Shown here in pieces: positions 1 through 64,000 of a stretch of DNA of 64,000 nucleotides. The DNA is from Pelagimonas phthalicica. GTDB taxonomy: Bacteria > Pseudomonadota > Alphaproteobacteria > Rhodobacterales > Rhodobacteraceae. The stretch's first letter is position 1; every line of letters begins with the position of its first letter. Position numbers and translations under genes: made by a program. The notes beneath the pieces are model-generated. The model did no database searches. It saw only the letters and a list, made by a program, of their open reading frames with translations, and had not been told where the DNA came from. The DNA lies in NCBI RefSeq assembly GCF_004364805.1, contig NZ_SOAP01000001.1:1-64000 (forward strand), written 5' to 3'.

Positions 1-189
1 AAACAACCCCTGGTCAAAGGCTTTGCCGTCGGCCGCACAATCTTCGCCGACCCCGCCCGCGCCTGGCTCAAAGGCGACATCAACGACGCAGAGGCTGTTG
101 ACCAGATGGCCAACCGCTTCAAACGACTCTGTAATATCTGGGATCAGGCCCGCAGCCTCCCCGCCAACACGCCTTTGAATGAGGGTTAA
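1..189 (+). CDS. iolC: IolC-DUF2090 fusion (kinase/aldolase), 3' fragment
   Basis: An open frame enters from the left edge and ends in TAA at 187-189, giving the last 62 residues of a protein. The fragment begins in the stretch GFAVGRTIFADPARAWL, which I recognise as the C-terminal DUF2090 domain of the long IolC proteins. In those proteins a PfkB-type 5-dehydro-2-deoxygluconokinase is fused to this domain, which is commonly annotated as the 5-dehydro-2-deoxyphosphogluconate aldolase part. The kinase half lies outside the window, so the fusion is inferred. iolD starts 5 bp after the stop, so the two are certainly co-transcribed. A separate kinase without this domain is found at 9449-10429. 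Confidence 0.85.
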   Translation, partial: KQPLVKGFAVGRTIFADPARAWLKGDINDAEAVDQMANRFKRLCNIWDQARSLPANTPLNEG

Positions 190-194
190 GAAAC

Positions 195-2030
195 ATGACA
201 ACCATCCGATTGACCGCCGCGCAGGCCATGGTCAAATACCTCTCGGCACAAATGACCCCCGAGGGCGAGCGTTTCCTGGACGGCGTCTGGGGCATCTTTG
301 GCCATGGCAATGTCTGCGGCCTGGGCGAAGCCCTGCAACAGGCCGGTAACAGCTTTCCGACCTGGCGCGGCCAGAACGAGCAGACCATGGCGCATACAGC
401 GATTGCCTATGCCAAAGCGCATAAACGCAAGCGCGCACAGGTCGTAACCTCGTCGATTGGGCCGGGTGCGACCAATATGGTCACTGCCGCCGCTCTGGCG
501 CATGTGAACCGCATTCCTGTGCTGTTTGTGCCTGGTGATGTCTTTGCCGGCCGCGCGCCCGATCCGGTTTTGCAACAGATCGAAGATTTCGAAGACGGTA
601 CGCTGAGCGTCAATGACTGCTTTCGCCCGGTCAGCCGCTATTACGACCGCATCATGCGGCCTGAACAGTTGCTGACCGCCCTGCCCCGCGCCATGCGAGT
701 GATGACCGATCCCGCAGCCTGCGGCCCGGTCACTCTGTCCTTTTGTCAGGACACTCAGGCCGAGGCCTATGATTACCCGGTCAGCTTCTTTGAGCCGCGC
801 ACCTGGCATATCCGCCGTCCGGAACCGGATGCGCGCGAATTGGCAGAAGTGGCCGAGATGATCAAAGGGGCTGAACGCCCGGTGATCGTTGCTGGCGGCG
901 GTGTGATCTATTCCGAGGCCGAGGAGGCGCTTGGCGCATTTTCAACCAAACACGGCATTCCGTTTATCGAAACCCAATCGGGCAAAGGGGCCCTGCCCCA
1001 AAGCCATGAGATGAACTTTGGCGCATCCGGTGTGGATGGGTCAGCAGCGGCCAACAAACTGTCTGAGCAGGCTGATCTGGTCATTGGAGTCGGCACAAGG
1101 TTCCAGGACTTTACCACCGGGTCCTGGTCGGTTTTCAAACACCCGGATCGCAAGATCATCTCGATCAATGTGCAAGGATATGACGCGCAGAAACATGGCT
1201 CGGTCGGGTTGGTGTCAGATGCACGCATCGCGCTTGAAAAGCTAACCGCCGCGCTTGGCGACACGCGCAAATCCGGGTTTGATCCTCAGGTCCGTCTGGA
1301 TTGGTTGGCGCGTGTGGATGAGCATTGCCGTAACCGCGACGGTGGCGAAGGCTATTTGCCGATTGATGCCGAGGTGATTGGGGCCGTGCAGCGCACCGGA
1401 TCTGAGAAAACCGTTGCCATGTGTGCTGCAGGCACCATGCCCGGCGCGCTGAAACTGCTTTGGCAGGCCAGTGCTGGCGGCTATCACATGGAATACGGCT
1501 TTAGCTGCATGGGCTATGAGGTTGCAGGCGCGATGGGTCTGAAACTGGCCCAGCCCGAGCGTGACGTAATCTGCTTTACCGGTGATGGCAGCTATATGAT
1601 GGCGAATTCGGAACTGGCCACCGCCGTGATGCGCAAGGTGCCCTTTACCGTGGTACTGACCGACAATCGCGGCTTTGGCTGTATCAACCGATTGCAAACC
1701 GGCACTGGCGGGCAGCCGTTCAACAACCTTTATGAACATTGCAACGTCGAGGAACAGCCCGAGATCGACTTTGTCGCCCATGCCGCCGCAATGGGGGCCA
1801 AGGCGATGAAAGCCAAGGATATCGCAGATCTTGAGGCCAAACTGACCGAGGCCAAAGGCTCGGATATTCCCGTGGTCATCGTGATCGACACCGACCCGTG
1901 GCATGGCCCGACCGAGGCCGGTGGTGGGGCCTGGTGGGATGTGGGCATCCCCGAGGTCAGCAATCAGGAAAGCGTGCGGCAGGCCCGCGCCAATTACGAC
2001 GAAACCAGCAAAGCGCAACGCGCCGACTAA
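195..2030 (+). CDS. iolD: 3D-(3,5/4)-trihydroxycyclohexane-1,2-dione hydrolase
   Basis: This 611-residue thiamine-diphosphate enzyme opens the inositol ring: it hydrolyses 3D-trihydroxycyclohexane-1,2-dione to 5-deoxy-glucuronate in the cytoplasm. The length is typical of IolD. The N-terminal pyrimidine-binding domain carries the catalytic-type Glu at about residue 45 (VCGLGEAL). The C-terminal domain has the ThDP/Mg motif GDGSYMMANSE at about residue 463, followed by the conserved DNRGFGCIN. The ATG at 195 is preceded by GAGGG at 181-185, within the last codons of iolC. It lies between the iolC tail and iolE in a tight operon. Long antisense frames over this gene are codon-bias shadows. Confidence 0.95.
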   Translation: MTTIRLTAAQAMVKYLSAQMTPEGERFLDGVWGIFGHGNVCGLGEALQQAGNSFPTWRGQNEQTMAHTAIAYAKAHKRKRAQVVTSSIGPGATNMVTAAALAHVNRIPVLFVPGDVFAGRAPDPVLQQIEDFEDGTLSVNDCFRPVSRYYDRIMRPEQLLTALPRAMRVMTDPAACGPVTLSFCQDTQAEAYDYPVSFFEPRTWHIRRPEPDARELAEVAEMIKGAERPVIVAGGGVIYSEAEEALGAFSTKHGIPFIETQSGKGALPQSHEMNFGASGVDGSAAANKLSEQADLVIGVGTRFQDFTTGSWSVFKHPDRKIISINVQGYDAQKHGSVGLVSDARIALEKLTAALGDTRKSGFDPQVRLDWLARVDEHCRNRDGGEGYLPIDAEVIGAVQRTGSEKTVAMCAAGTMPGALKLLWQASAGGYHMEYGFSCMGYEVAGAMGLKLAQPERDVICFTGDGSYMMANSELATAVMRKVPFTVVLTDNRGFGCINRLQTGTGGQPFNNLYEHCNVEEQPEIDFVAHAAAMGAKAMKAKDIADLEAKLTEAKGSDIPVVIVIDTDPWHGPTEAGGGAWWDVGIPEVSNQESVRQARANYDETSKAQRAD

Positions 2031-2045
2031 GTGGACATAGAAGAC

Positions 2046-2945
2046 ATGAGCGTCAAAATCGGGATTTCCCCCATTGCCTGGCAGAACGATGATCTGCCCG
2101 ACATCACTGCCGACTACACCATGGAGCAAGCTCTGCGCGAAGCGCGTGAGATTGGCTATACCGGTGTGGAACGCGGCCAGCGCATGCCTGCCGATACCGA
2201 AGGGCTGCGCGCCTATCTGACCGAATATGACATCGCCTTGTGCGGTGGTTGGTGTTCGGGCAATTCGCTGGTCAATGATGTGGCCAGCGAACAGGCCGCC
2301 GTGCGCCAGCAGGTGGACCAGTTCATTGCCCTCGATGCCCCCTGCATCGTCTATGCGGAATGCTCCAACACGGTTCAGGGCATGATCGATGTGCCGGTGA
2401 ATGACCGCCCCAAACTGTCTCGGGACGAGGTGCTGGCCTATGGGGCCAAACTGACCGAGCTGGCCAAATGGATGGCGGATCTTGGCATGCCGATGACCTA
2501 TCACCACCATATGGGCTCGATCATCGAAAGCGAAGATGATGTGAACTGGCTGATGGAAGGCTCGGGCCCAGAGTTGAAGCTGTGCTTTGACACCGGCCAC
2601 CTACTCTTTGGTGGGGGCGATGTCATGGCGACGCTGAACCGCTGGGGCGACCGGGTGCATCATGTGCATTTCAAAGATATCCGCCCGGATATCGTTGCGG
2701 ATGTGCGCGCCAATAACCGCTCGTTCCTGGATGCCGTGATTGCCGGTGCCTTTACCGTGCCCGGCGATGGCTGCATCGATTTCCAAGCGGTTTCCGACGC
2801 GCTGAAGGCGATGGAATACAGCGGCTGGATCGTGGTCGAGGCGGAACAGGACCCGGCCAAAGCCCCGCCTTATGACTATTCCAAGATGGGATATGAGCAC
2901 ATTCAAAAAGTCTGTGCCCAGTCTGGCCTGACCATCCAGACCTGA
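2046..2945 (+). CDS. iolE: myo-inosose-2 dehydratase
   Basis: This 299-residue TIM-barrel protein dehydrates scyllo-inosose to the diketone used by IolD. It is recognised by the N-terminal IGISPIAWQNDDLPD, by GYTGVERG, and by the metal-site regions TYHHHMGS, CFDTGHLLFGG and HHVHFKDIR, which are characteristic of IolE in the xylose-isomerase-like superfamily. The start is the ATG at 2046. The frame is open back to the iolD stop at 2030, but MSVKIGIS is the conserved family N-terminus. The gap to iolD is 15 bp. Confidence 0.95.
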   Translation: MSVKIGISPIAWQNDDLPDITADYTMEQALREAREIGYTGVERGQRMPADTEGLRAYLTEYDIALCGGWCSGNSLVNDVASEQAAVRQQVDQFIALDAPCIVYAECSNTVQGMIDVPVNDRPKLSRDEVLAYGAKLTELAKWMADLGMPMTYHHHMGSIIESEDDVNWLMEGSGPELKLCFDTGHLLFGGGDVMATLNRWGDRVHHVHFKDIRPDIVADVRANNRSFLDAVIAGAFTVPGDGCIDFQAVSDALKAMEYSGWIVVEAEQDPAKAPPYDYSKMGYEHIQKVCAQSGLTIQT

Positions 2946-2997
2946 TTTCACTACCTGCTTTGCAGGCAACACCAAGACCATGACCAAGGAGGTTACC

Positions 2998-4173
2998 ATG
3001 GTTGAACAAGAGCTCGGATATATTCCCTATTTTGATCGCGAATCCTGCGATCTGGATGAGTTCAAGGTGTTGACTTCGCAACAACTTACCTCCGAGGCGG
3101 TGCCATTAGCCGCCTCGGTTCAAAAGAACATCCCTCTTTATGACATGAATGCCTTGCGCCCCAATCTGGCCGATGCTGAGCAGCGGCGCGCGCTGATGGG
3201 CGAATGGGCCAGTGTTCTGAACCAAAGCGCTGGCGTGATCGTGCTGAAACACGCTTACCCCGACACGTCGGTGATTGATCGGGCCAGCGATGTTTTTCGC
3301 GCCATCATCGCCGAGGAAAAAGCCAAGGGCGGCGGCGAAGGTGATCACTTTGCCGCCTCCGGGGCCAATGACAGGGTGTGGAACGCGCTGCAAAAACATG
3401 CGCTTCAGGACCCAGAGGGGTTTGCGCTTTATTATGGCAATGCAGCGATAGCCACAGCCTGCGAGGCCTGGCTAGGACCGCATTACCAAATGACCGCGCA
3501 AGTGAACCAGGTGCGGCCGGGTGGCAAGGCACAACAAGCGCATCGCGACTATCACCTCGGCTTTCAAACCGCTGATGTCGCGGCCAAATTCCCGGTTCAC
3601 GCCCATCTGGTGACGGCGGCCCTGACCCTACAAGGGGCCGTGGCCCATTGTGACATGTCCATCGAAAGCGGGCCAACCAAGCTGTTGCCGTTTTCGCAGA
3701 AATATGGCCCCGGCTATCTGGCCTTTCACGATCCCGGTTTCGCGGCCTATTTCGACGAGGCCTGTGTGCAACTGCCCCTGTCCAAAGGCGATGCGGTGTT
3801 TTTCAACCCGGCGCTCTTTCATGCGGCTGGCGCGAATATCACCGAAGATGTGCATCGGATGGCAAACCTGTTGCAGGTCTCCTCGGCCTTTGGACGGGCG
3901 ATGGAGGCGGTGGATCGTTCGACCATGTGTCGATCACTCTACCCGGCGCTGCAAAGCCTGCGGGGACAGATGGGGGCTGCAGATATCCAGGCTGCAATCG
4001 CCGCCTGCGCCGAAGGCTATGCCTTTCCCACCAATCTAGACACCGATCCCCCTATCGGGGGGAACGCTCCGCAAACTCAGGCCGATATTCTGCGCCAGGC
4101 TTTGGCCGAAGACTGGACAGATGCCACGCTCGACAGCGCGCTCAGCGCGTTGAGCCATCGACAACGTGCCTGA
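2998..4173 (+). CDS. PhyH-family Fe(II)/2-oxoglutarate dioxygenase
   Basis: This 391-residue protein of the phytanoyl-CoA dioxygenase superfamily sits inside the inositol operon between iolE and iolB. The facial triad is visible as His182 and Asp184 (AHRDYHLGF) with the distal His275 (FFNPALFHAAG). Arg287 (VHRMANLL) is a candidate 2-oxoglutarate-binding residue. The ATG at 2998 is preferred over one at 2980 because AAGGAGG at 2985-2991 is spaced correctly for it. The family hydroxylates or oxidatively demethylates small molecules with O2 and 2-oxoglutarate. The substrate is not known from sequence; the context suggests an inositol derivative such as an O-methyl inositol, which is inference only. 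Confidence 0.85.
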   Translation: MVEQELGYIPYFDRESCDLDEFKVLTSQQLTSEAVPLAASVQKNIPLYDMNALRPNLADAEQRRALMGEWASVLNQSAGVIVLKHAYPDTSVIDRASDVFRAIIAEEKAKGGGEGDHFAASGANDRVWNALQKHALQDPEGFALYYGNAAIATACEAWLGPHYQMTAQVNQVRPGGKAQQAHRDYHLGFQTADVAAKFPVHAHLVTAALTLQGAVAHCDMSIESGPTKLLPFSQKYGPGYLAFHDPGFAAYFDEACVQLPLSKGDAVFFNPALFHAAGANITEDVHRMANLLQVSSAFGRAMEAVDRSTMCRSLYPALQSLRGQMGAADIQAAIAACAEGYAFPTNLDTDPPIGGNAPQTQADILRQALAEDWTDATLDSALSALSHRQRA

Positions 4174-4181
4174 CACAAACC

Positions 4182-4207
4182 GCCGCCAGCCGAACCTGGC
4201 TGGCGGC
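4182..4207 (+). other. Intercistronic stem-loop before iolB
   Basis: GCCGCCAGCC (4182-4191) and GGCTGGCGGC (4198-4207) form a perfect 10-bp stem with a 6-nt loop in the 60-bp gap between the dioxygenase gene and iolB. There is no T tract on the + strand, so it looks more like a transcript-processing or stabilising hairpin, or a weak attenuator, than a full terminator. Confidence 0.6.
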
Positions 4208-4233
4208 TTCACCCCTTCAGAAAGTCCCAGAAC

Positions 4234-5040
4234 ATGCCCGATCTCTTGAAAAAGCCCTTTGGAACCCATGGCAAGGTGCACCAGATCACCCCGGAAAGCG
4301 CAGGCTGGCGCTATGTCGGGTTTGATCTCCACCGTCTACGGGCGGGTGACAAGGTCGCTGAGGCCACCGGTGACAATGAAGTCATTCTGGTCATGGTCGA
4401 GGGCAAAGCCGCGATCACCAGCGCGGGTCAGGACTGGGGTGTGCTGGGCGAGCGCATGAATGTCTTTGAAAAGACACCGCCGCATTGCCTTTACCTGCCA
4501 AATGGCAGCGATTGGGCCGCCGAAGCCGAAACCGACTGCACCATTGCCGTCTGCTCGGCCCCCGGCAAAGGCGGTCACGAAGCGCGCCGGATCGGACCGG
4601 ATGGCATCACGCTGACCGAACGCGGCAAAGGCACCAATACCCGCTATATCAACAATATCGCCATGGAAAACGAAGACTATGCCGACAGCCTTTTGGTGAC
4701 CGAAGTCTTTACCCCGGCGGGCCATTGGTCCTCCTTCCCGAGCCACCGTCACGACGAAGATGATTATCCGCGGATCACCTATCTTGAAGAGACCTATTAT
4801 CACCGTCTGAACCCGGCCAGCGGGTTTGGTATTCAGCGCGTCTATACCGATGATGGCAGCCTGGATGAAACCATGGCCGTGGCGGATGGCGACGTGGTTT
4901 GCGTGCCACGAGGCCACCACCCTTGCGGCGCGCCCTATGGGTTTGAAATGTACTACCTCAACGTCATGGCAGGCCCCCTGCGCAAATGGCGTTTTGTGGC
5001 CGCGCCCGAGGTGGAATGGATCATGGAACGCGACGCCTGA
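4234..5040 (+). CDS. iolB: 5-deoxy-glucuronate isomerase
   Basis: This 268-residue cupin converts 5-deoxy-glucuronate to 5-dehydro-2-deoxygluconate, the substrate of IolC. Metal-binding positions of the KduI/IolB family are present: the HxH pair in FPSHRHDED, the Glu in LEETYYHR and the His in PRGHHPCGAPYG. The length and the conserved MYYLNVMAGP near the C-terminus match IolB. It follows the dioxygenase gene after a stem-loop. A diverged paralogue lies at 10441-11277. Confidence 0.93.
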   Translation: MPDLLKKPFGTHGKVHQITPESAGWRYVGFDLHRLRAGDKVAEATGDNEVILVMVEGKAAITSAGQDWGVLGERMNVFEKTPPHCLYLPNGSDWAAEAETDCTIAVCSAPGKGGHEARRIGPDGITLTERGKGTNTRYINNIAMENEDYADSLLVTEVFTPAGHWSSFPSHRHDEDDYPRITYLEETYYHRLNPASGFGIQRVYTDDGSLDETMAVADGDVVCVPRGHHPCGAPYGFEMYYLNVMAGPLRKWRFVAAPEVEWIMERDA

Positions 5041-5070
5041 TTGCGGAGCAGACACAGAACGAGGCCCGAC

Positions 5071-5850
5071 ATGACTCAACCATTTCAACTTGCCGCCTGT
5101 GCCGAAATGCTTTGGCAGGACAAACCCATCGCATGGCGCGCCGCGCGTTTGACCGAGATGGGGTTTGGGGTCGGACTGTGGAATTGGCCCGACCACGACA
5201 TTGCCAAGCTAGAAGCCGTGGGCGCAAATTACACCATCATGAACGGGTATCTGCAGGGGCGCTTGGCGGATGATGAGGGGGCAGAGATCCTGCTCGCTTC
5301 GGCCAAAGAAACGGTTCAGGTCGGCAAGCGCCTTGGCGTGGATCGCCTGAACCTGCACGGAACCGGACTTGGCGAGGGTGGCATCCCGATCTGGCAACAT
5401 GAGCTGGAAACGGGCGACATGTGGCTCAAGGCGCGTGACAGCTTGATGCGGATCTGTGACCTGGCCGAGGCCGAAGGCGTTGTCTTTACACTGGAAAACC
5501 TGAACCTGCTCGATCATCCCGGTTGCCCTTTCGGGTCAACGGCGGATGTCTTGGCCCTGGTGTCAGCAATTGACCTGCCGCAATTGCGGATCAATCTCGA
5601 CCTCTATCACACCCAAATCGGCGAAGGCGATTTAATCCGCTGGTGCGAGAAATGTCTGCCTTGGATTGGTGAGGTTCAGGTTGCGGATAATCCGGGGCGC
5701 TTTGAACCGGGCAGCGGTGAAATAAACTACACCGCTGTGGCCCGCGCGCTGGCAGAAATGGGGTATCGGGGACCAATTGGGATGGAGGCATTTGCCAAAA
5801 CCGACTCCGAAGCCGCTTTGGAAGCCTTCCGCAAAGCGTTCACCTTGTAA
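5071..5850 (+). CDS. Hydroxypyruvate-isomerase-like TIM barrel (IolI/Hyi type)
   Basis: This 259-residue protein of the xylose-isomerase-like TIM-barrel superfamily resembles hydroxypyruvate isomerase (Hyi) and the inosose isomerase IolI. Visible features are GVDRLNLHGTG, the metal-ligand Glu region VFTLENLNLLDHPGCPF, the strand INLDLYHTQIGEGDL, VQVADNPGRFEPGSGEINY, and a final catalytic-type Glu in GPIGMEAF. The ATG at 5071 is chosen because the family motif FQLAACAEMLW begins right after it; the frame is open back to the iolB stop. It is probably the last gene of the operon. In this setting it may interconvert inososes or handle the C3 product, but sequence alone does not separate Hyi from IolI. 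Confidence 0.8.
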   Translation: MTQPFQLAACAEMLWQDKPIAWRAARLTEMGFGVGLWNWPDHDIAKLEAVGANYTIMNGYLQGRLADDEGAEILLASAKETVQVGKRLGVDRLNLHGTGLGEGGIPIWQHELETGDMWLKARDSLMRICDLAEAEGVVFTLENLNLLDHPGCPFGSTADVLALVSAIDLPQLRINLDLYHTQIGEGDLIRWCEKCLPWIGEVQVADNPGRFEPGSGEINYTAVARALAEMGYRGPIGMEAFAKTDSEAALEAFRKAFTL

Positions 5851-5883
5851 CGTTTCTGTCGCATCGCGTTTGGTTGAAAGCGG

Positions 5884-5939
5884 CCCAATTATCCCTTAGC
5901 AACAAATTGGGTCTTGGAGACGACATGTCCAAGACCCAA
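5884..5939. promoter_or_regulatory. Two inverted repeats upstream of the LacI gene
   Basis: A perfect 12-bp inverted repeat, TTGGGTCTTGGA (5907-5918) and TCCAAGACCCAA (5928-5939), surrounds a 9-nt loop. A second pair, CCCAATT (5884-5890) and AATTGGG (5905-5911), partly shares the same left arm, so the structures are mutually exclusive. They lie between the TIM-barrel gene and the LacI regulator at 5965. They could be a terminator of the iol operon, a leader structure, or an autoregulatory operator. Confidence 0.55.
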
Positions 5940-5964
5940 AATTTCGCTTGGCCAAGGGATTGTG

Positions 5965-6963
5965 ATGGTTGTCACGCTAAAAGACGTAGCAAAACGCGCC
6001 GGCGTCAGCCGCTCGGCCGTTTCGCGCACCTTCACCGAAGGCGCGTCTGTCTCTGCCAAGATGCGTTCCAAGGTCGAAGCGGCGGCGCAAGAGCTGGGCT
6101 ATCACCCCAATGCGCTGGCCTCGAGCCTGACCACCGGGCGGACCAAGTTGATTGGCCTGATCTCCAACAACTTTCACAACCCTTTGTTCCTTGAGGTGTT
6201 CGATCAGTTCACCCGTGGGTTACAGGACAAGGGCCTGCGGCCTTTGCTGGTAAACCTGACCGATGAAACCGATCCGGCGGCCTCGGTCCGCATGTTGCGG
6301 CAGTATTCTGTGGATGGGGTCGTAGTTGCCTCCTCGACCCTGCCCCCCGCCTTTGCGCTTGGGTTTCGCGACGCAGGTATCCCGGTTTTGCACGCGTTTG
6401 GACGCGCCGCCTTTAATCCACAGGTCCATGTGGTTGGGGTCGACAACCAGGAATGCGGTCGCATGGCTGCCAGCGAGCTGATGGCGCGCGGCTATCGCCA
6501 TGTGGGTTTTCTGGGCGGTCCTAAAGAAGCGACATCGACCCAGGATCGCTTGCTTGGCTTTCGGTCCGAAATCGCGCGCCACCCGGATACGCGTTTGGAT
6601 ATCAGCTTTGCCGAGGCTTATTCCTTTGACGCCGGGCGAAAGGAAATGCTGCGCCAGTTAGAAGGCACCCCATGCGAAGCCTATTTCTGCGGCGATGATG
6701 TGCTCTCTATCGGGGCGCTCAGCGCCTTGCAGGATCGAGGGCTATCCGCGCCGCAGGATGTCGGGCTGATTGGATTGAACGATATGGAAATGGCGGGTTG
6801 GGAAAACATCAACCTGACCACCATCCGCCAGCCCATCCCCGAGATTGTCGAGGCTTCGATCGACGTGATGATGGCGATGTTGCAAGACCCGGACAACGCC
6901 CCTGCCGCCCGGATCTTTGAATGTCAGGTCATTGAACGCGGGACCTTGCGACCCCGCGCTTAG
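5965..6963 (+). CDS. LacI-family transcriptional regulator
   Basis: This 332-residue repressor has an N-terminal helix-turn-helix (VTLKDVAKRAGVSRSAVSR, about residues 3-21) followed by the hinge and a periplasmic-binding-protein-like effector domain (LIGLISNNFHNPLF at about residue 62, GVDNQECGRMAA, GLIGLNDMEMAGW). The ATG at 5965 gives the standard start just before the HTH; an in-frame ATG at 5914 lies inside an inverted repeat and has no family support. It lies between the inositol operon and convergent dehydrogenase genes, so it probably controls the inositol genes. A good candidate operator is the 16-bp palindrome at 9351-9366. The effector is unknown. Confidence 0.92.
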   Translation: MVVTLKDVAKRAGVSRSAVSRTFTEGASVSAKMRSKVEAAAQELGYHPNALASSLTTGRTKLIGLISNNFHNPLFLEVFDQFTRGLQDKGLRPLLVNLTDETDPAASVRMLRQYSVDGVVVASSTLPPAFALGFRDAGIPVLHAFGRAAFNPQVHVVGVDNQECGRMAASELMARGYRHVGFLGGPKEATSTQDRLLGFRSEIARHPDTRLDISFAEAYSFDAGRKEMLRQLEGTPCEAYFCGDDVLSIGALSALQDRGLSAPQDVGLIGLNDMEMAGWENINLTTIRQPIPEIVEASIDVMMAMLQDPDNAPAARIFECQVIERGTLRPRA

Positions 6964-6973
6964 GATCGGCCCC

Positions 6974-8131
6974 CTAGCGAAACATTGGAGGCCGGGCATC
7001 GGTCCATTGACCATCCGCCTTGCCACTTTCCGCCACCGCGAAAACTGCCGCCATCGAACGCAGGCCGTCCTCGGCACGCGGATAAAGATCCGCTGCCGGG
7101 TCCATCGGACGCCCGTCCTTTGCGGCCCGTATCGCTTCGGCCAAATCGGAATAGATATTGGCAAAGGCCAGCGGCATGCCCTCGGCATGGCCAATCGTGA
7201 CCCGCGTGGTGCGATCTGCCTCGGGAGACAGGCCCGCTTCGCCGCGCTCAATCACCTGAAGACGTTCGCCAAGCGGCATCCAATACAATTGGTTGGGCTG
7301 TTCCTGCGCCCAGCGCAGCCCACCCTTTTCTCCAAAGACCTGCAGCGTCAGCCCGTGCTGGCGCCCAATGGCAACGGAGGAGGTCCAAAGCCGCCCGACA
7401 GCCCCGCCATCAAAGCGCATATTGACCATAGCGTCATCTTCTAGCTCGCGTGACGCGATGCAGCTTACCGTATCGGCGGACAGCGATTTCAGCTCTTGCC
7501 CGATCACAAAGCTTGCCATGTGCAAAGCGTGAATACCGCAATCGGCAAACTGAGCCGAAACCCCCGCCTGTGCCGGATCATAGCGCCAGCGTACCCGTGG
7601 GTTATCAGCATCCGCCGCATCCGCGTGATGGCCATGGGCGAATTCGGCCTTGACCAGACGGATCGCGCCCAGGTCGCCCCGCGCCACCATCGCCCGCATA
7701 TGGCGCACAAGAGAATAGCCGGAATAGCCGTAATTCACTGCGCAAATGCGGCCGCTGGATTTGGCAATGCGGACAATCTCTTCGCCTTCTTCCACGGTCA
7801 TGGTCATCGGCTTTTCGCAGAGCACGTGAAAGCCAGCTTCCAGAAACGCCTTGGTGATTTCAAAATGCGTGGCGTTGGGGGTTGCGACCGTCACCAGATC
7901 AACCCGATCTTCGCGCGCTTTTTCACCGGCCAGCATTTCCTGCCAATCACCATAAGAGCGATCTGCCGCCAGACCCAGCGTCTGGCCATAGGCCCGCCCG
8001 GTATCGGGGCGATGATCCAACGCTCCGGCGCAGAATTCGAATGCCCCATCCAATCCGGCCCCAAGCCGGTGCGCGGGTCCGATCTGGCTGCCTTCGCCGC
8101 CACCAATCATGCCCCATTTCAACTTTGTCAT
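6974..8131 (-). CDS. Gfo/Idh/MocA-family dehydrogenase (first of two)
   Basis: This 385-residue NAD(P)-dependent sugar/inositol dehydrogenase has the Rossmann motif WGMIGGGEGSQIG at the N-terminus and the conserved EKPMTMT at about residue 107. The substrate-site His lies in QFADCGIHALHM. The start is ATG at 8131, preceded on the - strand by AAGGA; the frame runs 26 codons further upstream without family support. It is co-directional with and downstream of the second dehydrogenase (8212-9315), about 80 bp apart, and converges with the LacI gene. A likely role is oxidation of an inositol isomer or a related cyclitol or sugar; the exact substrate cannot be read from sequence. Confidence 0.88.
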   Translation of the reverse strand: MTKLKWGMIGGGEGSQIGPAHRLGAGLDGAFEFCAGALDHRPDTGRAYGQTLGLAADRSYGDWQEMLAGEKAREDRVDLVTVATPNATHFEITKAFLEAGFHVLCEKPMTMTVEEGEEIVRIAKSSGRICAVNYGYSGYSLVRHMRAMVARGDLGAIRLVKAEFAHGHHADAADADNPRVRWRYDPAQAGVSAQFADCGIHALHMASFVIGQELKSLSADTVSCIASRELEDDAMVNMRFDGGAVGRLWTSSVAIGRQHGLTLQVFGEKGGLRWAQEQPNQLYWMPLGERLQVIERGEAGLSPEADRTTRVTIGHAEGMPLAFANIYSDLAEAIRAAKDGRPMDPAADLYPRAEDGLRSMAAVFAVAESGKADGQWTDARPPMFR

Positions 8132-8211
8132 GGCTGTTATCCTTGTTCCAAGCCAATTCATTCTGTGTCGTGGCGGGCCATCGCATTGATGAGAGCTTGG
8201 CCCGTCCACCT

Positions 8212-9315
8212 TTAGTGGGTCGCGACGTCGACCCAGCTATTGGTCACTGTAGATTCCCAGGCGGCCTCGATCACTTCTGACACGGCCAATCCATCACGGA
8301 AGGTGGGCCAGACCGCGGTCCCAGTCTCAATGGCCTGCAAAAAGTCGCGCGCCTCGATGATAATCTGATCCTGATAGCCGGTGCCATGTCCAGGCCCTTG
8401 GCAAAACGGTTCGAAATCCGGATGCGCTGGCCCGGTCAGGATCTTGCGGAACCCGCGCTGCGCCTCTGGCCCTTCGGCCAGATAGAGCCACAGCGCATTT
8501 TGATCCTCTTGATCAAAGCGGATATGCCCTTTGGTCCCGTGGATCTCATAGGCATAACCCATTTTGCGCCCCGTCGCGATGCGGCTGGAATAGAGATGCC
8601 CCATCACCCCAGATTCAAACCGCAGCATCAGCTGGCTGTGATCGTCATTGGTCACAGCTTGGCCGGAGCGCTCAGAATGTACCGTTTCGATATCCGCCAT
8701 GACCCGCGCCACAGGCCCCATCAGGGCCAAGGCGGCGTTGATCGGATGCGGAGCCAGGTCGCCCATATTGCCATTGGCCAAACCTTCGCAGCGCCAGTTA
8801 AAGGGCAAAGCAGGATCCGCCAGGAAATCCTCGGTCATTTCGCCCCGGAAATAGGTTACGTCGCCAATCGTGCCCTCAGACAAAAGCTGGCGGGCAAACT
8901 GACTGGCGGGTGTGCGAATATAGTTGAAACCAACCATATTGACGACCCCTGCCTTTTCGGCGGCTGCCACCATGGCGCGGGCGTCTTTGATGCTGGCGCC
9001 CAGGGGTTTTTCGCACAAAACTGGCTTACCCAGTTCAAATGCAGCCTCGGCAATGGCGCGATGGGTTTCTTGCGGTGAGGCAATCACGATGGCCTCAACC
9101 TTTGGGTCCTGAACCAACTGCTGCCAGCTCTCTGCTGCACGTGCGAATCCAAAAGCTTTGCGATAGCGCTGCGCCGATTCCACTGACCCCGCTGCCACCA
9201 TTTCCAGCCTTGGACGCAGCTTGGTATTGAACACCGCCCCGACTGAAGACATGGCGACAGCATGGGCTTTGCCCATATATCCGCCCCCGACAATACCTAT
9301 TCCCAATTCCGTCAT
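8212..9315 (-). CDS. Gfo/Idh/MocA-family dehydrogenase, inositol 2-dehydrogenase-like
   Basis: This 367-residue protein has the N-terminal dinucleotide fold IGIVGGGYMGKAHA, the family signature CEKPLGAS at about residue 99, and the catalytic His region DLAPHPINAAL. The C-terminal GTGYQDQIIIEARDFL resembles dehydrogenases found in inositol clusters. It is the first gene of a leftward pair and diverges from the kinase gene at 9449. The shared 130-bp promoter region carries a perfect LacI-type palindrome, which ties the pair to the same regulator. It probably performs the first oxidation of inositol (IolG role) or of a stereoisomer. Confidence 0.88.
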   Translation of the reverse strand: MTELGIGIVGGGYMGKAHAVAMSSVGAVFNTKLRPRLEMVAAGSVESAQRYRKAFGFARAAESWQQLVQDPKVEAIVIASPQETHRAIAEAAFELGKPVLCEKPLGASIKDARAMVAAAEKAGVVNMVGFNYIRTPASQFARQLLSEGTIGDVTYFRGEMTEDFLADPALPFNWRCEGLANGNMGDLAPHPINAALALMGPVARVMADIETVHSERSGQAVTNDDHSQLMLRFESGVMGHLYSSRIATGRKMGYAYEIHGTKGHIRFDQEDQNALWLYLAEGPEAQRGFRKILTGPAHPDFEPFCQGPGHGTGYQDQIIIEARDFLQAIETGTAVWPTFRDGLAVSEVIEAAWESTVTNSWVDVATH

Positions 9316-9350
9316 GACCCCTCCCCTGGTTCAGTGTCGGAAAACAATTC

Positions 9351-9366
9351 TTGCAACCGGTTGCAA
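9351..9366. promoter_or_regulatory. LacI-type operator palindrome
   Basis: TTGCAACCGGTTGCAA is a perfect 16-bp palindrome with the central C/G step typical of LacI-family operators. It lies in the divergent promoter region between the dehydrogenase gene (start 9315, -) and the kinase gene (start 9449, +). A second, shorter palindrome, CTTGCGCAAG, is at 9389-9398. The LacI regulator encoded at 5965 is the obvious candidate ligand. Confidence 0.75.
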
Positions 9367-9448
9367 AATAGGTAGCTTGAGACTAGGACTTGCGCAAGAC
9401 GCAAATTAATCCGCTGCCGGATTTTATGCGTTGCAAGAGGGAGGAAAC

Positions 9449-10429
9449 ATGGCAGACCTTAATCGCCTTGGCGAAAACCGTTTTCTTGTTCTGGGCCGCG
9501 CCGGGATGGATCTTTATCCGGATCCGCCTGGCACCAGTATCGAAGAGGCTCGACGCTTTACCGCCTGTCTGGGTGGATCCTCGGGCAATATCGCAGCGGG
9601 CCTGGCCCGGCACGGCGCTCAGGTTGCTTTGGTCACCCGCGTGTCGCAAGACCCGGTTGGCCAGTTTTGCCTGAAAGAATTGGAAAGCTACGGTATTGAG
9701 ACCAGTTACGTGACGACCAGCACTGGTGAAACGCGCACATCGCTCGCCCTGGCTGAATCCCGTCTGGAGAACCATCAGGCGGTCTTGTACCGCAACGGTG
9801 CCGCCGATTTCGAGATGTCTGCTGAGGACGTTCAAAAGATCGATTACACACGCTTTTCCGCGCTGATCGCCACGGGCACCTGCCTGGCAGCCGAACCATC
9901 GCGCAGCGCGACATTCAAAGCCTTTGAGATGGCCAGCGCCGCTGGCCTTCCGGTGATCTTTGACATTGATTACCGCCCCTATAGCTGGCCCTCTGCGGAC
10001 ATTGCAGCCGAGACCTATTCGCGCGCCGCAGACCTGTGCGACATCATTATCGGCAATGATGTCGAATTCGGCTTTATGGCCGGAGATTATGATCAGGGGC
10101 TGGCCAAGGCGCGGCAATTGGCAGCCGACAGCGCGCAGATCGTCGTCTACAAGATGGGCGAAAAGGGTGCGATCACCCTGACCAAAGCCGGCGAGACCCA
10201 AACCGGCATCTTCCAGGTCCAGGCCCTGAAACCTGTCGGTGCCGGAGACGCCTTTATGGGCGGCTTTGTCGCTTCGCTGGCTGCCGGTCATTCGGTGAAA
10301 GATGCCGTCACGCGCGGGTCGGCCTGCGCCTCTATCGTCGTCTCGCGCGTCGGCTGCGCCCCGGCCATGCCCACACCTGCCGAACTATCGGACTTCCTGA
10401 ACACCCATCCCGGCCCCACTTTGCCCTGA
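9449..10429 (+). CDS. iolC: 5-dehydro-2-deoxygluconokinase (PfkB family), stand-alone
   Basis: This 326-residue ribokinase-family kinase has the N-terminal FLVLGRAGMDLYPD and the PfkB signature 1 region CLGGSSGNIAAGLARHG. The C-terminal signature 2 is KPVGAGDAFMGGF, with the catalytic Asp and anion-hole glycines. FDIDYRPYSWPS is typical of IolC. The ATG at 9449 is preceded by GGGAGGAA; an in-frame upstream ATG at 9431 is unlikely. Unlike the protein ending at 189, it has no DUF2090 extension and is instead followed by a separate aldolase gene, so this is a second kinase for the inositol lower branch or for a related sugar acid. Confidence 0.88.
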   Translation: MADLNRLGENRFLVLGRAGMDLYPDPPGTSIEEARRFTACLGGSSGNIAAGLARHGAQVALVTRVSQDPVGQFCLKELESYGIETSYVTTSTGETRTSLALAESRLENHQAVLYRNGAADFEMSAEDVQKIDYTRFSALIATGTCLAAEPSRSATFKAFEMASAAGLPVIFDIDYRPYSWPSADIAAETYSRAADLCDIIIGNDVEFGFMAGDYDQGLAKARQLAADSAQIVVYKMGEKGAITLTKAGETQTGIFQVQALKPVGAGDAFMGGFVASLAAGHSVKDAVTRGSACASIVVSRVGCAPAMPTPAELSDFLNTHPGPTLP

Positions 10430-10440
10430 AAGGATCACCC

Positions 10441-11277
10441 ATGCACATCGCCCCCTATGACAATGCAAATGCGCCCATCGTTGATGTCGACAGTGATCTG
10501 GTGCCGCTGAACTATTTCAACATCGTCAAACTGAAACACGGCGAGGCGTTTGAATATCAGGTTCCGGGCTATGAAACCTGCATCGTACCCGCCACCGGGA
10601 CCGTTGATGTCGATGTCGAAGGCGTGTCCTTTGCCAAGCTTGGCAATCGCGGTGAGGATGTCTGGGATGGCGATCCCGAAGGTGTCTATGTGCCGGTCGG
10701 TGCCAAAGTGACCATGTCCTGTGTTTCTGAAGACACCGAAGTCTTTGTCGCCGGGGCGAAATATGACAAGGTGCTCGATCCTTTTGACGTGCGCCAGCAT
10801 GACCTTGTTCAATACGGCTCGGACGACACCAAAACCCATCGCAAGATCAAACACATCCTGGGCCAGAAACAACATGACAAGGTCGGGCGGCTTTTGGTCA
10901 GCGAGTTGTATACCGTCGGCACCGGCGGCTGGTCCGGCTTTCCAAGCCATAAGCACGACACCAACCGTCTGCCCGACGAAACCCGCCATGACGAGACATA
11001 TAACTTCCGCTTTAAGCCCAACCACGGCTCGGGTCTGCAAATGCTGCAACGTGAGGATAACAAGCCCGGTGACGCCTATCACATCGTCGATGGCTCCACC
11101 GTTGTAATCGACAAGGGGTATCACCCCTGCTGCGTGCTGCCGGGTTATGAGATGTATTACTTTACCATTCTGGGCGGGCTGACCCAGCGGTCGCTGGTGC
11201 AATATTTCCAGCCGACCCATGCCTATCAGATCGAAACCATTCCTGGCATCAAAGACATGATTGCGAAATTCAAATGA
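10441..11277 (+). CDS. IolB/KduI-family isomerase, second copy
   Basis: This 278-residue cupin is related to IolB. The metal site is recognisable as FPSHKHDTN (HxH), HDETYNFRF (Glu) and DKGYHPCCVLPGYEMYYF (His). Outside these motifs it differs strongly from the copy at 4234-5040, so it is an old paralogue rather than a recent duplication. It sits 11 bp after the kinase and overlaps the aldolase gene by 4 bp (ATGA), forming a compact isomerase-kinase-aldolase unit. It may be a second 5-deoxy-glucuronate isomerase or may act on a different uronate. Confidence 0.85.
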   Translation: MHIAPYDNANAPIVDVDSDLVPLNYFNIVKLKHGEAFEYQVPGYETCIVPATGTVDVDVEGVSFAKLGNRGEDVWDGDPEGVYVPVGAKVTMSCVSEDTEVFVAGAKYDKVLDPFDVRQHDLVQYGSDDTKTHRKIKHILGQKQHDKVGRLLVSELYTVGTGGWSGFPSHKHDTNRLPDETRHDETYNFRFKPNHGSGLQMLQREDNKPGDAYHIVDGSTVVIDKGYHPCCVLPGYEMYYFTILGGLTQRSLVQYFQPTHAYQIETIPGIKDMIAKFK

Positions 11278-12116
11278 GCATTGCGACCCTTTCTGACGTC
11301 CTAAAACCCGCCATGGCCGAGGGCTACGCGGTGGCCGGACTTGTTTGTCTCGGCTGGGAGGAAATGCGCGCCTATGTCGAGGCGGCCGAGCATGAACAGG
11401 TTCCGGTCATCCTGCAGGCGGGGCCCTCTTGCCGTGAACATACCCCCCTGCCCGTTCTGGGCAAGATGATGCGGCACCTGGCCGATGCCGCGTCAGTTCC
11501 GGTCGTCGTGCATCTGGATCATGGATATCAGTTGGAGGAGTGTCAGCAGGCTCTGGACAGTGGCTTTACCTCGATCATGTATGACGGATCGCGCAAAGCG
11601 CTGGCGCAAAACATCAAGGAAACCGCAAGAATCGCCGAGATGGCCCATCGCGCGGGTGCGTCCTGCGAGGGGGAGATCGGATTTGTCGGCTATGATGGCG
11701 GTGAGCAATCCGCCGGTACCGATCCCAGCGAGGCTGCAGAGTTCGCCAAGGCAAGCGGTGTGGATGCCATGGCGATCTCGGTTGGAAATACCCATTTGCA
11801 ACAAGGGGCTGGCAAAGGCCTGGACGAGGCCCGCATTCGCGCCATTGAAAGCGTGACCAACCTGCCATTGGTGATACATGGCGGCTCTGGCGTGCCAGCC
11901 GCCCAGCGCAAATTTCTGGCGCGCGGCTCGCGGATCTGCAAATTCAACATCGGAACTGAGCTGCGCATGGCTTTTGGCGCAGCCCTGCGCGAGGCTGTGA
12001 CCCGCGACCCATCGCGGTTTGATCGGGTCTCAATTCTAAAGGAAACACATGATCCGGTGGTTGCAGCGGCGCGGCAAGTCTTGCAAAACTTCAAACCTGC
12101 CCAGATAACGGCGTAA
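11274..12116 (+). CDS. Class II aldolase (IolJ/FbaA type)
   Basis: This 280-residue Zn-dependent class II fructose-bisphosphate-aldolase-family protein has the metal-binding strand VVHLDHGYQLEECQQALDSGF with SIMYDGS. It also has EGEIGFVG, SVGNTHLQ (where many relatives have GTxHG), LVIHGGSGVP and CKFNIGTELR. In this position it is expected to cleave 2-deoxy-5-keto-gluconate 6-phosphate to dihydroxyacetone phosphate and malonate semialdehyde (the IolJ reaction), the step assigned to the fused DUF2090 domain in the other set. The altered GNTHL motif may mean a shifted substrate. The start ATG at 11274 overlaps the preceding stop. Confidence 0.85.
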   Translation: MSIATLSDVLKPAMAEGYAVAGLVCLGWEEMRAYVEAAEHEQVPVILQAGPSCREHTPLPVLGKMMRHLADAASVPVVVHLDHGYQLEECQQALDSGFTSIMYDGSRKALAQNIKETARIAEMAHRAGASCEGEIGFVGYDGGEQSAGTDPSEAAEFAKASGVDAMAISVGNTHLQQGAGKGLDEARIRAIESVTNLPLVIHGGSGVPAAQRKFLARGSRICKFNIGTELRMAFGAALREAVTRDPSRFDRVSILKETHDPVVAAARQVLQNFKPAQITA

Positions 12117-12130
12117 CACCACCCCGCGAG

Positions 12131-12140
12131 TTTCGCGCAA
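12131..12140 (+). promoter_or_regulatory. TTTCGYGCAA motif upstream of the MHYT-LytTR gene
   Basis: TTTCGCGCAA at 12131-12140 matches 9 of 10 bases of the TTTCGTGCAA core that is directly repeated at 13327-13336 and 13348-13357. It lies about 75 bp before the regulator start. I see no second copy one or two helical turns away, so it is a weaker candidate site than the pair in front of coxM. Confidence 0.4.
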
Positions 12141-12196
12141 GACCAGCAGTGATACCTCAAAAAACAACCATATGTAGTTTGCAATAATTCCAAAGC

Positions 12197-12213
12197 GCGG
12201 GCATCTTGCCCGC
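12197..12213 (+). promoter_or_regulatory. Hairpin abutting the start codon of the CO regulator
   Basis: GCGGGC (12197-12202) and GCCCGC (12208-12213) form a perfect 6-bp GC stem with a 5-nt loop. The stem ends exactly at the base before the ATG at 12214. No Shine-Dalgarno sequence is visible, because the hairpin occupies that place. It could limit translation of the regulator or mark a leaderless or atypical initiation. Confidence 0.45.
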
Positions 12214-13341
12214 ATGGAAACCCTGCCCTTTACTCACAGCGCCTTTCTGACGGCGATGGCTGGCCTTGTTGCCCTGGTCTCTGGCTTTACCGGCCTGTCC
12301 CTGACCAGAGACCTGTCCAGCAAGACGATGTTTGACAAGAAGGTGTCGATTGCCCTGGCATCCATCGCCTTGGGTGGTGGTATTTGGGCGATGCATTTCA
12401 TCAGCATGCTTGGGCTACAACTGCCCATTCTGTTCTTCTATGATGCGGCAATCACACTGATCTCGGCATTAACCGCGATCCTGATCGTCGGCGCTGCGCT
12501 GATCCTTTTGCATTTCACCAATCGAACGCCGTTGGTCATCACCTTGGCCGGAGCGGTGCTCGGCATCGGCATTCTGGTGATGCACTATATCGGCATGGCA
12601 GGGCTTGAGCTGTGCCGCGCGATCTACACCCCGTTTGGCCTGTTGGTATCCTCGATCCTGGCGGTTGGGCTATGTATCCTGGCCATCTGGGTCGCCTATG
12701 GCGAGCGGACCAACCGAAATATCGTCCTTGGAACGCTGTGCTTTGCCATGGCGGTTTGCTCGGCGCATTTCCTGGCGATGTTTGGCACCGCCTTTCAGGC
12801 TCTGCCCGGGGCAAATGAGTTCGGGCCGCGCATGGATAATGAAACATTGGCGCTCGGGGTAATTCTGTTCAGCTTTGTCATTTTCGGGGCCTGCTTGTGG
12901 GTCAGTGTGACCTACCTCGTTCCTTCTACGCAGCAGGAAGAGGTGGCATTGCCCGCTGCCCGCCCCAAAGCCGAACCAGCCCCACCTTTGCTACAGATCC
13001 CCTGCGAACGCGACGGCGGCAAGGTCTTTATCGCTCCGGCCGAAGTGCTGTTTGTCCGTGCGGACGGCCACTACACCCAAGTCTACACCCAGACCGAACG
13101 CCTGTTCTGTGTCTGGCCTGTAACCGAAGCCTCAAAGCGGTTGGAGCCGCTGGGATTCCTCAAGACACATCGCAGTTATCTGGTGAACCCGACCTATGTG
13201 GTGCGCTTTGAGCGTAACAAGGACAAGGGGCGCTGCATCTTTGATGGCGACTCTGTCCCGCCCGCCCCGGTGAGTCGCTCAAAGCTGCGCGATATTCAGG
13301 ACGCCTTGGCGGCGCAGGTCGGTGCATTTCGTGCAACCTAG
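12214..13341 (+). CDS. MHYT-LytTR membrane regulator (CoxC/CoxH-like)
   Basis: This 375-residue protein combines a multi-spanning MHYT membrane sensor domain (roughly residues 8-245) with a C-terminal LytTR DNA-binding domain (roughly 265-370). Three MHYT-type motifs are seen, MHFISM, MHYIGM and AHFLAM; in this family their Met/His residues are proposed to bind a metal such as copper and thereby sense a diatomic gas. The LytTR part has EVLFVRADGHYTQVYT and FLKTHRSYLVNP. The same architecture is found in CoxC and CoxH of Oligotropha carboxidovorans. Its place directly before coxM and the direct repeats at 13324-13357 make it the likely CO-responsive regulator of this operon. The ligand is inference. 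Confidence 0.88.
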   Translation: METLPFTHSAFLTAMAGLVALVSGFTGLSLTRDLSSKTMFDKKVSIALASIALGGGIWAMHFISMLGLQLPILFFYDAAITLISALTAILIVGAALILLHFTNRTPLVITLAGAVLGIGILVMHYIGMAGLELCRAIYTPFGLLVSSILAVGLCILAIWVAYGERTNRNIVLGTLCFAMAVCSAHFLAMFGTAFQALPGANEFGPRMDNETLALGVILFSFVIFGACLWVSVTYLVPSTQQEEVALPAARPKAEPAPPLLQIPCERDGGKVFIAPAEVLFVRADGHYTQVYTQTERLFCVWPVTEASKRLEPLGFLKTHRSYLVNPTYVVRFERNKDKGRCIFDGDSVPPAPVSRSKLRDIQDALAAQVGAFRAT

Positions 13342-13357
13342 CGCGCATTTCGTGCAA
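13324..13357 (+). promoter_or_regulatory. Direct-repeat LytTR-type binding site upstream of coxM
   Basis: GCATTTCGTGCAA occurs twice without mismatch, at 13324-13336 and 13345-13357. The start-to-start distance is 21 bp, two helical turns. The first copy overlaps the last codons of the MHYT-LytTR gene (stop at 13339-13341); the second is about 95 bp upstream of the coxM start. Paired direct repeats with about 21-bp spacing are the known architecture of LytTR binding sites. I could not assign a convincing -10 element downstream. Confidence 0.6.
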
Positions 13358-13452
13358 AACACTTGTTTTCCATGCATTTTTAAAAGCCAGCCCTAAGTGC
13401 TGCATGCTCACTTCCCCATAGCCAGAACATTCGCTTGAAGGGAGGAGAGCCG

Positions 13453-14307
13453 ATGATTCCAGCGGCATTCGAGTATTACAGGCCCACGGATTTAGCCGGT
13501 GCCCTGTCCATTCTAGAGGAGCACGGCGATGATGCGCGCGTCATGGCGGGCGGTCACAGCCTGATCCCGATGATGAAGCTGCGCATGGCCGATGTGCCCC
13601 ATCTGATCGACCTTCAGGATGTCGAAGGTCTGGGGGGTATTGAGGTTTCAGGTGACAGCATTCGCCTGGGCGCAATGGTCACCCAATCCGACATCATCAA
13701 CCACGCCGCCCTGACCGAGGCGGCACCCATCCTGCGCGAAGCGGCGCTGCAAATCGCAGATCCGCAAGTGCGTTATATGGGCACTGTTGGCGGCAATGTT
13801 GCCAATGGCGATCCCGGCAATGACATGCCCGGTCTCATGCAATGTCTGGATGCGTCTTTCACTCTTGTAGGCCCGGATGGTTCCCGTGAGGTCGACGCCC
13901 GTGAGTTTTATGAGGCGGCTTACATGACCGCCCGCGAGGACGAAGAAATTCTCACCGCTGTCACCATTCCGCTGCCAAAGGGCGGCTATGCCTATGAAAA
14001 GCAAAAGCGCAAGATTGGCGATTACGCCACAGCGGCGGCGGCGGTTCAATTGGTCAAGGATGGCGAAAGCTGCTCAGCCGCATCGATCGCGATGACCAAT
14101 CTCAGCGACACGCCGGTTTATTGCGAAGCAGCGGGTGCCGCATTGGTCGGCACCACGCTGGATGACGCAGCCATCAAGGCCGCTGTCGCGGCGATGTTGG
14201 GCGGGATTGACCCATCCGAAGACAATCGCGGCCCCATCGCCTTTAAAACACATGTGGCGGGCGTGATCCTGCGCCGCGCCATCGAACGCGCCTGGTCGCG
14301 CGCATAA
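13453..14307 (+). CDS. coxM: CO dehydrogenase medium subunit (FAD)
   Basis: This 284-residue flavoprotein subunit of the aerobic Mo-Cu CO dehydrogenase passes electrons from the [2Fe-2S] clusters of CoxS to FAD and on to the quinone pool. FAD-binding motifs are [15 protein letters not shown] (about residue 32) and [18 protein letters not shown] (about residue 110), both characteristic of CoxM. The ATG at 13453 is preceded by GGAGGAG; an in-frame ATG at 13435 has no such support. It is the first gene of coxMSLDEFG, 111 bp after the MHYT-LytTR gene. Confidence 0.95.
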
Positions 14308-14321
14308 GGGAGCGTTCTGAA

Positions 14322-14816
14322 ATGTCCAACAAAATGCACATCAAGATGACCGTGAACGGCAAGGAAGAGGAATTCCTCGCCGAACCGCGCGAATTGCTGA
14401 TCTATACGCTGCGCGAGCGGCTTAACATCACCGGGCCGCATATCGGCTGCGACACCTCGCATTGCGGGGCCTGCACTGTGACGCTGAACGGCAAATCGGT
14501 GAAATCCTGCACAATGTTTGTGGCGCAGGCCAATGGGGCCGAGGTCACCACCATCGAAGGGCTTGGCACGCCGGATGACCTGAACCCGCTTCAGGCTGCG
14601 TTCAAGGAACATCACGGGTTGCAATGTGGGTTCTGCACGCCGGGCATGATCACCCGCGCGTCCAAGCTGCTGGAAGAAAATCCAAACCCGACAGAAGAAG
14701 AAATCCGCTTTGGCATGGCCGGCAATATCTGCCGCTGCACCGGGTATCAGAACATCGTGAAATCCATTCAGGCGGCAGCCGCCGAAATGGCCAGTGCCAA
14801 GGAGGCTGCGGAATGA
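14322..14816 (+). CDS. coxS: CO dehydrogenase small subunit (2x[2Fe-2S])
   Basis: This 164-residue iron-sulfur subunit has the plant-ferredoxin-type cluster motif [11 protein letters not shown] with a fourth Cys in KSC near residue 65. The C-terminal cluster motifs CGFCTPGM and CRCTGY are also present. All eight cluster cysteines can be located. It overlaps coxL by 4 bp (ATGA), as is usual for translationally coupled subunits of this heterotrimer. Confidence 0.95.
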
Positions 14817-17236
14817 AGGACGAAATCACACGCGACGACCGCGTCGCCAATCTTAAGGGTATGGGATGTTCGCGCAAGCGCGTCGAAGATGCCCGCTTTA
14901 CCCAAGGCAAGGGCAATTATGTCGATGACATCAAGTTGGATGGCATGTTGTTCGGCGACTTTGTCCGCTCTCCCTATGCCCATGCCAGAATCAAGAATAT
15001 CGACATTTCCGCTGCTATGGAGGTGCCTGGTGTTCTGGCGGTTCTGACAGCCAAGGATCTGGAGCCGCTGGGCCTGCATTGGATGCCGACATTGGCAGGC
15101 GACAAGCAGATGGTGTTGGCCGATGGCAAAGTGTTGTTCCAGGGCCAAGAGGTGGCCTTTGTCGTGGCCGAAGATCGCTATGCCGCCGCTGATGGCATCG
15201 AGGCGGTCGAGGTCGATTACGAAGAGCTTCCGGTGATTGTAGACCCGTTCGAAGCACTGAAATCAGACGTTGTGCTGCGCGAAGACACGGTTCAGGACGG
15301 CAAACCCGTCGATGGCGCACATGGTCCGCGCAAACATCACAACCACATCTTCACCTGGGAAGCAGGCGACAAGGAACCTACAGAAGAGGTCATCGCAAAT
15401 GCCGAAGTGGTCGCAGAAGAGACCATGTATTACCACCGTACCCACCCCTGCCCGCTGGAAACCTGCGGCTGCGTGGCGTCGATGGACAAGGTCAATGGCA
15501 AGCTGACGCTTTGGGGCACCTTTCAGGCACCACACGCGATCCGCACCGTGGTCAGCCTGATCTCTGGCATCGAAGAGCACAATATCCGAGTGATCTCGCC
15601 CGATATTGGTGGCGGGTTTGGCAATAAGGTTGGTGCCTATCCCGGCTATGTCTGTTCGGTCGTGGCCTCTATCGTGACGGGCAAGCCGGTCAAATGGATC
15701 GAAGATCGCATGGACAATCTGATGACCACGGCCTTTGCCCGTGACTATTGGATGACCGGCAAGATCTCGGCCACCAAAGAGGGCAAGATCACCGGGCTGC
15801 ATTGTCATGTGACGGCCGATCACGGCGGCTTTGACGCCTGCGCCGACCCGACCAAATTCCCGGCCGGGTTCATGAATATCTGCACCGGGTCCTATGACAT
15901 CCCCACCGCCTTCCTTGAGGTGGACGGTGTCTATACCAACAAGGCCCCCGGCGGGGTCAGCTATCGCTGCTCCTTCCGCGTCACCGAAGCGGTCTATTTC
16001 ATCGAGCGCATGATCGAAGTGCTGGCGATCAAGTTGGATATGGACGCGGCTGAGCTGCGCCGGATCAACTTTATCAAGAAAGAACAATTCCCGTACAAGG
16101 CCGCGCTAGGCTGGGAATATGACAGTGGCGACTATCACACCGCTTGGGACAAGGCGCTGAAGACCGTCGATTACGATGGGCTGCGCGCCGAACAAGCCCA
16201 GCGGGTTGAGGATTTCAAGGCGGGGAAAACTCGGTCCCTGATGGGCATTGGCCTGTCGTTCTTTACCGAGATTGTCGGCGCTGGCCCGGTCAAGAATTGC
16301 GATATTCTCGGGCTTGGCATGTTTGACAGCTGCGAGATCCGCATTCACCCAACCGGGTCGGCGATTGCCCGTCTGGGTACTATTTCACAAGGACAAGGAC
16401 ACGCGACTACCTTTGCGCAGATCCTCGCCTCAGAAATCGGGCTGCCCGCAGATAGCATCACGATTGAGGAAGGCGACACTGACACGGCCCCCTATGGTCT
16501 GGGCACCTATGGCTCGCGCTCTACGCCTGTCGCAGGCGCTGCTACGGCCATGGCCGGGCGCAAGATCCGTGCAAAGGCGCAAATGATCGCGGCCTATCTG
16601 CTTGAGGTGCATGACGATGACGTTGAATTCGACGTGGATCGGTTTGTGGTCAAAGGCGCGCCTGAGCGGTTCAAGACGATGAAGGAAATCGCCTTTGCCG
16701 CCTATAATCAGGCCATTCCTGGCATCGAGCCCGGGCTTGAGGCGGTCAGCTATTATGACCCGCCCAATATGACCTACCCGTTCGGGGCTTATGTCTGTGT
16801 CATGGATATTGACGTCGACACCGGCGTGACCGACATTCGCCGTTTTTACGCGCTGGATGATTGCGGCACCCGGATTAACCCGATGATCATCGAGGGCCAG
16901 GTCCATGGCGGATTGACCGAAGCGCTCGCCGTCGCTCTGGGACAAGAGATTGCCTATGACGATATGGGCAATGTGAAAACCGGGACCTTGATGGACTTCT
17001 TCCTGCCCACCGCCTGGGAGGTGCCCAATTACGAAACCGATTACACCGTCACCCCGTCGCCGCATCACCCAATCGGTGCAAAAGGCGTTGGCGAAAGCCC
17101 GCATGTGGGTGGTGTGCCCTGTTTCTCCAACGCCGTGCAGGATGCGTTCCGCGCCTTTGGCAACACGCATACCAATATGCCGCATGATCATTGGCGGATC
17201 TGGAAAACCGCCAATGCCCTTGGCCTGCACGACTAA
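14813..17236 (+). CDS. coxL: CO dehydrogenase large subunit, form I (Mo-Cu)
   Basis: This 807-residue molybdopterin subunit oxidises CO to CO2. The form I active-site loop is present as SYRCSFR with the Cu-ligand Cys at residue 386, and the catalytic Glu lies at residue 761 in KGVGESP. These align with Cys388 and Glu763 of the 809-residue Oligotropha carboxidovorans enzyme, so this is a bona fide CO dehydrogenase and not a form II (AYRGAGR) relative. The first residue of the signature is Ser where Ala is usual. The start ATG at 14813 overlaps the coxS stop; the longer frame upstream is a shadow of coxS. GGGFGNK and [10 protein letters not shown] cofactor motifs are intact. Confidence 0.97.
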
Positions 17237-17244
17237 GAAAGGAT

Positions 17245-17272
17245 GCAGGGCGCGTTAATCCGCGCGCCCTGC
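17245..17272 (+). other. Stem-loop between coxL and coxD
   Basis: GCAGGGCGCG (17245-17254) and CGCGCCCTGC (17263-17272) form a perfect 10-bp GC-rich stem with an 8-nt loop in the 46-bp gap after coxL. No U tract follows. It probably reduces read-through or protects the coxMSL message, so that the accessory genes coxDEFG are made in lower amount. Confidence 0.65.
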
Positions 17273-17282
17273 AAACACCATC

Positions 17283-18158
17283 ATGACATGGACCGAATTA
17301 CAGACCTCGCTGGGGGGTGACGGATATGTTGCATCCGATGACCTTGCCGTCGCGCTGCAACTGGCACTGTCTCTGGGCCGCCCCTTGCTATTGGAAGGCG
17401 CGGCAGGTGTGGGCAAAACCGAAGTCGCCCGCGCCCTGGCCACCACCCAAGATGCCAAGCTGATCCGCTTGCAATGCTACGAGGGGTTGGACGCTTCGCA
17501 GGCGATTTATGAATGGAACTATCAGCGCCAATTGCTGACCATTCGAGCCGCGGCCGAAGATGGAGAGACCGGGAAATCGGTCGAGGCCCGGATCTTTTCC
17601 CGCGACTTCCTGCTTGAGCGCCCGCTCTTGGCGGCTATCACCCAAGACACACCGCCCGTTCTGTTGATCGACGAGATCGACCGCGCGGATGAGGAGTTTG
17701 AGGCCTATCTGCTGGAAATCCTGTCGGATTTTCAGGTTTCGATCCCTGAACTGGGCACCATCACAGCCACGTCGCGCCCGATTGTCATCCTGACCTCAAA
17801 CGGCACCCGTGATCTGTCCGACGCGCTGCGGCGGCGGTGTCTTTATACCTATGTCGATTACCCCGACCGCGCGACCGAATTGGCGATCCTCAAGGCCCGC
17901 TGCCCCGAGGTTGAAGCGCAATTGGCGGAGCAGATCATTGGCTTCGTACAAACCCTGCGCAAAGAAGAGCTGGAGAAAGTGCCCGGCATCGCCGAAATGC
18001 TGGATTTTGCTGCGGCGCTGATGGGCTTGGGCATTGCCGATCTCACAAGCTCGCCCGATGTGTTGCAATCGACCCTGACCACCCTGCTGAAAACCCAAAG
18101 CGATCAGGCGCAGATCACTCGTGATGTCGCCGCACGCATCGCGGGCAAGGCCGCATGA
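17283..18158 (+). CDS. coxD: MoxR-type AAA+ ATPase for CO dehydrogenase maturation
   Basis: This 291-residue AAA+ ATPase has Walker A EGAAGVGKTEVARAL at about residue 40, Walker B LLIDEIDRADEEFEAYLLE at about residue 123 and sensor 1 ILTSNGTRDLSDALRRR. In Oligotropha, CoxD acts with CoxE and CoxF to insert sulfur and copper into the [CuSMoO2] cluster of CoxL. Length and neighbours match. No clear Shine-Dalgarno sequence precedes the ATG at 17283, which follows a stem-loop. The 3' end overlaps coxE by 4 bp. Confidence 0.93.
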   Translation: MTWTELQTSLGGDGYVASDDLAVALQLALSLGRPLLLEGAAGVGKTEVARALATTQDAKLIRLQCYEGLDASQAIYEWNYQRQLLTIRAAAEDGETGKSVEARIFSRDFLLERPLLAAITQDTPPVLLIDEIDRADEEFEAYLLEILSDFQVSIPELGTITATSRPIVILTSNGTRDLSDALRRRCLYTYVDYPDRATELAILKARCPEVEAQLAEQIIGFVQTLRKEELEKVPGIAEMLDFAAALMGLGIADLTSSPDVLQSTLTTLLKTQSDQAQITRDVAARIAGKAA

Positions 18159-19342
18159 GCCGGGTCACGAAATTCGCCTCGCGCGATCCCGGGCCCACGG
18201 CGCGGGTGGTGGGGTTTGTCGCCCATCTGCGCGAAAACGGTCTACGTTTGGGGGTGGGTGAGGCCGAGCTCGCCTTGCGCGGGTTGGCCCAAACGCGGGC
18301 GGTGACCCATCAAGATTGCCGCCGTACCCTGCGCGCCATCTGCACCGGCTGTAAAGACGAAATCGAGCGGTTTGACGCCTTGTTTGACGCCTATTGGCTG
18401 GATGCCGGGCGGGTCAAACAAAAGGTCATTCCCAAACCGCAAACCCCGATCAATGACAGCGTGCATTCCAACCGCGACCGCGCTGAGCAAGACGCGCAAA
18501 GCGGCTTATCTGGCTCGGCCACCGCTCCGGATGATGGCCAGGGTGAGGCCGATGGCGATGGCACCGGCAAGCTGATCGCCACAATGCAACGCCAGCTGTC
18601 GCGTCAGGATCTGCGCGACCTTGTCCGCCCCGAAGACATTGCCGCTGCGGAAAAGGTTGCGCTCAGGCTTGGCGCGGCCTTGCGTGATCAAAGATCCCGC
18701 CGCCGCATAGCCGCGTGCAAAGGGGATCGCCTGCATTTTCGCAAAACCATCCGCCGCAGTTTGGCCACTGGGGGCGAGCCGCTGCATCTTTTGCGCAAAC
18801 GCCGCCCGGATCGTCAGCGCAAGATTGTGGCCCTGTGTGACGTATCGGGATCCATGAGCCTTTACGCCCAGGTGTTTCTGGCCTTTCTTGCCGGGCTCAT
18901 GCGGGCCGACAAAGATGCGGATGCCTACCTGTTTCACACCCGCCTTGTGCGCATCACCGAGGCCCTGCGCGACAAAGACACGATGCGCGCCATTGGCCGT
19001 ATGTCCATGATGGCGGACGGGTTTGGCGGAGGTTCCAAGATCGGACCGTCGCTGCAACGCTTTGCCGACACCTATGCCAAACGCTTTGTCGATGGGCGCA
19101 GCGTGGTGATGATCCTGTCCGATGGCTATGACACCAGCCCGCCCGAAGAACTGAGCAAAGCCTTGCAAAAGCTGAAGAAACGCGGCTGCACGATCATCTG
19201 GCTGAACCCCCTTAAGGGATGGAAAGACTATGCGCCCATCGCCTCGGGCATGGCCGCTGCCCTGCCCTGGCTTGACCTGTTTCAACCCGCCAACACTCTG
19301 GCCGATCTGGCCAGTCTCGAAAAGGAGCTTGCCGCCCTATGA
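18155..19342 (+). CDS. coxE: VWA-domain protein CoxE
   Basis: This 395-residue partner of the AAA+ protein has a C-terminal von Willebrand factor A domain. The MIDAS motif is CDVSGSMSLY (about residue 230), with a later ILSDGYDTSPPEE. The N-terminal half is rich in charged residues, with the conserved R(T)LRAICTGCKDEIERFDALFDAYW-like segment split here as RAICTGCKDEIERF and DALFDAYW. MoxR/VWA pairs work as metal or cofactor insertion machines; in cox operons this one serves maturation of the CuMo site. It overlaps both coxD and coxF by 4 bp. Confidence 0.92.
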   Translation: MSRVTKFASRDPGPTARVVGFVAHLRENGLRLGVGEAELALRGLAQTRAVTHQDCRRTLRAICTGCKDEIERFDALFDAYWLDAGRVKQKVIPKPQTPINDSVHSNRDRAEQDAQSGLSGSATAPDDGQGEADGDGTGKLIATMQRQLSRQDLRDLVRPEDIAAAEKVALRLGAALRDQRSRRRIAACKGDRLHFRKTIRRSLATGGEPLHLLRKRRPDRQRKIVALCDVSGSMSLYAQVFLAFLAGLMRADKDADAYLFHTRLVRITEALRDKDTMRAIGRMSMMADGFGGGSKIGPSLQRFADTYAKRFVDGRSVVMILSDGYDTSPPEELSKALQKLKKRGCTIIWLNPLKGWKDYAPIASGMAAALPWLDLFQPANTLADLASLEKELAAL

Positions 19343-20136
19343 AACCGCAAACCATCCTGGATTTCGAATTCGGCAAAGTTGTTGAGGAGCTTGGCGCGCG
19401 CCAACAACCTTTTGCCTGCGCCACAATTGTGCGCTCCAGCGGCGCGACCGCGGCCAAGGCCGGGGCCAAAGCCATCTTGGCAGCTGATGGCACCATCCTG
19501 CATGGCTGGCTCGGCGGCGGTTGCACCCGTGGCGCTGTGAAACGATTTGCCGTGCAGGCGCTGAAAGATGGCAAACCGCAAATGGTTTCCATCGCGCCAG
19601 AAGAGCAGCTAGAGGCGCTGGGGGTCGCGCCGGGGGATGAGGTCGATGGCACCCATTTTGCCCGCAATGGCTGCCCCTCTCGCGGCACGATCGATGTGTT
19701 CATCGAACCCTATTTGCCGCAGGCGGAATTGGTGATTCTGGGGGCTTCGCCCGTGGCCAGAGCGCTGGCATCTCTGGCCCCCTCCCTTCATTGGAGCGTC
19801 ACAGACAGTGTGACCGCCAAAACCGCCCCCGCACAGCAGCAAGTCATCGTCATTGCCACCCAAGGCCAAGGTGATCTGGATGCGTTAAAATCCGCCCTGT
19901 CTGGAACGCCCGACTATGTTGCCTTTGTCGGCAGCGCACGGAAATACGCGATGCTGGCGGACAAATTGTCAGAGGTCGGCTTTCCCGACGCAGCCATCCA
20001 GGCGGTGAACTCCCCGGCTGGTTTGAACCTTGGTGCAATCACACCCGAGGAAATCGCTCTCTCGATCCTCGCGCAACTGGTGCAGCACCGCCGCCAAAAC
20101 ACCCAACCCGGAACCGAACAAGTCACGGACGTTTGA
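19339..20136 (+). CDS. coxF: XdhC/CoxI-family maturation protein CoxF
   Basis: This 265-residue XdhC-family protein has the N-terminal CATIVRSSGATAAKAGAKAI and GWLGGGCTRGAVKR. The C-terminal Rossmann-like half has LVILGASPVARALASLAP and YVAFVGSARK, and it ends in the conserved NSPAGLNLGAITPEEIALSILA. XdhC relatives bind the molybdenum cofactor and assist sulfuration before insertion; in cox clusters this role is assigned to CoxF. It overlaps coxE by 4 bp and is followed by a small ORF and coxG. Confidence 0.9.
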   Translation: MKPQTILDFEFGKVVEELGARQQPFACATIVRSSGATAAKAGAKAILAADGTILHGWLGGGCTRGAVKRFAVQALKDGKPQMVSIAPEEQLEALGVAPGDEVDGTHFARNGCPSRGTIDVFIEPYLPQAELVILGASPVARALASLAPSLHWSVTDSVTAKTAPAQQQVIVIATQGQGDLDALKSALSGTPDYVAFVGSARKYAMLADKLSEVGFPDAAIQAVNSPAGLNLGAITPEEIALSILAQLVQHRRQNTQPGTEQVTDV

Positions 20137-20147
20137 AAGGAACCCAC

Positions 20148-20249
20148 ATGGCAGCCCTGAAATCTCTCTTCTCTCGTCTTGGTCGCAAAATGGCGATGAA
20201 ACCCGAACAGGCCGAATTGATCGCAAAAATCAAATTTCCCTGTTGTTAA
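20148..20249 (+). CDS. 33-residue small protein between coxF and coxG
   Basis: A short frame begins with ATG at 20148, 11 bp after coxF and preceded by GAAAGGA, and ends in TAA at 20247-20249, 11 bp before coxG. It encodes 33 residues: a basic amphipathic N-terminus (KSLFSRLGRK), MKPEQAELIAKIK and a C-terminal FPCC. It is below usual gene-calling limits, but the ribosome-binding site, the tight spacing on both sides and the vicinal C-terminal cysteines suggest that it is real. Metal or thiol chemistry in Cu/S insertion is a possible role; no function is known to me. The alternative is fortuitous spacer. Confidence 0.6.
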   Translation: MAALKSLFSRLGRKMAMKPEQAELIAKIKFPCC

Positions 20250-20260
20250 AAGGAAAAAAC

Positions 20261-20713
20261 ATGGAACTTTCAGATGAAATCACCATCGCAGCGCCGCTTG
20301 AGCAGGTCTATGCCGCGTTGAACGACCCAGAGGTGCTGCAAAAATGTATTCCCGGCTGCGAGGAACTCATCAAGCATAGCGATACCGATTTGGAAGCCAA
20401 AGTCGTGCTTAAGGTCGGGCCGGTCAAAGCCAGATTTGGCGGCACTGTCGAACTGGATACCAGCGGCGCACCCAACGCCTTTTCCCTGACAGGTCAAGGG
20501 AATGGCGGCGCAGCAGGTCATGCCAAAGGCGGGGCCGATGTCACCCTGACCGCTGATGGCGACACAACGATTCTGCGCTATGACGCCAAGGCCGACATTG
20601 GCGGCAAGATCGCCCAGCTTGGCAGCCGCTTGATCCAAAGCACGGCCAAGAAACTGGCGGCGAAATTCTTCAAATCCTTCGCGGATCACTTTTCCGAAGA
20701 AATTGCAGCCTAG
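20261..20713 (+). CDS. coxG: CoxG, SRPBCC-family membrane-association protein
   Basis: This 150-residue SRPBCC (START-like) protein begins MELSDEITIAAPLEQVYAAL and has the family-typical DPEVLQKCIPGCEEL and the C-terminal GGKIAQLGSRLIQSTAKKL. CoxG is described as recruiting CO dehydrogenase to the cytoplasmic membrane, near the respiratory chain, and as a quinone-binding helper in related organisms. The start ATG at 20261 has AAAAGGAAAAAAC upstream. A longer in-frame extension upstream overlaps coxF and the small ORF and is rejected. It is the last recognisable cox gene here. Confidence 0.92.
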   Translation: MELSDEITIAAPLEQVYAALNDPEVLQKCIPGCEELIKHSDTDLEAKVVLKVGPVKARFGGTVELDTSGAPNAFSLTGQGNGGAAGHAKGGADVTLTADGDTTILRYDAKADIGGKIAQLGSRLIQSTAKKLAAKFFKSFADHFSEEIAA

Positions 20714-20779
20714 GGGCAGCAAAGCATACAGAACGAGTGGCGGCCCAGGTTGCACAAGCAAAGTTTTAGGGCCGCCCCT
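20712..20779 (+). terminator. Possible terminator structure after coxG
   Basis: GGCGGCCC (20739-20746) and GGGCCGCC (20769-20776) are perfect inverted repeats; an outer pair AGGGGC (20712-20717) and GCCCCT (20774-20779) competes with them. The loops are long and no U tract follows, so only the repeats are certain. It lies between coxG and the rhomboid gene. Confidence 0.35.
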
Positions 20780-20813
20780 TGCGCAGTTCCGCCGAGCGCA
20801 TCATCTTGGCTTC

Positions 20814-21413
20814 ATGATGAAAACCGAAATCAACCGCACCGTTGTCACCAGAATGATAGCCCTGTTTGGCTTTGTGGCAGCGCTTTGGGTGATCCAAGCG
20901 CTGAACTGGGCGACGGGCTATTGGTTCAACACGCTCTTTGGGCTGATCCCGCGACATGTCTCAGGCTTGGATGGCATCTTGGGGATGCCGCTATTGCATG
21001 GCAGTTTTGCGCATTTGATTTCTAACACGGCACCGCTGCTGATGCTGGGCGGGCTCTTGGTCACTACGGCCACCCGAGCCCTGGTGGCGGTGAATGCCTG
21101 TATTATCCTGCTCGGCGGACTTCTGGTTTGGGTTTTCGGCAGTACCGCCATCCATATCGGTGCCTCGGGGCTGGTGTTTGGCTGGTTCGGCTTTCTCATA
21201 GCGCGCGGCCTCGTCGATCGCTCAATGGTCACACTCGGGGCCGCTCTGATTGTCGGCTTGCTTTACGGGTCGATCATATGGGGTGTCCTGCCGGGGCAAC
21301 CCGGTGTGTCCTGGGAGGCCCATTTGTTCGGAGCCTTGGCCGGGGTGGTCGCCGCCATCGCCATTCGAACCCATGTCCACGCCCCGCGCGTGACGGGCAT
21401 TCGAAACCGCTAG
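20814..21413 (+). CDS. Rhomboid-family intramembrane serine protease
   Basis: This 199-residue polytopic membrane protein of the rhomboid family has the catalytic Ser in HIGASGLVFGWFGF and the catalytic His in WEAHLFGALAGVVAA. LLHGSFAHLISNTAPLLMLGG corresponds to the conserved HxxxHxxxN segment. Several hydrophobic helices are evident. The start is ATG at 20814 or 20817; the frame extends upstream without support. It stands alone between the convergent cox and hup/hyp regions, and its substrate cannot be inferred. Confidence 0.88.
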   Translation: MMKTEINRTVVTRMIALFGFVAALWVIQALNWATGYWFNTLFGLIPRHVSGLDGILGMPLLHGSFAHLISNTAPLLMLGGLLVTTATRALVAVNACIILLGGLLVWVFGSTAIHIGASGLVFGWFGFLIARGLVDRSMVTLGAALIVGLLYGSIIWGVLPGQPGVSWEAHLFGALAGVVAAIAIRTHVHAPRVTGIRNR

Positions 21414-21435
21414 ATGCCAGTGCCGCGCGGTCCAA

Positions 21436-21475
21436 AGGGGTTTGGAAACAGTCGCGGGTTTTCACCAAAACCCCT
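21436..21475. terminator. Bidirectional terminator between rhomboid gene and hypE
   Basis: AGGGGTTTGG (21436-21445) pairs with CCAAAACCCCT (21465-21475), with one bulged A. An inner pair, AAAC (21446-21449) with GTTT (21458-21461), lengthens the stem. It lies in the 60-bp space between the convergent rhomboid gene and hypE and reaches into the hypE stop codon, as expected for a shared terminator. Confidence 0.6.
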
Positions 21476-22511
21476 AGCAAATCCTTGGCAATTGCTCGCC
21501 AACCAACATGTCAACGATACGTGCGCCACCGAACAGTGTGCGCATGGTGACGCGCCCAGGTGTTCCGTCAAGAACCTTACCGATCACACAGGCGTCACGC
21601 CCCTCGGGCAAGGCGCGCATCGCTGCAAGGGCGGCCTCGGCCTGATCCTCCGGGACAACCAGTGCCAGCGTGCCCTCATTGGCAAGGTAGAGCGGATCAA
21701 GGCCCAAGATCTCGCACATGCCTTTGACTTCCTTGCGCAAAGGCAAATTCGTTTCGTCAATTTCGATGGATAACCCGGCGGCTTCGGCCAATTCGTTCAG
21801 CACCGAGGCGACACCGCCACGGGTCGCGTCCCGCGCCGCGCGAACACCGGGGGCCGCCGCCAGAACAGCCTCAACCAGATGTCCCAAACCTGCGCAATCC
21901 GATGTGACCTCGGATGACAGCGCCATATCCCCCCGGGCCGCAAGGATGGCAGCCCCGTGATCGCCCAATTTGCCATTCACCAACACCACATCCCCGGCAC
22001 GAATATTCTCGGCCAGCAGATTGCGCCCCGGCGGGATCACTCCCACTCCGGCTGTGGTGACAAAGACCTTATCCGCCATACCCCGGCCAACAACCTTGGT
22101 ATCGCCAGTCACGATCTTGACGCCCGCCTTGTCAGCCTCGGCCTTCATCGAGGCGACAATCCGGCGCAGCAGGGCGACTTCGGTGCCCTCTTCGATGATA
22201 AACGCAGCAGAGAGCCACAAGGGCCGCGCGCCCCCAACGGCCAGGTCATTGACCGTCCCACATACAGCAATCTTGCCGATATCTCCGCCTGGAAATTCGA
22301 CCGGATCAACCACAAAACTGTCGGTGGTAAAGGCCAGACGGGCGCCCGGCTCTTGTAGCGCGGCCTCGCTCAGGCGGGCCTGATCCTCGCGGCTTTCCGG
22401 AGCGAAAACCGAGGTAAAGACGGTGTCGATCAAGTCGCGCATCGCTTTGCCACCGCCACCATGGGCAAGCGTTACCTTTTCGTCGCGCATGGTTCTAGCG
22501 ATCATGTTCAT
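21474..22511 (-). CDS. hypE: Hydrogenase maturation protein HypE
   Basis: This 345-residue PurM-like ATPase dehydrates the carbamoyl group on its own C-terminal Cys to a thiocyanate, the source of the CN ligands of the NiFe site. The essential C-terminus is present: the protein ends PRIC. VTLAHGGGGKAMRDLI at the N-terminus, FTTDSFVVDPVEFPGGDIGKI and VNDLAVGGARPLWLS are diagnostic. It is the last gene of the long leftward hup/hyp operon, 8 bp after hypD. Confidence 0.96.
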   Translation of the reverse strand: MNMIARTMRDEKVTLAHGGGGKAMRDLIDTVFTSVFAPESREDQARLSEAALQEPGARLAFTTDSFVVDPVEFPGGDIGKIAVCGTVNDLAVGGARPLWLSAAFIIEEGTEVALLRRIVASMKAEADKAGVKIVTGDTKVVGRGMADKVFVTTAGVGVIPPGRNLLAENIRAGDVVLVNGKLGDHGAAILAARGDMALSSEVTSDCAGLGHLVEAVLAAAPGVRAARDATRGGVASVLNELAEAAGLSIEIDETNLPLRKEVKGMCEILGLDPLYLANEGTLALVVPEDQAEAALAAMRALPEGRDACVIGKVLDGTPGRVTMRTLFGGARIVDMLVGEQLPRIC

Positions 22512-22519
22512 AACGTCCC

Positions 22520-23662
22520 CTACTCTGCCGCTTCTACAGCGCGCGCACCGCCATATTGGTAATAGGCCGCGCAGGCCCCTTCGGAACTCACCATCAATGC
22601 GCCAAGCGGCATTTCCGGCGTGCAGCCTTTGCCGAATTGCGGGCAGGCAACGGGTTTCATCCGGCCCGTCATGACCGCTCCGCAGGAGCAGCCTTCGGGT
22701 TCTTCGACGATGCGGCGTTCGGCCCCGTAGCCGATGTTGAATTTTTCCTCGGCATCAAAGGCCGCGTATGTGTCGCGGATGCGCAACCCGCTGGCATCAA
22801 TCTCGCCCAAACCGCGCCATTCAAAGCTGGGCCGGGCCTCGTAGACGTCATCGATCGCGGCCAGAGACACCGCATTGCCATGTTCCGGCACAACGCGCGA
22901 ATATTGGTTTTCGATCTCGCAACGGCCGTCGCGGATCTGTTCCAGCACCATCAGGACCGATTGCAACAGATCCAGCGGCTCAAACCCGGCGACGACCAAA
23001 GGTTTGCCGTAATCTTCTGCAATGAAATCATAGGGGTGTACGCCAATAACCATCGAGACATGGCCCGGTCCCACGAATCCATCAAGAACCATATGCGGGT
23101 CATCCAGCAAGGCTTTGATCGGGGGCGGCACGGTGATGTGATTGCAAAAGACCGAAAAGTTGCCCAGCTCCTCACGCGCCGCCTGCTGGATCGACAAGGC
23201 GGTCGAGGGCGTCGTTGTCTCAAACCCGAGGCCAAAGAACACCACTTCGCGGTCCGGATTGCGGCGGGCAATTTCAAGCGCATCCAGGGGCGAATAGACC
23301 ATGCGGATATCGGCCCCGTCGGCCTTGGCCTGCATTAGCGATTTTTGGGTGCCCGGAACGCGCATCGCATCGCCAAAGGTGGTAAAGATCACCTCGGGCC
23401 GTTCGGCCAGTTCGATGCATTCGTCCACCCGGCTCATCGGCAGAACACAAACCGGGCAACCGGGGCCATGGATGAATTCGATCCCCTCCGGAGTGAGCTT
23501 GTCCAACCCGTAGCGGAAAATCGCATGGGTGTGGCCGCCGCAAATCTCCATGATATGCACAGGATTATCGGCGGTTGCTCCGATCTCGCCGACCACTTTG
23601 GTGATTTCATCCAGAACGGCGCGGGCTGCGACGGGGTCGCGGAATTCCTCTGCATATTTCAT
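22520..23662 (-). CDS. hypD: Hydrogenase maturation protein HypD
   Basis: This 380-residue iron-sulfur protein acts with HypC as the scaffold on which Fe(CN)2CO is assembled. Conserved elements are MEICGGHTHAIFRYG, GPGCPVCVLP, FFGLGFETTTPSTA and the C-terminal cysteine-rich part (EPEGCSCGAVMTGRMKPV, CPQFGKGCTPEMPLGALMVSSEGACAAYY). The start ATG at 23662 overlaps the hypC stop by 4 bp; the open frame continues upstream across hypC but has no family support. Confidence 0.96.
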   Translation of the reverse strand: MKYAEEFRDPVAARAVLDEITKVVGEIGATADNPVHIMEICGGHTHAIFRYGLDKLTPEGIEFIHGPGCPVCVLPMSRVDECIELAERPEVIFTTFGDAMRVPGTQKSLMQAKADGADIRMVYSPLDALEIARRNPDREVVFFGLGFETTTPSTALSIQQAAREELGNFSVFCNHITVPPPIKALLDDPHMVLDGFVGPGHVSMVIGVHPYDFIAEDYGKPLVVAGFEPLDLLQSVLMVLEQIRDGRCEIENQYSRVVPEHGNAVSLAAIDDVYEARPSFEWRGLGEIDASGLRIRDTYAAFDAEEKFNIGYGAERRIVEEPEGCSCGAVMTGRMKPVACPQFGKGCTPEMPLGALMVSSEGACAAYYQYGGARAVEAAE

Positions 23663-23949
23663 GTGCTGCCCTCCAATGCCGCATCTCCGGCCGCCATTGC
23701 CTCGAGCGTTTCCTGCGCCTCGCCCAAGCCGCGCAGCGCCTCGAGCGTCTTGGCCGCCTCGTCTTCGTCGATTTCGCTCATGGCAAATCCGACATGGATC
23801 AGGGCCCATTTGCCGATCAGGCTCTCAAGTGGCCCTTGAGCGATGCAGGCGGCGTTGACCTCGCGCCGCACGCCCGACACTTCGGCCATCACCATCATGC
23901 GCGCCTCATCGGTCACAGCGACGATCTGGCCCGGAATTCCTAGGCACAT
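23659..23949 (-). CDS. hypC: Hydrogenase maturation chaperone HypC
   Basis: This 96-residue chaperone begins with the family-defining MCLGIPGQIVAV, whose Cys2 is the iron-ligand carrier. It shuttles the Fe(CN)2CO unit from HypD to the large subunit. A paralogue dedicated to the uptake enzyme (HupF) is encoded at 29586-29906. It lies 3 bp after hupR and overlaps hypD. Confidence 0.95.
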   Translation of the reverse strand: MCLGIPGQIVAVTDEARMMVMAEVSGVRREVNAACIAQGPLESLIGKWALIHVGFAMSEIDEDEAAKTLEALRGLGEAQETLEAMAAGDAALEGST

Positions 23950-23952
23950 GCT

Positions 23953-25440
23953 TTAATCCTCCTCGGTTTGGCGTTGTCCAACCTTGCCCGGTTCGACAAT
24001 GCCATATCGCTCAATCTTGGCGCGCAAACCGACCCGGCTTAGGCCCAGTTCGGCCGCTGCGCGGCTTTTGTTCCATTTCAATCTGGTCAGGGTCTCGCGC
24101 AGGATGCGCATTTCGATCTGTTCCACCCGTTCTTTCAGCGTGCCCTCGGACATCAGCACCTGATCGGTCCCGCTGTCGCGCCCGCTATCGGACGGGCTGG
24201 CTTGCAGGATGTGGCGGCTGATCAATTCCGGGCCCAGAATGCTGTCCTGCGAAAAGATCAAGATGCGCACCATCTCGTTTTCAAGCTCGCGCAGATTGCC
24301 CGGCCAATCGTAGCGTTCCAGAAACCGGACCGCGTCATCCGACAAGCCATGTACCGGTTTGCCATGTTCCGCAGCCGCGTCGAAAAGGAAGTTCTGCGCC
24401 AGAATGGCCAGATCATCTTTGCGCACGCGCAAGGGTGGCGTGGCCACGGTGGTTTTGCTGAGCGCATAAAAGAGGTCAGAGCGAAAGCGCCCCTCGACCA
24501 CCTGATGCGCAATATCGTCGGGGGCCGAGGCCAGCAAACGCACATCACTGTTTTCCAACTCGCCCCCGCCAACCGGGCGAAACACGCCTTCGGTCGCGAA
24601 ACGCGCAATCGCCCGCTGCATATGTTGCGACAGGTCGGTCACTCCGCGTAGGAACACCGTGCCTTTGTCCGCCTTGCGCAGAACCCCCATCTTTTGCGTG
24701 GGCCGCCCCGGCACAGCGCCCCGTTTGGCACCAAACAGTTCAATTTCGAGCAAGTCATCATCGACACCGCTGCAATTGACCTCAAAGAACGGGCGATCTG
24801 AGCGTAACGAGCTGTAATGCATCGCCCGCGCCAGCGCCGATTTCTGCGTGCCAGCCTCGCCAATGATCATCACCGAAACGTCGAAACTGGCAAATTGCCG
24901 GGCCTGGGCCACCACACTGTTCATGGGAGAGTTCGGTGCGCGCAGGACTTTCTCAAATCCGAGCCCCTCACGCAGGGCTTTGCGCTGCTCCTCGACCTTG
25001 CTTTCCATGTTGCGCGACAGAAAGCGCATCTCAAGAGCCAGCTGATCATGCTCGCGTGTCAGGCGAAACAGATCAGCGGCGTTTTTGGCGCTCATAAGCA
25101 GGTGATCGGGGTGCCAGGGTTTGGTCAAGAATTGATAGATGCCCGCATCATTGATCGCGGCGATAATGTCATTGGTTTCGGTATAACCGGTGATGATGAT
25201 CCGCACCGTGTCGGGCCAGCGATCCCGTGCTTCGGTCAGAAACTCAACACCGGATTTGCCCGGCATACGCTGATCGCAAAAGATCACCTGAACAAAATGC
25301 TCTTCCATCAACTGGGTCGCATCGTCGGCATTTGTCGCCGTCAGACATTCAAAATCATCCTCAAGCGCCAATCGCATGGCGGCCAGCGAATGTTCTTCGT
25401 CATCGACCAAAAGGATTGTTGGAAGAGCATCTACTGACAT
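23953..25440 (-). CDS. hupR: HupR/HoxA NtrC-type response regulator
   Basis: This 495-residue regulator has an N-terminal receiver domain ([14 protein letters not shown], phospho-acceptor Asp in [10 protein letters not shown], Lys in FLTKPW), a central AAA+ domain and a C-terminal Fis-type HTH ([20 protein letters not shown]). The AAA+ domain is degenerate. Walker A reads GEAGTQKS, the Walker B position reads [11 protein letters not shown] without the acidic pair, and GAFTGA is replaced by GAVPGR. This fits R. capsulatus HupR, which works with the housekeeping sigma factor and does not need sigma-54 or ATP hydrolysis. With HupT and HupUV it forms the H2-sensing circuit controlling hupSL. Confidence 0.93.
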
Positions 25441-25444
25441 GAGT

Positions 25445-26302
25445 TTACTCCGCCGCTACCCGGCCCTGCTTGCGCTCAAGACTGCTGCGCAACCAGTTCA
25501 GCCAATTCTCCATGCCTTCGCCGGTGCGCGCAGAGACGCGGATCACTTCGATCCCCGGATTCACGCGGCGCAGGTTCTTTTCGTAAAGATCCAGATCAAC
25601 ATCACAATGCGGCGCAAGATCGACCTTGTTCAGGATGGCAAGGCGCGAGGCGGTGAACATATCGGGGTATTTCAGCGGCTTATCTTCACCCTCAGTCACC
25701 GACAAAATGGCGACCTTGCAATCTTCGCCCAGATCGAACCCAGCCGGGCAAACCAAATTTCCAACATTCTCGATCATCAGAAAAGAGCCGGGGGCAAGCT
25801 CCAGATGCTCCATGGCGTGGCCAACCATATGACCGTCCAGATGGCAGCCTTTGCCGGTATTGACCTGAATGGCCGTGGCCCCGGTGGCGCGGATGCGTTC
25901 GGCGTCATTGGCCGTTTGCTGATCCCCTTCGATCACCGCAAGCGGATGATCCCCAAGCGCCTCGATGGTTTTGCACAACAACGTGGTTTTCCCCGATCCT
26001 GGGGAAGAGACCAGATTGACGGCAAACGCCCCGAGCCCGTTCAAAACGGCGCGGTTGGCATCGGCATAGCGGTCATTCTTGGCCAGAATATCGGTTTCGA
26101 TTTCGATCAAACGTTCCTGCGTCATGCCAGCGACCTCGACGCCCGCAGGCCCCTGACCAAAATGCAAATCCTGCCCGTGATGGGAGTGATCGTGATTATG
26201 GTGATGATGCCCGTCATGATCATGGCTAGGGTCATGCGCGTGATCGTGCGAATGGCTATGCCCCTCGACACTGGCTGTTCCACATCCACAAACAGTACAC
26301 AT
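25445..26302 (-). CDS. hypB: Hydrogenase nickel incorporation GTPase HypB
   Basis: This 285-residue GTPase delivers Ni to the large subunit together with HypA. It starts [10 protein letters not shown], giving the N-terminal Cys-x-x-Cys-Gly-Cys Ni site, followed by a His-rich nickel-storage stretch at about residues 15-45. The GTPase elements include the P-loop [26 protein letters not shown], the metal-binding [11 protein letters not shown] and LNKVDLAPH. The ATG at 26302 overlaps the hypA stop; a GTG one codon upstream is possible. Confidence 0.96.
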
Positions 26303-26643
26303 CACACCACCTCCAAATCTTTGATTCTCATTTCTTCACCCGATACGGGCATCAACTTGCCCCCCCCACAGTCCGGGCATGGGGCCAGCCTGTCATCCAA
26401 AGTGACTTCCTTCATACAGTCATAACACATGGCCTTGCCCGGCAGGTCGATCATCTCAAAGGCCGCGCCTTCGGCGACCGAGCCGCGCATGACCACGTCA
26501 AAGGCGAATTCAAGCGCCGGTTTCTCAACCCCGGAGAATTGGCCAATTTCAACGCGCACCCGTTTGACGGTCTTGAAATTATGGCTGCGCGCCTGATCCT
26601 CGATCACCTGGCGAATGCCTTCGCATAGCGACATCTCATGCAT
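26302..26643 (-). CDS. hypA: Hydrogenase nickel incorporation protein HypA
   Basis: This 113-residue protein has the Ni-binding N-terminus MHEMSL (His2) and a zinc site formed by two CxxC motifs, MCYDCMKE and CPDCGGGKL. It hands nickel to the hydrogenase large subunit in concert with HypB. It overlaps hupK by 8 bp and hypB by a few bases, so all three are translationally coupled. Confidence 0.95.
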
Positions 26644-27514
26644 GGTTTGACCCTCCGCTCAGTGTCACAGGTATGCAAGGGTCGATAATCTCGATCAAGA
26701 GCGGAGCCAGCGCGTGTTTGTCCGCAGGCAATGCGGCCAGAGATTGTTCAAGAACACCGCCCTTTGCCAGGATGTGATCTGTAGGGGTGACACGGCGAAA
26801 GGAAGTGACCCGCCCCTGACGCTGCGTTGCGCGGATGGCGTAGAGCCCGCGGGCCGCAGGAACCAGAACAGCCCCATCGGAGCGCACCGGTTCGGGCAAG
26901 CCCTGAGACAGGGCGCTGCACAGATCCAGCGCCTTGGCTACCAAACGCCAAAGCGGCCCGCGACCGCGCGATTTTTCCACGTGACGCATCACGGGATGGG
27001 CGTCATGACGCGCCGCAACCGTGTTTTCGATGGCCCCCGGGGTTTCGGCGTTTTCTGTGCGGATCATAGGCAAGTCACTGCAACACGCACCCGTAGCAAA
27101 CATCTGATCAACCTCCTGCAAAACCGGGGCAATCCCCAGCCCGCTTTGCAGATAGGTCTCAAACATCGCAGGCGTCTCGGGAAACCCGTCAGCGCCAAAC
27201 AGGCAAGCGGGCAGATCCTCGGTTTCCTTGGGCAAAGGCATCGGGGATTTACCCAGCCTCACTGGCAGTGTCACCGCCAGTTTCACCGCATGATCACGCG
27301 CAATATCACCGGCTAATGCCTGCGCCCAGCCCTGCGCCAGCTCCAGCCCAAAGGCCAAGCGCACCGCCACCTCTTGCGCCGCACGACACAGGTTGAAAAT
27401 GCGCGGCAACAGCTCCACCGCCTCTTGGACCGAACGACCAATCACCAGTTTCTCCACCGGGGGAAATGGATTGGTTTGGATCGTCCAAGACGGATGGGCC
27501 GGGGTGCACAACAT
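26636..27514 (-). CDS. hupK: HupK, hydrogenase large-subunit-related assembly factor
   Basis: This 292-residue protein is distantly similar to NiFe large subunits. [11 protein letters not shown] replaces the N-terminal RxCGxC, and a C-terminal [10 protein letters not shown] replaces the DPCxxCxxH motif, with only the first Cys kept. In R. capsulatus and relatives, HupK/HoxV is thought to be a scaffold that holds the Fe(CN)2CO unit before transfer to HupL. It starts directly after the hupJ stop and overlaps hypA. Confidence 0.85.
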
Positions 27515-28339
27515 TTAGCCAGCCTTCTCAGACAGGCCCGCCGTCAAGATCTGGCGGCGGTTGGGTTCATCGATCACCGGTATGCTTTCGGCCTCAGCCT
27601 CAGCCTCAGAGTTATCCTGGCCCTGTTTCGTCTCCTCTTGCGCGGCGATTTCAGCCTCGCGCGTGGCGCGAATATCGGCCGAGCGATCCGTTTCGGCCCG
27701 GTTTTCCTCTTGGAACAAGGCCAGCATCACCGCCTCGGCCACATCCATGGCCTGTTTTTGCGAGTTGAATTCGCCCATCGGTGAGAACAAAGAACACGCC
27801 TTGTAACCGCCTGTCATTTCACGCGTATTGTGAATGAATTCGTAGTCACCTGACGGAAAGCTGATGACCTCTTTGGCACCGGCGACCAGATCCGACCAAT
27901 CTTCGCCATCGGCGGGCAATTGGATCAGGTTCATGAACCAAGGCGAAATCAAAACGCCCAACGGGCGGCCCTCGTGCATTTTCCAGCCCACCGCCTGCAC
28001 ATGCAGCAGCTTGTTGACCATGGGCACATCGCGCATCTTGGCATGCCAGACTTCGGTGAAGTCGGTCACAAGCGCATCGGTCTTGGCGGCAATCACCTCG
28101 GCTTCGCGCACGACGTCCGATCCGGGATCTTCAGAGACCAGAAACTGTTCCTTAGGTGCATCGCAATTGGGGCATTTCCAATCGTCAGGCAAGGCAATGA
28201 AAGGGGTGCCGGGCAAGATCTGCCGGGTGTCGTCACCCTCTGCCGGGTCATAGGGTGTCCAGCAAATTTTGCATTCCATGATCGCCTGCGTGCTGATCTT
28301 GTCATTTGCGCCCAGGAAAGACCCCTCAAACCCGCTCAT
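27515..28339 (-). CDS. hupJ: Rubredoxin-HybE fusion (HupI-HupJ type)
   Basis: This 274-residue protein has an N-terminal rubredoxin domain (residues about 22-68: ECKICWTPYDP and WKCPNCDAPKEQF, four Cys ligands intact). It is joined to a HybE/HupJ hydrogenase-assembly domain (about 85-215: FTEVWHAKMRDVPMVNK, GVLISPWFMNLIQLP, FNSQKQAMDVAEAV). An acidic, Glu/Ala-rich tail of about 55 residues follows. In R. capsulatus these are two separate proteins, HupI and HupJ; here they are one chain. The presumed role is protecting or handling Fe-S and large-subunit intermediates under O2. It overlaps hupH by 4 bp. Confidence 0.88.
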   Translation of the reverse strand: MSGFEGSFLGANDKISTQAIMECKICWTPYDPAEGDDTRQILPGTPFIALPDDWKCPNCDAPKEQFLVSEDPGSDVVREAEVIAAKTDALVTDFTEVWHAKMRDVPMVNKLLHVQAVGWKMHEGRPLGVLISPWFMNLIQLPADGEDWSDLVAGAKEVISFPSGDYEFIHNTREMTGGYKACSLFSPMGEFNSQKQAMDVAEAVMLALFQEENRAETDRSADIRATREAEIAAQEETKQGQDNSEAEAEAESIPVIDEPNRRQILTAGLSEKAG

Positions 28340-29175
28340 GTGATGGCCTCCACAACTTCGACAACCCGTTCGCTGCTATCGATCAAATCCTCTGCAGCCG
28401 CGATGACCACCTCGGGCATTTTGGTGACTTCGAACGTGTCGAGGATCAACGTGTCCATCGAATTGTAAAACTGAACCCGCCAGACATGGGGCAAAGCTGT
28501 CGACGTGACCCGACAATTGCCATAGCCGCGCGACAAGACATCAACCGATCCAAGGCCCATTGCCGTATCAAGCCAAGCCAGATCCTGTTCGGTATGTGGC
28601 AGCAGGGTCAGGTTGACGACATGTGCCTCGGCCGCCGGGTCAAAGGCAGCAGATTTGTCGGTCAGCTCAACATAAAGCGGCGGCGCGTTCACCACGCCCG
28701 GCGCTTTGGGAGCATTCACCCCTTGCGCATTGCGACGTGGCTCAAAGGCACGATCAAGCGCGCCCTGCGGGACCGAACCGACTTCGATCTTGTCCAACCC
28801 CGCACCGCGCAAACACCAGATTCCGGCGAACACGCTTTCCTGAGCGGCAATGGCGGGCACATCGTGAATTTTGACCGAAACTTCGCCCTCGCCCATGGTC
28901 TCCGAGATCAGGGCCCGGTTCGCCTCATCCAGGTCCGAGAGGTCAAACTGGATATTCGCTGCCCCATGCCCAACGCGCGCCGCTGCCGCCGCAATGTCGC
29001 GCAACAAAGTCAAAGCCGGAGCAAGCTCTTCGCCTGCCTCGACCTCGGGGATATGCGTGGAATAGGCCCGCATGTCCTGAGGCATTTTCATATATTCCAG
29101 CTGCTCGCCATTCTCTTCTGTGGGTTGTGATCCCGGACCGTAACCCACTGGCGGCATGTGAAAATTGCTGACCAT
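28336..29175 (-). CDS. hupH: Hydrogenase expression/formation protein HupH
   Basis: This 279-residue HyaF/HupH-family protein is recognised by MPPVGYGPGSQP near the N-terminus, by MPQDMRAYSTHIPE, and by LSRGYGNCRVTSTALPHVWRV-like sequence, here split as LSRGYGNCRVTST and PHVWRVQFYNS. Family members assist maturation of the hydrogenase small subunit and its Fe-S clusters; the exact chemistry is not settled. It lies 11 bp after hupG and overlaps hupJ. Confidence 0.9.
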   Translation of the reverse strand: MVSNFHMPPVGYGPGSQPTEENGEQLEYMKMPQDMRAYSTHIPEVEAGEELAPALTLLRDIAAAAARVGHGAANIQFDLSDLDEANRALISETMGEGEVSVKIHDVPAIAAQESVFAGIWCLRGAGLDKIEVGSVPQGALDRAFEPRRNAQGVNAPKAPGVVNAPPLYVELTDKSAAFDPAAEAHVVNLTLLPHTEQDLAWLDTAMGLGSVDVLSRGYGNCRVTSTALPHVWRVQFYNSMDTLILDTFEVTKMPEVVIAAAEDLIDSSERVVEVVEAIT

Positions 29176-29186
29176 CCTGTTTCCCC

Positions 29187-29570
29187 TTATTCCGCTGCAA
29201 CCGGTTGCGCGAGGATCTGTGCGATCCGCAGCATGTATTCATCCCAGTCCCGCACTTTGGGGATGTTCCCGATCATGTCGCCGTCGCGGTAAAAGATCAG
29301 GCTGGGGGTTTTCAGAACGCGTGTGTTCTGACGCAGATCGGTTTCGATATCATCGCCCACGACGGCGCAATCAAACTTACCCTGAAAGGCCATCTTGAGT
29401 TCGGGCAGGATCACGGCGACATCCGCCGTTTCCAGGTTGCGCGCCGCATCACCCGGAACAAACAAGACATGCGCGCCGGGCCGATCGGTAAACGCAGTTA
29501 CCGCGTCAGCGTCATTCAGAACCGGCCAGCCAAATTCCGTGCTGAGCCTGTCGATCAAGGGATGGGTCAT
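29187..29570 (-). CDS. hupG: HupG, thioredoxin-fold small-subunit chaperone
   Basis: This 127-residue HyaE/HupG-family protein has a thioredoxin-like fold (AHVLFVPGDAARNLET, FDCAVVGDDIETDLRQ, TPSLIFYRDGDMIGNIPKVRDWDEY) but no CxxC active site, as expected for the family. HyaE-type proteins bind the Tat signal region of the small subunit before export. It sits between hupF and hupH. Confidence 0.88.
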   Translation of the reverse strand: MTHPLIDRLSTEFGWPVLNDADAVTAFTDRPGAHVLFVPGDAARNLETADVAVILPELKMAFQGKFDCAVVGDDIETDLRQNTRVLKTPSLIFYRDGDMIGNIPKVRDWDEYMLRIAQILAQPVAAE

Positions 29571-29585
29571 GCATGTCTCCTTTGG

Positions 29586-29906
29586 TCACGCGACCGATTT
29601 GCCATTTTTCATCGCCGCTTGCAGATGCGGCGGCAGGGTTGGGCTGGTTTGTTCAAGATCGGCAAACGCGTCACCCAGGTCGCCGCCCTGCATCAGGGAG
29701 CGCAGCCCCTCTAGCGCGGCCAGGATTTTGCGCGCCTCATCTTCCGAAATCACCTCGCGCGCAGCCCCCAGAAAGGTCAGCACCCAATCGCCGACCGGCA
29801 CCGGTCCTGTGAGGGACAAATCAATGGTTGCCTCTTCGCGCCCATCGCTTGCCTGGGCAGCGATGCCATCGACGGAAAGGATCTGCATGGGGATGCCGAC
29901 ACACAT
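29586..29906 (-). CDS. hupF: HupF, HypC-family chaperone for HupL
   Basis: This 106-residue HypC paralogue starts [14 protein letters not shown] (conserved Cys2) and has a longer C-terminal extension. In O2-tolerant uptake systems, HupF/HoxL stabilises the large-subunit precursor, especially under aerobic conditions. It lies 3 bp after hupD in the operon. Confidence 0.92.
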
Positions 29907-29909
29907 GGT

Positions 29910-30518
29910 CTATTTCGCTGTCGGAAAGAAACGATCATCGCCGGTGCGACAAGCCGAGGCGGCGTCGGGCCGCCCTTCTTCATAGGCATCGCGCATGATG
30001 GACGCATCCGCCAGCAGGCTTTGATCTCCGCTGCCCTTGCGTGCCTCAATCCCCCAGCCGCGCAGACGCTCAAGCGCGATCTCGATGGCTGGGTCAATCC
30101 GGGCGGCAATCTGGTCACGCAAACCGCCTCCATAATCTTCGAGCTCTTCAGGCTGACACCCGATCAGCAGAAGCTGTTCGGGGCAGTATCCCATCAACTG
30201 CGCAGTGGCGATCACGTCCTGAAATCCGGTCTGGTGAAGGCTCATCTTTTTGGCCCCCATGAACTGGGGCACCTCGTCATTTTCGACGATTTTCAACGTG
30301 CCCGGCTCAAGGCCATAGTCAACCGCATCAAAGACAATCAGGCTGTCCGCTTCCTCAAGAAAAGGCAAAAGATAGAGGCCCTGGGTGCCGCCGTCCAAAA
30401 GCCGGACATTGTCGTCAAACGCATATCTGGAGGCCAGTTGTTCGACGCAACGCACGCCGAACCCCTCGTCCGCCCAAAGAACATTCCCGATTCCAAGGAT
30501 GAGCACATTTGCTGGCAA
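29910..30518 (-). CDS. hupD: HupD, large-subunit maturation endopeptidase
   Basis: This 202-residue protease of the HyaD/HybD family clips the C-terminal extension of HupL after Ni insertion. It begins MPANVLILGIGNVLWADEGFGVRC, here noted as ILGIGNVLWADEGFG, with the metal-binding Glu; the Asp of VFDAVDYG and the His of KMSLHQTG complete the usual site. The start codon is TTG at 30518, with GGAGG 8 nt upstream on the - strand. A 277-bp gap with a strong stem-loop separates it from hupC. Confidence 0.92.
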   Translation of the reverse strand: MPANVLILGIGNVLWADEGFGVRCVEQLASRYAFDDNVRLLDGGTQGLYLLPFLEEADSLIVFDAVDYGLEPGTLKIVENDEVPQFMGAKKMSLHQTGFQDVIATAQLMGYCPEQLLLIGCQPEELEDYGGGLRDQIAARIDPAIEIALERLRGWGIEARKGSGDQSLLADASIMRDAYEEGRPDAASACRTGDDRFFPTAK

Positions 30519-30795
30519 GTTCCGGTCCTCCCAAACCTAGAAGCTGGCTGCTTACTTTCCGATCTATCGTGGAACCGAAATTAGACCAACCTGATTGGGC
30601 AACACACATCATGTTCTGTATACCGAGGAATACTTTTAGGAGGCTGATTTTAATGAATAATATATGAGTCATCTTATTTTCAGCGCCCATCACAGTGAAA
30701 AGTAAACTTCCAAAATGGCGACAACTTGGAAGGTGGAAGGCCAAAAGGGCGAAGCATTCGCTCCGCCCTTTTCGATTCGCGTGAATTCTCGGTGC
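30519..30795 (-). promoter_or_regulatory. hupC-hupD intergenic region
   Basis: This 277-bp gap breaks an otherwise compact operon. It contains a terminator-like stem-loop near hupC (30743-30772) and then about 200 bp that are clearly more A+T-rich than the surrounding genes, ending in the GGAGG of hupD. The composition suggests a secondary promoter for hupDFGHJK-hypABhupRhypCDE, but I see no convincing sigma-70 or sigma-54 box. Short frames across it look fortuitous. Confidence 0.45.
30743..30772 (-). terminator. Stem-loop after hupC
   Basis: AAAAGGGCG (30743-30751) and CGCCCTTTT (30764-30772) form a perfect 9-bp stem with a 12-nt loop, itself partly self-complementary (GCGAA/TTCGC). On either strand the stem ends in four T, so it can terminate transcription. 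On the - strand it would separate hupSLC from the maturation genes. Confidence 0.7.
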
Positions 30796-31536
30796 TTATT
30801 GAGGCCTGTCATCCTTAAAGGTGCGATGCCCCGAAATCATTGTGGATACGATGGATTGCCGGCTCATGATGTCCTCTCTGATCGCCACATAGATGTGAAC
30901 AATCATGAAGATAACAATCCACCACATACCCAGATGGTGCAGAGTATGGACGATATGCGGGTTATGACCGAACAAGGTGAAGACCCAGCCGAACAAGGCA
31001 TAAAGACCACTGTCTGTCCCCAACCCTTCGGCATAAAGCGCCAGGCCGGTCACAATCATAAAGCTGACGCCCAGCGTTATGAAAAAGAACATGGCCAGCT
31101 GTGCCAACGGGTTGTGCCCGACATATTTCTTGGGCTCGCGCGTTAGGAACAGATACCATTTCACCTCGTGAATGACCTCTTTCCAATAGGCACCATTCCA
31201 GAACGGGAAATAGAACAACTGGCGGGCGTGGTGATTGCCAAATATCGCCCAGTAGATGCGGCCAAGGAACCCAATCGCAAGAATCCAACCGGCGGCAAAA
31301 TGCGCAAAGCGGATATAGCCAAAGACAAACTGATGCGTCGCCTCGGCGATCTGCATGGAGGGCGGTGGTGAGCCGATGAAATATCCGCTCAGGCACAGCA
31401 CCACAATTGCAAGGGCGTTGACCCAGTGCCAGATCCTGACCGGCACCTCATAGACATAGACCGAGGTCTGGCGCGAAGCGCTGGCCAGATCCTCGGGGTC
31501 GGCATGGGCACCTTCGAGATGGGGAGTATCTGTCAT
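30796..31536 (-). CDS. hupC: Hydrogenase b-type cytochrome subunit HupC
   Basis: This 246-residue integral membrane diheme cytochrome b anchors HupSL to the periplasmic face of the inner membrane and passes electrons from H2 to quinone. Four hydrophobic helices are visible. Heme-ligand His candidates occur in VRIWHWVNAL, FAHFAAGWIL and LHHLGMWWIVIFMIVHIYVA, split here as LHHLGMWW and FMIVHIYVA. KYVGHNPLAQLAMF is typical of the family. It follows a small membrane-protein gene after hupL. Confidence 0.93.
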   Translation of the reverse strand: MTDTPHLEGAHADPEDLASASRQTSVYVYEVPVRIWHWVNALAIVVLCLSGYFIGSPPPSMQIAEATHQFVFGYIRFAHFAAGWILAIGFLGRIYWAIFGNHHARQLFYFPFWNGAYWKEVIHEVKWYLFLTREPKKYVGHNPLAQLAMFFFITLGVSFMIVTGLALYAEGLGTDSGLYALFGWVFTLFGHNPHIVHTLHHLGMWWIVIFMIVHIYVAIREDIMSRQSIVSTMISGHRTFKDDRPQ

Positions 31537-31548
31537 GACAGCCCCTCC

Positions 31549-31752
31549 TCATGCTTTCTGCCGGGCACCACGCCAGGCAGAAACAAGACGGCGCGCCGCC
31601 ATGGCGGATGCAATCGCAGCAAGCGCCACGATCACTAGATGGTCACCCTGGGTCAGCCAATGGCTGTCCCCTTCGACAATAGCGGCTTCGTGTCCCTGAT
31701 GGGCCGCGGCTGCGTTTGCGCTCAGCAGTAGGGCAATGATTGCGTGTTTCAT
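31549..31752 (-). CDS. Small secreted or membrane protein between hupL and hupC
   Basis: This 67-residue frame starts 11 bp after hupL and ends 12 bp before hupC. It has an N-terminal signal-like segment (MKHAIIALLLSANAAAA), a His-containing HQGHEAAIVEGDSHW, one hydrophobic helix (HLVIVALAAIASAMAA) and a basic tail. The spacing and reading direction fit an expressed gene. I do not recognise a named family. It might be a periplasmic or membrane accessory of the HupSLC complex, for example in metal or heme handling because of its His residues; this is inference. Confidence 0.7.
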   Translation of the reverse strand: MKHAIIALLLSANAAAAHQGHEAAIVEGDSHWLTQGDHLVIVALAAIASAMAARRLVSAWRGARQKA

Positions 31753-31763
31753 TTGGGCTCTCC

Positions 31764-33554
31764 TCAGCGCACTTTGACTTCGGTCAGTTCTTCGCCGTCG
31801 GGCGACATGACATGGGTGGAACAGGCAAGGCAGGGATCGAAACTGTGCAATGTGCGCAGGATTTCGACTGGCTCATCCGGGCGTTCCATCGGGGTGTTCA
31901 TCAGGCTGGCCTCAAAAGCACCGATGTTTCCGGCTGTATCGCGCGGCGACCCGTTCCAGGTGGTGGGAACAACGCATTGGTAATTCTCGATCCGACCATC
32001 TTTGATCTTGATCCAATGCCCCAAAGCCCCGCGTGGCGCTTCGGTCATGCCCACGCCCTTGGCCTCTTTCGGCCAGGTCGATGGATCCCACTTTTCGATA
32101 TTGGCCGTGCTTTCGTCACCGTTTTTGATATTGGTGATCAGCTTGTCAAAGAAGTGCTTTTGCAACCGTCCACAATACTCGCTTTCCAGCGCGCGTGCGG
32201 CAGTGCGCCCAAGGGTGGAGAAGATCGCGTCAAAGGGCAGGTCCATGTCCCGCAGGAACCCGTCAACCTGATCCTTGATGTCTTCATGCCCCTTGGCATA
32301 GCCAACGACGTAGCGCGCCAATGGCCCGACCTCCATCGCGTGGCCCTTCCAGCGCGGAGCCTTGATCCACGAATATTTGGCCGCCTCATCCAGCTCTTTG
32401 ATATTGGTCTTGGTGCCTTTTGCGTTTGGCCCAAGCTCGTATCGAGGTTCGGTGACACCATCCCATGGGTGCAGACCCTTGCCCGGCGTGCCGTAATCGT
32501 ACCACGAGTGATCAACGAATTCCTGCACCTGATCAGGGTCGCGCGGATCCACATCCAGCACTTCGTTGAGATTGCCATTGATGATCGCCCCGCGCGGCAG
32601 ATGCAGCTGTTCGGGTGAGAAATCATTGGGGTTCTCGGGGATATCGCCATAGGCGAGACAGGCCTGAGAGGAGAGCCCGCCACCATAGAGCCAGTTCTTA
32701 TAGAACCCGCCAATGGCCTTCACATCCGGGATATAGACGTTCTTGTTGAACTCGATACATTTGTCGATGATCGAGCTGACAAGGTTCAGCCGTTCCATAT
32801 TGATCGCACCCACCGCACCGGTGGAATGCACGTTGATCGGGCAAGGCACGCCACCCACCAACCAGTTGGGATGCGGGTTCTTACCGCCAAAGATCGTGTG
32901 GACTTTCACAATCTCTTTTTGCAGATCCAACGCCTCCAGATAGTGCGTGGTCGCCATCAGGTCAGCTTCGGGGGGCAGCAGATAGGCTGGATTGTCCCAA
33001 TAGCCGTTTTTGAACAGGCCCAACTGTCCGGACTCGACAAACTTCTTCAGCCTGTTCTGCACATCGCGGAAATAGCCCGGCGACGACAGCGGATGTGACG
33101 GCGACACCGCTTGCTGCAATTCAGACGTCGCCTTTGGGTCCGCGCGCAGGGCGTTGACCGGGTTCACCCAATCCAGCGCGTGCAGGTGATAGAAATGCAC
33201 GACGTGGTCGTGAATTTCGAGGTTCAATTGCATCATGTTGCGGATCGAGTTGGCGTTGTCAGGGATGGTGATGCCCAGCGCATCCTCGACGGCGCGCACA
33301 GATGTCAAAGCATGCGTGCCTGTGCACACTCCGCAGATGCGTTCGGTAAAGGCCCAGGCGTCGCGTGGATCGCGGCCCTTGAGGATCACCTCAAGGCCGC
33401 GCCACATGGTGCCGGTGGACACGGCGTTGCGAATGACACCGTCATCATCGACATTCACTTCGCAGCGCATATGACCTTCGATACGGGTGACCGGGTCCAC
33501 CACGATACGGCGGCCGGTAGTGTCGAGGTCGAAACCGTTGGGAGTCGTGACCAT
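31764..33554 (-). CDS. hupL: Uptake [NiFe] hydrogenase large subunit
   Basis: This 596-residue catalytic subunit has the Ni ligands [12 protein letters not shown] near residue 75 and DPCLACSTH at the C-terminus. A 15-residue extension ([15 protein letters not shown]) after that His is removed by the HupD protease. [12 protein letters not shown] at the N-terminus is the family signature. It is exported with HupS and oxidises H2 at the periplasmic side. hupS is 3 bp upstream and a small gene plus hupC follow. Confidence 0.97.
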
Positions 33555-33557
33555 CTA

Positions 33558-34646
33558 TCAGGCCTCCTCTTTGCTGGACTGAGTTTTCTTTTGCGCGGCT
33601 TTTAGAGCGGTAATCGCGGCATGGGCGGCAACCCCGGCCCCGACCACACCCGCCGCTGCCATGCCAACCTTGTCGGCATTGGCTTCGACCCCGAACTGGG
33701 TCAAATCGGTCACGCGATCATAAAAGCTACCCTGATCCCAGAACCCATCTTCGGAACAGCCAATACAGCCATGCCCGGATTGGATCGGAAAGGACGTGCC
33801 TTCGTTCCAGCGGATGGTGGAACAGGCATTATAGGTGGTTGGGCCCTTGCAGCCCATCTTGTACAGACAATAACCCTTGCGCGCATTCTCGTCGTCCCAT
33901 TGCTCGACGAATTGACCGGCATCAAAATGCGGGCGGCGGTAGCATTTGTCGTGGATACGCTGCCCATAGAACATGGCCGGACGCCCCTGACGGTCCAATT
34001 CAGGAAGACGGTCAAAGGTCAGCATATAGGTGATGACGCCGGTCATGACCTCGGCAATGGGCGGGCATCCCGGAACCTTGATGATCGGCTTGTCAGTGAT
34101 GACCTTATGCACCGGCGTCGCCTGGGTTGGATTTGGTTTGGCCGCTTGCACACATCCATACGAGGCGCAGGCCCCCCAAGAGATCACCGCCTTGGCATCC
34201 TTGGCCGCATGGCGCAGCTTTTCGACAAAGGGCTTGCCGCCGGTGATGCAGAACATGCCATCCTCGTTCAAAGGCGGGTTGCCTTCGACGGCGAGGATAT
34301 AGTTGCCTTTGTATTTCTGGATGGTGTCCTCAAATGCCGCTTCTGCCGCATGGCCTGCCGCGGCCATAAGAGTGTCGTCGTAATCCAGGCTGATCATCGA
34401 CAGGACCACATCCTTGGCCAACGGGTGCGCCGAGCGGATAAAGCTTTCGGAACAGCAGGTGCATTCCAGCCCGTGAACCCAAATCACCGGCGTGCGCGGT
34501 TTGGTTTCCATCGCTTCGGCGATCTTGGGCACCATGGCTGGGCTCAGCCCCAATGCGGCGGCTGTCAGCGAACAATACTTCATGAAGCTGCGGCGGGTGA
34601 TCCCCTGCCTGCGCATCACGTCGTAAAAGGTTTCAATCTGGCTCAA
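33558..34646 (-). CDS. hupS: Uptake [NiFe] hydrogenase small subunit, O2-tolerant type
   Basis: This 362-residue Fe-S subunit has a Tat signal ([14 protein letters not shown], twin Arg) and a C-terminal hydrophobic anchor (about residues 315-340). Around the proximal cluster it has ECTCCSES and [14 protein letters not shown]. The two extra cysteines correspond to Cys19 and Cys120 of Ralstonia HoxK, which create the [4Fe-3S] cluster of O2-tolerant group 1d enzymes. The start is taken as TTG at 34646, since GGGAGG lies 7-8 nt upstream and [14 protein letters not shown] is the family N-terminus; a GTG at 34697 lacks support. Confidence 0.95.
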
Positions 34647-34860
34647 TGCTGGTCCTCCCGAAGGTCCTGTTTCCACCGGGATACGAGCAGTGCGCACCCC
34701 TTCATCCTGAGAAAAACAAGACCGGCGCGGGAAAAAAAGAAATCTGGCGATATTTTCGAGAAACGAATTAGTAATTCAATGTCAGATGGTTAACCTGAAA
34801 AAGTTGCCTCTCATCCTTTGCTGGAGCGGCCAGTGGCTAACCGACTTCCATGGTGGGCGG
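34647..34860 (-). promoter_or_regulatory. hupS upstream region
   Basis: This 214-bp region between hypF and hupS must hold the H2-responsive hupSL promoter. It includes a distinctly A+T-rich block (about 34730-34800), which could bind IHF as in R. capsulatus. I found no exact TTG-N5-CAA HupR site and no sigma-54 box; TTGCCTCTCAT at 34804-34814 is only a near match to the former. Confidence 0.45.
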
Positions 34861-37116
34861 TCAGCGACTTACCGCCTTAGCCGCGGCAATGACAGCCTGA
34901 CCCAGCGCCAGCCCGCCGTCATTGGCGGGGGTCTTGGTATGGATCAGAACCGGGACATCCCCGAGCGCCTGCACGGTCAAATCCAACAACAACGCGTTCT
35001 GAAAACAGCCCCCGGACAGGACCACCGCTCGGGCTTCGCCATCGCGAACCAAGCGCAGCGCTCGAAGCGCGAATTGGATCGCCAGCCATTGGTGAAAAGC
35101 AAAGGCCAGCGTGGGCCGTGTCTGTCCACCCTGTGTCATGTCCCGGATCAGACGGCGAAACAGCTCATCGGTTTCGATTTCAGGCCCCGGGCTGTGTCCC
35201 GTCCGCTTTGCCCAATCGATGCCCAACGCTTCCGCCGCCTCCGAGGGCTGCGCACGCGCTTCCAACCACATCGCCGCCTGCCCTTCAAAGCTCTGCGCCT
35301 CAGAGCTGTTTTCCAAAACCGCCGCAACCGCGTCGAACAGCCGTCCCACACTGGAGCAAGCGGGTGAGTTCAATCCCGAGGCTGCCGCTTGTCGCGCGAT
35401 TTCCAGAGGCTGGTCGGCGAACAGAATGTCCGCCCATTTGGACAGCCCCGCCCCGTCCAGCCGGACAAGCGCGTTGCGCCATGGTTCGCGCGACGCCATG
35501 TCGCCACCGATCAACGGGGCCGGTTTGAGCCAGGCGCGGCGCTCGAACCCATGATAATCGCCTAGCAGGACCTCGCCACCCCAAACCGCGCCATCCGTCC
35601 CAAGCCCAATGCCATCCAGAATGATCCCTGCCACCTTGCCCCCGTCCAAGGGCCAGCCGTTTTCGGCCAGACAGGCGGCCAAATGAGCATGGTGATGCTG
35701 CACTGGCACCACAGGCACGCCCTTGGTTTGGGCATATTGGCTGGCGCGAAATTCTGGATGCAGATCGCAGGCAACAATCTCGGGGGATTGGTCAAACAAC
35801 TCGGCATAGTCCCGATCCGCCTGGCAAAAGGCATCCCAGGTCAAGGCCTCGTCCAACTCACCCAAATGATGGCCCAACAGCGCCTGCCCATTCTTGATCA
35901 GACAAATCGCAGCCTTCATCTGGCCACCATAGGCGGTGATCGGCGGGCAGTCTTCGAACCCTTGTGGCAAGGGCAAGGTGCCCGGCACACGGCCTCGGGC
36001 GCGGCGCAAGACCATACGCCCACGGGGCGTGATCCGCTCGACGCTGTCATCCAGCCTCCGCGCGATCTCGCGATCATGCATCAAAAAGGCATCGGCAAAA
36101 GCACCCAGCTTGTCCCGCGCTTCGTCGTTCCCGATGACTTGCGGCTCGCCTGAAAGGTTTCCGCTGGTCATGACCAAGGGGCGCTGGATCTTGGCGAGCA
36201 ACAAATGATGCAGCGGGGTATAGGGCAACATCCAGCCCAGGGTCGACTGGCCCGGTGCCAGCTCATCCGGCAAATCGTTGCTCTTGCGTTTCAGCAAGAC
36301 AATGGGCGCGGCGGCCTGTTGCAGCAAGGCAATTTCCTGATCAGACAAGTGCGAATGCGCCCCCACCATCTCCAAGGTCCCCATCAGGGCAAAGGGCTTG
36401 GCCGGGCGATGTTTGCGTTGACGCAAAAGCGATATCGCCTCGCTGTTGGTTGCATCGACCGCAAGGTGAAAGCCACCCAAGCCTTTCACAGCCAGAACTC
36501 CGCCCTGCCGCAAAACATGCGCAGCCTCCTCAAACGGATCACCACCCTGACCGGGTTCAATCCATAGTCGCGGGCCGCAAGTTGGGCAGGCAACGGGCTG
36601 CGCGTGAAAACGGCGATCTGCGGGGGCGTCATATTCGCTCTGACACTCTGCACAAAGCTCAAACGGAGCCATGGTTGTCTGCGCACGATCATAGGGCAAG
36701 GCCCGAAGGATGGTGAAACGTGGCCCGCAATGGGTGCAATTGGCAAAGGCATAGCCAAAGCGCCGATCATTTGGGTCCCGTATCTCAGTCAGGCAGGCTG
36801 AACAGGTGGCGGCGTCCGGGGTAATGCGCGTCTCTGCCCCAGCCCCTTGCGAGGCCGCAATCTCAAAACCTGCCCCCGGGTCAAACTGAACCGGTTCGGT
36901 TTCGACCGCATCCACACGCGCCAAAGGCGGAGCCTCGGACCGGATCGCATCGGCAAAGCGCGCCGTGTCGTCCCCGCAGGCAAAGATCAAAACCCCTTCG
37001 GGATCGTTCAAGACTTGCCCGCGCAGGCCAAACCGTTTCGCCAATTGCCAGATAAAGGGGCGGAACCCGACCCCTTGCACTTGCCCTCGCACCCGTATTT
37101 TGACGCCGGTTTCCAT
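34861..37116 (-). CDS. hypF: Carbamoyltransferase HypF
   Basis: This 751-residue protein makes the carbamoyl group for the CN ligands. Domains in order are an acylphosphatase (VRGQVQGVGFRPFIW, about residues 7-90), a double zinc finger (CSACLTEI, CTHCGPRF, CAECQSEY, CPTCGPRL, about 105-185), a YrdC-like domain (GGVLAVKGLGGFHLAVDA, about 200-380) and a Kae1-like C-terminal half (VPVQHHHAHLAACLAE; LSGGCFQNALL). The ATG at 37116 is chosen; one at 37149 lies inside hupV. It sits between hupV and hupS, as in R. capsulatus. Confidence 0.95.
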   Translation of the reverse strand: METGVKIRVRGQVQGVGFRPFIWQLAKRFGLRGQVLNDPEGVLIFACGDDTARFADAIRSEAPPLARVDAVETEPVQFDPGAGFEIAASQGAGAETRITPDAATCSACLTEIRDPNDRRFGYAFANCTHCGPRFTILRALPYDRAQTTMAPFELCAECQSEYDAPADRRFHAQPVACPTCGPRLWIEPGQGGDPFEEAAHVLRQGGVLAVKGLGGFHLAVDATNSEAISLLRQRKHRPAKPFALMGTLEMVGAHSHLSDQEIALLQQAAAPIVLLKRKSNDLPDELAPGQSTLGWMLPYTPLHHLLLAKIQRPLVMTSGNLSGEPQVIGNDEARDKLGAFADAFLMHDREIARRLDDSVERITPRGRMVLRRARGRVPGTLPLPQGFEDCPPITAYGGQMKAAICLIKNGQALLGHHLGELDEALTWDAFCQADRDYAELFDQSPEIVACDLHPEFRASQYAQTKGVPVVPVQHHHAHLAACLAENGWPLDGGKVAGIILDGIGLGTDGAVWGGEVLLGDYHGFERRAWLKPAPLIGGDMASREPWRNALVRLDGAGLSKWADILFADQPLEIARQAAASGLNSPACSSVGRLFDAVAAVLENSSEAQSFEGQAAMWLEARAQPSEAAEALGIDWAKRTGHSPGPEIETDELFRRLIRDMTQGGQTRPTLAFAFHQWLAIQFALRALRLVRDGEARAVVLSGGCFQNALLLDLTVQALGDVPVLIHTKTPANDGGLALGQAVIAAAKAVSR

Positions 37117-37124
37117 CGCTTTCG

Positions 37125-38555
37125 TCAATGAACGGTGCAGACCATGCAAGGGTCATAGCTGCGTACGATGTGCTGGACGCTGATTGGCGTTTCCTCGCCT
37201 TCAGCCACGGGGGCCCCGACCAGTGCAGCCTCGACCGGGCCCGGTGTGCCTTGGGCGTCGCGCGGGCTGAAATTCCAGGTGGTCGGCGCGATGATCTGAT
37301 ACGAGGTGATTTCGCCTTTTTCGAACCGCACCCAATGACCCAGCGCACCGCGTGCCGCTTCGACCAGGCCAAACCCTTCGCCGTTTTGTGGGATGTTCAC
37401 CACCTCCATAAAGCTCTGTTTGGGATCGATCTCTTGCAGCAGAGCCTCCAAAGCAATCTGCGTGCGCGCGATTTCGAGAAGGCGACCGATGATGCGCGCG
37501 CGAACGCTGCCTTCCTTGGCGAGATCAACAGCAAGAGGATGCCCATCGATGATCTGGCGGGCCAAGGCCCCGGTTTCAAAGACATCACCCGACAATCTCG
37601 GGGCTTTGCACCAGCTATACGCCTCGTCGCGCATCAGAGTATCCGGCGCGGTCTGCCCTGATCTGGGATGCTGAGTTTCGCCCAGCATCCAGGCATGGCT
37701 GAGGTCTTCGGTAATGGCGGCCGGATCAAACATGCCCAGCTTGCCATCCTGCCAAATCCCCTGCCGAAAGATCACACCATCAGCAGAGGGATACGCCCCG
37801 AATGACAAATAACGCCCCTGCCCGACCCCAAGTTGATCCAGCCCTAAATCGCGTGAGATTTCCAGAAACAGACCCACATCGCCGGTGGTCCAGGCGTCCA
37901 AACCATCGCGGCTTTTCACCTCGACAAAACACTCAAGCTTTGCGCCAAACAAATCCGTTTCCAGGTAGCGGCGAAAGGCGTTGAGGTCTGCGCCGATGCG
38001 GATCTTGTCCCGTTGCGATGGGGCGCGGGTTGCGCCGCCGGGCTGGATGGCCAGCGTGTGGGGCCATTTCCCACCCAGAAGACCAACAATATGAAACAGC
38101 TCGGCCCGCGCCTCGACCGCCTGACGCAAGCCTGATCCTTTCATCGCGGTGAAACGGGCAACCGCGCGGTCGAACCATGCCTGTCCCTCGTAATTGGGAC
38201 GGGTGAAATCCGGCATAAAGAACAGGTTGAAATGGGTGATATGGTCGGCAAGATTTTCAACTGCATGCAGCAATGTGGCAACCTTTTCGCCCTGCGAAGA
38301 CGGCTGCGCGCCCGCTGCATGCGCCAAGGCCCGCGCCGCTGCGGCGGATTGGCTGATCGAACAGATGCCGCAAATGCGCGGTGTGATCGTCAACGCCTCG
38401 GTCGGTGCTTTGCCCAGCAAAATGCGTTCAAACCCCCGGAACAAAGGTGAGTTGGCATAGGCGGCGGTCACGCGCCCATCCGACACATCCAGCTTGATCT
38501 CAAGATCCCCTTCGACACGATTGAACGGACCAACAAGAAGCGATTTCTGCGTCAT
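37125..38555 (-). CDS. hupV: Regulatory (H2-sensing) hydrogenase large subunit
   Basis: This 476-residue NiFe large subunit of the sensor type has RICGICSISQSAAAA near residue 61 and a C-terminus that ends exactly at DPCMVCTVH, with no peptide to be cleaved. That is diagnostic of regulatory hydrogenases (HupV/HoxC). With HupU it senses H2 in the cytoplasm and controls the kinase HupT. It overlaps hupU by 4 bp and precedes hypF. Confidence 0.95.
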   Translation of the reverse strand: MTQKSLLVGPFNRVEGDLEIKLDVSDGRVTAAYANSPLFRGFERILLGKAPTEALTITPRICGICSISQSAAAARALAHAAGAQPSSQGEKVATLLHAVENLADHITHFNLFFMPDFTRPNYEGQAWFDRAVARFTAMKGSGLRQAVEARAELFHIVGLLGGKWPHTLAIQPGGATRAPSQRDKIRIGADLNAFRRYLETDLFGAKLECFVEVKSRDGLDAWTTGDVGLFLEISRDLGLDQLGVGQGRYLSFGAYPSADGVIFRQGIWQDGKLGMFDPAAITEDLSHAWMLGETQHPRSGQTAPDTLMRDEAYSWCKAPRLSGDVFETGALARQIIDGHPLAVDLAKEGSVRARIIGRLLEIARTQIALEALLQEIDPKQSFMEVVNIPQNGEGFGLVEAARGALGHWVRFEKGEITSYQIIAPTTWNFSPRDAQGTPGPVEAALVGAPVAEGEETPISVQHIVRSYDPCMVCTVH

Positions 38556-39544
38556 TCCTTGGGGCCCTTCAGACTTGGCGGCACCGTAATACGGTCAGAG
38601 GTGGCATTGACGCCGATGCGATGCGGCGTGGCGGCTTTGGATAGGCTGGCCAAAGCCATGAACCACGCTTTGGGCATGTCAGAGGGCAGACCAACGGGGA
38701 TACCAGCAAATTTCGGCGTTTCGGTGAATTTATGCCCGGGTTCTTCAAACTCGGGCGCGGTGCAATTGATGCAGGGATATCCCGCCCGGGTACAACTCCC
38801 CTCGCCGTTCCAACTGCGGATATTGCAATCACCGACCGCTTGCGTCCCGACACAGCCCAGATGCTCCATCATACAGCCAATTTCCGAAAGCTTGGTGGCA
38901 CTGGCCTTGTACTCATAAAATTCGTTTTTGGGGCATGCATGATGGACAAGGTGATCAGCATAGAATTTCGGTCGCCCAAACCCGTCAAGCGACTGCTCTG
39001 TCAATTCGCCCGCTGCCAGCAGTAACAGGGTTTCCGTCACCCAATCCGGATGCGTAGGGCAGCCTGCAATATTGATCACCGGCATCCCCCCGGCGCTGGT
39101 GAAATCCGCAGGCAAGGCCCCGCCGCGATGTGATCCTTCATATTGCACACCGACGGCATCTGTGGGGTTCTCGCCGCTCGATGTGACACCGCCATAGGTG
39201 GCGCAAGTGCCCACTGCCACAACATAATTCGCCCTTTGGGCCAGGCTTTGCACCCAGTCCAACATCGACCGCCCCGTTCCGGCCAGGATGTGAAACTTGC
39301 CCGTGCCATTTGGCCCCCGCACGATCGAGCCTTCGACACATAGCACATCCAAGGGTTGCTCGCCGCTTTCCACTTGTTGCAGAAGCTTGCGCACCTCAGC
39401 CCCGGTTTCGATACTTAGCGATGGATGCCACAGGAACGAGATCCCCGCCCCGTCCAACAGGTCCAGGACGTTTGGGCTTTCAGCGCAGAGCGTGGACATG
39501 GTGCAGCCGCCGCATCCGGCGGATTGAAGCCAAAGTATGTTCAT
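38552..39544 (-). CDS. hupU: Regulatory (H2-sensing) hydrogenase small subunit
   Basis: This 330-residue small subunit lacks a Tat signal peptide, so it stays in the cytoplasm as expected for HupU/HoxB. Proximal-cluster motifs are SAGCGGCTMS, VGTCATYGG and NIAGCPTHPDW; the medial and distal cluster motifs are HHACPKNEFYE and CINCTAPEF. The extra cysteines of HupS are absent. The start is ATG at 39544, overlapping the hupT stop; the frame continues upstream inside hupT without support. Confidence 0.94.
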   Translation of the reverse strand: MNILWLQSAGCGGCTMSTLCAESPNVLDLLDGAGISFLWHPSLSIETGAEVRKLLQQVESGEQPLDVLCVEGSIVRGPNGTGKFHILAGTGRSMLDWVQSLAQRANYVVAVGTCATYGGVTSSGENPTDAVGVQYEGSHRGGALPADFTSAGGMPVINIAGCPTHPDWVTETLLLLAAGELTEQSLDGFGRPKFYADHLVHHACPKNEFYEYKASATKLSEIGCMMEHLGCVGTQAVGDCNIRSWNGEGSCTRAGYPCINCTAPEFEEPGHKFTETPKFAGIPVGLPSDMPKAWFMALASLSKAATPHRIGVNATSDRITVPPSLKGPKE

Positions 39545-40848
39545 GAGGTCCCCTTGACCGGCAGTTCCAGGCGAAAGCACGCGCCGCGTTCCGCCGAAGT
39601 TTCCAGGGTCAATGCCCCGCCATGCTCTTCGGCAATCTTGTGAGAAATCGACAGGCCAAGTCCGGTTCCGTCTCCGACCTCTTTCGTTGTGAAAAACGGG
39701 TCGAAAATCTTGGTCCTGACCTCATCAGGGATGCCGGGGCCATTGTCGCTGACCGTCAAAATGGCACGCCCCTCTTCGAGACTGAGGTTGAGAATGACGG
39801 TTGCGTCCTGAACATCCGTCACCGCGTCGACCGCGTTTTGCACCAGGTTCATGATCACCTGTTGGATATGCCCACGACGGCCATAGGCCATGCATCTGTC
39901 AACGCCTTCGACTTTGATTTCAAAGTCCGACTTGATGCCACGCTTGACCCAATCTGCCGACATTTGCGCCGTCTCGACCAGATCGAACATGGCGAATTCG
40001 CCGGACCCGTCGGAGGACAGGCGCCGCAGGTCTTCGACGATGCTGCGCACGCGCTCGGACCCGTCGCGCGCCCCTTCAATAGCGGTGCGCAGGTTTCTTA
40101 GGTCGCGGTCCAGTTTCAACGTCTTTCGCAGCTCGATCAACTCAGCACGCGAGGCCCCGGCCTGCACCTTTTCAAAATAGGTTTCGAACCGGTCCAGGTA
40201 TTTCTCTAGCGCATGGGTATTGGCATAGACAAAGCTGATCGGATTGTTCAGCTCATGCGCCACACCGGCTAGCAAACGACCAAGCGAGGCCAATTTTTCA
40301 TTGCGGACAAGCTGCCCCTGCGCCTGCTTTAGCTCTTCGTGGCTTTCCTCAAGATCAGAAAAGGCACGCCTGAGTTCGCCAAGGGGGCGCCCGGTCAGAA
40401 CGACGCCAATGACTCGTTTACGCCGATCCAACCGTGGTGCAATTTTGAATTCAACCGGGTCCGGCCCGTTTTCGGTGGCCAGATCCGCCTCGACCGTTGC
40501 CCCGGTTTTCGCGGTCAGCACCGCTTGCAACATGTGCAAAAGGGGCTGGCGGTCCGTCTCGCACATGAAGTCGGTAACATTTCGGCCAATCACCGCGTCA
40601 CTCTCAAGCCCGATAGCCGCACAGAAGGAGGCATTTGCATCGGTGATGCGGCAATCCCGCTCTGTCACCACAAGAAAATCGTGGATCGACGACATCACCG
40701 AAGACAAAAAGGAGCGCAGCAGCGTCAACTCAGAGTTTCGCGCCTCGAGCTGCTCCTGGTAGTCGACCAATTCGGCATAGGTTTTGTCGACGGCCTCAAG
40801 GACATCAACCCATGCTTCCTCTCCGAATTTTGTAGCTTCTTCAGCCAC
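39541..40848 (-). CDS. hupT: HupT/HoxJ sensor histidine kinase
   Basis: This 435-residue soluble kinase has an N-terminal coiled region, a PAS domain (about residues 55-165), a HisKA-type phospho-acceptor motif ([21 protein letters not shown], His at about 199; the motif core is GVAHELNNP) and a HATPase domain ([39 protein letters not shown]). In R. capsulatus HupT phosphorylates and thereby inactivates HupR when H2 is absent, under control of HupUV. It is the first gene of hupTUV-hypF. Confidence 0.94.
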
Positions 40849-41203
40849 TTTGCCTCCTGAACCGCCTGGGGATAGGCATTGGTTCGAAAAGAGTAGGTCA
40901 AAGATCTGGCTTTGTAAAAACGTATCCTGTCCCTCGTAGAGGATTGGCTGTCATGGTGCGGCGCGGGCGATGTCAGCCCGCGCCTAAACTGCACGGACAA
41001 TGCAGTTTTGGTAAGCGGAACAAGAGGCAACAAAGCCGCCAGTCCCCTGACGGCTTTGAGTATAGCAATGGAGTTTCTAGGCGCGGCGGGAGCGCAGATC
41101 GAGTCGTTCACAACTTTAGAGATGGACACTTAACGCCCATCCAGCCGCAAAACATGCAAGGAAGGTTTCCACCCGCACCACTCAAGCACCAAACCCTGCC
41201 GCT
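40849..41203 (-). promoter_or_regulatory. hupT upstream region with three consecutive hairpins
   Basis: This 355-bp gap contains no plausible gene. Three perfect inverted repeats lie within about 100 bp. GGCGCGGGC (40960-40968) pairs with GCCCGCGCC (40976-40984); AAACTGCA (40986-40993) pairs with TGCAGTTT (41001-41008); CAAAGCCG (41031-41038) pairs with CGGCTTTG (41051-41058). The segment from 41060 to 41203 shows nothing I can name. The hairpins probably end the upstream leftward sugar-acid operon and insulate hupT. The hupT promoter should lie at about 40860-40950, but no clear boxes are seen. Confidence 0.6.
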
Positions 41204-42040
41204 TCACCGGCAAATGGATTCAACCGAGGCTTTGACACTGGCGGGATCAAAGATCCTGTCCAGCCAACCATCCTTGAAAATAACCGGCTCCGCTTCCTTA
41301 ATGGCCAGCAAGCACCCATCCGACAATTTGCCCCCCGGTTGATGACCAAAGGCCACGGCCAGCAGGATGGTCAGGTGGCCCAACATGAAATCTTCGGCTG
41401 CTTGATACGGGATACCCCGGTCTGCCGCCGCCTGGGTTGCGTCTGCAAGCGCCTTGGCAAAGGTGGCACCAACGGATTCAGACAAAGCAGGCTCAAGGAT
41501 CGCCAATTGTTCAACCGAACACCGATGCGCTCGCATGACCGGCGCGTAAAAGGCGCGCGCGATATCTTCGCAGATTTGGTAATGCTCCTCGGGCCCTTGC
41601 GCCAAGGCGCAGACGATATGTTGCTTGGCCGCGATCCCGCCAAAATAATCCTTTTTGGCATCCGGGTCCGTTTCATCATTGAACAAAGGCGGATGGCAGG
41701 GATGGGCGACGAAATAGGTCACATCCGAACGCTCGGGCAATGTCCCGGCATGGGGCGCGGCGGCGTCCAGCATGATCACGGCCGTGCCTGGTTTCAGATC
41801 TTCGACAAAACCTGACAGCACCTTGCCAATCAGCCGATCCGGAACCGCCAGAATAACGACGTCAGCCCGATCCAGCGCCTCGGCTTGATCGATACAGTCC
41901 AGCCCGGTTTCCTCTTTCAGGCGGGTCTGACCTTGGGGGCTGACTTCGACATGCAGGGTTTCGTAATCGGATTTGGCAAGATTGGTGGCCAGCCGGACAC
42001 CCATTTTTCCCCCGGCTCCAAATAGCGCGACAGTTGTCAT
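41204..42040 (-). CDS. ApnO-like NAD-dependent dehydrogenase (D-apionate oxidoisomerase family)
   Basis: This 278-residue protein has an N-terminal Rossmann fold (TTVALFGAGGKMGVRLATNL) and a C-terminal 6-phosphogluconate-dehydrogenase-like helical domain (FGGIAAKQHIVCALAQGPEEHY, split: FGGIAAKQH and CALAQGPEEHY). It matches the family that includes ApnO, which oxidises and isomerises D-apionate to 3-oxo-isoapionate. The adjacent DUF1537 kinase, RuBisCO-like protein and TRAP transporter support that pathway. The ATG at 42040 has AAGGAG upstream. Other 2-ketose- or sugar-acid-oxidising relatives exist, so the substrate remains inference. Confidence 0.75.
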   Translation of the reverse strand: MTTVALFGAGGKMGVRLATNLAKSDYETLHVEVSPQGQTRLKEETGLDCIDQAEALDRADVVILAVPDRLIGKVLSGFVEDLKPGTAVIMLDAAAPHAGTLPERSDVTYFVAHPCHPPLFNDETDPDAKKDYFGGIAAKQHIVCALAQGPEEHYQICEDIARAFYAPVMRAHRCSVEQLAILEPALSESVGATFAKALADATQAAADRGIPYQAAEDFMLGHLTILLAVAFGHQPGGKLSDGCLLAIKEAEPVIFKDGWLDRIFDPASVKASVESICR

Positions 42041-42090
42041 TTTGTTTCTCCTTATCAATCTGGCCCGGCTTTCGGGCCTTATTCCAGTGT

Positions 42091-43443
42091 TCAGCTGTGG
42101 CAGCCGGTCTTGGTGCGCACAAAAAAGTCGGGATCACCGATCTGACCGCCCTTCAGCGCCACTTCCAGCCCGTCGATTTGTGGATTGGCGCGTGTATGAA
42201 CGCGGCAAAGCGGCCCGCCGGGGTCCAATGGCGCGACCGCTGACAGGGCGTCGGCCCCAAGCGATGTCAGAGCATGGCCCGAGGTATCCCCGCCGCCGAT
42301 GGCGATCCTTGGCAGGCCGGTTGTCACCCGGATTTGTGCCACCAATTGCCCCAAGGCTGCGCCAAGCCGGTCGCGTGCGTCGCTGAGCGACGTTCCGGCT
42401 TGCTCTGCCGCTGCAACCATCCGCGCCACCGCCGGATCATCCGGCCCCCGTGCCGAAGCAACGATGACATCCTGCCCTTCCGACAGAGCCTTGAGGCTTG
42501 CTGACAGCGCGCGATCTTGCTCTTGAGCAAGGAAGTTTGCGTCGACAGCTGTTGAGGCGTCAAAAGGCACATAGGTGAACCCGTGACTTTCCGCATAGGC
42601 GATTTGGTCAGCGGTCGTGGGCGCAACAGAAGCCGACACGGCAAAGAGTTGGTCCACCGGTGCCAATCTGGGCAGGTCCGGCCTTGCAGGCAGACGGCCC
42701 TGATTGATCCAATGGGCAACCAGCGCGTATTCAACGCCCTGAGACCCAACCGCAAAACCAGGCTCTTGCCCCTCTTGCCAGATCAATCGTCCGGCTACTG
42801 CCAGGGTTTCATCATCGACAACATCAAGCGCAATTATGTCTGCCCCTTGGGCCAGATTGCGCGCAATGGCGACATCCGAACTGCCCGATTTCATCTCTGC
42901 CAAAGACACGACACCCACCGACAGATCAGTCTGATGCGACAGGTGGCACCCAAGGTCCGCCTCATCCATCGGAGTGACCGGATGGCGCGACATAACTGGA
43001 TGGCGATCCAGTCGAAAGCAGCGCTCGCCAGCTTTGGCAAAGAGATTGCCAAACGCCTGGTATCGCCCCATGGCCGGAGCGCCAACGACCAGAGGAATCC
43101 ACCCCTGTTCGCGCACCTGCCGCCCCAGTTCAGTTGCTTTGCCAATCGATCCGATATGGGGCGCGGAATCAAAGGTCGAACAGGTCTTGTAATGCAAGAT
43201 CGGCGCGCCCAACGCGTCGAGCGCGGCAAAGACCGGCGGCAAGTTTTGCTGCATCCAGTCTGGATCCTTGGAACGGGCAATCCCGGCGACACCAATCGCC
43301 TGAACATCGGGGTAATCGGCCAAAACCTCGGCATTCGGCACATCCATGAACAGCATGGTGGGGATGCCAGCAAAGCTCAGTACCTCCATCACCGCAGAAG
43401 CACCGGTAAAATCATCGCCGTAATATGTGATCAGAGGGGCCAC
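42091..43443 (-). CDS. DUF1537-family four-carbon acid sugar kinase (OiaK-like)
   Basis: This 450-residue ATP-dependent sugar-acid kinase has the N-terminal substrate-binding motif TYYGDDFTGASAVMEVL and the C-terminal nucleotide-binding glycine-rich IAIGGGDTSGHAL. The start is GTG at 43443, with TGAGGATC upstream; the longer frame overlaps the RuBisCO-like gene. In the D-apionate pathway the DUF1537 kinase OiaK phosphorylates 3-oxo-isoapionate; other members act on erythronate, threonate and relatives. Position between the ApnO-like gene and the RuBisCO-like gene favours the OiaK role. Confidence 0.8.
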   Translation of the reverse strand: MAPLITYYGDDFTGASAVMEVLSFAGIPTMLFMDVPNAEVLADYPDVQAIGVAGIARSKDPDWMQQNLPPVFAALDALGAPILHYKTCSTFDSAPHIGSIGKATELGRQVREQGWIPLVVGAPAMGRYQAFGNLFAKAGERCFRLDRHPVMSRHPVTPMDEADLGCHLSHQTDLSVGVVSLAEMKSGSSDVAIARNLAQGADIIALDVVDDETLAVAGRLIWQEGQEPGFAVGSQGVEYALVAHWINQGRLPARPDLPRLAPVDQLFAVSASVAPTTADQIAYAESHGFTYVPFDASTAVDANFLAQEQDRALSASLKALSEGQDVIVASARGPDDPAVARMVAAAEQAGTSLSDARDRLGAALGQLVAQIRVTTGLPRIAIGGGDTSGHALTSLGADALSAVAPLDPGGPLCRVHTRANPQIDGLEVALKGGQIGDPDFFVRTKTGCHS

Positions 43444-43453
43444 TGGTTGATCC

Positions 43454-44725
43454 TCAATACACAGACAAAGCCGCGGCCAGCGCCGGGTGATCTTGGGCAT
43501 AGGTTGGCAGATCAACCCCCGCCGCCGCCGCATCCCAAGCCTCGCACATGGCGGTCACGCCAGCCGCAATACCATCAGGATGGGCAACAACGCCGCCCCC
43601 AGCGGTCACAATCAGATCGGGGGAGCCTACGGCCTGCAATGTGCCTGCCGCCTGACGGACGGTCTGGCCCGAGGAAAACACCGGAACGGCGCGCATGGGG
43701 GCTTCCTCAAAGAGCGGCTCACTGAGCGAGCGGGCCGAAGCGATGACGCTGTCATCCGCTTCCGAAAACTTGTTCTCAAGTCCGTTGACGTGCATATGGT
43801 CCGCCCCGGCCAGCCGCCAAAGCTTGGACCATGCCGGATAGGACCACCCCAACATCGGCTCGCGTGTCAGCGCGCCCCAGCCGCAACGATGGGCGTGGAT
43901 CGGCAATTGACTATGTCGGCGCAACTCGATCATACCGGCCATGCCCACGGCTGTCAGGCTGGCCATGATGCATGTGCCCCCTTCCGCCAGGACAAGGTCA
44001 TGATGACGGCGCATGTCATCCATGTCGCCGGTCAGGTTAAACGCCACCATAGGCTTTTTGCCGGTGCGGTCCGCATGGCGATTGACCACCGCCATCACCG
44101 CCTTGACCCGGGCATCAAACGGGCAAGCCGGGCCATCCGCCTGCAATTCGTCATCCTTGATGAAATCAATGCCGCCAGCGCAGAGCTGGTCCACCATGGC
44201 CGCCGTATCCTCAACCGTCAGGCCGACACTGGGCTTGATGATGGTCCCGATCAGCGGACGGCCATGCACGCCAGCCAATCGCCGCGTGCCCTCCATCCCG
44301 AATTGCGGCCCGGCATATTTCTGCGCAAAGGCCCGCGGCAATCGTAGATCAACCAGTCGCAGACCCGAGAAAGGTTTGAGTTCAAACAAGTTCCCCGCAA
44401 TGGTGGCAATCAGGTTTGGCATGGATGCTCCTAGGTTTTCGATCGGCCAGGACAGTGTCACCTTGGCCCGCTGCCAGAGCCCGTCCCCCGCGTTGGGTCG
44501 CCCTGCCCCGGGCAAAGTCGGCTGGGCCACGCTGTCATAGACCGTCAAACGCTCGACCCGCGCGGCTGACCGTTCTTTCAATTCCGGCGTTTCCCCCGGA
44601 ACAGAGATAAACGTGCCCGATGATTGCTCACCCGCCATGATTTCGGCGGCTTGCATGGGATCAAAGGCGGTTTCGATCAGGTAATCCGCTTCGATGCGGT
44701 CAGGATCGATCAAGGGCGCAGTCAT
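43454..44725 (-). CDS. RuBisCO-like protein (OiaX/OiaT type)
   Basis: This 423-residue member of the RuBisCO large-subunit superfamily is not a true RuBisCO. The metal site is complete: the carbamylatable Lys190 with Asp192 and Glu193 (GGIDFIKDDE), plus IKP (Lys164), HAHR (His279, Arg280), HMH (310-312), the loop Lys319 and SSG (351-353). The second Lys of the KPK motif is Ser (KPSVGL), so carboxylase activity is not expected. RLPs beside an ApnO-like enzyme and a DUF1537 kinase are the 3-oxo-isoapionate-4-phosphate decarboxylase or transcarboxylase/hydrolase of D-apionate catabolism; which of the two cannot be decided here. Confidence 0.85.
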   Translation of the reverse strand: MTAPLIDPDRIEADYLIETAFDPMQAAEIMAGEQSSGTFISVPGETPELKERSAARVERLTVYDSVAQPTLPGAGRPNAGDGLWQRAKVTLSWPIENLGASMPNLIATIAGNLFELKPFSGLRLVDLRLPRAFAQKYAGPQFGMEGTRRLAGVHGRPLIGTIIKPSVGLTVEDTAAMVDQLCAGGIDFIKDDELQADGPACPFDARVKAVMAVVNRHADRTGKKPMVAFNLTGDMDDMRRHHDLVLAEGGTCIMASLTAVGMAGMIELRRHSQLPIHAHRCGWGALTREPMLGWSYPAWSKLWRLAGADHMHVNGLENKFSEADDSVIASARSLSEPLFEEAPMRAVPVFSSGQTVRQAAGTLQAVGSPDLIVTAGGGVVAHPDGIAAGVTAMCEAWDAAAAGVDLPTYAQDHPALAAALSVY

Positions 44726-44747
44726 TCTATGGATGCTCCGACAGAGG

Positions 44748-46331
44748 TTAGTGGAGGAACAGGGTGGTGATTTGCGGCACCAGCAGGATCAGCATCAGAA
44801 CCATGATCTGGATGCCGATAAACGGCAGGAAGCTCTTGAAGATATCCGGCAGCGTGATGTGCGGCGGGGCCACCGATTTCAGGTAAAACGCCGCACCACC
44901 AAAGGGCGGTGACAAAAAGCTGACCTGCATATTCACGCAAAACAGCACGCCAAACCAAACCTGTACGGCCAAACGGCTGTCCAACCCGCCAGTGATGCCC
45001 AGCTCATCCCAGGGCAGTTTCAGCACGATAGGAAGGAAGACGGGCATGACCAGCAGCACGATACCTGTCCAGTCCATGAACGCCCCCATAAAGAGGAACA
45101 CCAACATCATGATCAGCAGGACGCCCAAGGTCGGCAAGTCCAGCCCGACAATCAAATTCGCCACAAAGCTTGGCCCACCTGCGAGCGTATAGGCACCGGC
45201 CAATGCTGTCGCACCAATGGTGACCCACATGATGGTTCCGGTGGATTTGAAAGTCCGCATGGAAGCTTCGCGCAGCAAGGCCCAAGAGAATTCGCCACGC
45301 AGAATGATCAAAAGCAGCACTGCCATGGCCCCGATCCCGGCTGCCTCGGTGATCCCGGTGATGCCACCATAGATCGATCCCAACACGACAAAGACGATAA
45401 GCAGCGGGGCCACCATGCCTTTGCCATTGGCCCAGGCGGCCACGGTGTTCTCACGCCCGATGGCGAACCACAGGACCGCGCCACATAGCGTGGCAAGCAC
45501 TGCAGCCTTGATAATGAACCCGGATGTAATCCCGCCTGTATCGGTTTCGATCAGGTCAAAAGCGTTCAGGTAAAGACCTCGCGCCACCATGATGGCTGCA
45601 GCCACGCCAACGATCATCACAATGAGCGCAACGCCATAGATGCTTTTCTGCCGACCGGTCAGATCCGTGTCCTTTGGTTCGGGCAGAGGGGCCAGAGACG
45701 GGTTCAGATTGGTGCGGATCAGGATATAGGCGATGTAACACGCCGCCAGAATGAATCCGGGGACAAAGGCCGCTTGGAACAGCGCGTGAATGCTTGTGTC
45801 CGTGATCAGGCCATAAAAGATCAAAACGATAGAGGGCGGGATCATCGTGCCCAAAGACCCCGAGGCACAGATCGTGCCAATCGCGAGGTTTTGGTCATAG
45901 CCCAAGCGCAGCATTTGCGGCAGCGCGATCAACCCAAGCAGGACGACTTCACCGCCGATAATACCGGACATGGCCGCCATCACCACAGCCATCAATGCTG
46001 TGACCACGGCGATCCCGCCGCGTGTGCGGTTCATCCAGGCCTCAAGCGTGTCATACATGTCGCGCGCAATGCCCGAGCGCTCCAAAAGGTTCGCCATGAA
46101 TATGAAAAGCGGCACGGAAACAAGGACATAACTGGTGGTGATCCCGTAGATCCGCTGCCCTAACAGGTTCAAAGGCCCGGTCCCGAAATTGCTGAACAGC
46201 AGGTCAGGGCCAAACTTCATCACCATGACAACCACTGCCAGAAAACCCGAGGCAAACCCCAACGGCATGCCAATGGCCAAGAGCAAGAGCATGCCCAACA
46301 ACAAAACAAGCGAAATGGTTCCGATATCCAT
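44748..46331 (-). CDS. TRAP transporter large permease (DctM family)
   Basis: This 527-residue, about 12-helix membrane protein of the DctM family has LLLGMLLLLAIGMPLGFASG at the N-terminus, PLFIFMANLLERSGIA, and SGSLGTMIPPSIVLIFYG in the middle. It is longer than the common 430-residue form because of an insert around residues 215-300, typical of the long-DctM subfamily. It drives Na+- or H+-coupled uptake with the small permease and the binding protein. It lies just upstream of the RuBisCO-like gene, so sugar-acid import is likely. Confidence 0.92.
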   Translation of the reverse strand: MDIGTISLVLLLGMLLLLAIGMPLGFASGFLAVVVMVMKFGPDLLFSNFGTGPLNLLGQRIYGITTSYVLVSVPLFIFMANLLERSGIARDMYDTLEAWMNRTRGGIAVVTALMAVVMAAMSGIIGGEVVLLGLIALPQMLRLGYDQNLAIGTICASGSLGTMIPPSIVLIFYGLITDTSIHALFQAAFVPGFILAACYIAYILIRTNLNPSLAPLPEPKDTDLTGRQKSIYGVALIVMIVGVAAAIMVARGLYLNAFDLIETDTGGITSGFIIKAAVLATLCGAVLWFAIGRENTVAAWANGKGMVAPLLIVFVVLGSIYGGITGITEAAGIGAMAVLLLIILRGEFSWALLREASMRTFKSTGTIMWVTIGATALAGAYTLAGGPSFVANLIVGLDLPTLGVLLIMMLVFLFMGAFMDWTGIVLLVMPVFLPIVLKLPWDELGITGGLDSRLAVQVWFGVLFCVNMQVSFLSPPFGGAAFYLKSVAPPHITLPDIFKSFLPFIGIQIMVLMLILLVPQITTLFLH

Positions 46332-46352
46332 CTTGGCGTCTCCTCTGCGGCT

Positions 46353-46958
46353 TTACTGCTTGGTGTCGGGATGGTCTGAAGCTTCGCCAGCCGGGCGCGC
46401 CTCAAGGTGATCAGCACCAACTTGTGCCAGGAGTTCGTCGAGATCCTCGACCAGCGGTTTTTCACCTTGGTCGGTGTTCCAATCAAAAATCAGGTTGGAA
46501 ATCGCCTGCAGGGCCAGAAGCGCCATGGTGATCAGGATAAGCGGCTTGAGCGTTGCTGGGATCGGCGGGTCAAATTTTGTGCCAAAACGCTCCCAGGTCA
46601 TGAACTTGCGTACCGCCTCGTCATACCCGCCCCAAATCAGAGCCACGGCGAAAACCACGATGCAGAGGGTGGAAATGACGTCAAAGATACGACGCAACCA
46701 ACGGGGGCAGAGATCGTAGAGGATGTAAATCCGAATGTGGCTGCGCTGTTGCATCGAGTAGAGGCCAGCAAACAAATAGGAAATTCCAGCAACCCAAAGC
46801 GAAGTTTCATTGACCCACATGGTCGCCCGGCCAAAAACGTAACGCATCACCACTTCGAAAAAGATGATCGCGACGATAAAGGCAGGAAGCCACATTGCGA
46901 TCCGGCTGATGCCCCATGTGATCAGGTCCAAGGGGCCGGTTCTTTTATGCTCTACCAT
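46353..46958 (-). CDS. TRAP transporter small permease (DctQ family)
   Basis: This 201-residue protein has four hydrophobic helices (IAMWLPAFIVAIIFFEVVMRYVFG, here cited by its start IAMWLPAFIVAII; VNETSLWVAGISYLFAGLY; the RRIFDVISTLCIVVFAVALIWGG segment; LILITMALLALQAISNLIF). NETS in the second helix is characteristic of DctQ. A longer cytoplasmic C-terminal tail ends in acidic residues. It sits between the binding protein and DctM. Confidence 0.9.
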   Translation of the reverse strand: MVEHKRTGPLDLITWGISRIAMWLPAFIVAIIFFEVVMRYVFGRATMWVNETSLWVAGISYLFAGLYSMQQRSHIRIYILYDLCPRWLRRIFDVISTLCIVVFAVALIWGGYDEAVRKFMTWERFGTKFDPPIPATLKPLILITMALLALQAISNLIFDWNTDQGEKPLVEDLDELLAQVGADHLEARPAGEASDHPDTKQ

Positions 46959-47002
46959 TTGCCCCTCCCCGACAAATCGCTGGCCATTTCGGCGTTTGGT
47001 GA

Positions 47003-47029
47003 CGCGTTCCCGACCAGGCCGGAAACGCG
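47003..47029 (-). other. Stem-loop between dctP- and dctQ-type genes
   Basis: CGCGTTCCCG (47003-47012) pairs with CGGAAACGCG (47020-47029) over 10 bp (one wobble on the RNA), with a 7-nt loop. It lies in the 105-bp gap after the binding-protein gene. Such hairpins commonly leave the binding protein over-represented relative to the permeases. Confidence 0.6.
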
Positions 47030-47063
47030 CATGTCTTTAGAAACAGGAGATTATTCCTGAACC

Positions 47064-48086
47064 TTATTCCTGGATCAGGCCGATACGCTTCATGAAGGAA
47101 ACGTGGCTGGCGACCATGGCTTTGCCCTCTTCGGTCTCACCGCCATAGACATCCCACTGCTTCTGAGCCGCCGCGCGGAAGGTGGCGCGATCTTCGGCGG
47201 ACCAATTATAGGTGGTCACGTCCATGCTCGGCAGCTTGGCCAGTGCTTCGCCATTATCGACCAGGGTTTGCAGGATCAGATCCATGCCAACGTTCTGATA
47301 GGCGACTTCGATGATCTTGCGATGCCGTTCGCTCAGCCCGTCCCAGACATCGGTGCGACACGCCAAGTGATCCGCTGCCATCGAATGAAAGCCTGGGAAA
47401 TTGGTGTGCTTGCCAATGTCATAGGTGCCAATGCGCAGGTTGTTGCCCAAGGTGGAGGCATCAGCCCCGTCGATGATCCCGGATTCAAGCGCGGTGATCA
47501 CTTCGGAGAAGTCCATCACAATCGGCTTGGCCCCCAAAGATGCAAAGATGTCAGAGGCCATGCCCGGAGGCGCGCGGAACTTCCAGTTTTCCAAGTCAGC
47601 GACCCCAGCCAAGGGACGGGTCGATGTCAGCGATTCCTGCCCGCCGACATGCGCCCCGACAAAGGTCATGTTGTAATCGGCATATAGCTCGTTCACGGCC
47701 TCGCGACCGCCGCCCATTTCGACCCAGGCCTGATATTGCAGCGGGCTGTCATAGCCGCCCATCGTGTCGGATACGAATTGGAATGCCTTGTTCTTGCCCG
47801 CCTGATAGCTGCCATTGGTCATATCGCAATCAAGAATGCTGTTCACTGCAGCATCGAAGGTTTCCGCAGATGGCACGACCGACGAAGAATAGAACATTTC
47901 GATTTGCAGATCGCCCCCGGACATCAGGTTCACGGCATCCACAAACTCCTGGATCGCACCACCATAGGACGAAGATTGCCCCTGATGCGTTTGAATCCTC
48001 AGAGTGGTTTGCGCGCTTGCGGCCCCGGCGAGCAGTGCGGTCACCGCCACGCCGGCGGCAAGTGTTTTGGTCACGGTCTTGAGCAT
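47064..48086 (-). CDS. TRAP transporter solute-binding protein (DctP family)
   Basis: This 340-residue periplasmic protein has a Sec signal (MLKTVTKTLAAGVAVTALLA, cleavage after GAASA) and then TTLRIQTHQG. Family motifs include LENWKFRAPPGMASDIFASLGA, noted here as KFRAPPGMA (with the conserved Arg that binds a carboxylate), and FSEVITALESGIIDGADA. The conserved Arg points to an acidic ligand, in line with a sugar acid. The ATG at 48086 has GGGAGGA upstream; the longer frame is rejected. Confidence 0.92.
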   Translation of the reverse strand: MLKTVTKTLAAGVAVTALLAGAASAQTTLRIQTHQGQSSSYGGAIQEFVDAVNLMSGGDLQIEMFYSSSVVPSAETFDAAVNSILDCDMTNGSYQAGKNKAFQFVSDTMGGYDSPLQYQAWVEMGGGREAVNELYADYNMTFVGAHVGGQESLTSTRPLAGVADLENWKFRAPPGMASDIFASLGAKPIVMDFSEVITALESGIIDGADASTLGNNLRIGTYDIGKHTNFPGFHSMAADHLACRTDVWDGLSERHRKIIEVAYQNVGMDLILQTLVDNGEALAKLPSMDVTTYNWSAEDRATFRAAAQKQWDVYGGETEEGKAMVASHVSFMKRIGLIQE

Positions 48087-48138
48087 ATTGGTCCTCCCTG
48101 GTGCTCCTGTTGGCGGGACGTCCCCCGTCATTCAGAAC

Positions 48139-48160
48139 TGGTATGATGAGTATATCACCA
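48139..48160. promoter_or_regulatory. Candidate GntR operator upstream of the TRAP operon
   Basis: An imperfect palindrome bounded by TGGT (48139-48142) and ACCA (48157-48160) with A+T-rich centre contains the octamer TGGTATGA. The same octamer is found at 49137-49144 before the gntR gene. It lies about 55-75 bp upstream of the dctP-type start, a suitable place for repression by the FadR-type regulator. Confidence 0.5.
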
Positions 48161-48261
48161 TCCCAATATGTCAAGCACCTTTGAACCTCGCCACCGATAG
48201 AACGGGCCCCAAAAGCGCTCTGACCCTGAAAAACAGCCATTTCCCAAGGAGTAAGAAACCG

Positions 48262-48296
48262 AAAAGGCGGTCGCACATTTCCGTGCGCCGCCCTTT
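48262..48296 (-). terminator. Rho-independent terminator of the gntR gene
   Basis: On the - strand a stem of 10 bp with one bulge (48266-48276 with 48283-48292, 6-nt loop) is followed by TTTTC. It lies about 55 bp after the gntR stop, so the TRAP operon is transcribed separately from its regulator. Confidence 0.8.
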
Positions 48297-48348
48297 GCGT
48301 GATTGAAGGATGATCGAAATCAGCTCGAATCGAGCTCTCTGACCACCG

Positions 48349-49086
48349 CTAAGTGAGCGTATTCGTATAAAGCGGATCGGACCGGTCCAGATGCTCGCGC
48401 ATCAAGGCCGCGGCAGAATCCGCGTCACCTGCCTCGAGGAAATCAACCAGTTTTTCATGCTCCATCAGGGTCGTGTTCTCTCGACCCGACCAATGCAGCA
48501 GAGGTTTGTAATATTCAAAAAGCCAGGTCAGCATGGCATGGGTCACCGCCTGCAAAAGCGGATTGCGCGTGGCATTGGCGATGGCCGTGTGAAAGGAAAT
48601 GTCGGTCTCGATAAAACCCTTTTGGTTCTTGGTTTGCCGTCTTTGTACATCGACCAAATCACGGAGGGTGCGTATGTCGTCCTCGGTGCAATTGGCCGCC
48701 GCAACCCTTACCAAACCCGCCTCAAGTATCTTTCTAACCTGCTTGAGATGCTCAAGGTTTGACGGCTCAGCCGACAAAAGCAGTTTGGCAATGTCATCAA
48801 CTTGATCCAAGGCGATATTGGCACTGAACTCATTCACTCGGGTGCGTTCCCCATGGGAAATGGTGATCACGCCCTTATTGGCAAGCATCTGCAATGCCTC
48901 GCGCACTGCCGGACGCCCGACACCGAACTTTTCCATCAGCTTGCGTTCAGAGGGGATAATGTCCCCCGGCTTGAGATCGCCGGACACTATCATTTCCCAA
49001 AGCCGATCAAACACCTGATCCGACAGTTTTTGCCGCGTGATTGGGGCCACGTCAAAGCCCGATGGCGTTGTTGGATTCTTGGCCAT
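48349..49086 (-). CDS. GntR-family regulator, FadR subfamily
   Basis: This 245-residue protein has an N-terminal winged HTH (SDQVFDRLWEMIVSGDLKPG, then IPSERKLMEKFGVGRPAVREAL) and a C-terminal FCD effector domain with metal-ligand type residues (FIETDISFHTAIANAT; ALMREHLDR). It is located beside and in line with the TRAP/RuBisCO-like operon, which it most likely represses in the absence of its sugar-acid ligand. Shared TGGTATGA motifs upstream of both transcripts support this. Confidence 0.92.
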   Translation of the reverse strand: MAKNPTTPSGFDVAPITRQKLSDQVFDRLWEMIVSGDLKPGDIIPSERKLMEKFGVGRPAVREALQMLANKGVITISHGERTRVNEFSANIALDQVDDIAKLLLSAEPSNLEHLKQVRKILEAGLVRVAAANCTEDDIRTLRDLVDVQRRQTKNQKGFIETDISFHTAIANATRNPLLQAVTHAMLTWLFEYYKPLLHWSGRENTTLMEHEKLVDFLEAGDADSAAALMREHLDRSDPLYTNTLT

Positions 49087-49136
49087 AGCGTCAGATGCCC
49101 CCTAAACAGCTCCCTTAACAGATAGCGAAGGTATAC

Positions 49137-49144
49137 TGGTATGA
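49137..49144. promoter_or_regulatory. TGGTATGA motif before the gntR gene
   Basis: TGGTATGA at 49137-49144, within a GGTATACTGGTATGACA context, repeats the octamer found at 48139-48146. It lies about 50 bp upstream of the gntR start and suggests autoregulation. Confidence 0.4.
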
Positions 49145-49227
49145 CAAGCTAACGTGACAATCCGCGGCAAGGCCATAGTGAACGAAGACTGAGACAAAAA
49201 GGAAACCTATCGGCCCGTCGTTGAACC

Positions 49228-50688
49228 TTACCGGTTTTCTTCCGCCGCCATCTTGCCCGCGACGCCACCGTTAGTTTTCAAGCTATACCAACGCTGGGCA
49301 GCTCCAAAAAGGAGACTGGCACCGGCAAATACGAGACTTGGGAACAAAAGAGCAATTGCCGCTGATAACATAGTTGGGCTTTGCGCATGACCAAAATAAA
49401 GACCTCCAACAATCGCAATGCTAAGAGAGATGCCGATTTGCTGTGATGTCTGTAACACCCCCGAAGCCGCACCCGCGTCTGCTCCTGCGACCTCAGACAT
49501 TGCAGTAGACATCAAGGCCACATTGGACACCCCTATTCCCACCCCCACCAGTGAAAGCGGAAAAACCAAGTGCAAGGTTCTGATTTCATCCTGAAACGCT
49601 TGGAATAGGATCACCAATAGAGCAACCCCGGTGCATACTGCCAGCGAACCCAGTAATGGAAGTTTCCAGGGGGTTTTCGGAGTGAAACGCCCAGCCAAGT
49701 AAGCGCCTAGAGTGGCAAAGAGTGGATGGACTACCAATGTCGACGCGACTGAGCCTGGTGAAAACTGCGGACCTTGCTGCAGGGTTATCGCCAAAAGGAA
49801 CGGAACACCCGCTATCCCGCTAAACGTCAACAAAACCATTGCAGCGCTGAAACAGAATACCTTAGACCGAAGCAACTCACGAGGTATGAGCGGCATCAGC
49901 CTCGGCGAACGTCCGCGCGCTTGGCATACAAGCATGTAAGAAATCAAACCGAGGCTGATCAGGATCATCGCCAAGAGCCAAATCGGCCAGCCTAAGACGC
50001 GACCTTGTGCAACAGCAAAAACCACCCCTGCTATTGCACAAATGCTCAGTGCGCCCTGCCATACGTCCATGGTATGTTTGCGCACAAACTCATCTTTATC
50101 TAGACAAAGCAAAGCGACCAGAAAGGCGACGGCGCAGGCTGGTATGGATGGCAAAAAGACAAACCGCCACCCCAGCCCAAAGAGGTCTAGCTCAAGAAAA
50201 ACACCACCAAAAACCGGGCCGGCAATTGCCCCCATGGCACTGATCATTCCAAAATACCCAAACGCGCGTCGACGCTGATCAGGAGGAAGGGTCACGTTGA
50301 TAAGCGCGAGGATTTGCGGCATCAGGCATGCAGCGCCAATTCCCTGCAGGGTTCGAGCTGCAACTAGGATCGCCGACGTCGGTGAACACGCCGCCAAACA
50401 GGCGCCCATCGCAAACGCCGCGACGCCAACACAAAACAAGCGACGGCGACCGAGAGCATCCCCAAACCGCCCCATAGGCAGCAAAAACGCAGCCAGCGGT
50501 ATGAGATAAGCCAACAGGACCCACTGTGCTTGCGAACCCGAAATTGCGAAATCCTGCGCAATATTCGGGAGGGCCAGGTTGACCATGGTCACGTCCAGCA
50601 TGGCAACAAAGGCAGCGAGCAAAAGCGCCCAGACCGCGCCCCATCGGCGTGCCCCAGTGGACACAAGGTTGGTACCTTGATGCGGCAT
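49228..50688 (-). CDS. MFS drug/H+ antiporter, DHA2 (EmrB/QacA) family
   Basis: This 486-residue membrane protein has about 14 hydrophobic helices, as in DHA2 exporters. It shows the antiporter motif region GRFGDALGRRRLF after the second helix, DVTMVNLALPNIAQDF in the first, and GIGAACLMPQILALI in the motif C area. The ATG at 50688 has GGAGAA upstream. It is divergent from an Rrf2-type regulator, suggesting inducible export of a toxic compound; the substrate is unknown. Confidence 0.9.
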   Translation of the reverse strand: MPHQGTNLVSTGARRWGAVWALLLAAFVAMLDVTMVNLALPNIAQDFAISGSQAQWVLLAYLIPLAAFLLPMGRFGDALGRRRLFCVGVAAFAMGACLAACSPTSAILVAARTLQGIGAACLMPQILALINVTLPPDQRRRAFGYFGMISAMGAIAGPVFGGVFLELDLFGLGWRFVFLPSIPACAVAFLVALLCLDKDEFVRKHTMDVWQGALSICAIAGVVFAVAQGRVLGWPIWLLAMILISLGLISYMLVCQARGRSPRLMPLIPRELLRSKVFCFSAAMVLLTFSGIAGVPFLLAITLQQGPQFSPGSVASTLVVHPLFATLGAYLAGRFTPKTPWKLPLLGSLAVCTGVALLVILFQAFQDEIRTLHLVFPLSLVGVGIGVSNVALMSTAMSEVAGADAGAASGVLQTSQQIGISLSIAIVGGLYFGHAQSPTMLSAAIALLFPSLVFAGASLLFGAAQRWYSLKTNGGVAGKMAAEENR

Positions 50689-50751
50689 AGTAATTCTCCA
50701 ACTGCGCAGATTCGTTACTATTAAAGTCACATGAAAACGCCTGTCAATCTC

Positions 50752-50780
50752 TCGTGAATGCGTTTGTCACGAAAGCGTGA
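50752..50780. promoter_or_regulatory. Inverted-repeat operator between MFS and Rrf2 genes
   Basis: TCGTGA (50752-50757) and TCACGA (50767-50772) form a perfect inverted repeat. A third half-site, CGTGA (50776-50780), pairs with the middle one. They lie 64-92 bp from the MFS start and 19-47 bp from the Rrf2 start, as expected for an operator controlling both genes. Confidence 0.6.
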
Positions 50781-50798
50781 TTGGGTTAACAAGCCGAT

Positions 50799-51218
50799 AT
50801 GAGAACAGACACGCGCCTTCCCAGGGTTTTACACATCTTGCTTCATCTGGATGAGATCAAGGATCCGGTTACATCCGAACGCATGGGTGAGATGTTTGGC
50901 ATGGATGCTTCGCTGGTGCGACGCATGATGGGCGGGCTGCGCAATCAAGGATTGGTGACATCCATCAAAGGCCATGGGGGCGGCTGGCAATTGTTGCGCC
51001 CCACATCCGAGATCAGTTTGATGGATGTCTACGTCGCCCTTGGCTCACCAACCGTCTTTGCAATTGGTGCCCCCGAACCGTCATCACCTTGCCTTTTGGA
51101 ACATGCTGCCACAGGCGCAACACGCGCGGCCATGAATGCTGCCAAACGTCTTTTTGAACAGGAGCTCAGAAATGTTTCTGTTTCTGACCTTGCTGCGGCT
51201 GCGAAAATTGGCGGGTAG
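50799..51218 (+). CDS. Rrf2-family transcriptional regulator
   Basis: This 139-residue protein has an N-terminal winged HTH (SERMGEMFGMDASLVRRMMGGL, cited by its core MDASLVRRMMGGL) followed by the wing SIKGHGGGWQLLRP, typical of Rrf2. Only a single Cys (SPCLLEH) is present, so it lacks the three-Cys Fe-S site of IscR/NsrR and is closer to the YwnA-like members. Divergent to the MFS exporter gene, it probably represses it. Confidence 0.88.
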   Translation: MRTDTRLPRVLHILLHLDEIKDPVTSERMGEMFGMDASLVRRMMGGLRNQGLVTSIKGHGGGWQLLRPTSEISLMDVYVALGSPTVFAIGAPEPSSPCLLEHAATGATRAAMNAAKRLFEQELRNVSVSDLAAAAKIGG

Positions 51219-51234
51219 ACGCCCACCAAAGCGG

Positions 51235-51900
51235 CTATGCCCGTTTCGATTTCTTTTCACGCAACGCCAAAAGCAAGGCGTGAAAGGTATCCCCTTGGAT
51301 GGCAACGTGATCTTTGACCGCCTGGGCCGCCGTTTGGGACTCCGCCGCGCCCAGCGCATCCAGAATGACCCGATGTTCGGCCATGGATTGCTGCAAACGC
51401 CCTCTTAGCCGAAGCTGAATGCGTCGAAAGGGGCGCAACCGTTTTTGCAGGCGCAGGGCCTCTTTTTCCAGAAACCCATTGCCGGATTGCCGATAGATGA
51501 TCTGATGGAACCGCTCATTGGCTAAATAATAGGCATCCGCCTGCCCGGCATCAATGGCCTCTTGGCAACGCTGATTGGCTTCCTCCAATTCGCCCAAGGC
51601 CTCATCGGATATGCGTTGCGCCGCCAATTCACAGCATGTCGCTTCTAGCACCGACATGACTTCGAACATCTCACTTAACTCAATAGGGCCCGGTTCGCGG
51701 ACAAAGGCACCGCGACGCGGAACGAGCTCAACAAGACCCGTTTGAGAAAGCCGCTGAAAGGCCTCTCGAAGCGGCGTTCGCGACACGTTGAGTTTTTCGG
51801 CCAGTTGAACCTCGCTCAACCGTTCTCCGTCTTCGAAATCGCCATCAAAGATCATCTCTTCGATGTTTTCTGCGATCCTCTCTGAAAGCCTTTGATCCAT
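51235..51900 (-). CDS. GntR-family regulator with FCD domain
   Basis: This 221-residue protein has an N-terminal winged HTH (LSEVQLAEKLNVSRTPLREAF) and a C-terminal FCD ligand domain (LEATCCELAAQRI, NERFHQIIYRQSGN). ATG at 51900 is the standard start; the frame continues upstream through the operator. It is divergent from the ABC/gamma-glutamyl operon and is its probable repressor, acting at the palindrome 51947-51958. Confidence 0.92.
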   Translation of the reverse strand: MDQRLSERIAENIEEMIFDGDFEDGERLSEVQLAEKLNVSRTPLREAFQRLSQTGLVELVPRRGAFVREPGPIELSEMFEVMSVLEATCCELAAQRISDEALGELEEANQRCQEAIDAGQADAYYLANERFHQIIYRQSGNGFLEKEALRLQKRLRPFRRIQLRLRGRLQQSMAEHRVILDALGAAESQTAAQAVKDHVAIQGDTFHALLLALREKKSKRA

Positions 51901-51946
51901 GAAAAGAAACCTAAAATCGGCCCTTCCAAAAATCAATAGCGCATTT

Positions 51947-51999
51947 ATTGTATACAATATAGTTGACGCTTAAAACATTCCAGCCATACTGCATACAAG
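51947..51999. promoter_or_regulatory. GntR operators and promoter of the ABC operon
   Basis: ATTGTATACAAT (51947-51958) is a perfect 12-bp palindrome of the type bound by FCD-group GntR proteins. ACTGCATACAAG (51988-51999) matches it at 9 of 12 positions. A possible + strand promoter lies between and over them: TTGACG (51963-51968) and CATACT (51985-51990), 16 bp apart. The remaining stretch up to the binding-protein gene at 52212 holds a roughly 210-nt leader with no recognisable structure. Confidence 0.65.
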
Positions 52000-52211
52000 A
52001 ATCATTATCCTGGGTGGCTCGCCACATGTTCGTCACTGACGACATCTTCATTCGGCACAACTCTCGAAAACCTGCGGTGCGAACTGGCAGCGACCTGCCT
52101 GTGCTGCCGACACCGTGCCAAGACCAAGCGTCCCCCCAGCACGTTACCCAAACCGCGCCATCAAGAGCGCGGAACACGTAAACACTTGAAATTCAACAGA
52201 GAGGAAGACTT

Positions 52212-53726
52212 ATGAAACTCCCTAATCTATTGGCAGCATCCGCAATTGCGCTGTCCGCTGGCGCCATGTCCGCCCAGGCAGACAAGGCGGATGACACGCT
52301 GCGTTTGGCATTCACCAAAGAGCTTGAAACCGTCGACATCTACTTCAACAGCGCCCGCGAAGGCATCTTGCTGGCCCGCGCGATCTGGGACGGTTTGCTG
52401 TATCGCGACCCGGTGACAGGCGAGTACAAGGGCAACCTTGCGACCGAGTGGAAATGGATCGACGACGTCACATTGGAACTCAAACTGCGCGAAGGCGTGA
52501 CCTTCCATAATGGTGAACCGTTCAACGCCGATGACGTTGTTTATACGGTTAATTACGTTGCCAACCCCGATAATGGCATCGTGGTTCAACGCAATGTCAG
52601 CTGGATGGACCGCGCCGAGAAGGTGGATGATTACACCGTCCGCATCATCCTGGACGCCCCGTTCCCCCCGGCCGAGGAATTTCTTGCCGGGCCTGTGGTG
52701 ATGTATCCCAACGAGTATTACGCCGAAGTTGGTCCTGCAGGCATGGCGCTGAACCCGATCGGCACAGGCCCTTACAAGGTCTCAAGCGTTGATCCCGGTC
52801 TGCATTATGAATTGGAAGCCTTTGACGGCTATCATGGCGATCCGCGCAATGCCGCCAGTATCGGCAAGATCGACATTCGCACCATCCCGGATTTCAACAC
52901 GCAGATCGCTGAGTTCTTCAACGGTCAGTTGGATTTCCTCTGGAACGTGCCCGCTGATCAGGCCGAGAAACTGGATGCGATGGGCAAGTATCAGGTCGAA
53001 AACGCCGAGGCGATCCGTATTGGCTTTATCTCGATGGATGCGTCCGGTCGCGCTGATGCAGATGGCCCGATGACCAATCCTTTGGTGCGCAAGGCAGTGG
53101 CACATGCCATCGACCGTCAGGCCATCGTTGACGCACTTGTCAAAGGGTCGTCCGAAGTGGTGCATTCCGCCTGCGCAAAGATCCAGTTCGCTTGTGAACA
53201 GGACGTCGCCCAGTACGAATACAACCCGGAAAAAGCCAAGGCCTTGCTGGCCGAAGCCGGGTATCCTGATGGTTTCGAAATCGACTTCCACGCCTATCGC
53301 AACCGCCCATATGCCGAGGCGATGATGGGTTTCCTGGATGAGGTCGGAATCAAGACAAATCTGGTGTACCTGAAATACTCTGCCCTGCGCGATGCCCGCT
53401 CTAAGGGCGAAGTGCCCTTTACCTTCCAAACCTGGGGTTCCTATTCGCTTGCTGATGCTTCCGCGATTGTCGGTGAACACTTTACCGGCGGTATGCTGGA
53501 TGATGCCAAGGATGCCGAGGTGACAGCTTGGGTGAACGAGGCGGATTCCACCACCGATAAGGACAAGCGCATCGGCCTTTATTCGAAAGCGTTGAAAAAG
53601 ATCGCTGACGAAGCCTACTGGCTGCCGCTTTGGAGCTACAACGTGAACTACGTGATGTCTCAGGAGGTTAGCTATGCGCCGACCAATGACGAGATCGTCC
53701 GGTTCTTTGACTTCTCCTGGAAGTAA
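52212..53726 (+). CDS. Peptide/opine-type ABC transporter solute-binding protein
   Basis: This 504-residue periplasmic protein of the SBP family 5 (DppA/OppA) has a Sec signal (MKLPNLLAASAIALSAGA, cleavage after SAQA) and the family motifs LREGVTFHNGEPFNADDVVY and NPIGTGPYKV. VRKAVAHAIDRQAIVDALV and KAKALLAEAGYPDGFE also match. The family carries peptides, nickel, opines and glutathione-type ligands; the downstream gamma-glutamyltransferase suggests a gamma-glutamyl or amide-bearing ligand. It is preceded by GAGAGGAAG and followed by a strong stem-loop. Confidence 0.93.
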   Translation: MKLPNLLAASAIALSAGAMSAQADKADDTLRLAFTKELETVDIYFNSAREGILLARAIWDGLLYRDPVTGEYKGNLATEWKWIDDVTLELKLREGVTFHNGEPFNADDVVYTVNYVANPDNGIVVQRNVSWMDRAEKVDDYTVRIILDAPFPPAEEFLAGPVVMYPNEYYAEVGPAGMALNPIGTGPYKVSSVDPGLHYELEAFDGYHGDPRNAASIGKIDIRTIPDFNTQIAEFFNGQLDFLWNVPADQAEKLDAMGKYQVENAEAIRIGFISMDASGRADADGPMTNPLVRKAVAHAIDRQAIVDALVKGSSEVVHSACAKIQFACEQDVAQYEYNPEKAKALLAEAGYPDGFEIDFHAYRNRPYAEAMMGFLDEVGIKTNLVYLKYSALRDARSKGEVPFTFQTWGSYSLADASAIVGEHFTGGMLDDAKDAEVTAWVNEADSTTDKDKRIGLYSKALKKIADEAYWLPLWSYNVNYVMSQEVSYAPTNDEIVRFFDFSWK

Positions 53727-53733
53727 CCCACTC

Positions 53734-53760
53734 CCCTGTGGGCCGACCTGGCCCGCAGGG
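53734..53760 (+). other. Stem-loop after the ABC binding-protein gene
   Basis: CCCTGTGGGCC (53734-53744) pairs with GGCCCGCAGGG (53750-53760) over 11 bp with one G-U wobble and a 5-nt loop, 8 bp after the stop. No long U tract follows, so it likely acts as a partial terminator or 3' stabiliser, favouring the binding protein over the membrane parts. Confidence 0.7.
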
Positions 53761-53783
53761 ACCTCTACCTCACGGAGAACGAC

Positions 53784-54701
53784 ATGTTTCGCTTTATTCT
53801 AAAGCGTCTCGGGCTTGCGGTTTTGGTCGCATTTACCGTTTCAGCAATCAGCTTTGCTTTGCTTTTCCTGGCAGGCGACCCTGCAACCGCAATTGCCGGT
53901 GAAAACGCCGCCAGCGAAGACATCGCAATCATCAATGCGCAATATGGCTTTGATCGCCCTTTGATCGTGCAATACTTGGATTGGCTGAGCAAAGCCGTGA
54001 CCGGTGATCTCGGCCAGTCCTGGTATTTCAAACTGCCGGTGTCCCAGATTATTGGCGATCGTCTGCCCACCACCATGACACTTGGTCTCTGCGCCATTTC
54101 CTTTGCGCTGATCCTGTCGATCCCCATGGGTGTCGCCGCCGCCGCGCGCCCGAATTCGATCATCGACCGCTTTGCGCTTTTCATCGCTGTTGTCGGCCAG
54201 GCGATCCCGTCCTTTTGGTTCGGCTTGCTGTTGGTCGTGTTCTTTTCGATCCAATTGGGGCTGGTTCCGGCCTCGGGTAGTGGCACATGGCGTCACTTTA
54301 TCCTGCCGACCGTGGTCCTGGGCTATTACGCAACCCCGGCCATCATGCGCCTGACCCGGGCCGGCATGATCGAGGTTCTTTCCGCGGATTACATTCGCAC
54401 CGCCCGCGCCAAAGGACTGCCAACCCGCAAAATCATGTTCAAACATGCCCTGCGCAACGCAATCATCCCGGTGGTCAGCCTGGCGGCTGTGCAGATGGGG
54501 TTCATGCTGGGCGGGTCCATCGTGGTGGAGTCGGTGTTTGCGCTTCACGGCGCGGGTTTCCTGGCCTGGGAGTCGATCTCGCGTAATGATCTGCCCACAA
54601 TGCAGGCGCTGATCCTGATCTTCTCCATGTTCTACATCACATTCACTTTCCTCGCCGACGTCCTGAACGCTTGGCTGGATCCCCGCCTGCGGGTCGGGTG
54701 A
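53784..54701 (+). CDS. ABC transporter permease, DppB type
   Basis: This 305-residue inner-membrane permease has about six helices, beginning FRFILKRLGLAVLVAFTVSA. It has the N-terminal GDLGQSWYFKLPV and the cytoplasmic EAA-like loop (YIRTARAKGLPTRKIMFKHALRNA) that contacts the ATPase. It pairs with the next permease, 12 bp downstream. Confidence 0.93.
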   Translation: MFRFILKRLGLAVLVAFTVSAISFALLFLAGDPATAIAGENAASEDIAIINAQYGFDRPLIVQYLDWLSKAVTGDLGQSWYFKLPVSQIIGDRLPTTMTLGLCAISFALILSIPMGVAAAARPNSIIDRFALFIAVVGQAIPSFWFGLLLVVFFSIQLGLVPASGSGTWRHFILPTVVLGYYATPAIMRLTRAGMIEVLSADYIRTARAKGLPTRKIMFKHALRNAIIPVVSLAAVQMGFMLGGSIVVESVFALHGAGFLAWESISRNDLPTMQALILIFSMFYITFTFLADVLNAWLDPRLRVG

Positions 54702-54713
54702 CGGGAGGCCGCT

Positions 54714-55598
54714 ATGACTGATACCAGCTCGACAAATATTCCCATTTCCCCGCGTCAGGCGATGATCCGCCGCGCCCTGCGCCACAAGGGGTTGATCTTT
54801 GGCACAGTGGTGATGGCAGTGGTGATCCTGATTGCCATTTTTGCCCCGCTACTGACCGAATACGACCCCTACAAACAAAACCTGCTGACCCGGATGAAGC
54901 CGCCGGTCTTGTTGGGAGGAGACCCGGATCACTGGCTGGGCACCGACGCATTGGGGCGTGATTACTGGGCCCGGCTGGCCTATGGCGCGCGGGTATCGTT
55001 GACCATTGGCATTGTTGCCGCCGTGATTTCCGCCACCATCGGCTGCACGTTGGGGATTTTGGCCGGGTATTTTGGCGGGCGCGTCGATGCGGTTGTGACC
55101 TTTTTGATCAACGTCCGCCTTGCGATGCCGGTCGTACTGGTGGCGCTGGCTGTTGTCGCCTTGCTCGGCGGTTCGCTAATCGTCGTGATTTCTGTCCTAG
55201 GCCTTTTGCTTTGGGATCGTTTTGCCGTAGTCCTGCGGTCGGCCACAATGCAGGTGCGTTCTTTGGAATACATTGCTGCCGCCGAAGTGCTTGGGGCCTC
55301 CCTGCCCCGCATTCTGGTCAAGGACATTCTGCCAAATGTCATGAACCACCTGATCGTCATTTTCACCCTGGAAATGGCCCATGCCATCATCCTCGAGGCG
55401 GCGCTCAGCTTTCTTGGATTGGGCGTGCAACCTCCGACCCCGTCCTGGGGGCTAATGATTTCAGAAGGCAAAGAGATGCTTTTGTTTGAAAGCTGGCTGA
55501 TCACCATTCCCGGTGTTGCCCTCTTCTTCCTTGTTTTGGCGATCAACATGATGGGTGACGGCATTCGCGATGTCACCGCACCAGAGGGGCGCAACTGA
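54714..55598 (+). CDS. ABC transporter permease, DppC type
   Basis: This 294-residue permease starts with a cytoplasmic N-terminus and the DppC-type helix LIFGTVVMAVVILIAIFAPLL. The family features HWLGTDALGRDYWARLAYGAR, ending at the first helix of the core, and the EAA loop YIAAAEVLGASLPRILVKDILPN are present. The stop TGA overlaps the ATG of the ATPase gene. Confidence 0.93.
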   Translation: MTDTSSTNIPISPRQAMIRRALRHKGLIFGTVVMAVVILIAIFAPLLTEYDPYKQNLLTRMKPPVLLGGDPDHWLGTDALGRDYWARLAYGARVSLTIGIVAAVISATIGCTLGILAGYFGGRVDAVVTFLINVRLAMPVVLVALAVVALLGGSLIVVISVLGLLLWDRFAVVLRSATMQVRSLEYIAAAEVLGASLPRILVKDILPNVMNHLIVIFTLEMAHAIILEAALSFLGLGVQPPTPSWGLMISEGKEMLLFESWLITIPGVALFFLVLAINMMGDGIRDVTAPEGRN

Positions 55599-57235
55599 TG
55601 TCCGATCCTATTCTCTCAATCCGCAACCTCACTGTCGATCTGCCCAAAGGCGGCGACCGCCAATATGCGGTGGAACAGCTGTCGCTTGAGGTCGCTCCGC
55701 GCGAGATCGTCTGCATCGTTGGCGAAAGTGGTTCGGGCAAATCCATTACCTCTTTTGCGACGATGGGCCTATTGCCCAAGGTGCTTACCCCATCAACTGG
55801 CGAAATTCGTTTCGGGGGCCAGGATCTGTTGGCGCTGCCCGCATCGGAACATGCCAAACTGCGCGGTTCGCAGATGGCAATGGTGTTTCAGGAGCCGATG
55901 TCGGCGCTGAACCCCTGTTACACTGTCGGCACGCAAATCGAAGAGATGTTTGAAACGCATACGGAGCTTGCGAAATCCGAGCGCAAGGCACGGGTGATGA
56001 AACTGCTGGAAGAGGTCCACCTGCCCGACCCGGCCCGTGTCTATGCCAGTTATCCGCATCAATTGTCGGGGGGGCAACGGCAGCGGATCGTCATCGCGAT
56101 GGCACTGGCACTCGACCCTAAGCTGCTGATCGCGGATGAGCCGACAACCGCGCTGGACCTCTCAACGCAAGCGCAAATCCTGCACCTGTTCAAAGAGCTG
56201 CGCGAACATCACGATGCCGGGATCATGTTTGTCACCCATGACTTTGACGTTGTTGCGGAAATTGCCGACCGGGTTATCGTGATGCAACATGGTCGCATCG
56301 TCGAGGAAGGCAGTGCCGAAGAGGTCCTGAACCGGCCCAAGCACCCTTATACCCGCCTGCTGATCGACGCCGTGCCACGCCGATCACGAGATGCGCGCGG
56401 GGCCCCGGCCGAGGATGTTCTGCTTTCGGTCAATGCGTTGAACAAAATCTATCACATCCCCGGAAATATGTTCAAACAGGCGCGCGACGTTCATGCCTGC
56501 AAGGATATCAACTTTTCGGTGCGCAAGGGGGAAACCCTTGGGATCGTGGGCGAAAGTGGCTCTGGCAAGTCGACCCTGGTCAAATGCCTGATCCGCCTCG
56601 AAGACCCCAATAGCGGTGAGGTTTTGATCAACGGCACCGATCTGGCCAGTTGTTCGCGCAAAGAGTTGCATCCCTATCGCAAGATGATCCAGATCGTGTT
56701 TCAGGACCCTTATGGCTCGCTCAACCCACGCCGCACAATTGGCGATCAATTGATCGAAGGTCCGGTAAATTTCGGCGCAGATCGCGCGAAATCCATGGAG
56801 CGGGCCAAGGAGTTGATGCGCATCGTCCGCCTCGATCCGGATGCGTTGAACCGTTATCCCAATCAGTTTTCCGGCGGTCAGCGGCAAAGGATCTGCATTG
56901 CGCGAGCCTTGATGGTTGAACCAAAGGTTTTGATCGCCGATGAGGCAGTCTCGGCCCTGGATGTTTCGGTGCAAAAAGAGGTGCTCAAGCTGCTCAACGA
57001 AATCCGTGACACGCTGGGTCTCACCGTGTTGTTCATCACCCATGATCTGCGCGTTGCGGCGCAGGTCTGTGACAATCTAATTGTGATGCAAAAAGGCGAG
57101 ATCGTTGAGCGCGGCAATGTCGAACAGGTGTTCGGCGCGCCTTCCAGCGATTACACCAAGATGTTGCTGGACGCACAGCCGGGCAAAGATTGGGACGTCC
57201 CCGATATCTCCACCCTTCCGCCTGTTGCCGTATGA
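55598..57235 (+). CDS. Fused dipeptide-type ABC transporter ATPase (DppD-DppF)
   Basis: This 545-residue protein carries two complete ABC domains in tandem. The first has Walker A GESGSGKS at about residue 43 and signature LSGGQRQR at about 157; the second has GESGSGKS at about 319 and FSGGQRQR at about 430. Both have Walker B (LLIADEPTTALD and LIADEAVSALD) and the oligopeptide C-terminal motif after the first domain (HPYTRLLIDAVP). A single fused chain replaces the DppD and DppF pair, as in GsiA. It overlaps the gamma-glutamyltransferase gene by 4 bp. Confidence 0.94.
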   Translation: MSDPILSIRNLTVDLPKGGDRQYAVEQLSLEVAPREIVCIVGESGSGKSITSFATMGLLPKVLTPSTGEIRFGGQDLLALPASEHAKLRGSQMAMVFQEPMSALNPCYTVGTQIEEMFETHTELAKSERKARVMKLLEEVHLPDPARVYASYPHQLSGGQRQRIVIAMALALDPKLLIADEPTTALDLSTQAQILHLFKELREHHDAGIMFVTHDFDVVAEIADRVIVMQHGRIVEEGSAEEVLNRPKHPYTRLLIDAVPRRSRDARGAPAEDVLLSVNALNKIYHIPGNMFKQARDVHACKDINFSVRKGETLGIVGESGSGKSTLVKCLIRLEDPNSGEVLINGTDLASCSRKELHPYRKMIQIVFQDPYGSLNPRRTIGDQLIEGPVNFGADRAKSMERAKELMRIVRLDPDALNRYPNQFSGGQRQRICIARALMVEPKVLIADEAVSALDVSVQKEVLKLLNEIRDTLGLTVLFITHDLRVAAQVCDNLIVMQKGEIVERGNVEQVFGAPSSDYTKMLLDAQPGKDWDVPDISTLPPVAV

Positions 57236-58818
57236 GCGGATCGTTTTCAGTCAGCCAAACCACCCGCAAACCGGGGGTTGTGGCACATAAGGGCGGCGTC
57301 GTCGCCGCCCAACATGTCGAGGCGGCGCGCATTGGAGCCGACATTCTTGCTGCGGGTGGCGATGCGGTCGATGCTGCAACAGCGGTCAGTTTTGCGCTTG
57401 GCGTGCTGGAACCCTGGATGTCGGGGCCAGCTGGTGGCGGTGCCATGGTGCTGTGGCGCGCCGATGAGGAAAAAGCCCATGCGCTGACCTATGGCATGCG
57501 CTCCTCTGCGTCTTTGGATTTGGATCACTACCCGTTGGCCACAGAAGGCAAGGCCAGCGATCTTTTCCCATGGGACGCGGTGGAAGGGGATCGCAACCTG
57601 CTTGGCGCGACGGCAATTGCCGTGCCTGGCACCGTTGCCGGAATTGCCCAAGCCCATCAGCGCTTTGGCAAAATCGAATGGGCCGAACTGCTGGGCCCGG
57701 CCATATCGGCGGCTCGGCTTGGTCTGCATGTGGATTGGTATGCCGCGCTGATTATTGCCTCATCCGCGCGCGATTTGGCTCAGGACCCGGACGCAGCAGC
57801 CCTGTTTCTGGATGAGGGAACCTGGCCCAAGGGAACCGGTTGGACCGCGCTGCATAAATCGCGGTTGGATCAATCGGCCATGGCTGATTGCCTGAGCCAT
57901 CTGGCCCAGGCCGGGGCGCAGGATTTCTATCGCGGCGATATCGCAAATAGTCTGGTCAAGGACGTTACCGCGAAAGGCGGTTTTTTGACCCATACTGATC
58001 TGGCCGACTATGCGCCGATCTGGTCAGAGCCGCTGGCCATTCCCTTTCGCGACGGCGTGGTTCACGCTGTACCCGGCCTGACCGCTGGGCCAACACTGGC
58101 TGACGCTTTGGAAGCTTGGCAAAGACAATACCCGCCCGAGGACAGCGCAAAACCTGCCGGGTTTGTGGCGCGCGCGCAAGCCATCCAAGCCGCCTATCAA
58201 AAGCGTTTCGCGACCATGGGCGATCATGAAAGCAACAAAGCGCCGGGTTGCACGACCCATTTCTCGGTCGTCGACAGGCAGGGCAATATGGTCTCGATGA
58301 CGCAGACATTGCTGTCGATCTTTGGGTCCAAGGTTGTCTCCCCTTCAACCGGGCTACTTATGAATAACGGCATCATGTGGTTTGACCCGGCTCAGGGGCA
58401 TCCGAACTCTCTTGCTCCAGATAAATCCTGCCTGATGAATGTCTGCCCGGTGATCGCGGAAAGCGGCGCGCGGCGCTACGCAATCGGGGCCTCCGGGGGG
58501 CGCAAGATCATGCCCGCCGTGGCGCAACTCCTTGCACATATGTCCGAGCGGAACATGACCATACAAGACGCAATCGAGGCCCCGCGGTTCGACGCCTCTG
58601 ACGGTGCAACCCTTGTCGCGGATGAGCGCCTGATTGGTCCGGTCACCGATGCCCTCAACGCCGCGATCCCAACCAAAACCGCCCAAAGCCTGCCCTTCCC
58701 CTATGCCTTTGCCTGCCCGGCGGGCGTGGCACGAGAAAGCGGGTTGAATTCCGGCACGACCGAGACATTCTCACCTTGGGGGGACGCCGTGGCAGAACCC
58801 GAAACATCAGAGACCTGA
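57232..58818 (+). CDS. Gamma-glutamyltransferase family protein
   Basis: This 528-residue Ntn-hydrolase of the gamma-glutamyltranspeptidase family has the autocatalytic cleavage and nucleophile site at Thr341 in GCTTHFSVVDRQGNMVSMTQ, giving predicted large and small subunits. GVLEPWMSGPAGGGAMVLW and SPSTGLLMNNGIMWFDP are the other conserved elements. No signal peptide is seen, so it is likely cytoplasmic, which is unusual compared with the periplasmic E. coli enzyme and fits hydrolysis after import. The ATG at 57232 overlaps the ATPase stop. It may cleave a gamma-glutamyl bond, or a related amide as in cephalosporin-acylase-like relatives. Confidence 0.88.
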   Translation: MSGSFSVSQTTRKPGVVAHKGGVVAAQHVEAARIGADILAAGGDAVDAATAVSFALGVLEPWMSGPAGGGAMVLWRADEEKAHALTYGMRSSASLDLDHYPLATEGKASDLFPWDAVEGDRNLLGATAIAVPGTVAGIAQAHQRFGKIEWAELLGPAISAARLGLHVDWYAALIIASSARDLAQDPDAAALFLDEGTWPKGTGWTALHKSRLDQSAMADCLSHLAQAGAQDFYRGDIANSLVKDVTAKGGFLTHTDLADYAPIWSEPLAIPFRDGVVHAVPGLTAGPTLADALEAWQRQYPPEDSAKPAGFVARAQAIQAAYQKRFATMGDHESNKAPGCTTHFSVVDRQGNMVSMTQTLLSIFGSKVVSPSTGLLMNNGIMWFDPAQGHPNSLAPDKSCLMNVCPVIAESGARRYAIGASGGRKIMPAVAQLLAHMSERNMTIQDAIEAPRFDASDGATLVADERLIGPVTDALNAAIPTKTAQSLPFPYAFACPAGVARESGLNSGTTETFSPWGDAVAEPETSET

Positions 58819-58819
58819 C

Positions 58820-60220
58820 ATGAGCCACCACGACCAAGCCGTCGCGCATATTTCCTCTTATTTCGATACAGGCAGCTTTCAGGCCGATCTTGGCCGGTTG
58901 GTGTCACGCCCCACCGAAAGCCAAGACCCGCGCGGGCAACCGCATATCAAGGCCTATCTGACCGAAGACATGCCTGCGCTGTTGGAAGGCATGGGGTTTT
59001 CGCAAGAGATCTTTGCCAATCCCAAGCCCGGCTTTCCGCCGATCATGGTGGCGCAACGGCTTGAAAACGCGGACCTGCCGACTGTCTTGATCTATGGACA
59101 TGGCGATGTGGTTTTGGGTCAGGATGACCAATGGCGCGCAGGTCTGAAACCATTTGAAATCGTCGAAGAAGGTGACAGGCTTTACGGGCGCGGGATCGCC
59201 GATAACAAGGTCCAGCATCTCATCAATATCAAAGCGCTCGACGCCATCATCGCAACCAAGGGCGCGTTGGGGTTCAACGTCAAACTGCTGATCGAAATGG
59301 GCGAGGAAGCGGGCTCACCGGGATTGCGTGACTTCTGCCTAGCACAAAAAGAGCTTTTGGAGGCAGATGTGCTGATCGCCTCTGACGGGCCGCGCCTGCG
59401 TCCGGATGTGCCAACCATCTTTACCGGCGCGCGCGGGGGCATCGCCTTTGCGCTTGAGGTCAATCTGCGCGACGGGGCCAACCATTCCGGCAATTTCGGC
59501 GGCTTGCTCAGGGATCCGGCCATCACATTGGCCCATGCGCTGGCCTCGATCACCGATGCGCGCGGGCAGCTTTTGATCCCCGAATGGAAGCCGACAAGCC
59601 TGACGCCCCGTGTTCGGGAGATCCTGGCCAAACTCCCCGCCCCTCAGTCGGGCGTGCCCCTCGACGCAGATTGGGGCGAAGAGGATTTGACGCAAACCGA
59701 ACGCGTGCTGGGCTGGAACAGTTTCGCTGTCCTGGCCATGGAATCCGGCGTGCCCGCCGCCCCTTTGAACGCCATTGCCGGTTCTGCCCGCGCGGTCTGC
59801 CAGTTGCGCTTTGTTGTGGGGACCGACATGGATGCGATCATCCCGGCTTTGCGCCGCCATCTGGACAAAAACGGGTTCCATCAGGTTGAGATTTCGATGG
59901 AGGGCAACCATCACATCTTTCCGGCGACCCGGCTAGACCCCGACCATCCCTATGTCGATTTCGTCGCTGCATCGATCCGCGACACCACTGGCAATGCCCC
60001 CGATCTTTTGCCGAACCTCGGCGGCTCGCTCCCAAATGATTGTTTTGCTGATGTTTTGGGATTACCGACAATCTGGATACCGCATTCCTATGCTGGTTGC
60101 TCGCAACATGCCCCCAACGAACATGTGTTGAAACCACTGTGCCGCGAGGCGTTGATCGTTATGACCGGGCTTTTTACAAAGATCGGTGACGACGGGCTTC
60201 CAGACAGGGGGAGGACATGA
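58820..60220 (+). CDS. M20-family metallopeptidase/amidohydrolase
   Basis: This 466-residue zinc hydrolase has the M20 metal site: VLIYGHGDVV (His, Asp), GRGIADNKVQH (Asp), EMGEEAGSPGL (catalytic Glu and ligand Glu), ASDGPR (Asp) and a C-terminal ligand His. A dimerisation domain lies between about residues 205 and 325. The family covers dipeptidases, carboxypeptidases and N-acyl amino acid hydrolases. Here it probably splits the imported compound or the product of the gamma-glutamyltransferase step. It starts 1 bp after the previous stop and overlaps the amidase gene by 4 bp. Confidence 0.9.
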   Translation: MSHHDQAVAHISSYFDTGSFQADLGRLVSRPTESQDPRGQPHIKAYLTEDMPALLEGMGFSQEIFANPKPGFPPIMVAQRLENADLPTVLIYGHGDVVLGQDDQWRAGLKPFEIVEEGDRLYGRGIADNKVQHLINIKALDAIIATKGALGFNVKLLIEMGEEAGSPGLRDFCLAQKELLEADVLIASDGPRLRPDVPTIFTGARGGIAFALEVNLRDGANHSGNFGGLLRDPAITLAHALASITDARGQLLIPEWKPTSLTPRVREILAKLPAPQSGVPLDADWGEEDLTQTERVLGWNSFAVLAMESGVPAAPLNAIAGSARAVCQLRFVVGTDMDAIIPALRRHLDKNGFHQVEISMEGNHHIFPATRLDPDHPYVDFVAASIRDTTGNAPDLLPNLGGSLPNDCFADVLGLPTIWIPHSYAGCSQHAPNEHVLKPLCREALIVMTGLFTKIGDDGLPDRGRT

Positions 60221-61707
60221 CGGACCTTACCGAGCTATCCGCACGTGACGCTGCCGCCTTGATTGCCGATCGCTCATTGTCGCCGGTCGACTTGGCCAAG
60301 GCTGCGATTGCTCAAATCGAAAAGATCAATCCGGCGGTCAACGCCCTGGCCGATCATGATTTCGATGCTGTACTAAGCGAAGCCCATGCCGCAGAGGCCG
60401 CCGTCATGAGGGGCGACATATTGGGCCCGCTGCATGGTGTGCCCTTTGGGGTCAAAGACATGATCGACGTCAAAGGGCTGCGCACGACCTTTGGATCAGA
60501 GGCCTTCCAGGACAATGTCGCCACCAAGGATGATCGCATCGTCGCCGCCATGCGTGCGGCGGGCGCTGTGCCGCTGGGCAAGACCAATAATCCCGAATGG
60601 AGCGCAGGCGGCAACACCCGAAACCGCGTGTTTGGAGCCACCGCAAACCCCTATGACCTAAGCAAAACCTGCGCCGGGTCCTCGGGTGGATCGGCCGTTG
60701 CTTTGGCCTGTCACTATGCACCTTTGGCGACCGGTTCTGATACCGGCGGATCGCTGCGCAACCCCGCCGCCTATTGCGGCATTGTCGGTTTTCGCCCCAG
60801 CCCCGGCGTTGTTCCCGGTGATACCCGCGCGGCAGGCTTGCTGCCCATCTCGACCGCCGGACCAATGGCGCGAACAGTGGCGGATGCCGGTCTGATGTTG
60901 TCAGTACTGGCCCGCCCGGATCGCGACGACCCGTTTACAACAGTCATCAAGGGGCAGACCCCCTGGACCGCTGAGGGTTTCGCCAACCTTCCGGCGCAGG
61001 ACCTGTCAAAGCTGCGCATTGCCGTCACAGAAGATTACGGATTTGCGCCAACCGAACGTTTGATCCGTGAGCATTTTCAGGGCGCAATAGCAACACTGGC
61101 CCCCTACCTCCCTCGCCTCTCCGAGGCGCATCCGGACTGCGCTGATGCCGACCGCATCTTTGCGGTCTTACGCGGAGTGGTGTTCCTCGGCATTCACGCA
61201 AAACTCTATGACGAAACACCTCACCTGGTTGGCCCCAATGTCGCGGAAAATGTGCGCGAGGGGCGCAGCTATGGGGCCGATGACATTGCTCAGGCGCTGT
61301 TTGCCCAATCGGCCTATCACCGGCGCTGGCAGGCCTTCTTTGAGCAATATGACTATATTCTCTCCCCCGCCGTAACGATCAGCCCGCGCCCGTGGCGAGA
61401 GCTTTATCCAACTCAGATCGACGGGCAGGCAACCGAAAGCTACTATCACTGGTTGGCAATGGCCTATGCCTCAACCATTCCAGGCCATCCATCAATTACC
61501 ATCCCCTGCGGATTTGACGCATTGGGCATGCCGTTCGGATTGCAAATTGTTGGCAAACGCCATGATGATCTGGGCGTTCTCGCTGTCGCCCAAGAGCTGG
61601 AGCGCATCATTGCTGGCACAAATCTTGCCCCACGCAGCCCGGATTTCCAGGCTCTTGCAGATGCACCGCCGCTGAACCAGGCGGAAGAGTTTCTAACCTT
61701 CGACTAA
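60217..61707 (+). CDS. Amidase signature family enzyme
   Basis: This 496-residue cytoplasmic amidase has the catalytic Ser-cisSer-Lys triad region: Lys in GVPFGVKDMIDVKG at about residue 82, CAGSSGGSAVALA at about 153, and ATGSDTGGSLRNPAA at about 170. Substrates in the family range from simple amides to carbamates and peptide amides. In this operon it would release ammonia or an amine from the ligand. It overlaps the M20 gene and is followed by a RidA gene 13 bp later. Confidence 0.9.
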   Translation: MTDLTELSARDAAALIADRSLSPVDLAKAAIAQIEKINPAVNALADHDFDAVLSEAHAAEAAVMRGDILGPLHGVPFGVKDMIDVKGLRTTFGSEAFQDNVATKDDRIVAAMRAAGAVPLGKTNNPEWSAGGNTRNRVFGATANPYDLSKTCAGSSGGSAVALACHYAPLATGSDTGGSLRNPAAYCGIVGFRPSPGVVPGDTRAAGLLPISTAGPMARTVADAGLMLSVLARPDRDDPFTTVIKGQTPWTAEGFANLPAQDLSKLRIAVTEDYGFAPTERLIREHFQGAIATLAPYLPRLSEAHPDCADADRIFAVLRGVVFLGIHAKLYDETPHLVGPNVAENVREGRSYGADDIAQALFAQSAYHRRWQAFFEQYDYILSPAVTISPRPWRELYPTQIDGQATESYYHWLAMAYASTIPGHPSITIPCGFDALGMPFGLQIVGKRHDDLGVLAVAQELERIIAGTNLAPRSPDFQALADAPPLNQAEEFLTFD

Positions 61708-61720
61708 GGACGACCCCAAA

Positions 61721-62053
61721 ATGAATATTCCTCTCTCCAAAAAACGCCGTGTTGGCTCGACCCTGTATCTCTCTGGCGAGCTCGGATTTGATGCCGATCG
61801 CAAAATTCCAGAAGGCATCAAGGCGCAGACCGAGAACTGTATCGCCAATATCAAGGCCACCCTGGCAACCGAAGGCATGGATCTGTCAAATGTGGTTTCA
61901 GCGACCTGCTACCTGACTGATCCGGAAGATTTCGCCGCCTTCAACGAGGTGTATGCCGCCGCCTTTCAAGAACCCTATCCGGTGCGCACCACCGTTGGCA
62001 GCGCCTTGATGATCGACGCCAAGGTGGAAATCACCGTCATCGCCGAGGCCTGA
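61721..62053 (+). CDS. RidA-family enamine/imine deaminase
   Basis: This 110-residue RidA/YjgF protein is somewhat shorter than the usual 125-130 residues at the N-terminus. The family core is present: LYLSGELGFD, QTENCIANIKATLATEGMDL, VSATCYLTDPEDFAAFNEVY and the substrate-binding Arg in PYPVRTTVG. RidA hydrolyses reactive imines or enamines made by amino-acid oxidation, which fits the amino-acid dehydrogenase gene directly behind it. Start ATG at 61721. Confidence 0.9.
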   Translation: MNIPLSKKRRVGSTLYLSGELGFDADRKIPEGIKAQTENCIANIKATLATEGMDLSNVVSATCYLTDPEDFAAFNEVYAAAFQEPYPVRTTVGSALMIDAKVEITVIAEA

Positions 62054-62057
62054 TCAC

Positions 62058-63251
62058 GTGAGCAGTACCATCGTTCTGGGGGCCGGCATTGTCGGCATCA
62101 GCACCGCCCTTGCGCTACAGGCGCGGGGGCTGGACGTCTTGGTTATTGACCGCAAAGCGCCGGGTCAGGAAACCAGTTTTGGCAATGCGGGGGTGATCCA
62201 GAACGAGGCGCGCGCGCCCTATGCTTTTCCGCGTGCGCCGCTGACTTTGCTGACCTATGCGCTGGGGCGCAGCAATGACGTTATTTTTGACCTGCCCGCC
62301 CTGCCCGGCATGGCCAATGCTTTGGCACAGTATTTCTGGCAATCCGCCCCGCGGCGACACGCCGATATTTCGCGCCACTACGCCGAACTGGTTGCGCAAG
62401 CAACGTCAGACCATGCAGCGCTGATCACCGCCTCCGGCGCGGAACACTTGTTGTGCAAATCCGGCTTGGGCGAGATTTTCACAAATCAAAAGGCATTCGA
62501 GGCGCGTGCGCTAGAGGCAGAGCAATTTGGCAAAACCCACGAGCTCGCCATGACCACTGTCGATGGCACGCAAATTGCCGCTGAGGAGGGGCTGACCAAG
62601 GCACCTGCCGGGGCTGTTCTGTGGCGCGATACATGGCATGTGCGCGATCCCGGTGCCCTGGTTACCGCCTATGCCAAACACTTCATCCGCAATGGCGGGC
62701 GCGTGGAGCAGGCGGACATCACTGCGCTGAGCCCCGCCGGGAGCGCGTGGAAAGTAAACACCACATCAATCAGCTATGACGCGAAACACGTTGTAGTCGC
62801 GCTAGGCCCCTGGTCGCCAAACCTGCTGGCCCCGCTGGGATATCGCATCCCCATGGTCATGAAGCGCGGCTACCACGCTCACTACAATCACGAAACCGAA
62901 TTGTCGCGCCCCTACCTCTTTGCGCAAGAGGGACTTGTGCTGTCTTCCATGAATGCAGGGTTGCGTGTAACAACTGGAGCGCATCTGACAGATTTTGACC
63001 GACCACAAAAACTGCACCAACTCAAAGCAGGGCTCAAGGCCATATCCGGTTATATTTCTCTGACCGACCGAGTACCTGAGCAGCAATGGCATGGTACAAG
63101 ACCCTGTTTGCCCGGAATGCTGCCATTGGTCGGCCCAGCGCCAAAGCATCAGGGCCTTTGGTTTAACTTTGGCCACGGGCACCAAGGCTTGACCCTCGGC
63201 CCCACCACAGGAAAACGCCTTGCCGCGTTGTTTGAACTGGCGGCAGACTAA
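62058..63251 (+). CDS. FAD-dependent D-amino-acid dehydrogenase-like oxidoreductase
   Basis: This 397-residue DAO-fold flavoprotein has the N-terminal FAD motif IVLGAGIVGISTALALQARG with VIDR. SFGNAGVIQ and the C-terminal LVGPAPKHQGLWFNFGHGHQG are typical of DadA-like amino acid dehydrogenases. It probably oxidises an amino acid or amine released by the preceding hydrolases to an imine, which RidA clears. The start is GTG at 62058, 4 bp after the RidA stop. It closes the operon; an imperfect GGGC/GCCC hairpin follows within 50 bp. Confidence 0.9.
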   Translation: MSSTIVLGAGIVGISTALALQARGLDVLVIDRKAPGQETSFGNAGVIQNEARAPYAFPRAPLTLLTYALGRSNDVIFDLPALPGMANALAQYFWQSAPRRHADISRHYAELVAQATSDHAALITASGAEHLLCKSGLGEIFTNQKAFEARALEAEQFGKTHELAMTTVDGTQIAAEEGLTKAPAGAVLWRDTWHVRDPGALVTAYAKHFIRNGGRVEQADITALSPAGSAWKVNTTSISYDAKHVVVALGPWSPNLLAPLGYRIPMVMKRGYHAHYNHETELSRPYLFAQEGLVLSSMNAGLRVTTGAHLTDFDRPQKLHQLKAGLKAISGYISLTDRVPEQQWHGTRPCLPGMLPLVGPAPKHQGLWFNFGHGHQGLTLGPTTGKRLAALFELAAD

Positions 63252-63356
63252 AGAAGGCAGATAAGGGCTGCGTTCTTGGCAAACGCCCACTCATGAAGCG
63301 ACCGCTCAACTTGGCCAGCGACATTTCTGGTCAAGAAAACATGATGCAATTAGAAG

Positions 63357-63446
63357 TGGCGGAGGCTCAGGGATTCGAACCCTGGGAGGACTTTCACCCT
63401 CGCCGGTTTTCAAGACCGGTGCATTCGACCACTCTGCCAAACCTCC
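63357..63446 (-). tRNA. tRNA-Ser (UGA anticodon)
   Basis: Read on the - strand, this 90-nt gene has a 7-bp acceptor stem (GGAGGTT with AGCCTCC), discriminator G and an encoded CCA. The T arm has GTTCGAATC, and the anticodon stem CCGGT/ACCGG carries loop CTTGAAA with anticodon UGA. A long variable arm (CGAGGGTGAAAGTCCTCC) marks it as a class II serine tRNA reading UCA-type codons. Confidence 0.96.
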
Positions 63447-63660
63447 GCGTTCGACCTCTTTAGACAGGCCTTTGCGATTCTAAAAGTACCAATGCGGGAA
63501 AATCTGCCGATTGATAAACTGCAGGCTTTTCATATGAGCCTCAACAGGTTAATGTGAAGCCAAATATGGGCCGAAAGAGCCCGTTTGAGGCAGTAAAAGA
63601 CCGGAAAATCCGGCTAAACAGTGCGGCAACGCCCGCGCGAACACAGGCATGAGGCACGGC

Positions 63661-64000
63661 ATGAGCGGGAAAATTTCGCCCAAGTACAACCGGATTCTGC
63701 GCGCGACTGTTGCGCTAACAAGCTTTTTGCTGCTTTCGGCCTGCGCCGACGGCCAAATGCCCGGTTTCCTGCAACCCAAGGCGGGCGGCAGCGAGGATCT
63801 GGTGGCGCGTGCCGCGACATCCGGCGCGACGACGGAACGCGATGTCGAAGCCCCGGACATATTCCAAGCCACAGAAGCCGGTCTTTGGGATGGTCGCCCG
63901 TCATTGGGTGGTGTCTGGGTGGCGCATCCAGATGTAACAGACCCGGAACGTGCCATTATTCGTAACGAAGCCAATGGGAAATTCGTGATCGGAGCGCTGT
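63661..64000 (+). CDS. Outer-membrane lipoprotein, 5' part (SPOR-type candidate)
   Basis: This gene runs off the right edge after about 113 residues. It has a lipoprotein signal peptide: basic KISPKYNRILR, hydrophobic core and lipobox LLSAC with the lipidated Cys near residue 32. Then comes a low-complexity linker and the segment GLWDGRPSLGGVWVAHPDV. I recall similar sequences at the start of SPOR-domain lipoproteins of roseobacters, but no SPOR domain is visible in this part. ATG at 63661 is preferred; one at 63649 is also in frame. Confidence 0.75.
   Translation, partial: MSGKISPKYNRILRATVALTSFLLLSACADGQMPGFLQPKAGGSEDLVARAATSGATTERDVEAPDIFQATEAGLWDGRPSLGGVWVAHPDVTDPERAIIRNEANGKFVIGAL

Follow-up and report, generated by a model that had tools for sequence, protein, structure and literature searches.

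CoxC of Afipia carboxidovorans was described in 2024 as a CO sensor and repressor that resides in the membrane and depends on copper; the paper presents it as the first MHYT protein with a demonstrated role in transcriptional regulation and CO sensing (PMC11347149). It binds three TTNNNGCN repeats at the promoter PcoxB and is released from them by CO, and copper is needed. In the accessible text of that paper, PcoxB is the only promoter tested in A. carboxidovorans, the operator is reported to lie at the gene that opens the cluster, and coxM is mentioned twice, each time within coxMSL where the cluster is described. The accessible parts of PMC3091675 and PMC6011924 name CoxC and CoxH just as putative CO sensors or in signal transduction. 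CooA of Rhodospirillum rubrum is likewise a single-component regulator that responds to CO and controls genes for CO oxidation. RcoM regulators are soluble and carry a haem-binding sensor domain of PAS fold. For RcoM1 of Paraburkholderia xenovorans, a LytTR domain controls the aerobic cox genes through triple direct repeats of TTCNNGCA with 12-13 bp between them, and RcoM1 and most LytTR regulators are described as binding upstream of the -35 element and activating transcription (available text of PMC11347149).

The coxC gene and its repeats in the window

The DNA analyzed (the window) is a stretch of 64,000 nucleotides from Pelagimonas phthalicica. The plus-strand gene at 12214-13341 encodes a coxC orthologue, a membrane protein of 375 amino acids in which an N-terminal MHYT domain is fused to a C-terminal LytTR domain (Pfam PF03707, 7e-29; PF04397, 9.4e-16), in agreement with the MHYT-LytTR gene of the original prediction. 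It aligns with A. carboxidovorans CoxC along its length, at 31% identity over 400 aligned positions. With six candidates scored in each search, window CoxC was the only match to its own sequence and the only LytTR-domain protein found in its genome. The LytTR domain alone had no match in the PDB at E 0.01. No PAS domain was detected at E 0.001 and no CRP-type domain was among the Pfam domains listed, the DNA-binding domain being LytTR. The protein had been proposed to differ from CooA and RcoM, and the sequence supports this: CooA is a CRP-type helix-turn-helix protein with haem that has neither LytTR nor MHYT, RcoM1 is an activator with a haem sensor domain, and the window protein by contrast is a membrane MHYT sensor (PMC11347149, accessible part).

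Members of the CoxC subfamily are expected to have three MHYT motifs that supply Met, His and Tyr for copper. Window CoxC has its MHYT motifs as MHFI at residue 60, MHYI at 123 and AHFL at 184. In an alignment of 68 rows, all 57 rows that have residues at the first two motifs carry their Met and His, and the His of the third is kept in 58 of 58 (column 185). The Met of the third motif is present in only 8 of 58 (column 184), residue 184 being Ala in the window protein and mostly Val in its relatives. This replacement, like the 31% identity, distinguishes window CoxC from the A. carboxidovorans protein, and since the third-motif Met is usually replaced in Rhodobacteraceae CoxC, CO sensing here may differ from that of the prototype.

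As in A. carboxidovorans OM5, the MHYT-LytTR gene lies directly upstream of coxMSL, with coxMSLDEFG following immediately 3' on the same strand. These genes are coxM, the first of the presumed controlled operon (13453-14307; Pfam FAD_binding_5, CO_deh_flav_C), coxS for the iron-sulphur subunit (14322-14816; Fer2_2, Fer2), coxL for the aerobic CO dehydrogenase large subunit (14816-17236; NCBIfam TIGR02416, 1403 bits against a cut-off of 991), and the maturation genes coxD, coxE, coxF and coxG (17283-20713; AAA_5, VWA_CoxE, XdhC, COXG). We take coxL to be form I from the YRCSFR motif in its translation, and the letters D, E, F and G are presumed from gene order. Upstream of coxC, on the plus strand at 183-12116, are genes resembling those for myo-inositol use: an iolC-like gene above its cut-off, an iolB-like gene below its own, a class II aldolase, a TPP enzyme and a LacI regulator. 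A [NiFe]-hydrogenase island on the minus strand (21477-40950) adjoins the cox cluster and makes the genes for CO and H2 oxidation neighbours; it encodes large and small subunits, HypD, HypF, a maturation protease, an AIRS protein read as HypE, a second hydrogenase-like large subunit, a sigma-54 activator and a PAS histidine kinase.

The sequence GCATTTCGTGCAA occurs exactly at 13324-13336 and again at 13345-13357, with a start-to-start distance of 21 bp and cores of TTCGTGCA at 13328-13335 and 13349-13356. Repeat 1 lies within the last codons of coxC (stop codon TAG at 13339-13341) and repeat 2 directly past the stop. This pair, on which the original prediction was built, is the sole exact direct repeat of at least 13 bases at offsets of 14-40 in the 64-kb window, and such repeats numbered 0 in 30 first-order Markov simulations. 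The pattern TTCGTG-N13-16-TTCGTG has one match in the 4.89-Mb genome, at the coxC-coxM site; the reversed-pattern control also matched once, and thus this count is weak evidence alone. A third copy, which the original prediction had missed, is present as the degenerate repeat GTTTTCCATGCA at 13365-13376, with the weaker core TCCATGCA at 13369-13376, 20 bp past the core of repeat 2. The loose triple pattern TTCNNGCA/TTCNNGCA/TYCNNGCA was matched twice in the genome (at the coxC-coxM site and once on contig C2) and its control was not matched. A direct-repeat array of LytTR type, with three repeats at 13324, 13345 and 13365 that are predicted to form an operator, is present by sequence, which bears out the proposal of a paired LytTR-type site with 21-bp spacing before coxMSL. 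The window core equals the TTCNNGCA motif of RcoM1 and fits the TTNNNGCN motif of CoxC, as both motifs are given in PMC11347149. A scan of 12050-13460 gave no sigma-70-like promoter (0 matches; shuffle mean 0.8), nor was a convincing -10/-35 pair in line with the repeats seen by eye.

A further core match, TTTCGCGCAA at 12131, had been taken as a sign that CoxC may regulate its own gene. The match is present but unremarkable: with as many as 3 mismatches allowed, the 13-mer has 23 matches in the window where 31 are expected. When the 300 nt upstream of coxC were searched for the best pair, 0 of 67 loci reached a score of 19, compared to 5 of 1340 shuffles. Self-regulation of coxC through this site is not supported, as pairs upstream of coxC score at shuffle level and none is conserved.

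Conservation of the repeat pair upstream of coxM

Conservation was examined in a sample of 295 genomes of the window's family, with CoxC called at E 1e-30. CoxC was present in 67 of these genomes, the window's included, which gave 68 loci; a coxM start was found next to coxC in 65, and the remaining three (L055, L063 and L067), with no coxM start in reach, were dropped. A repeat pair scoring at least 19 of 24 was detected in 64 of the 65 coxC-coxM loci, compared to 6 of 1300 shuffles, which like the other shuffles used to judge repeat scores preserve base composition only, and 0 of 453 coding windows. The one miss (L066) scored 18, two loci scored 19 and one scored 20. The pair was spaced by 21 bp in 36 family loci and by 20 bp in 28. 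The pair consensus was written after the family loci had been viewed, and a second set of named loci was therefore scored. This set consisted of 55 of 68 named loci, after removal of 12 that were identical upstream to the family set and of L109, which had no coxM start. All 55 scored at least 21, with a spacing of 21 bp in 53 and 20 bp in 2. The two sets together represent relatives rather than independent lineages, and among these relatives with the same gene order the pair is kept as the original prediction required.

The third repeat, at a score of at least 8, was found at +20 in 22 of 64 family loci and at +21 in 14 of 64 (a locus may count twice), the remaining offsets being occupied mostly in 0-3 of 64 and a few in up to 9. 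For the named loci, +20 was used in 35 of 55 and +21 in 6 of 55, with 0-2 of 55 at the other offsets tested (14-26). Repeat 2 is the best-conserved copy in an alignment anchored on repeat 2, where 9 of its first 12 columns carry at least 1.6 bits across 64 loci that were themselves selected by score for the same motif.

The distance from repeat 2 to the coxM start has a median of 109 bp (quartiles 107-113, SD 8.4, n = 64; 180 nt upstream searched), while that to the coxC stop has an SD of 52 (n = 60). Measured to the coxM start, repeat 2 is 103-145 bp upstream in 63 of 64 loci and 89 bp upstream in the remaining one. In three genomes where coxC and coxM are apart, the pair stays upstream of coxM in all three: coxC is 3.7 kb from the repeats in G007 and about 31 kb off in G279, with the pair just 5' of coxM in both, and in G557 coxC is about 12 kb 3' of coxM and the pair starts 170 bp before coxM. 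Based on the steady distance to coxM and the retention of the pair at coxM in these separated clusters, the repeat element is, as judged from sequence, part of the coxM promoter region.

The repeats were also compared to the presence of CoxC. The strict pattern CGCANYTCGTG-N8-10-CGCANYTCGTG was detected in 40 of the 295 family genomes. CoxC is present in every one of these 40, and the pattern was found in 0 of the 228 genomes outside the 67 with CoxC; the reversed strict pattern was found in 0. The strict pattern itself was missing in 27 of the 67 coxC genomes, including that of the window, where the pair escapes because its first copy begins TGCA. As coxL is present in 72 of the 295 genomes and all 67 CoxC genomes are among these, the co-occurrence of CoxC and repeats is confounded when taken alone. 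Five clusters of cox genes without an adjacent coxC were read, and the clusters of G008, G102, G110 and G633, at or near contig ends, were left out. Four of the five had no pair: G083 (p 0.30), G597 (p 0.86), G629 (p 0.97) and the second cluster of G476 (p 0.87). Both kinds of cluster occur in G476, and its cluster beside CoxC (L162) holds the pair. The fifth, from the CoxC-less G109 (L179), has a weak, half-matching pair (p 0.008) and is ambiguous; in this genome a LytTR domain is found on another contig, in a different protein with hydrophobic stretches by eye. No LytTR domain was detected in G083, G597 or G629, which have cox genes and no repeats, the G629 assembly being 83% complete.

Distant junctions and the coxM region of A. 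carboxidovorans

A distant set of 12 coxC-coxM junctions was assembled from 3 hand-picked plasmid loci (H6, H8 and H10 of 98 records) and 9 of 23 matches. Among the other 14 matches, L164 and L172 were already in the family count and ten were without coxM; L157 and L166 had no coxM in reach, and their coxM regions were examined as L182 and L186. A pair was found in 11 of the 12 junctions at p of at most 0.004 (500 shuffles), with that of L161 at 328 bp before coxM, and L158 was at chance (p 0.516). By a weight-matrix model of the triple, all 12 junctions scored above 100 of 100 shuffles, one site of the three being poor in some, most clearly in L162. The pair of G363 (L186), examined separately, had p 0.002.

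The pHCG3 plasmid of A. carboxidovorans (L148) carries GTATTTCGTGCA at 8225, GCTTTTGGTGAC at 8245 and ATGTCTGGTGCG at 8265 before coxM. These three repeats (8225-8276) lie between coxC and coxM in an exact 20-bp register, and the third is weak. Since only PcoxB is tested in the accessible part of PMC11347149, the coxC-coxM repeats of A. carboxidovorans look like an operator that was likely overlooked. A search of titles and abstract openings, with most subscription journals and RcoM papers outside its range, found no print on a coxM operator. The window site resembles the published one in being a direct-repeat site that fits TTNNNGCN and differs from it in lying at coxM rather than coxB (PMC11347149, accessible part). 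The two also differ in register. Repeat 1 of PcoxB, placed from the published primer, is TTACCGCC, and by a placement that uses this primer and the next TTNNNGCN motifs at gaps of 18-21 bp, successive PcoxB repeats would start at intervals of 29 and 26 bp, compared to 20-21 bp for the window repeats (PMC11347149). A GCAGTTCATGCG/GCCGTTGGTGGA pair spaced by 21 bp near PcoxB (L148, 5185 and 5206) scored 18 of 24 and was rejected, because shuffles and coding windows also reach 18.

A predicted CoxC operator and its alternatives

We consider it highly probable, from the sequence comparisons above, that the repeats represent a CoxC operator at the coxM promoter that is conserved across alphaproteobacteria. 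The LytTR domain of membrane-bound CoxC would bind three direct repeats, two of them strong and one weak, with an operator consensus of about GCAWTTCGTGCA and repeats 20-21 bp apart, a distance that would put them on the same side of the helix. If window CoxC works as its A. carboxidovorans counterpart does, its MHYT domain would sense CO through copper, and CO would release CoxC from the DNA such that coxMSLDEFG is expressed. Binding, the response to CO, and repression rather than activation are what we infer for this system.

The most serious alternative, which we hold possible though less probable than repression, retains the same operator and makes CoxC an activator that depends on CO and binds upstream of the promoter, the mode described for RcoM. 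The position of repeat 2 at 103-145 bp before coxM in nearly all loci would leave space for a downstream promoter, the third repeat is the weakest and is the one closest to coxM, and the mode of action would be that of RcoM1 and most LytTR regulators. By contrast, the sole CoxC studied in PMC11347149 is a repressor, and no promoter could be placed between 12050 and 13460. That the repeats are bound by a regulator other than CoxC is improbable. CoxC and coxL nearly always co-occur in the family, which would allow the site to go with cox rather than with CoxC, and G109 has its weak pair without CoxC; yet both core and spacing are those of LytTR sites, CoxC is the one LytTR protein seen in the window genome, four of the five clusters that have no coxC beside them lack the repeats, and in three of those genomes no LytTR domain was detected. 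We regard it as very improbable that the pair is conserved through coding constraint on the CoxC C-terminus or by chance. Repeat 1 of the window does lie within the last coxC codons, but in other loci both repeat copies are intergenic, and the coding reading is rejected by the clusters in which coxC is kilobases away (G007, G279 and G557), where the pairs sit no more than 170 bp before the coxM start. Chance is opposed by the shuffles and coding windows, which rarely or never reach the scores of the pair.

Returning to the predicted CoxC operator, the idea of a membrane MHYT-LytTR sensor of CO is already known as CoxC, published in 2024 (PMC11347149, accessible part). Thus, the proposal that a membrane sensor switches coxMSL is strengthened by the site, its placement and its conservation and is not new. 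What is new is the conservation test, the place of the operator before coxM, its consensus and a copy in A. carboxidovorans that was likely overlooked. On balance we lean, with little conviction, towards the coxC-coxM junction and its 20-21-bp array as the ancestral and main CoxC operator of alphaproteobacteria, of which the A. carboxidovorans coxM copy would have been overlooked and PcoxB would be secondary. The operator suggests that the regulatory model of A. carboxidovorans should add a second promoter, that of coxM. The conserved coxM operator would provide a consensus site for CoxC. Aerobic CO oxidation is common in marine roseobacters, and the operator consensus would let one predict which bacteria control this process by a membrane sensor.
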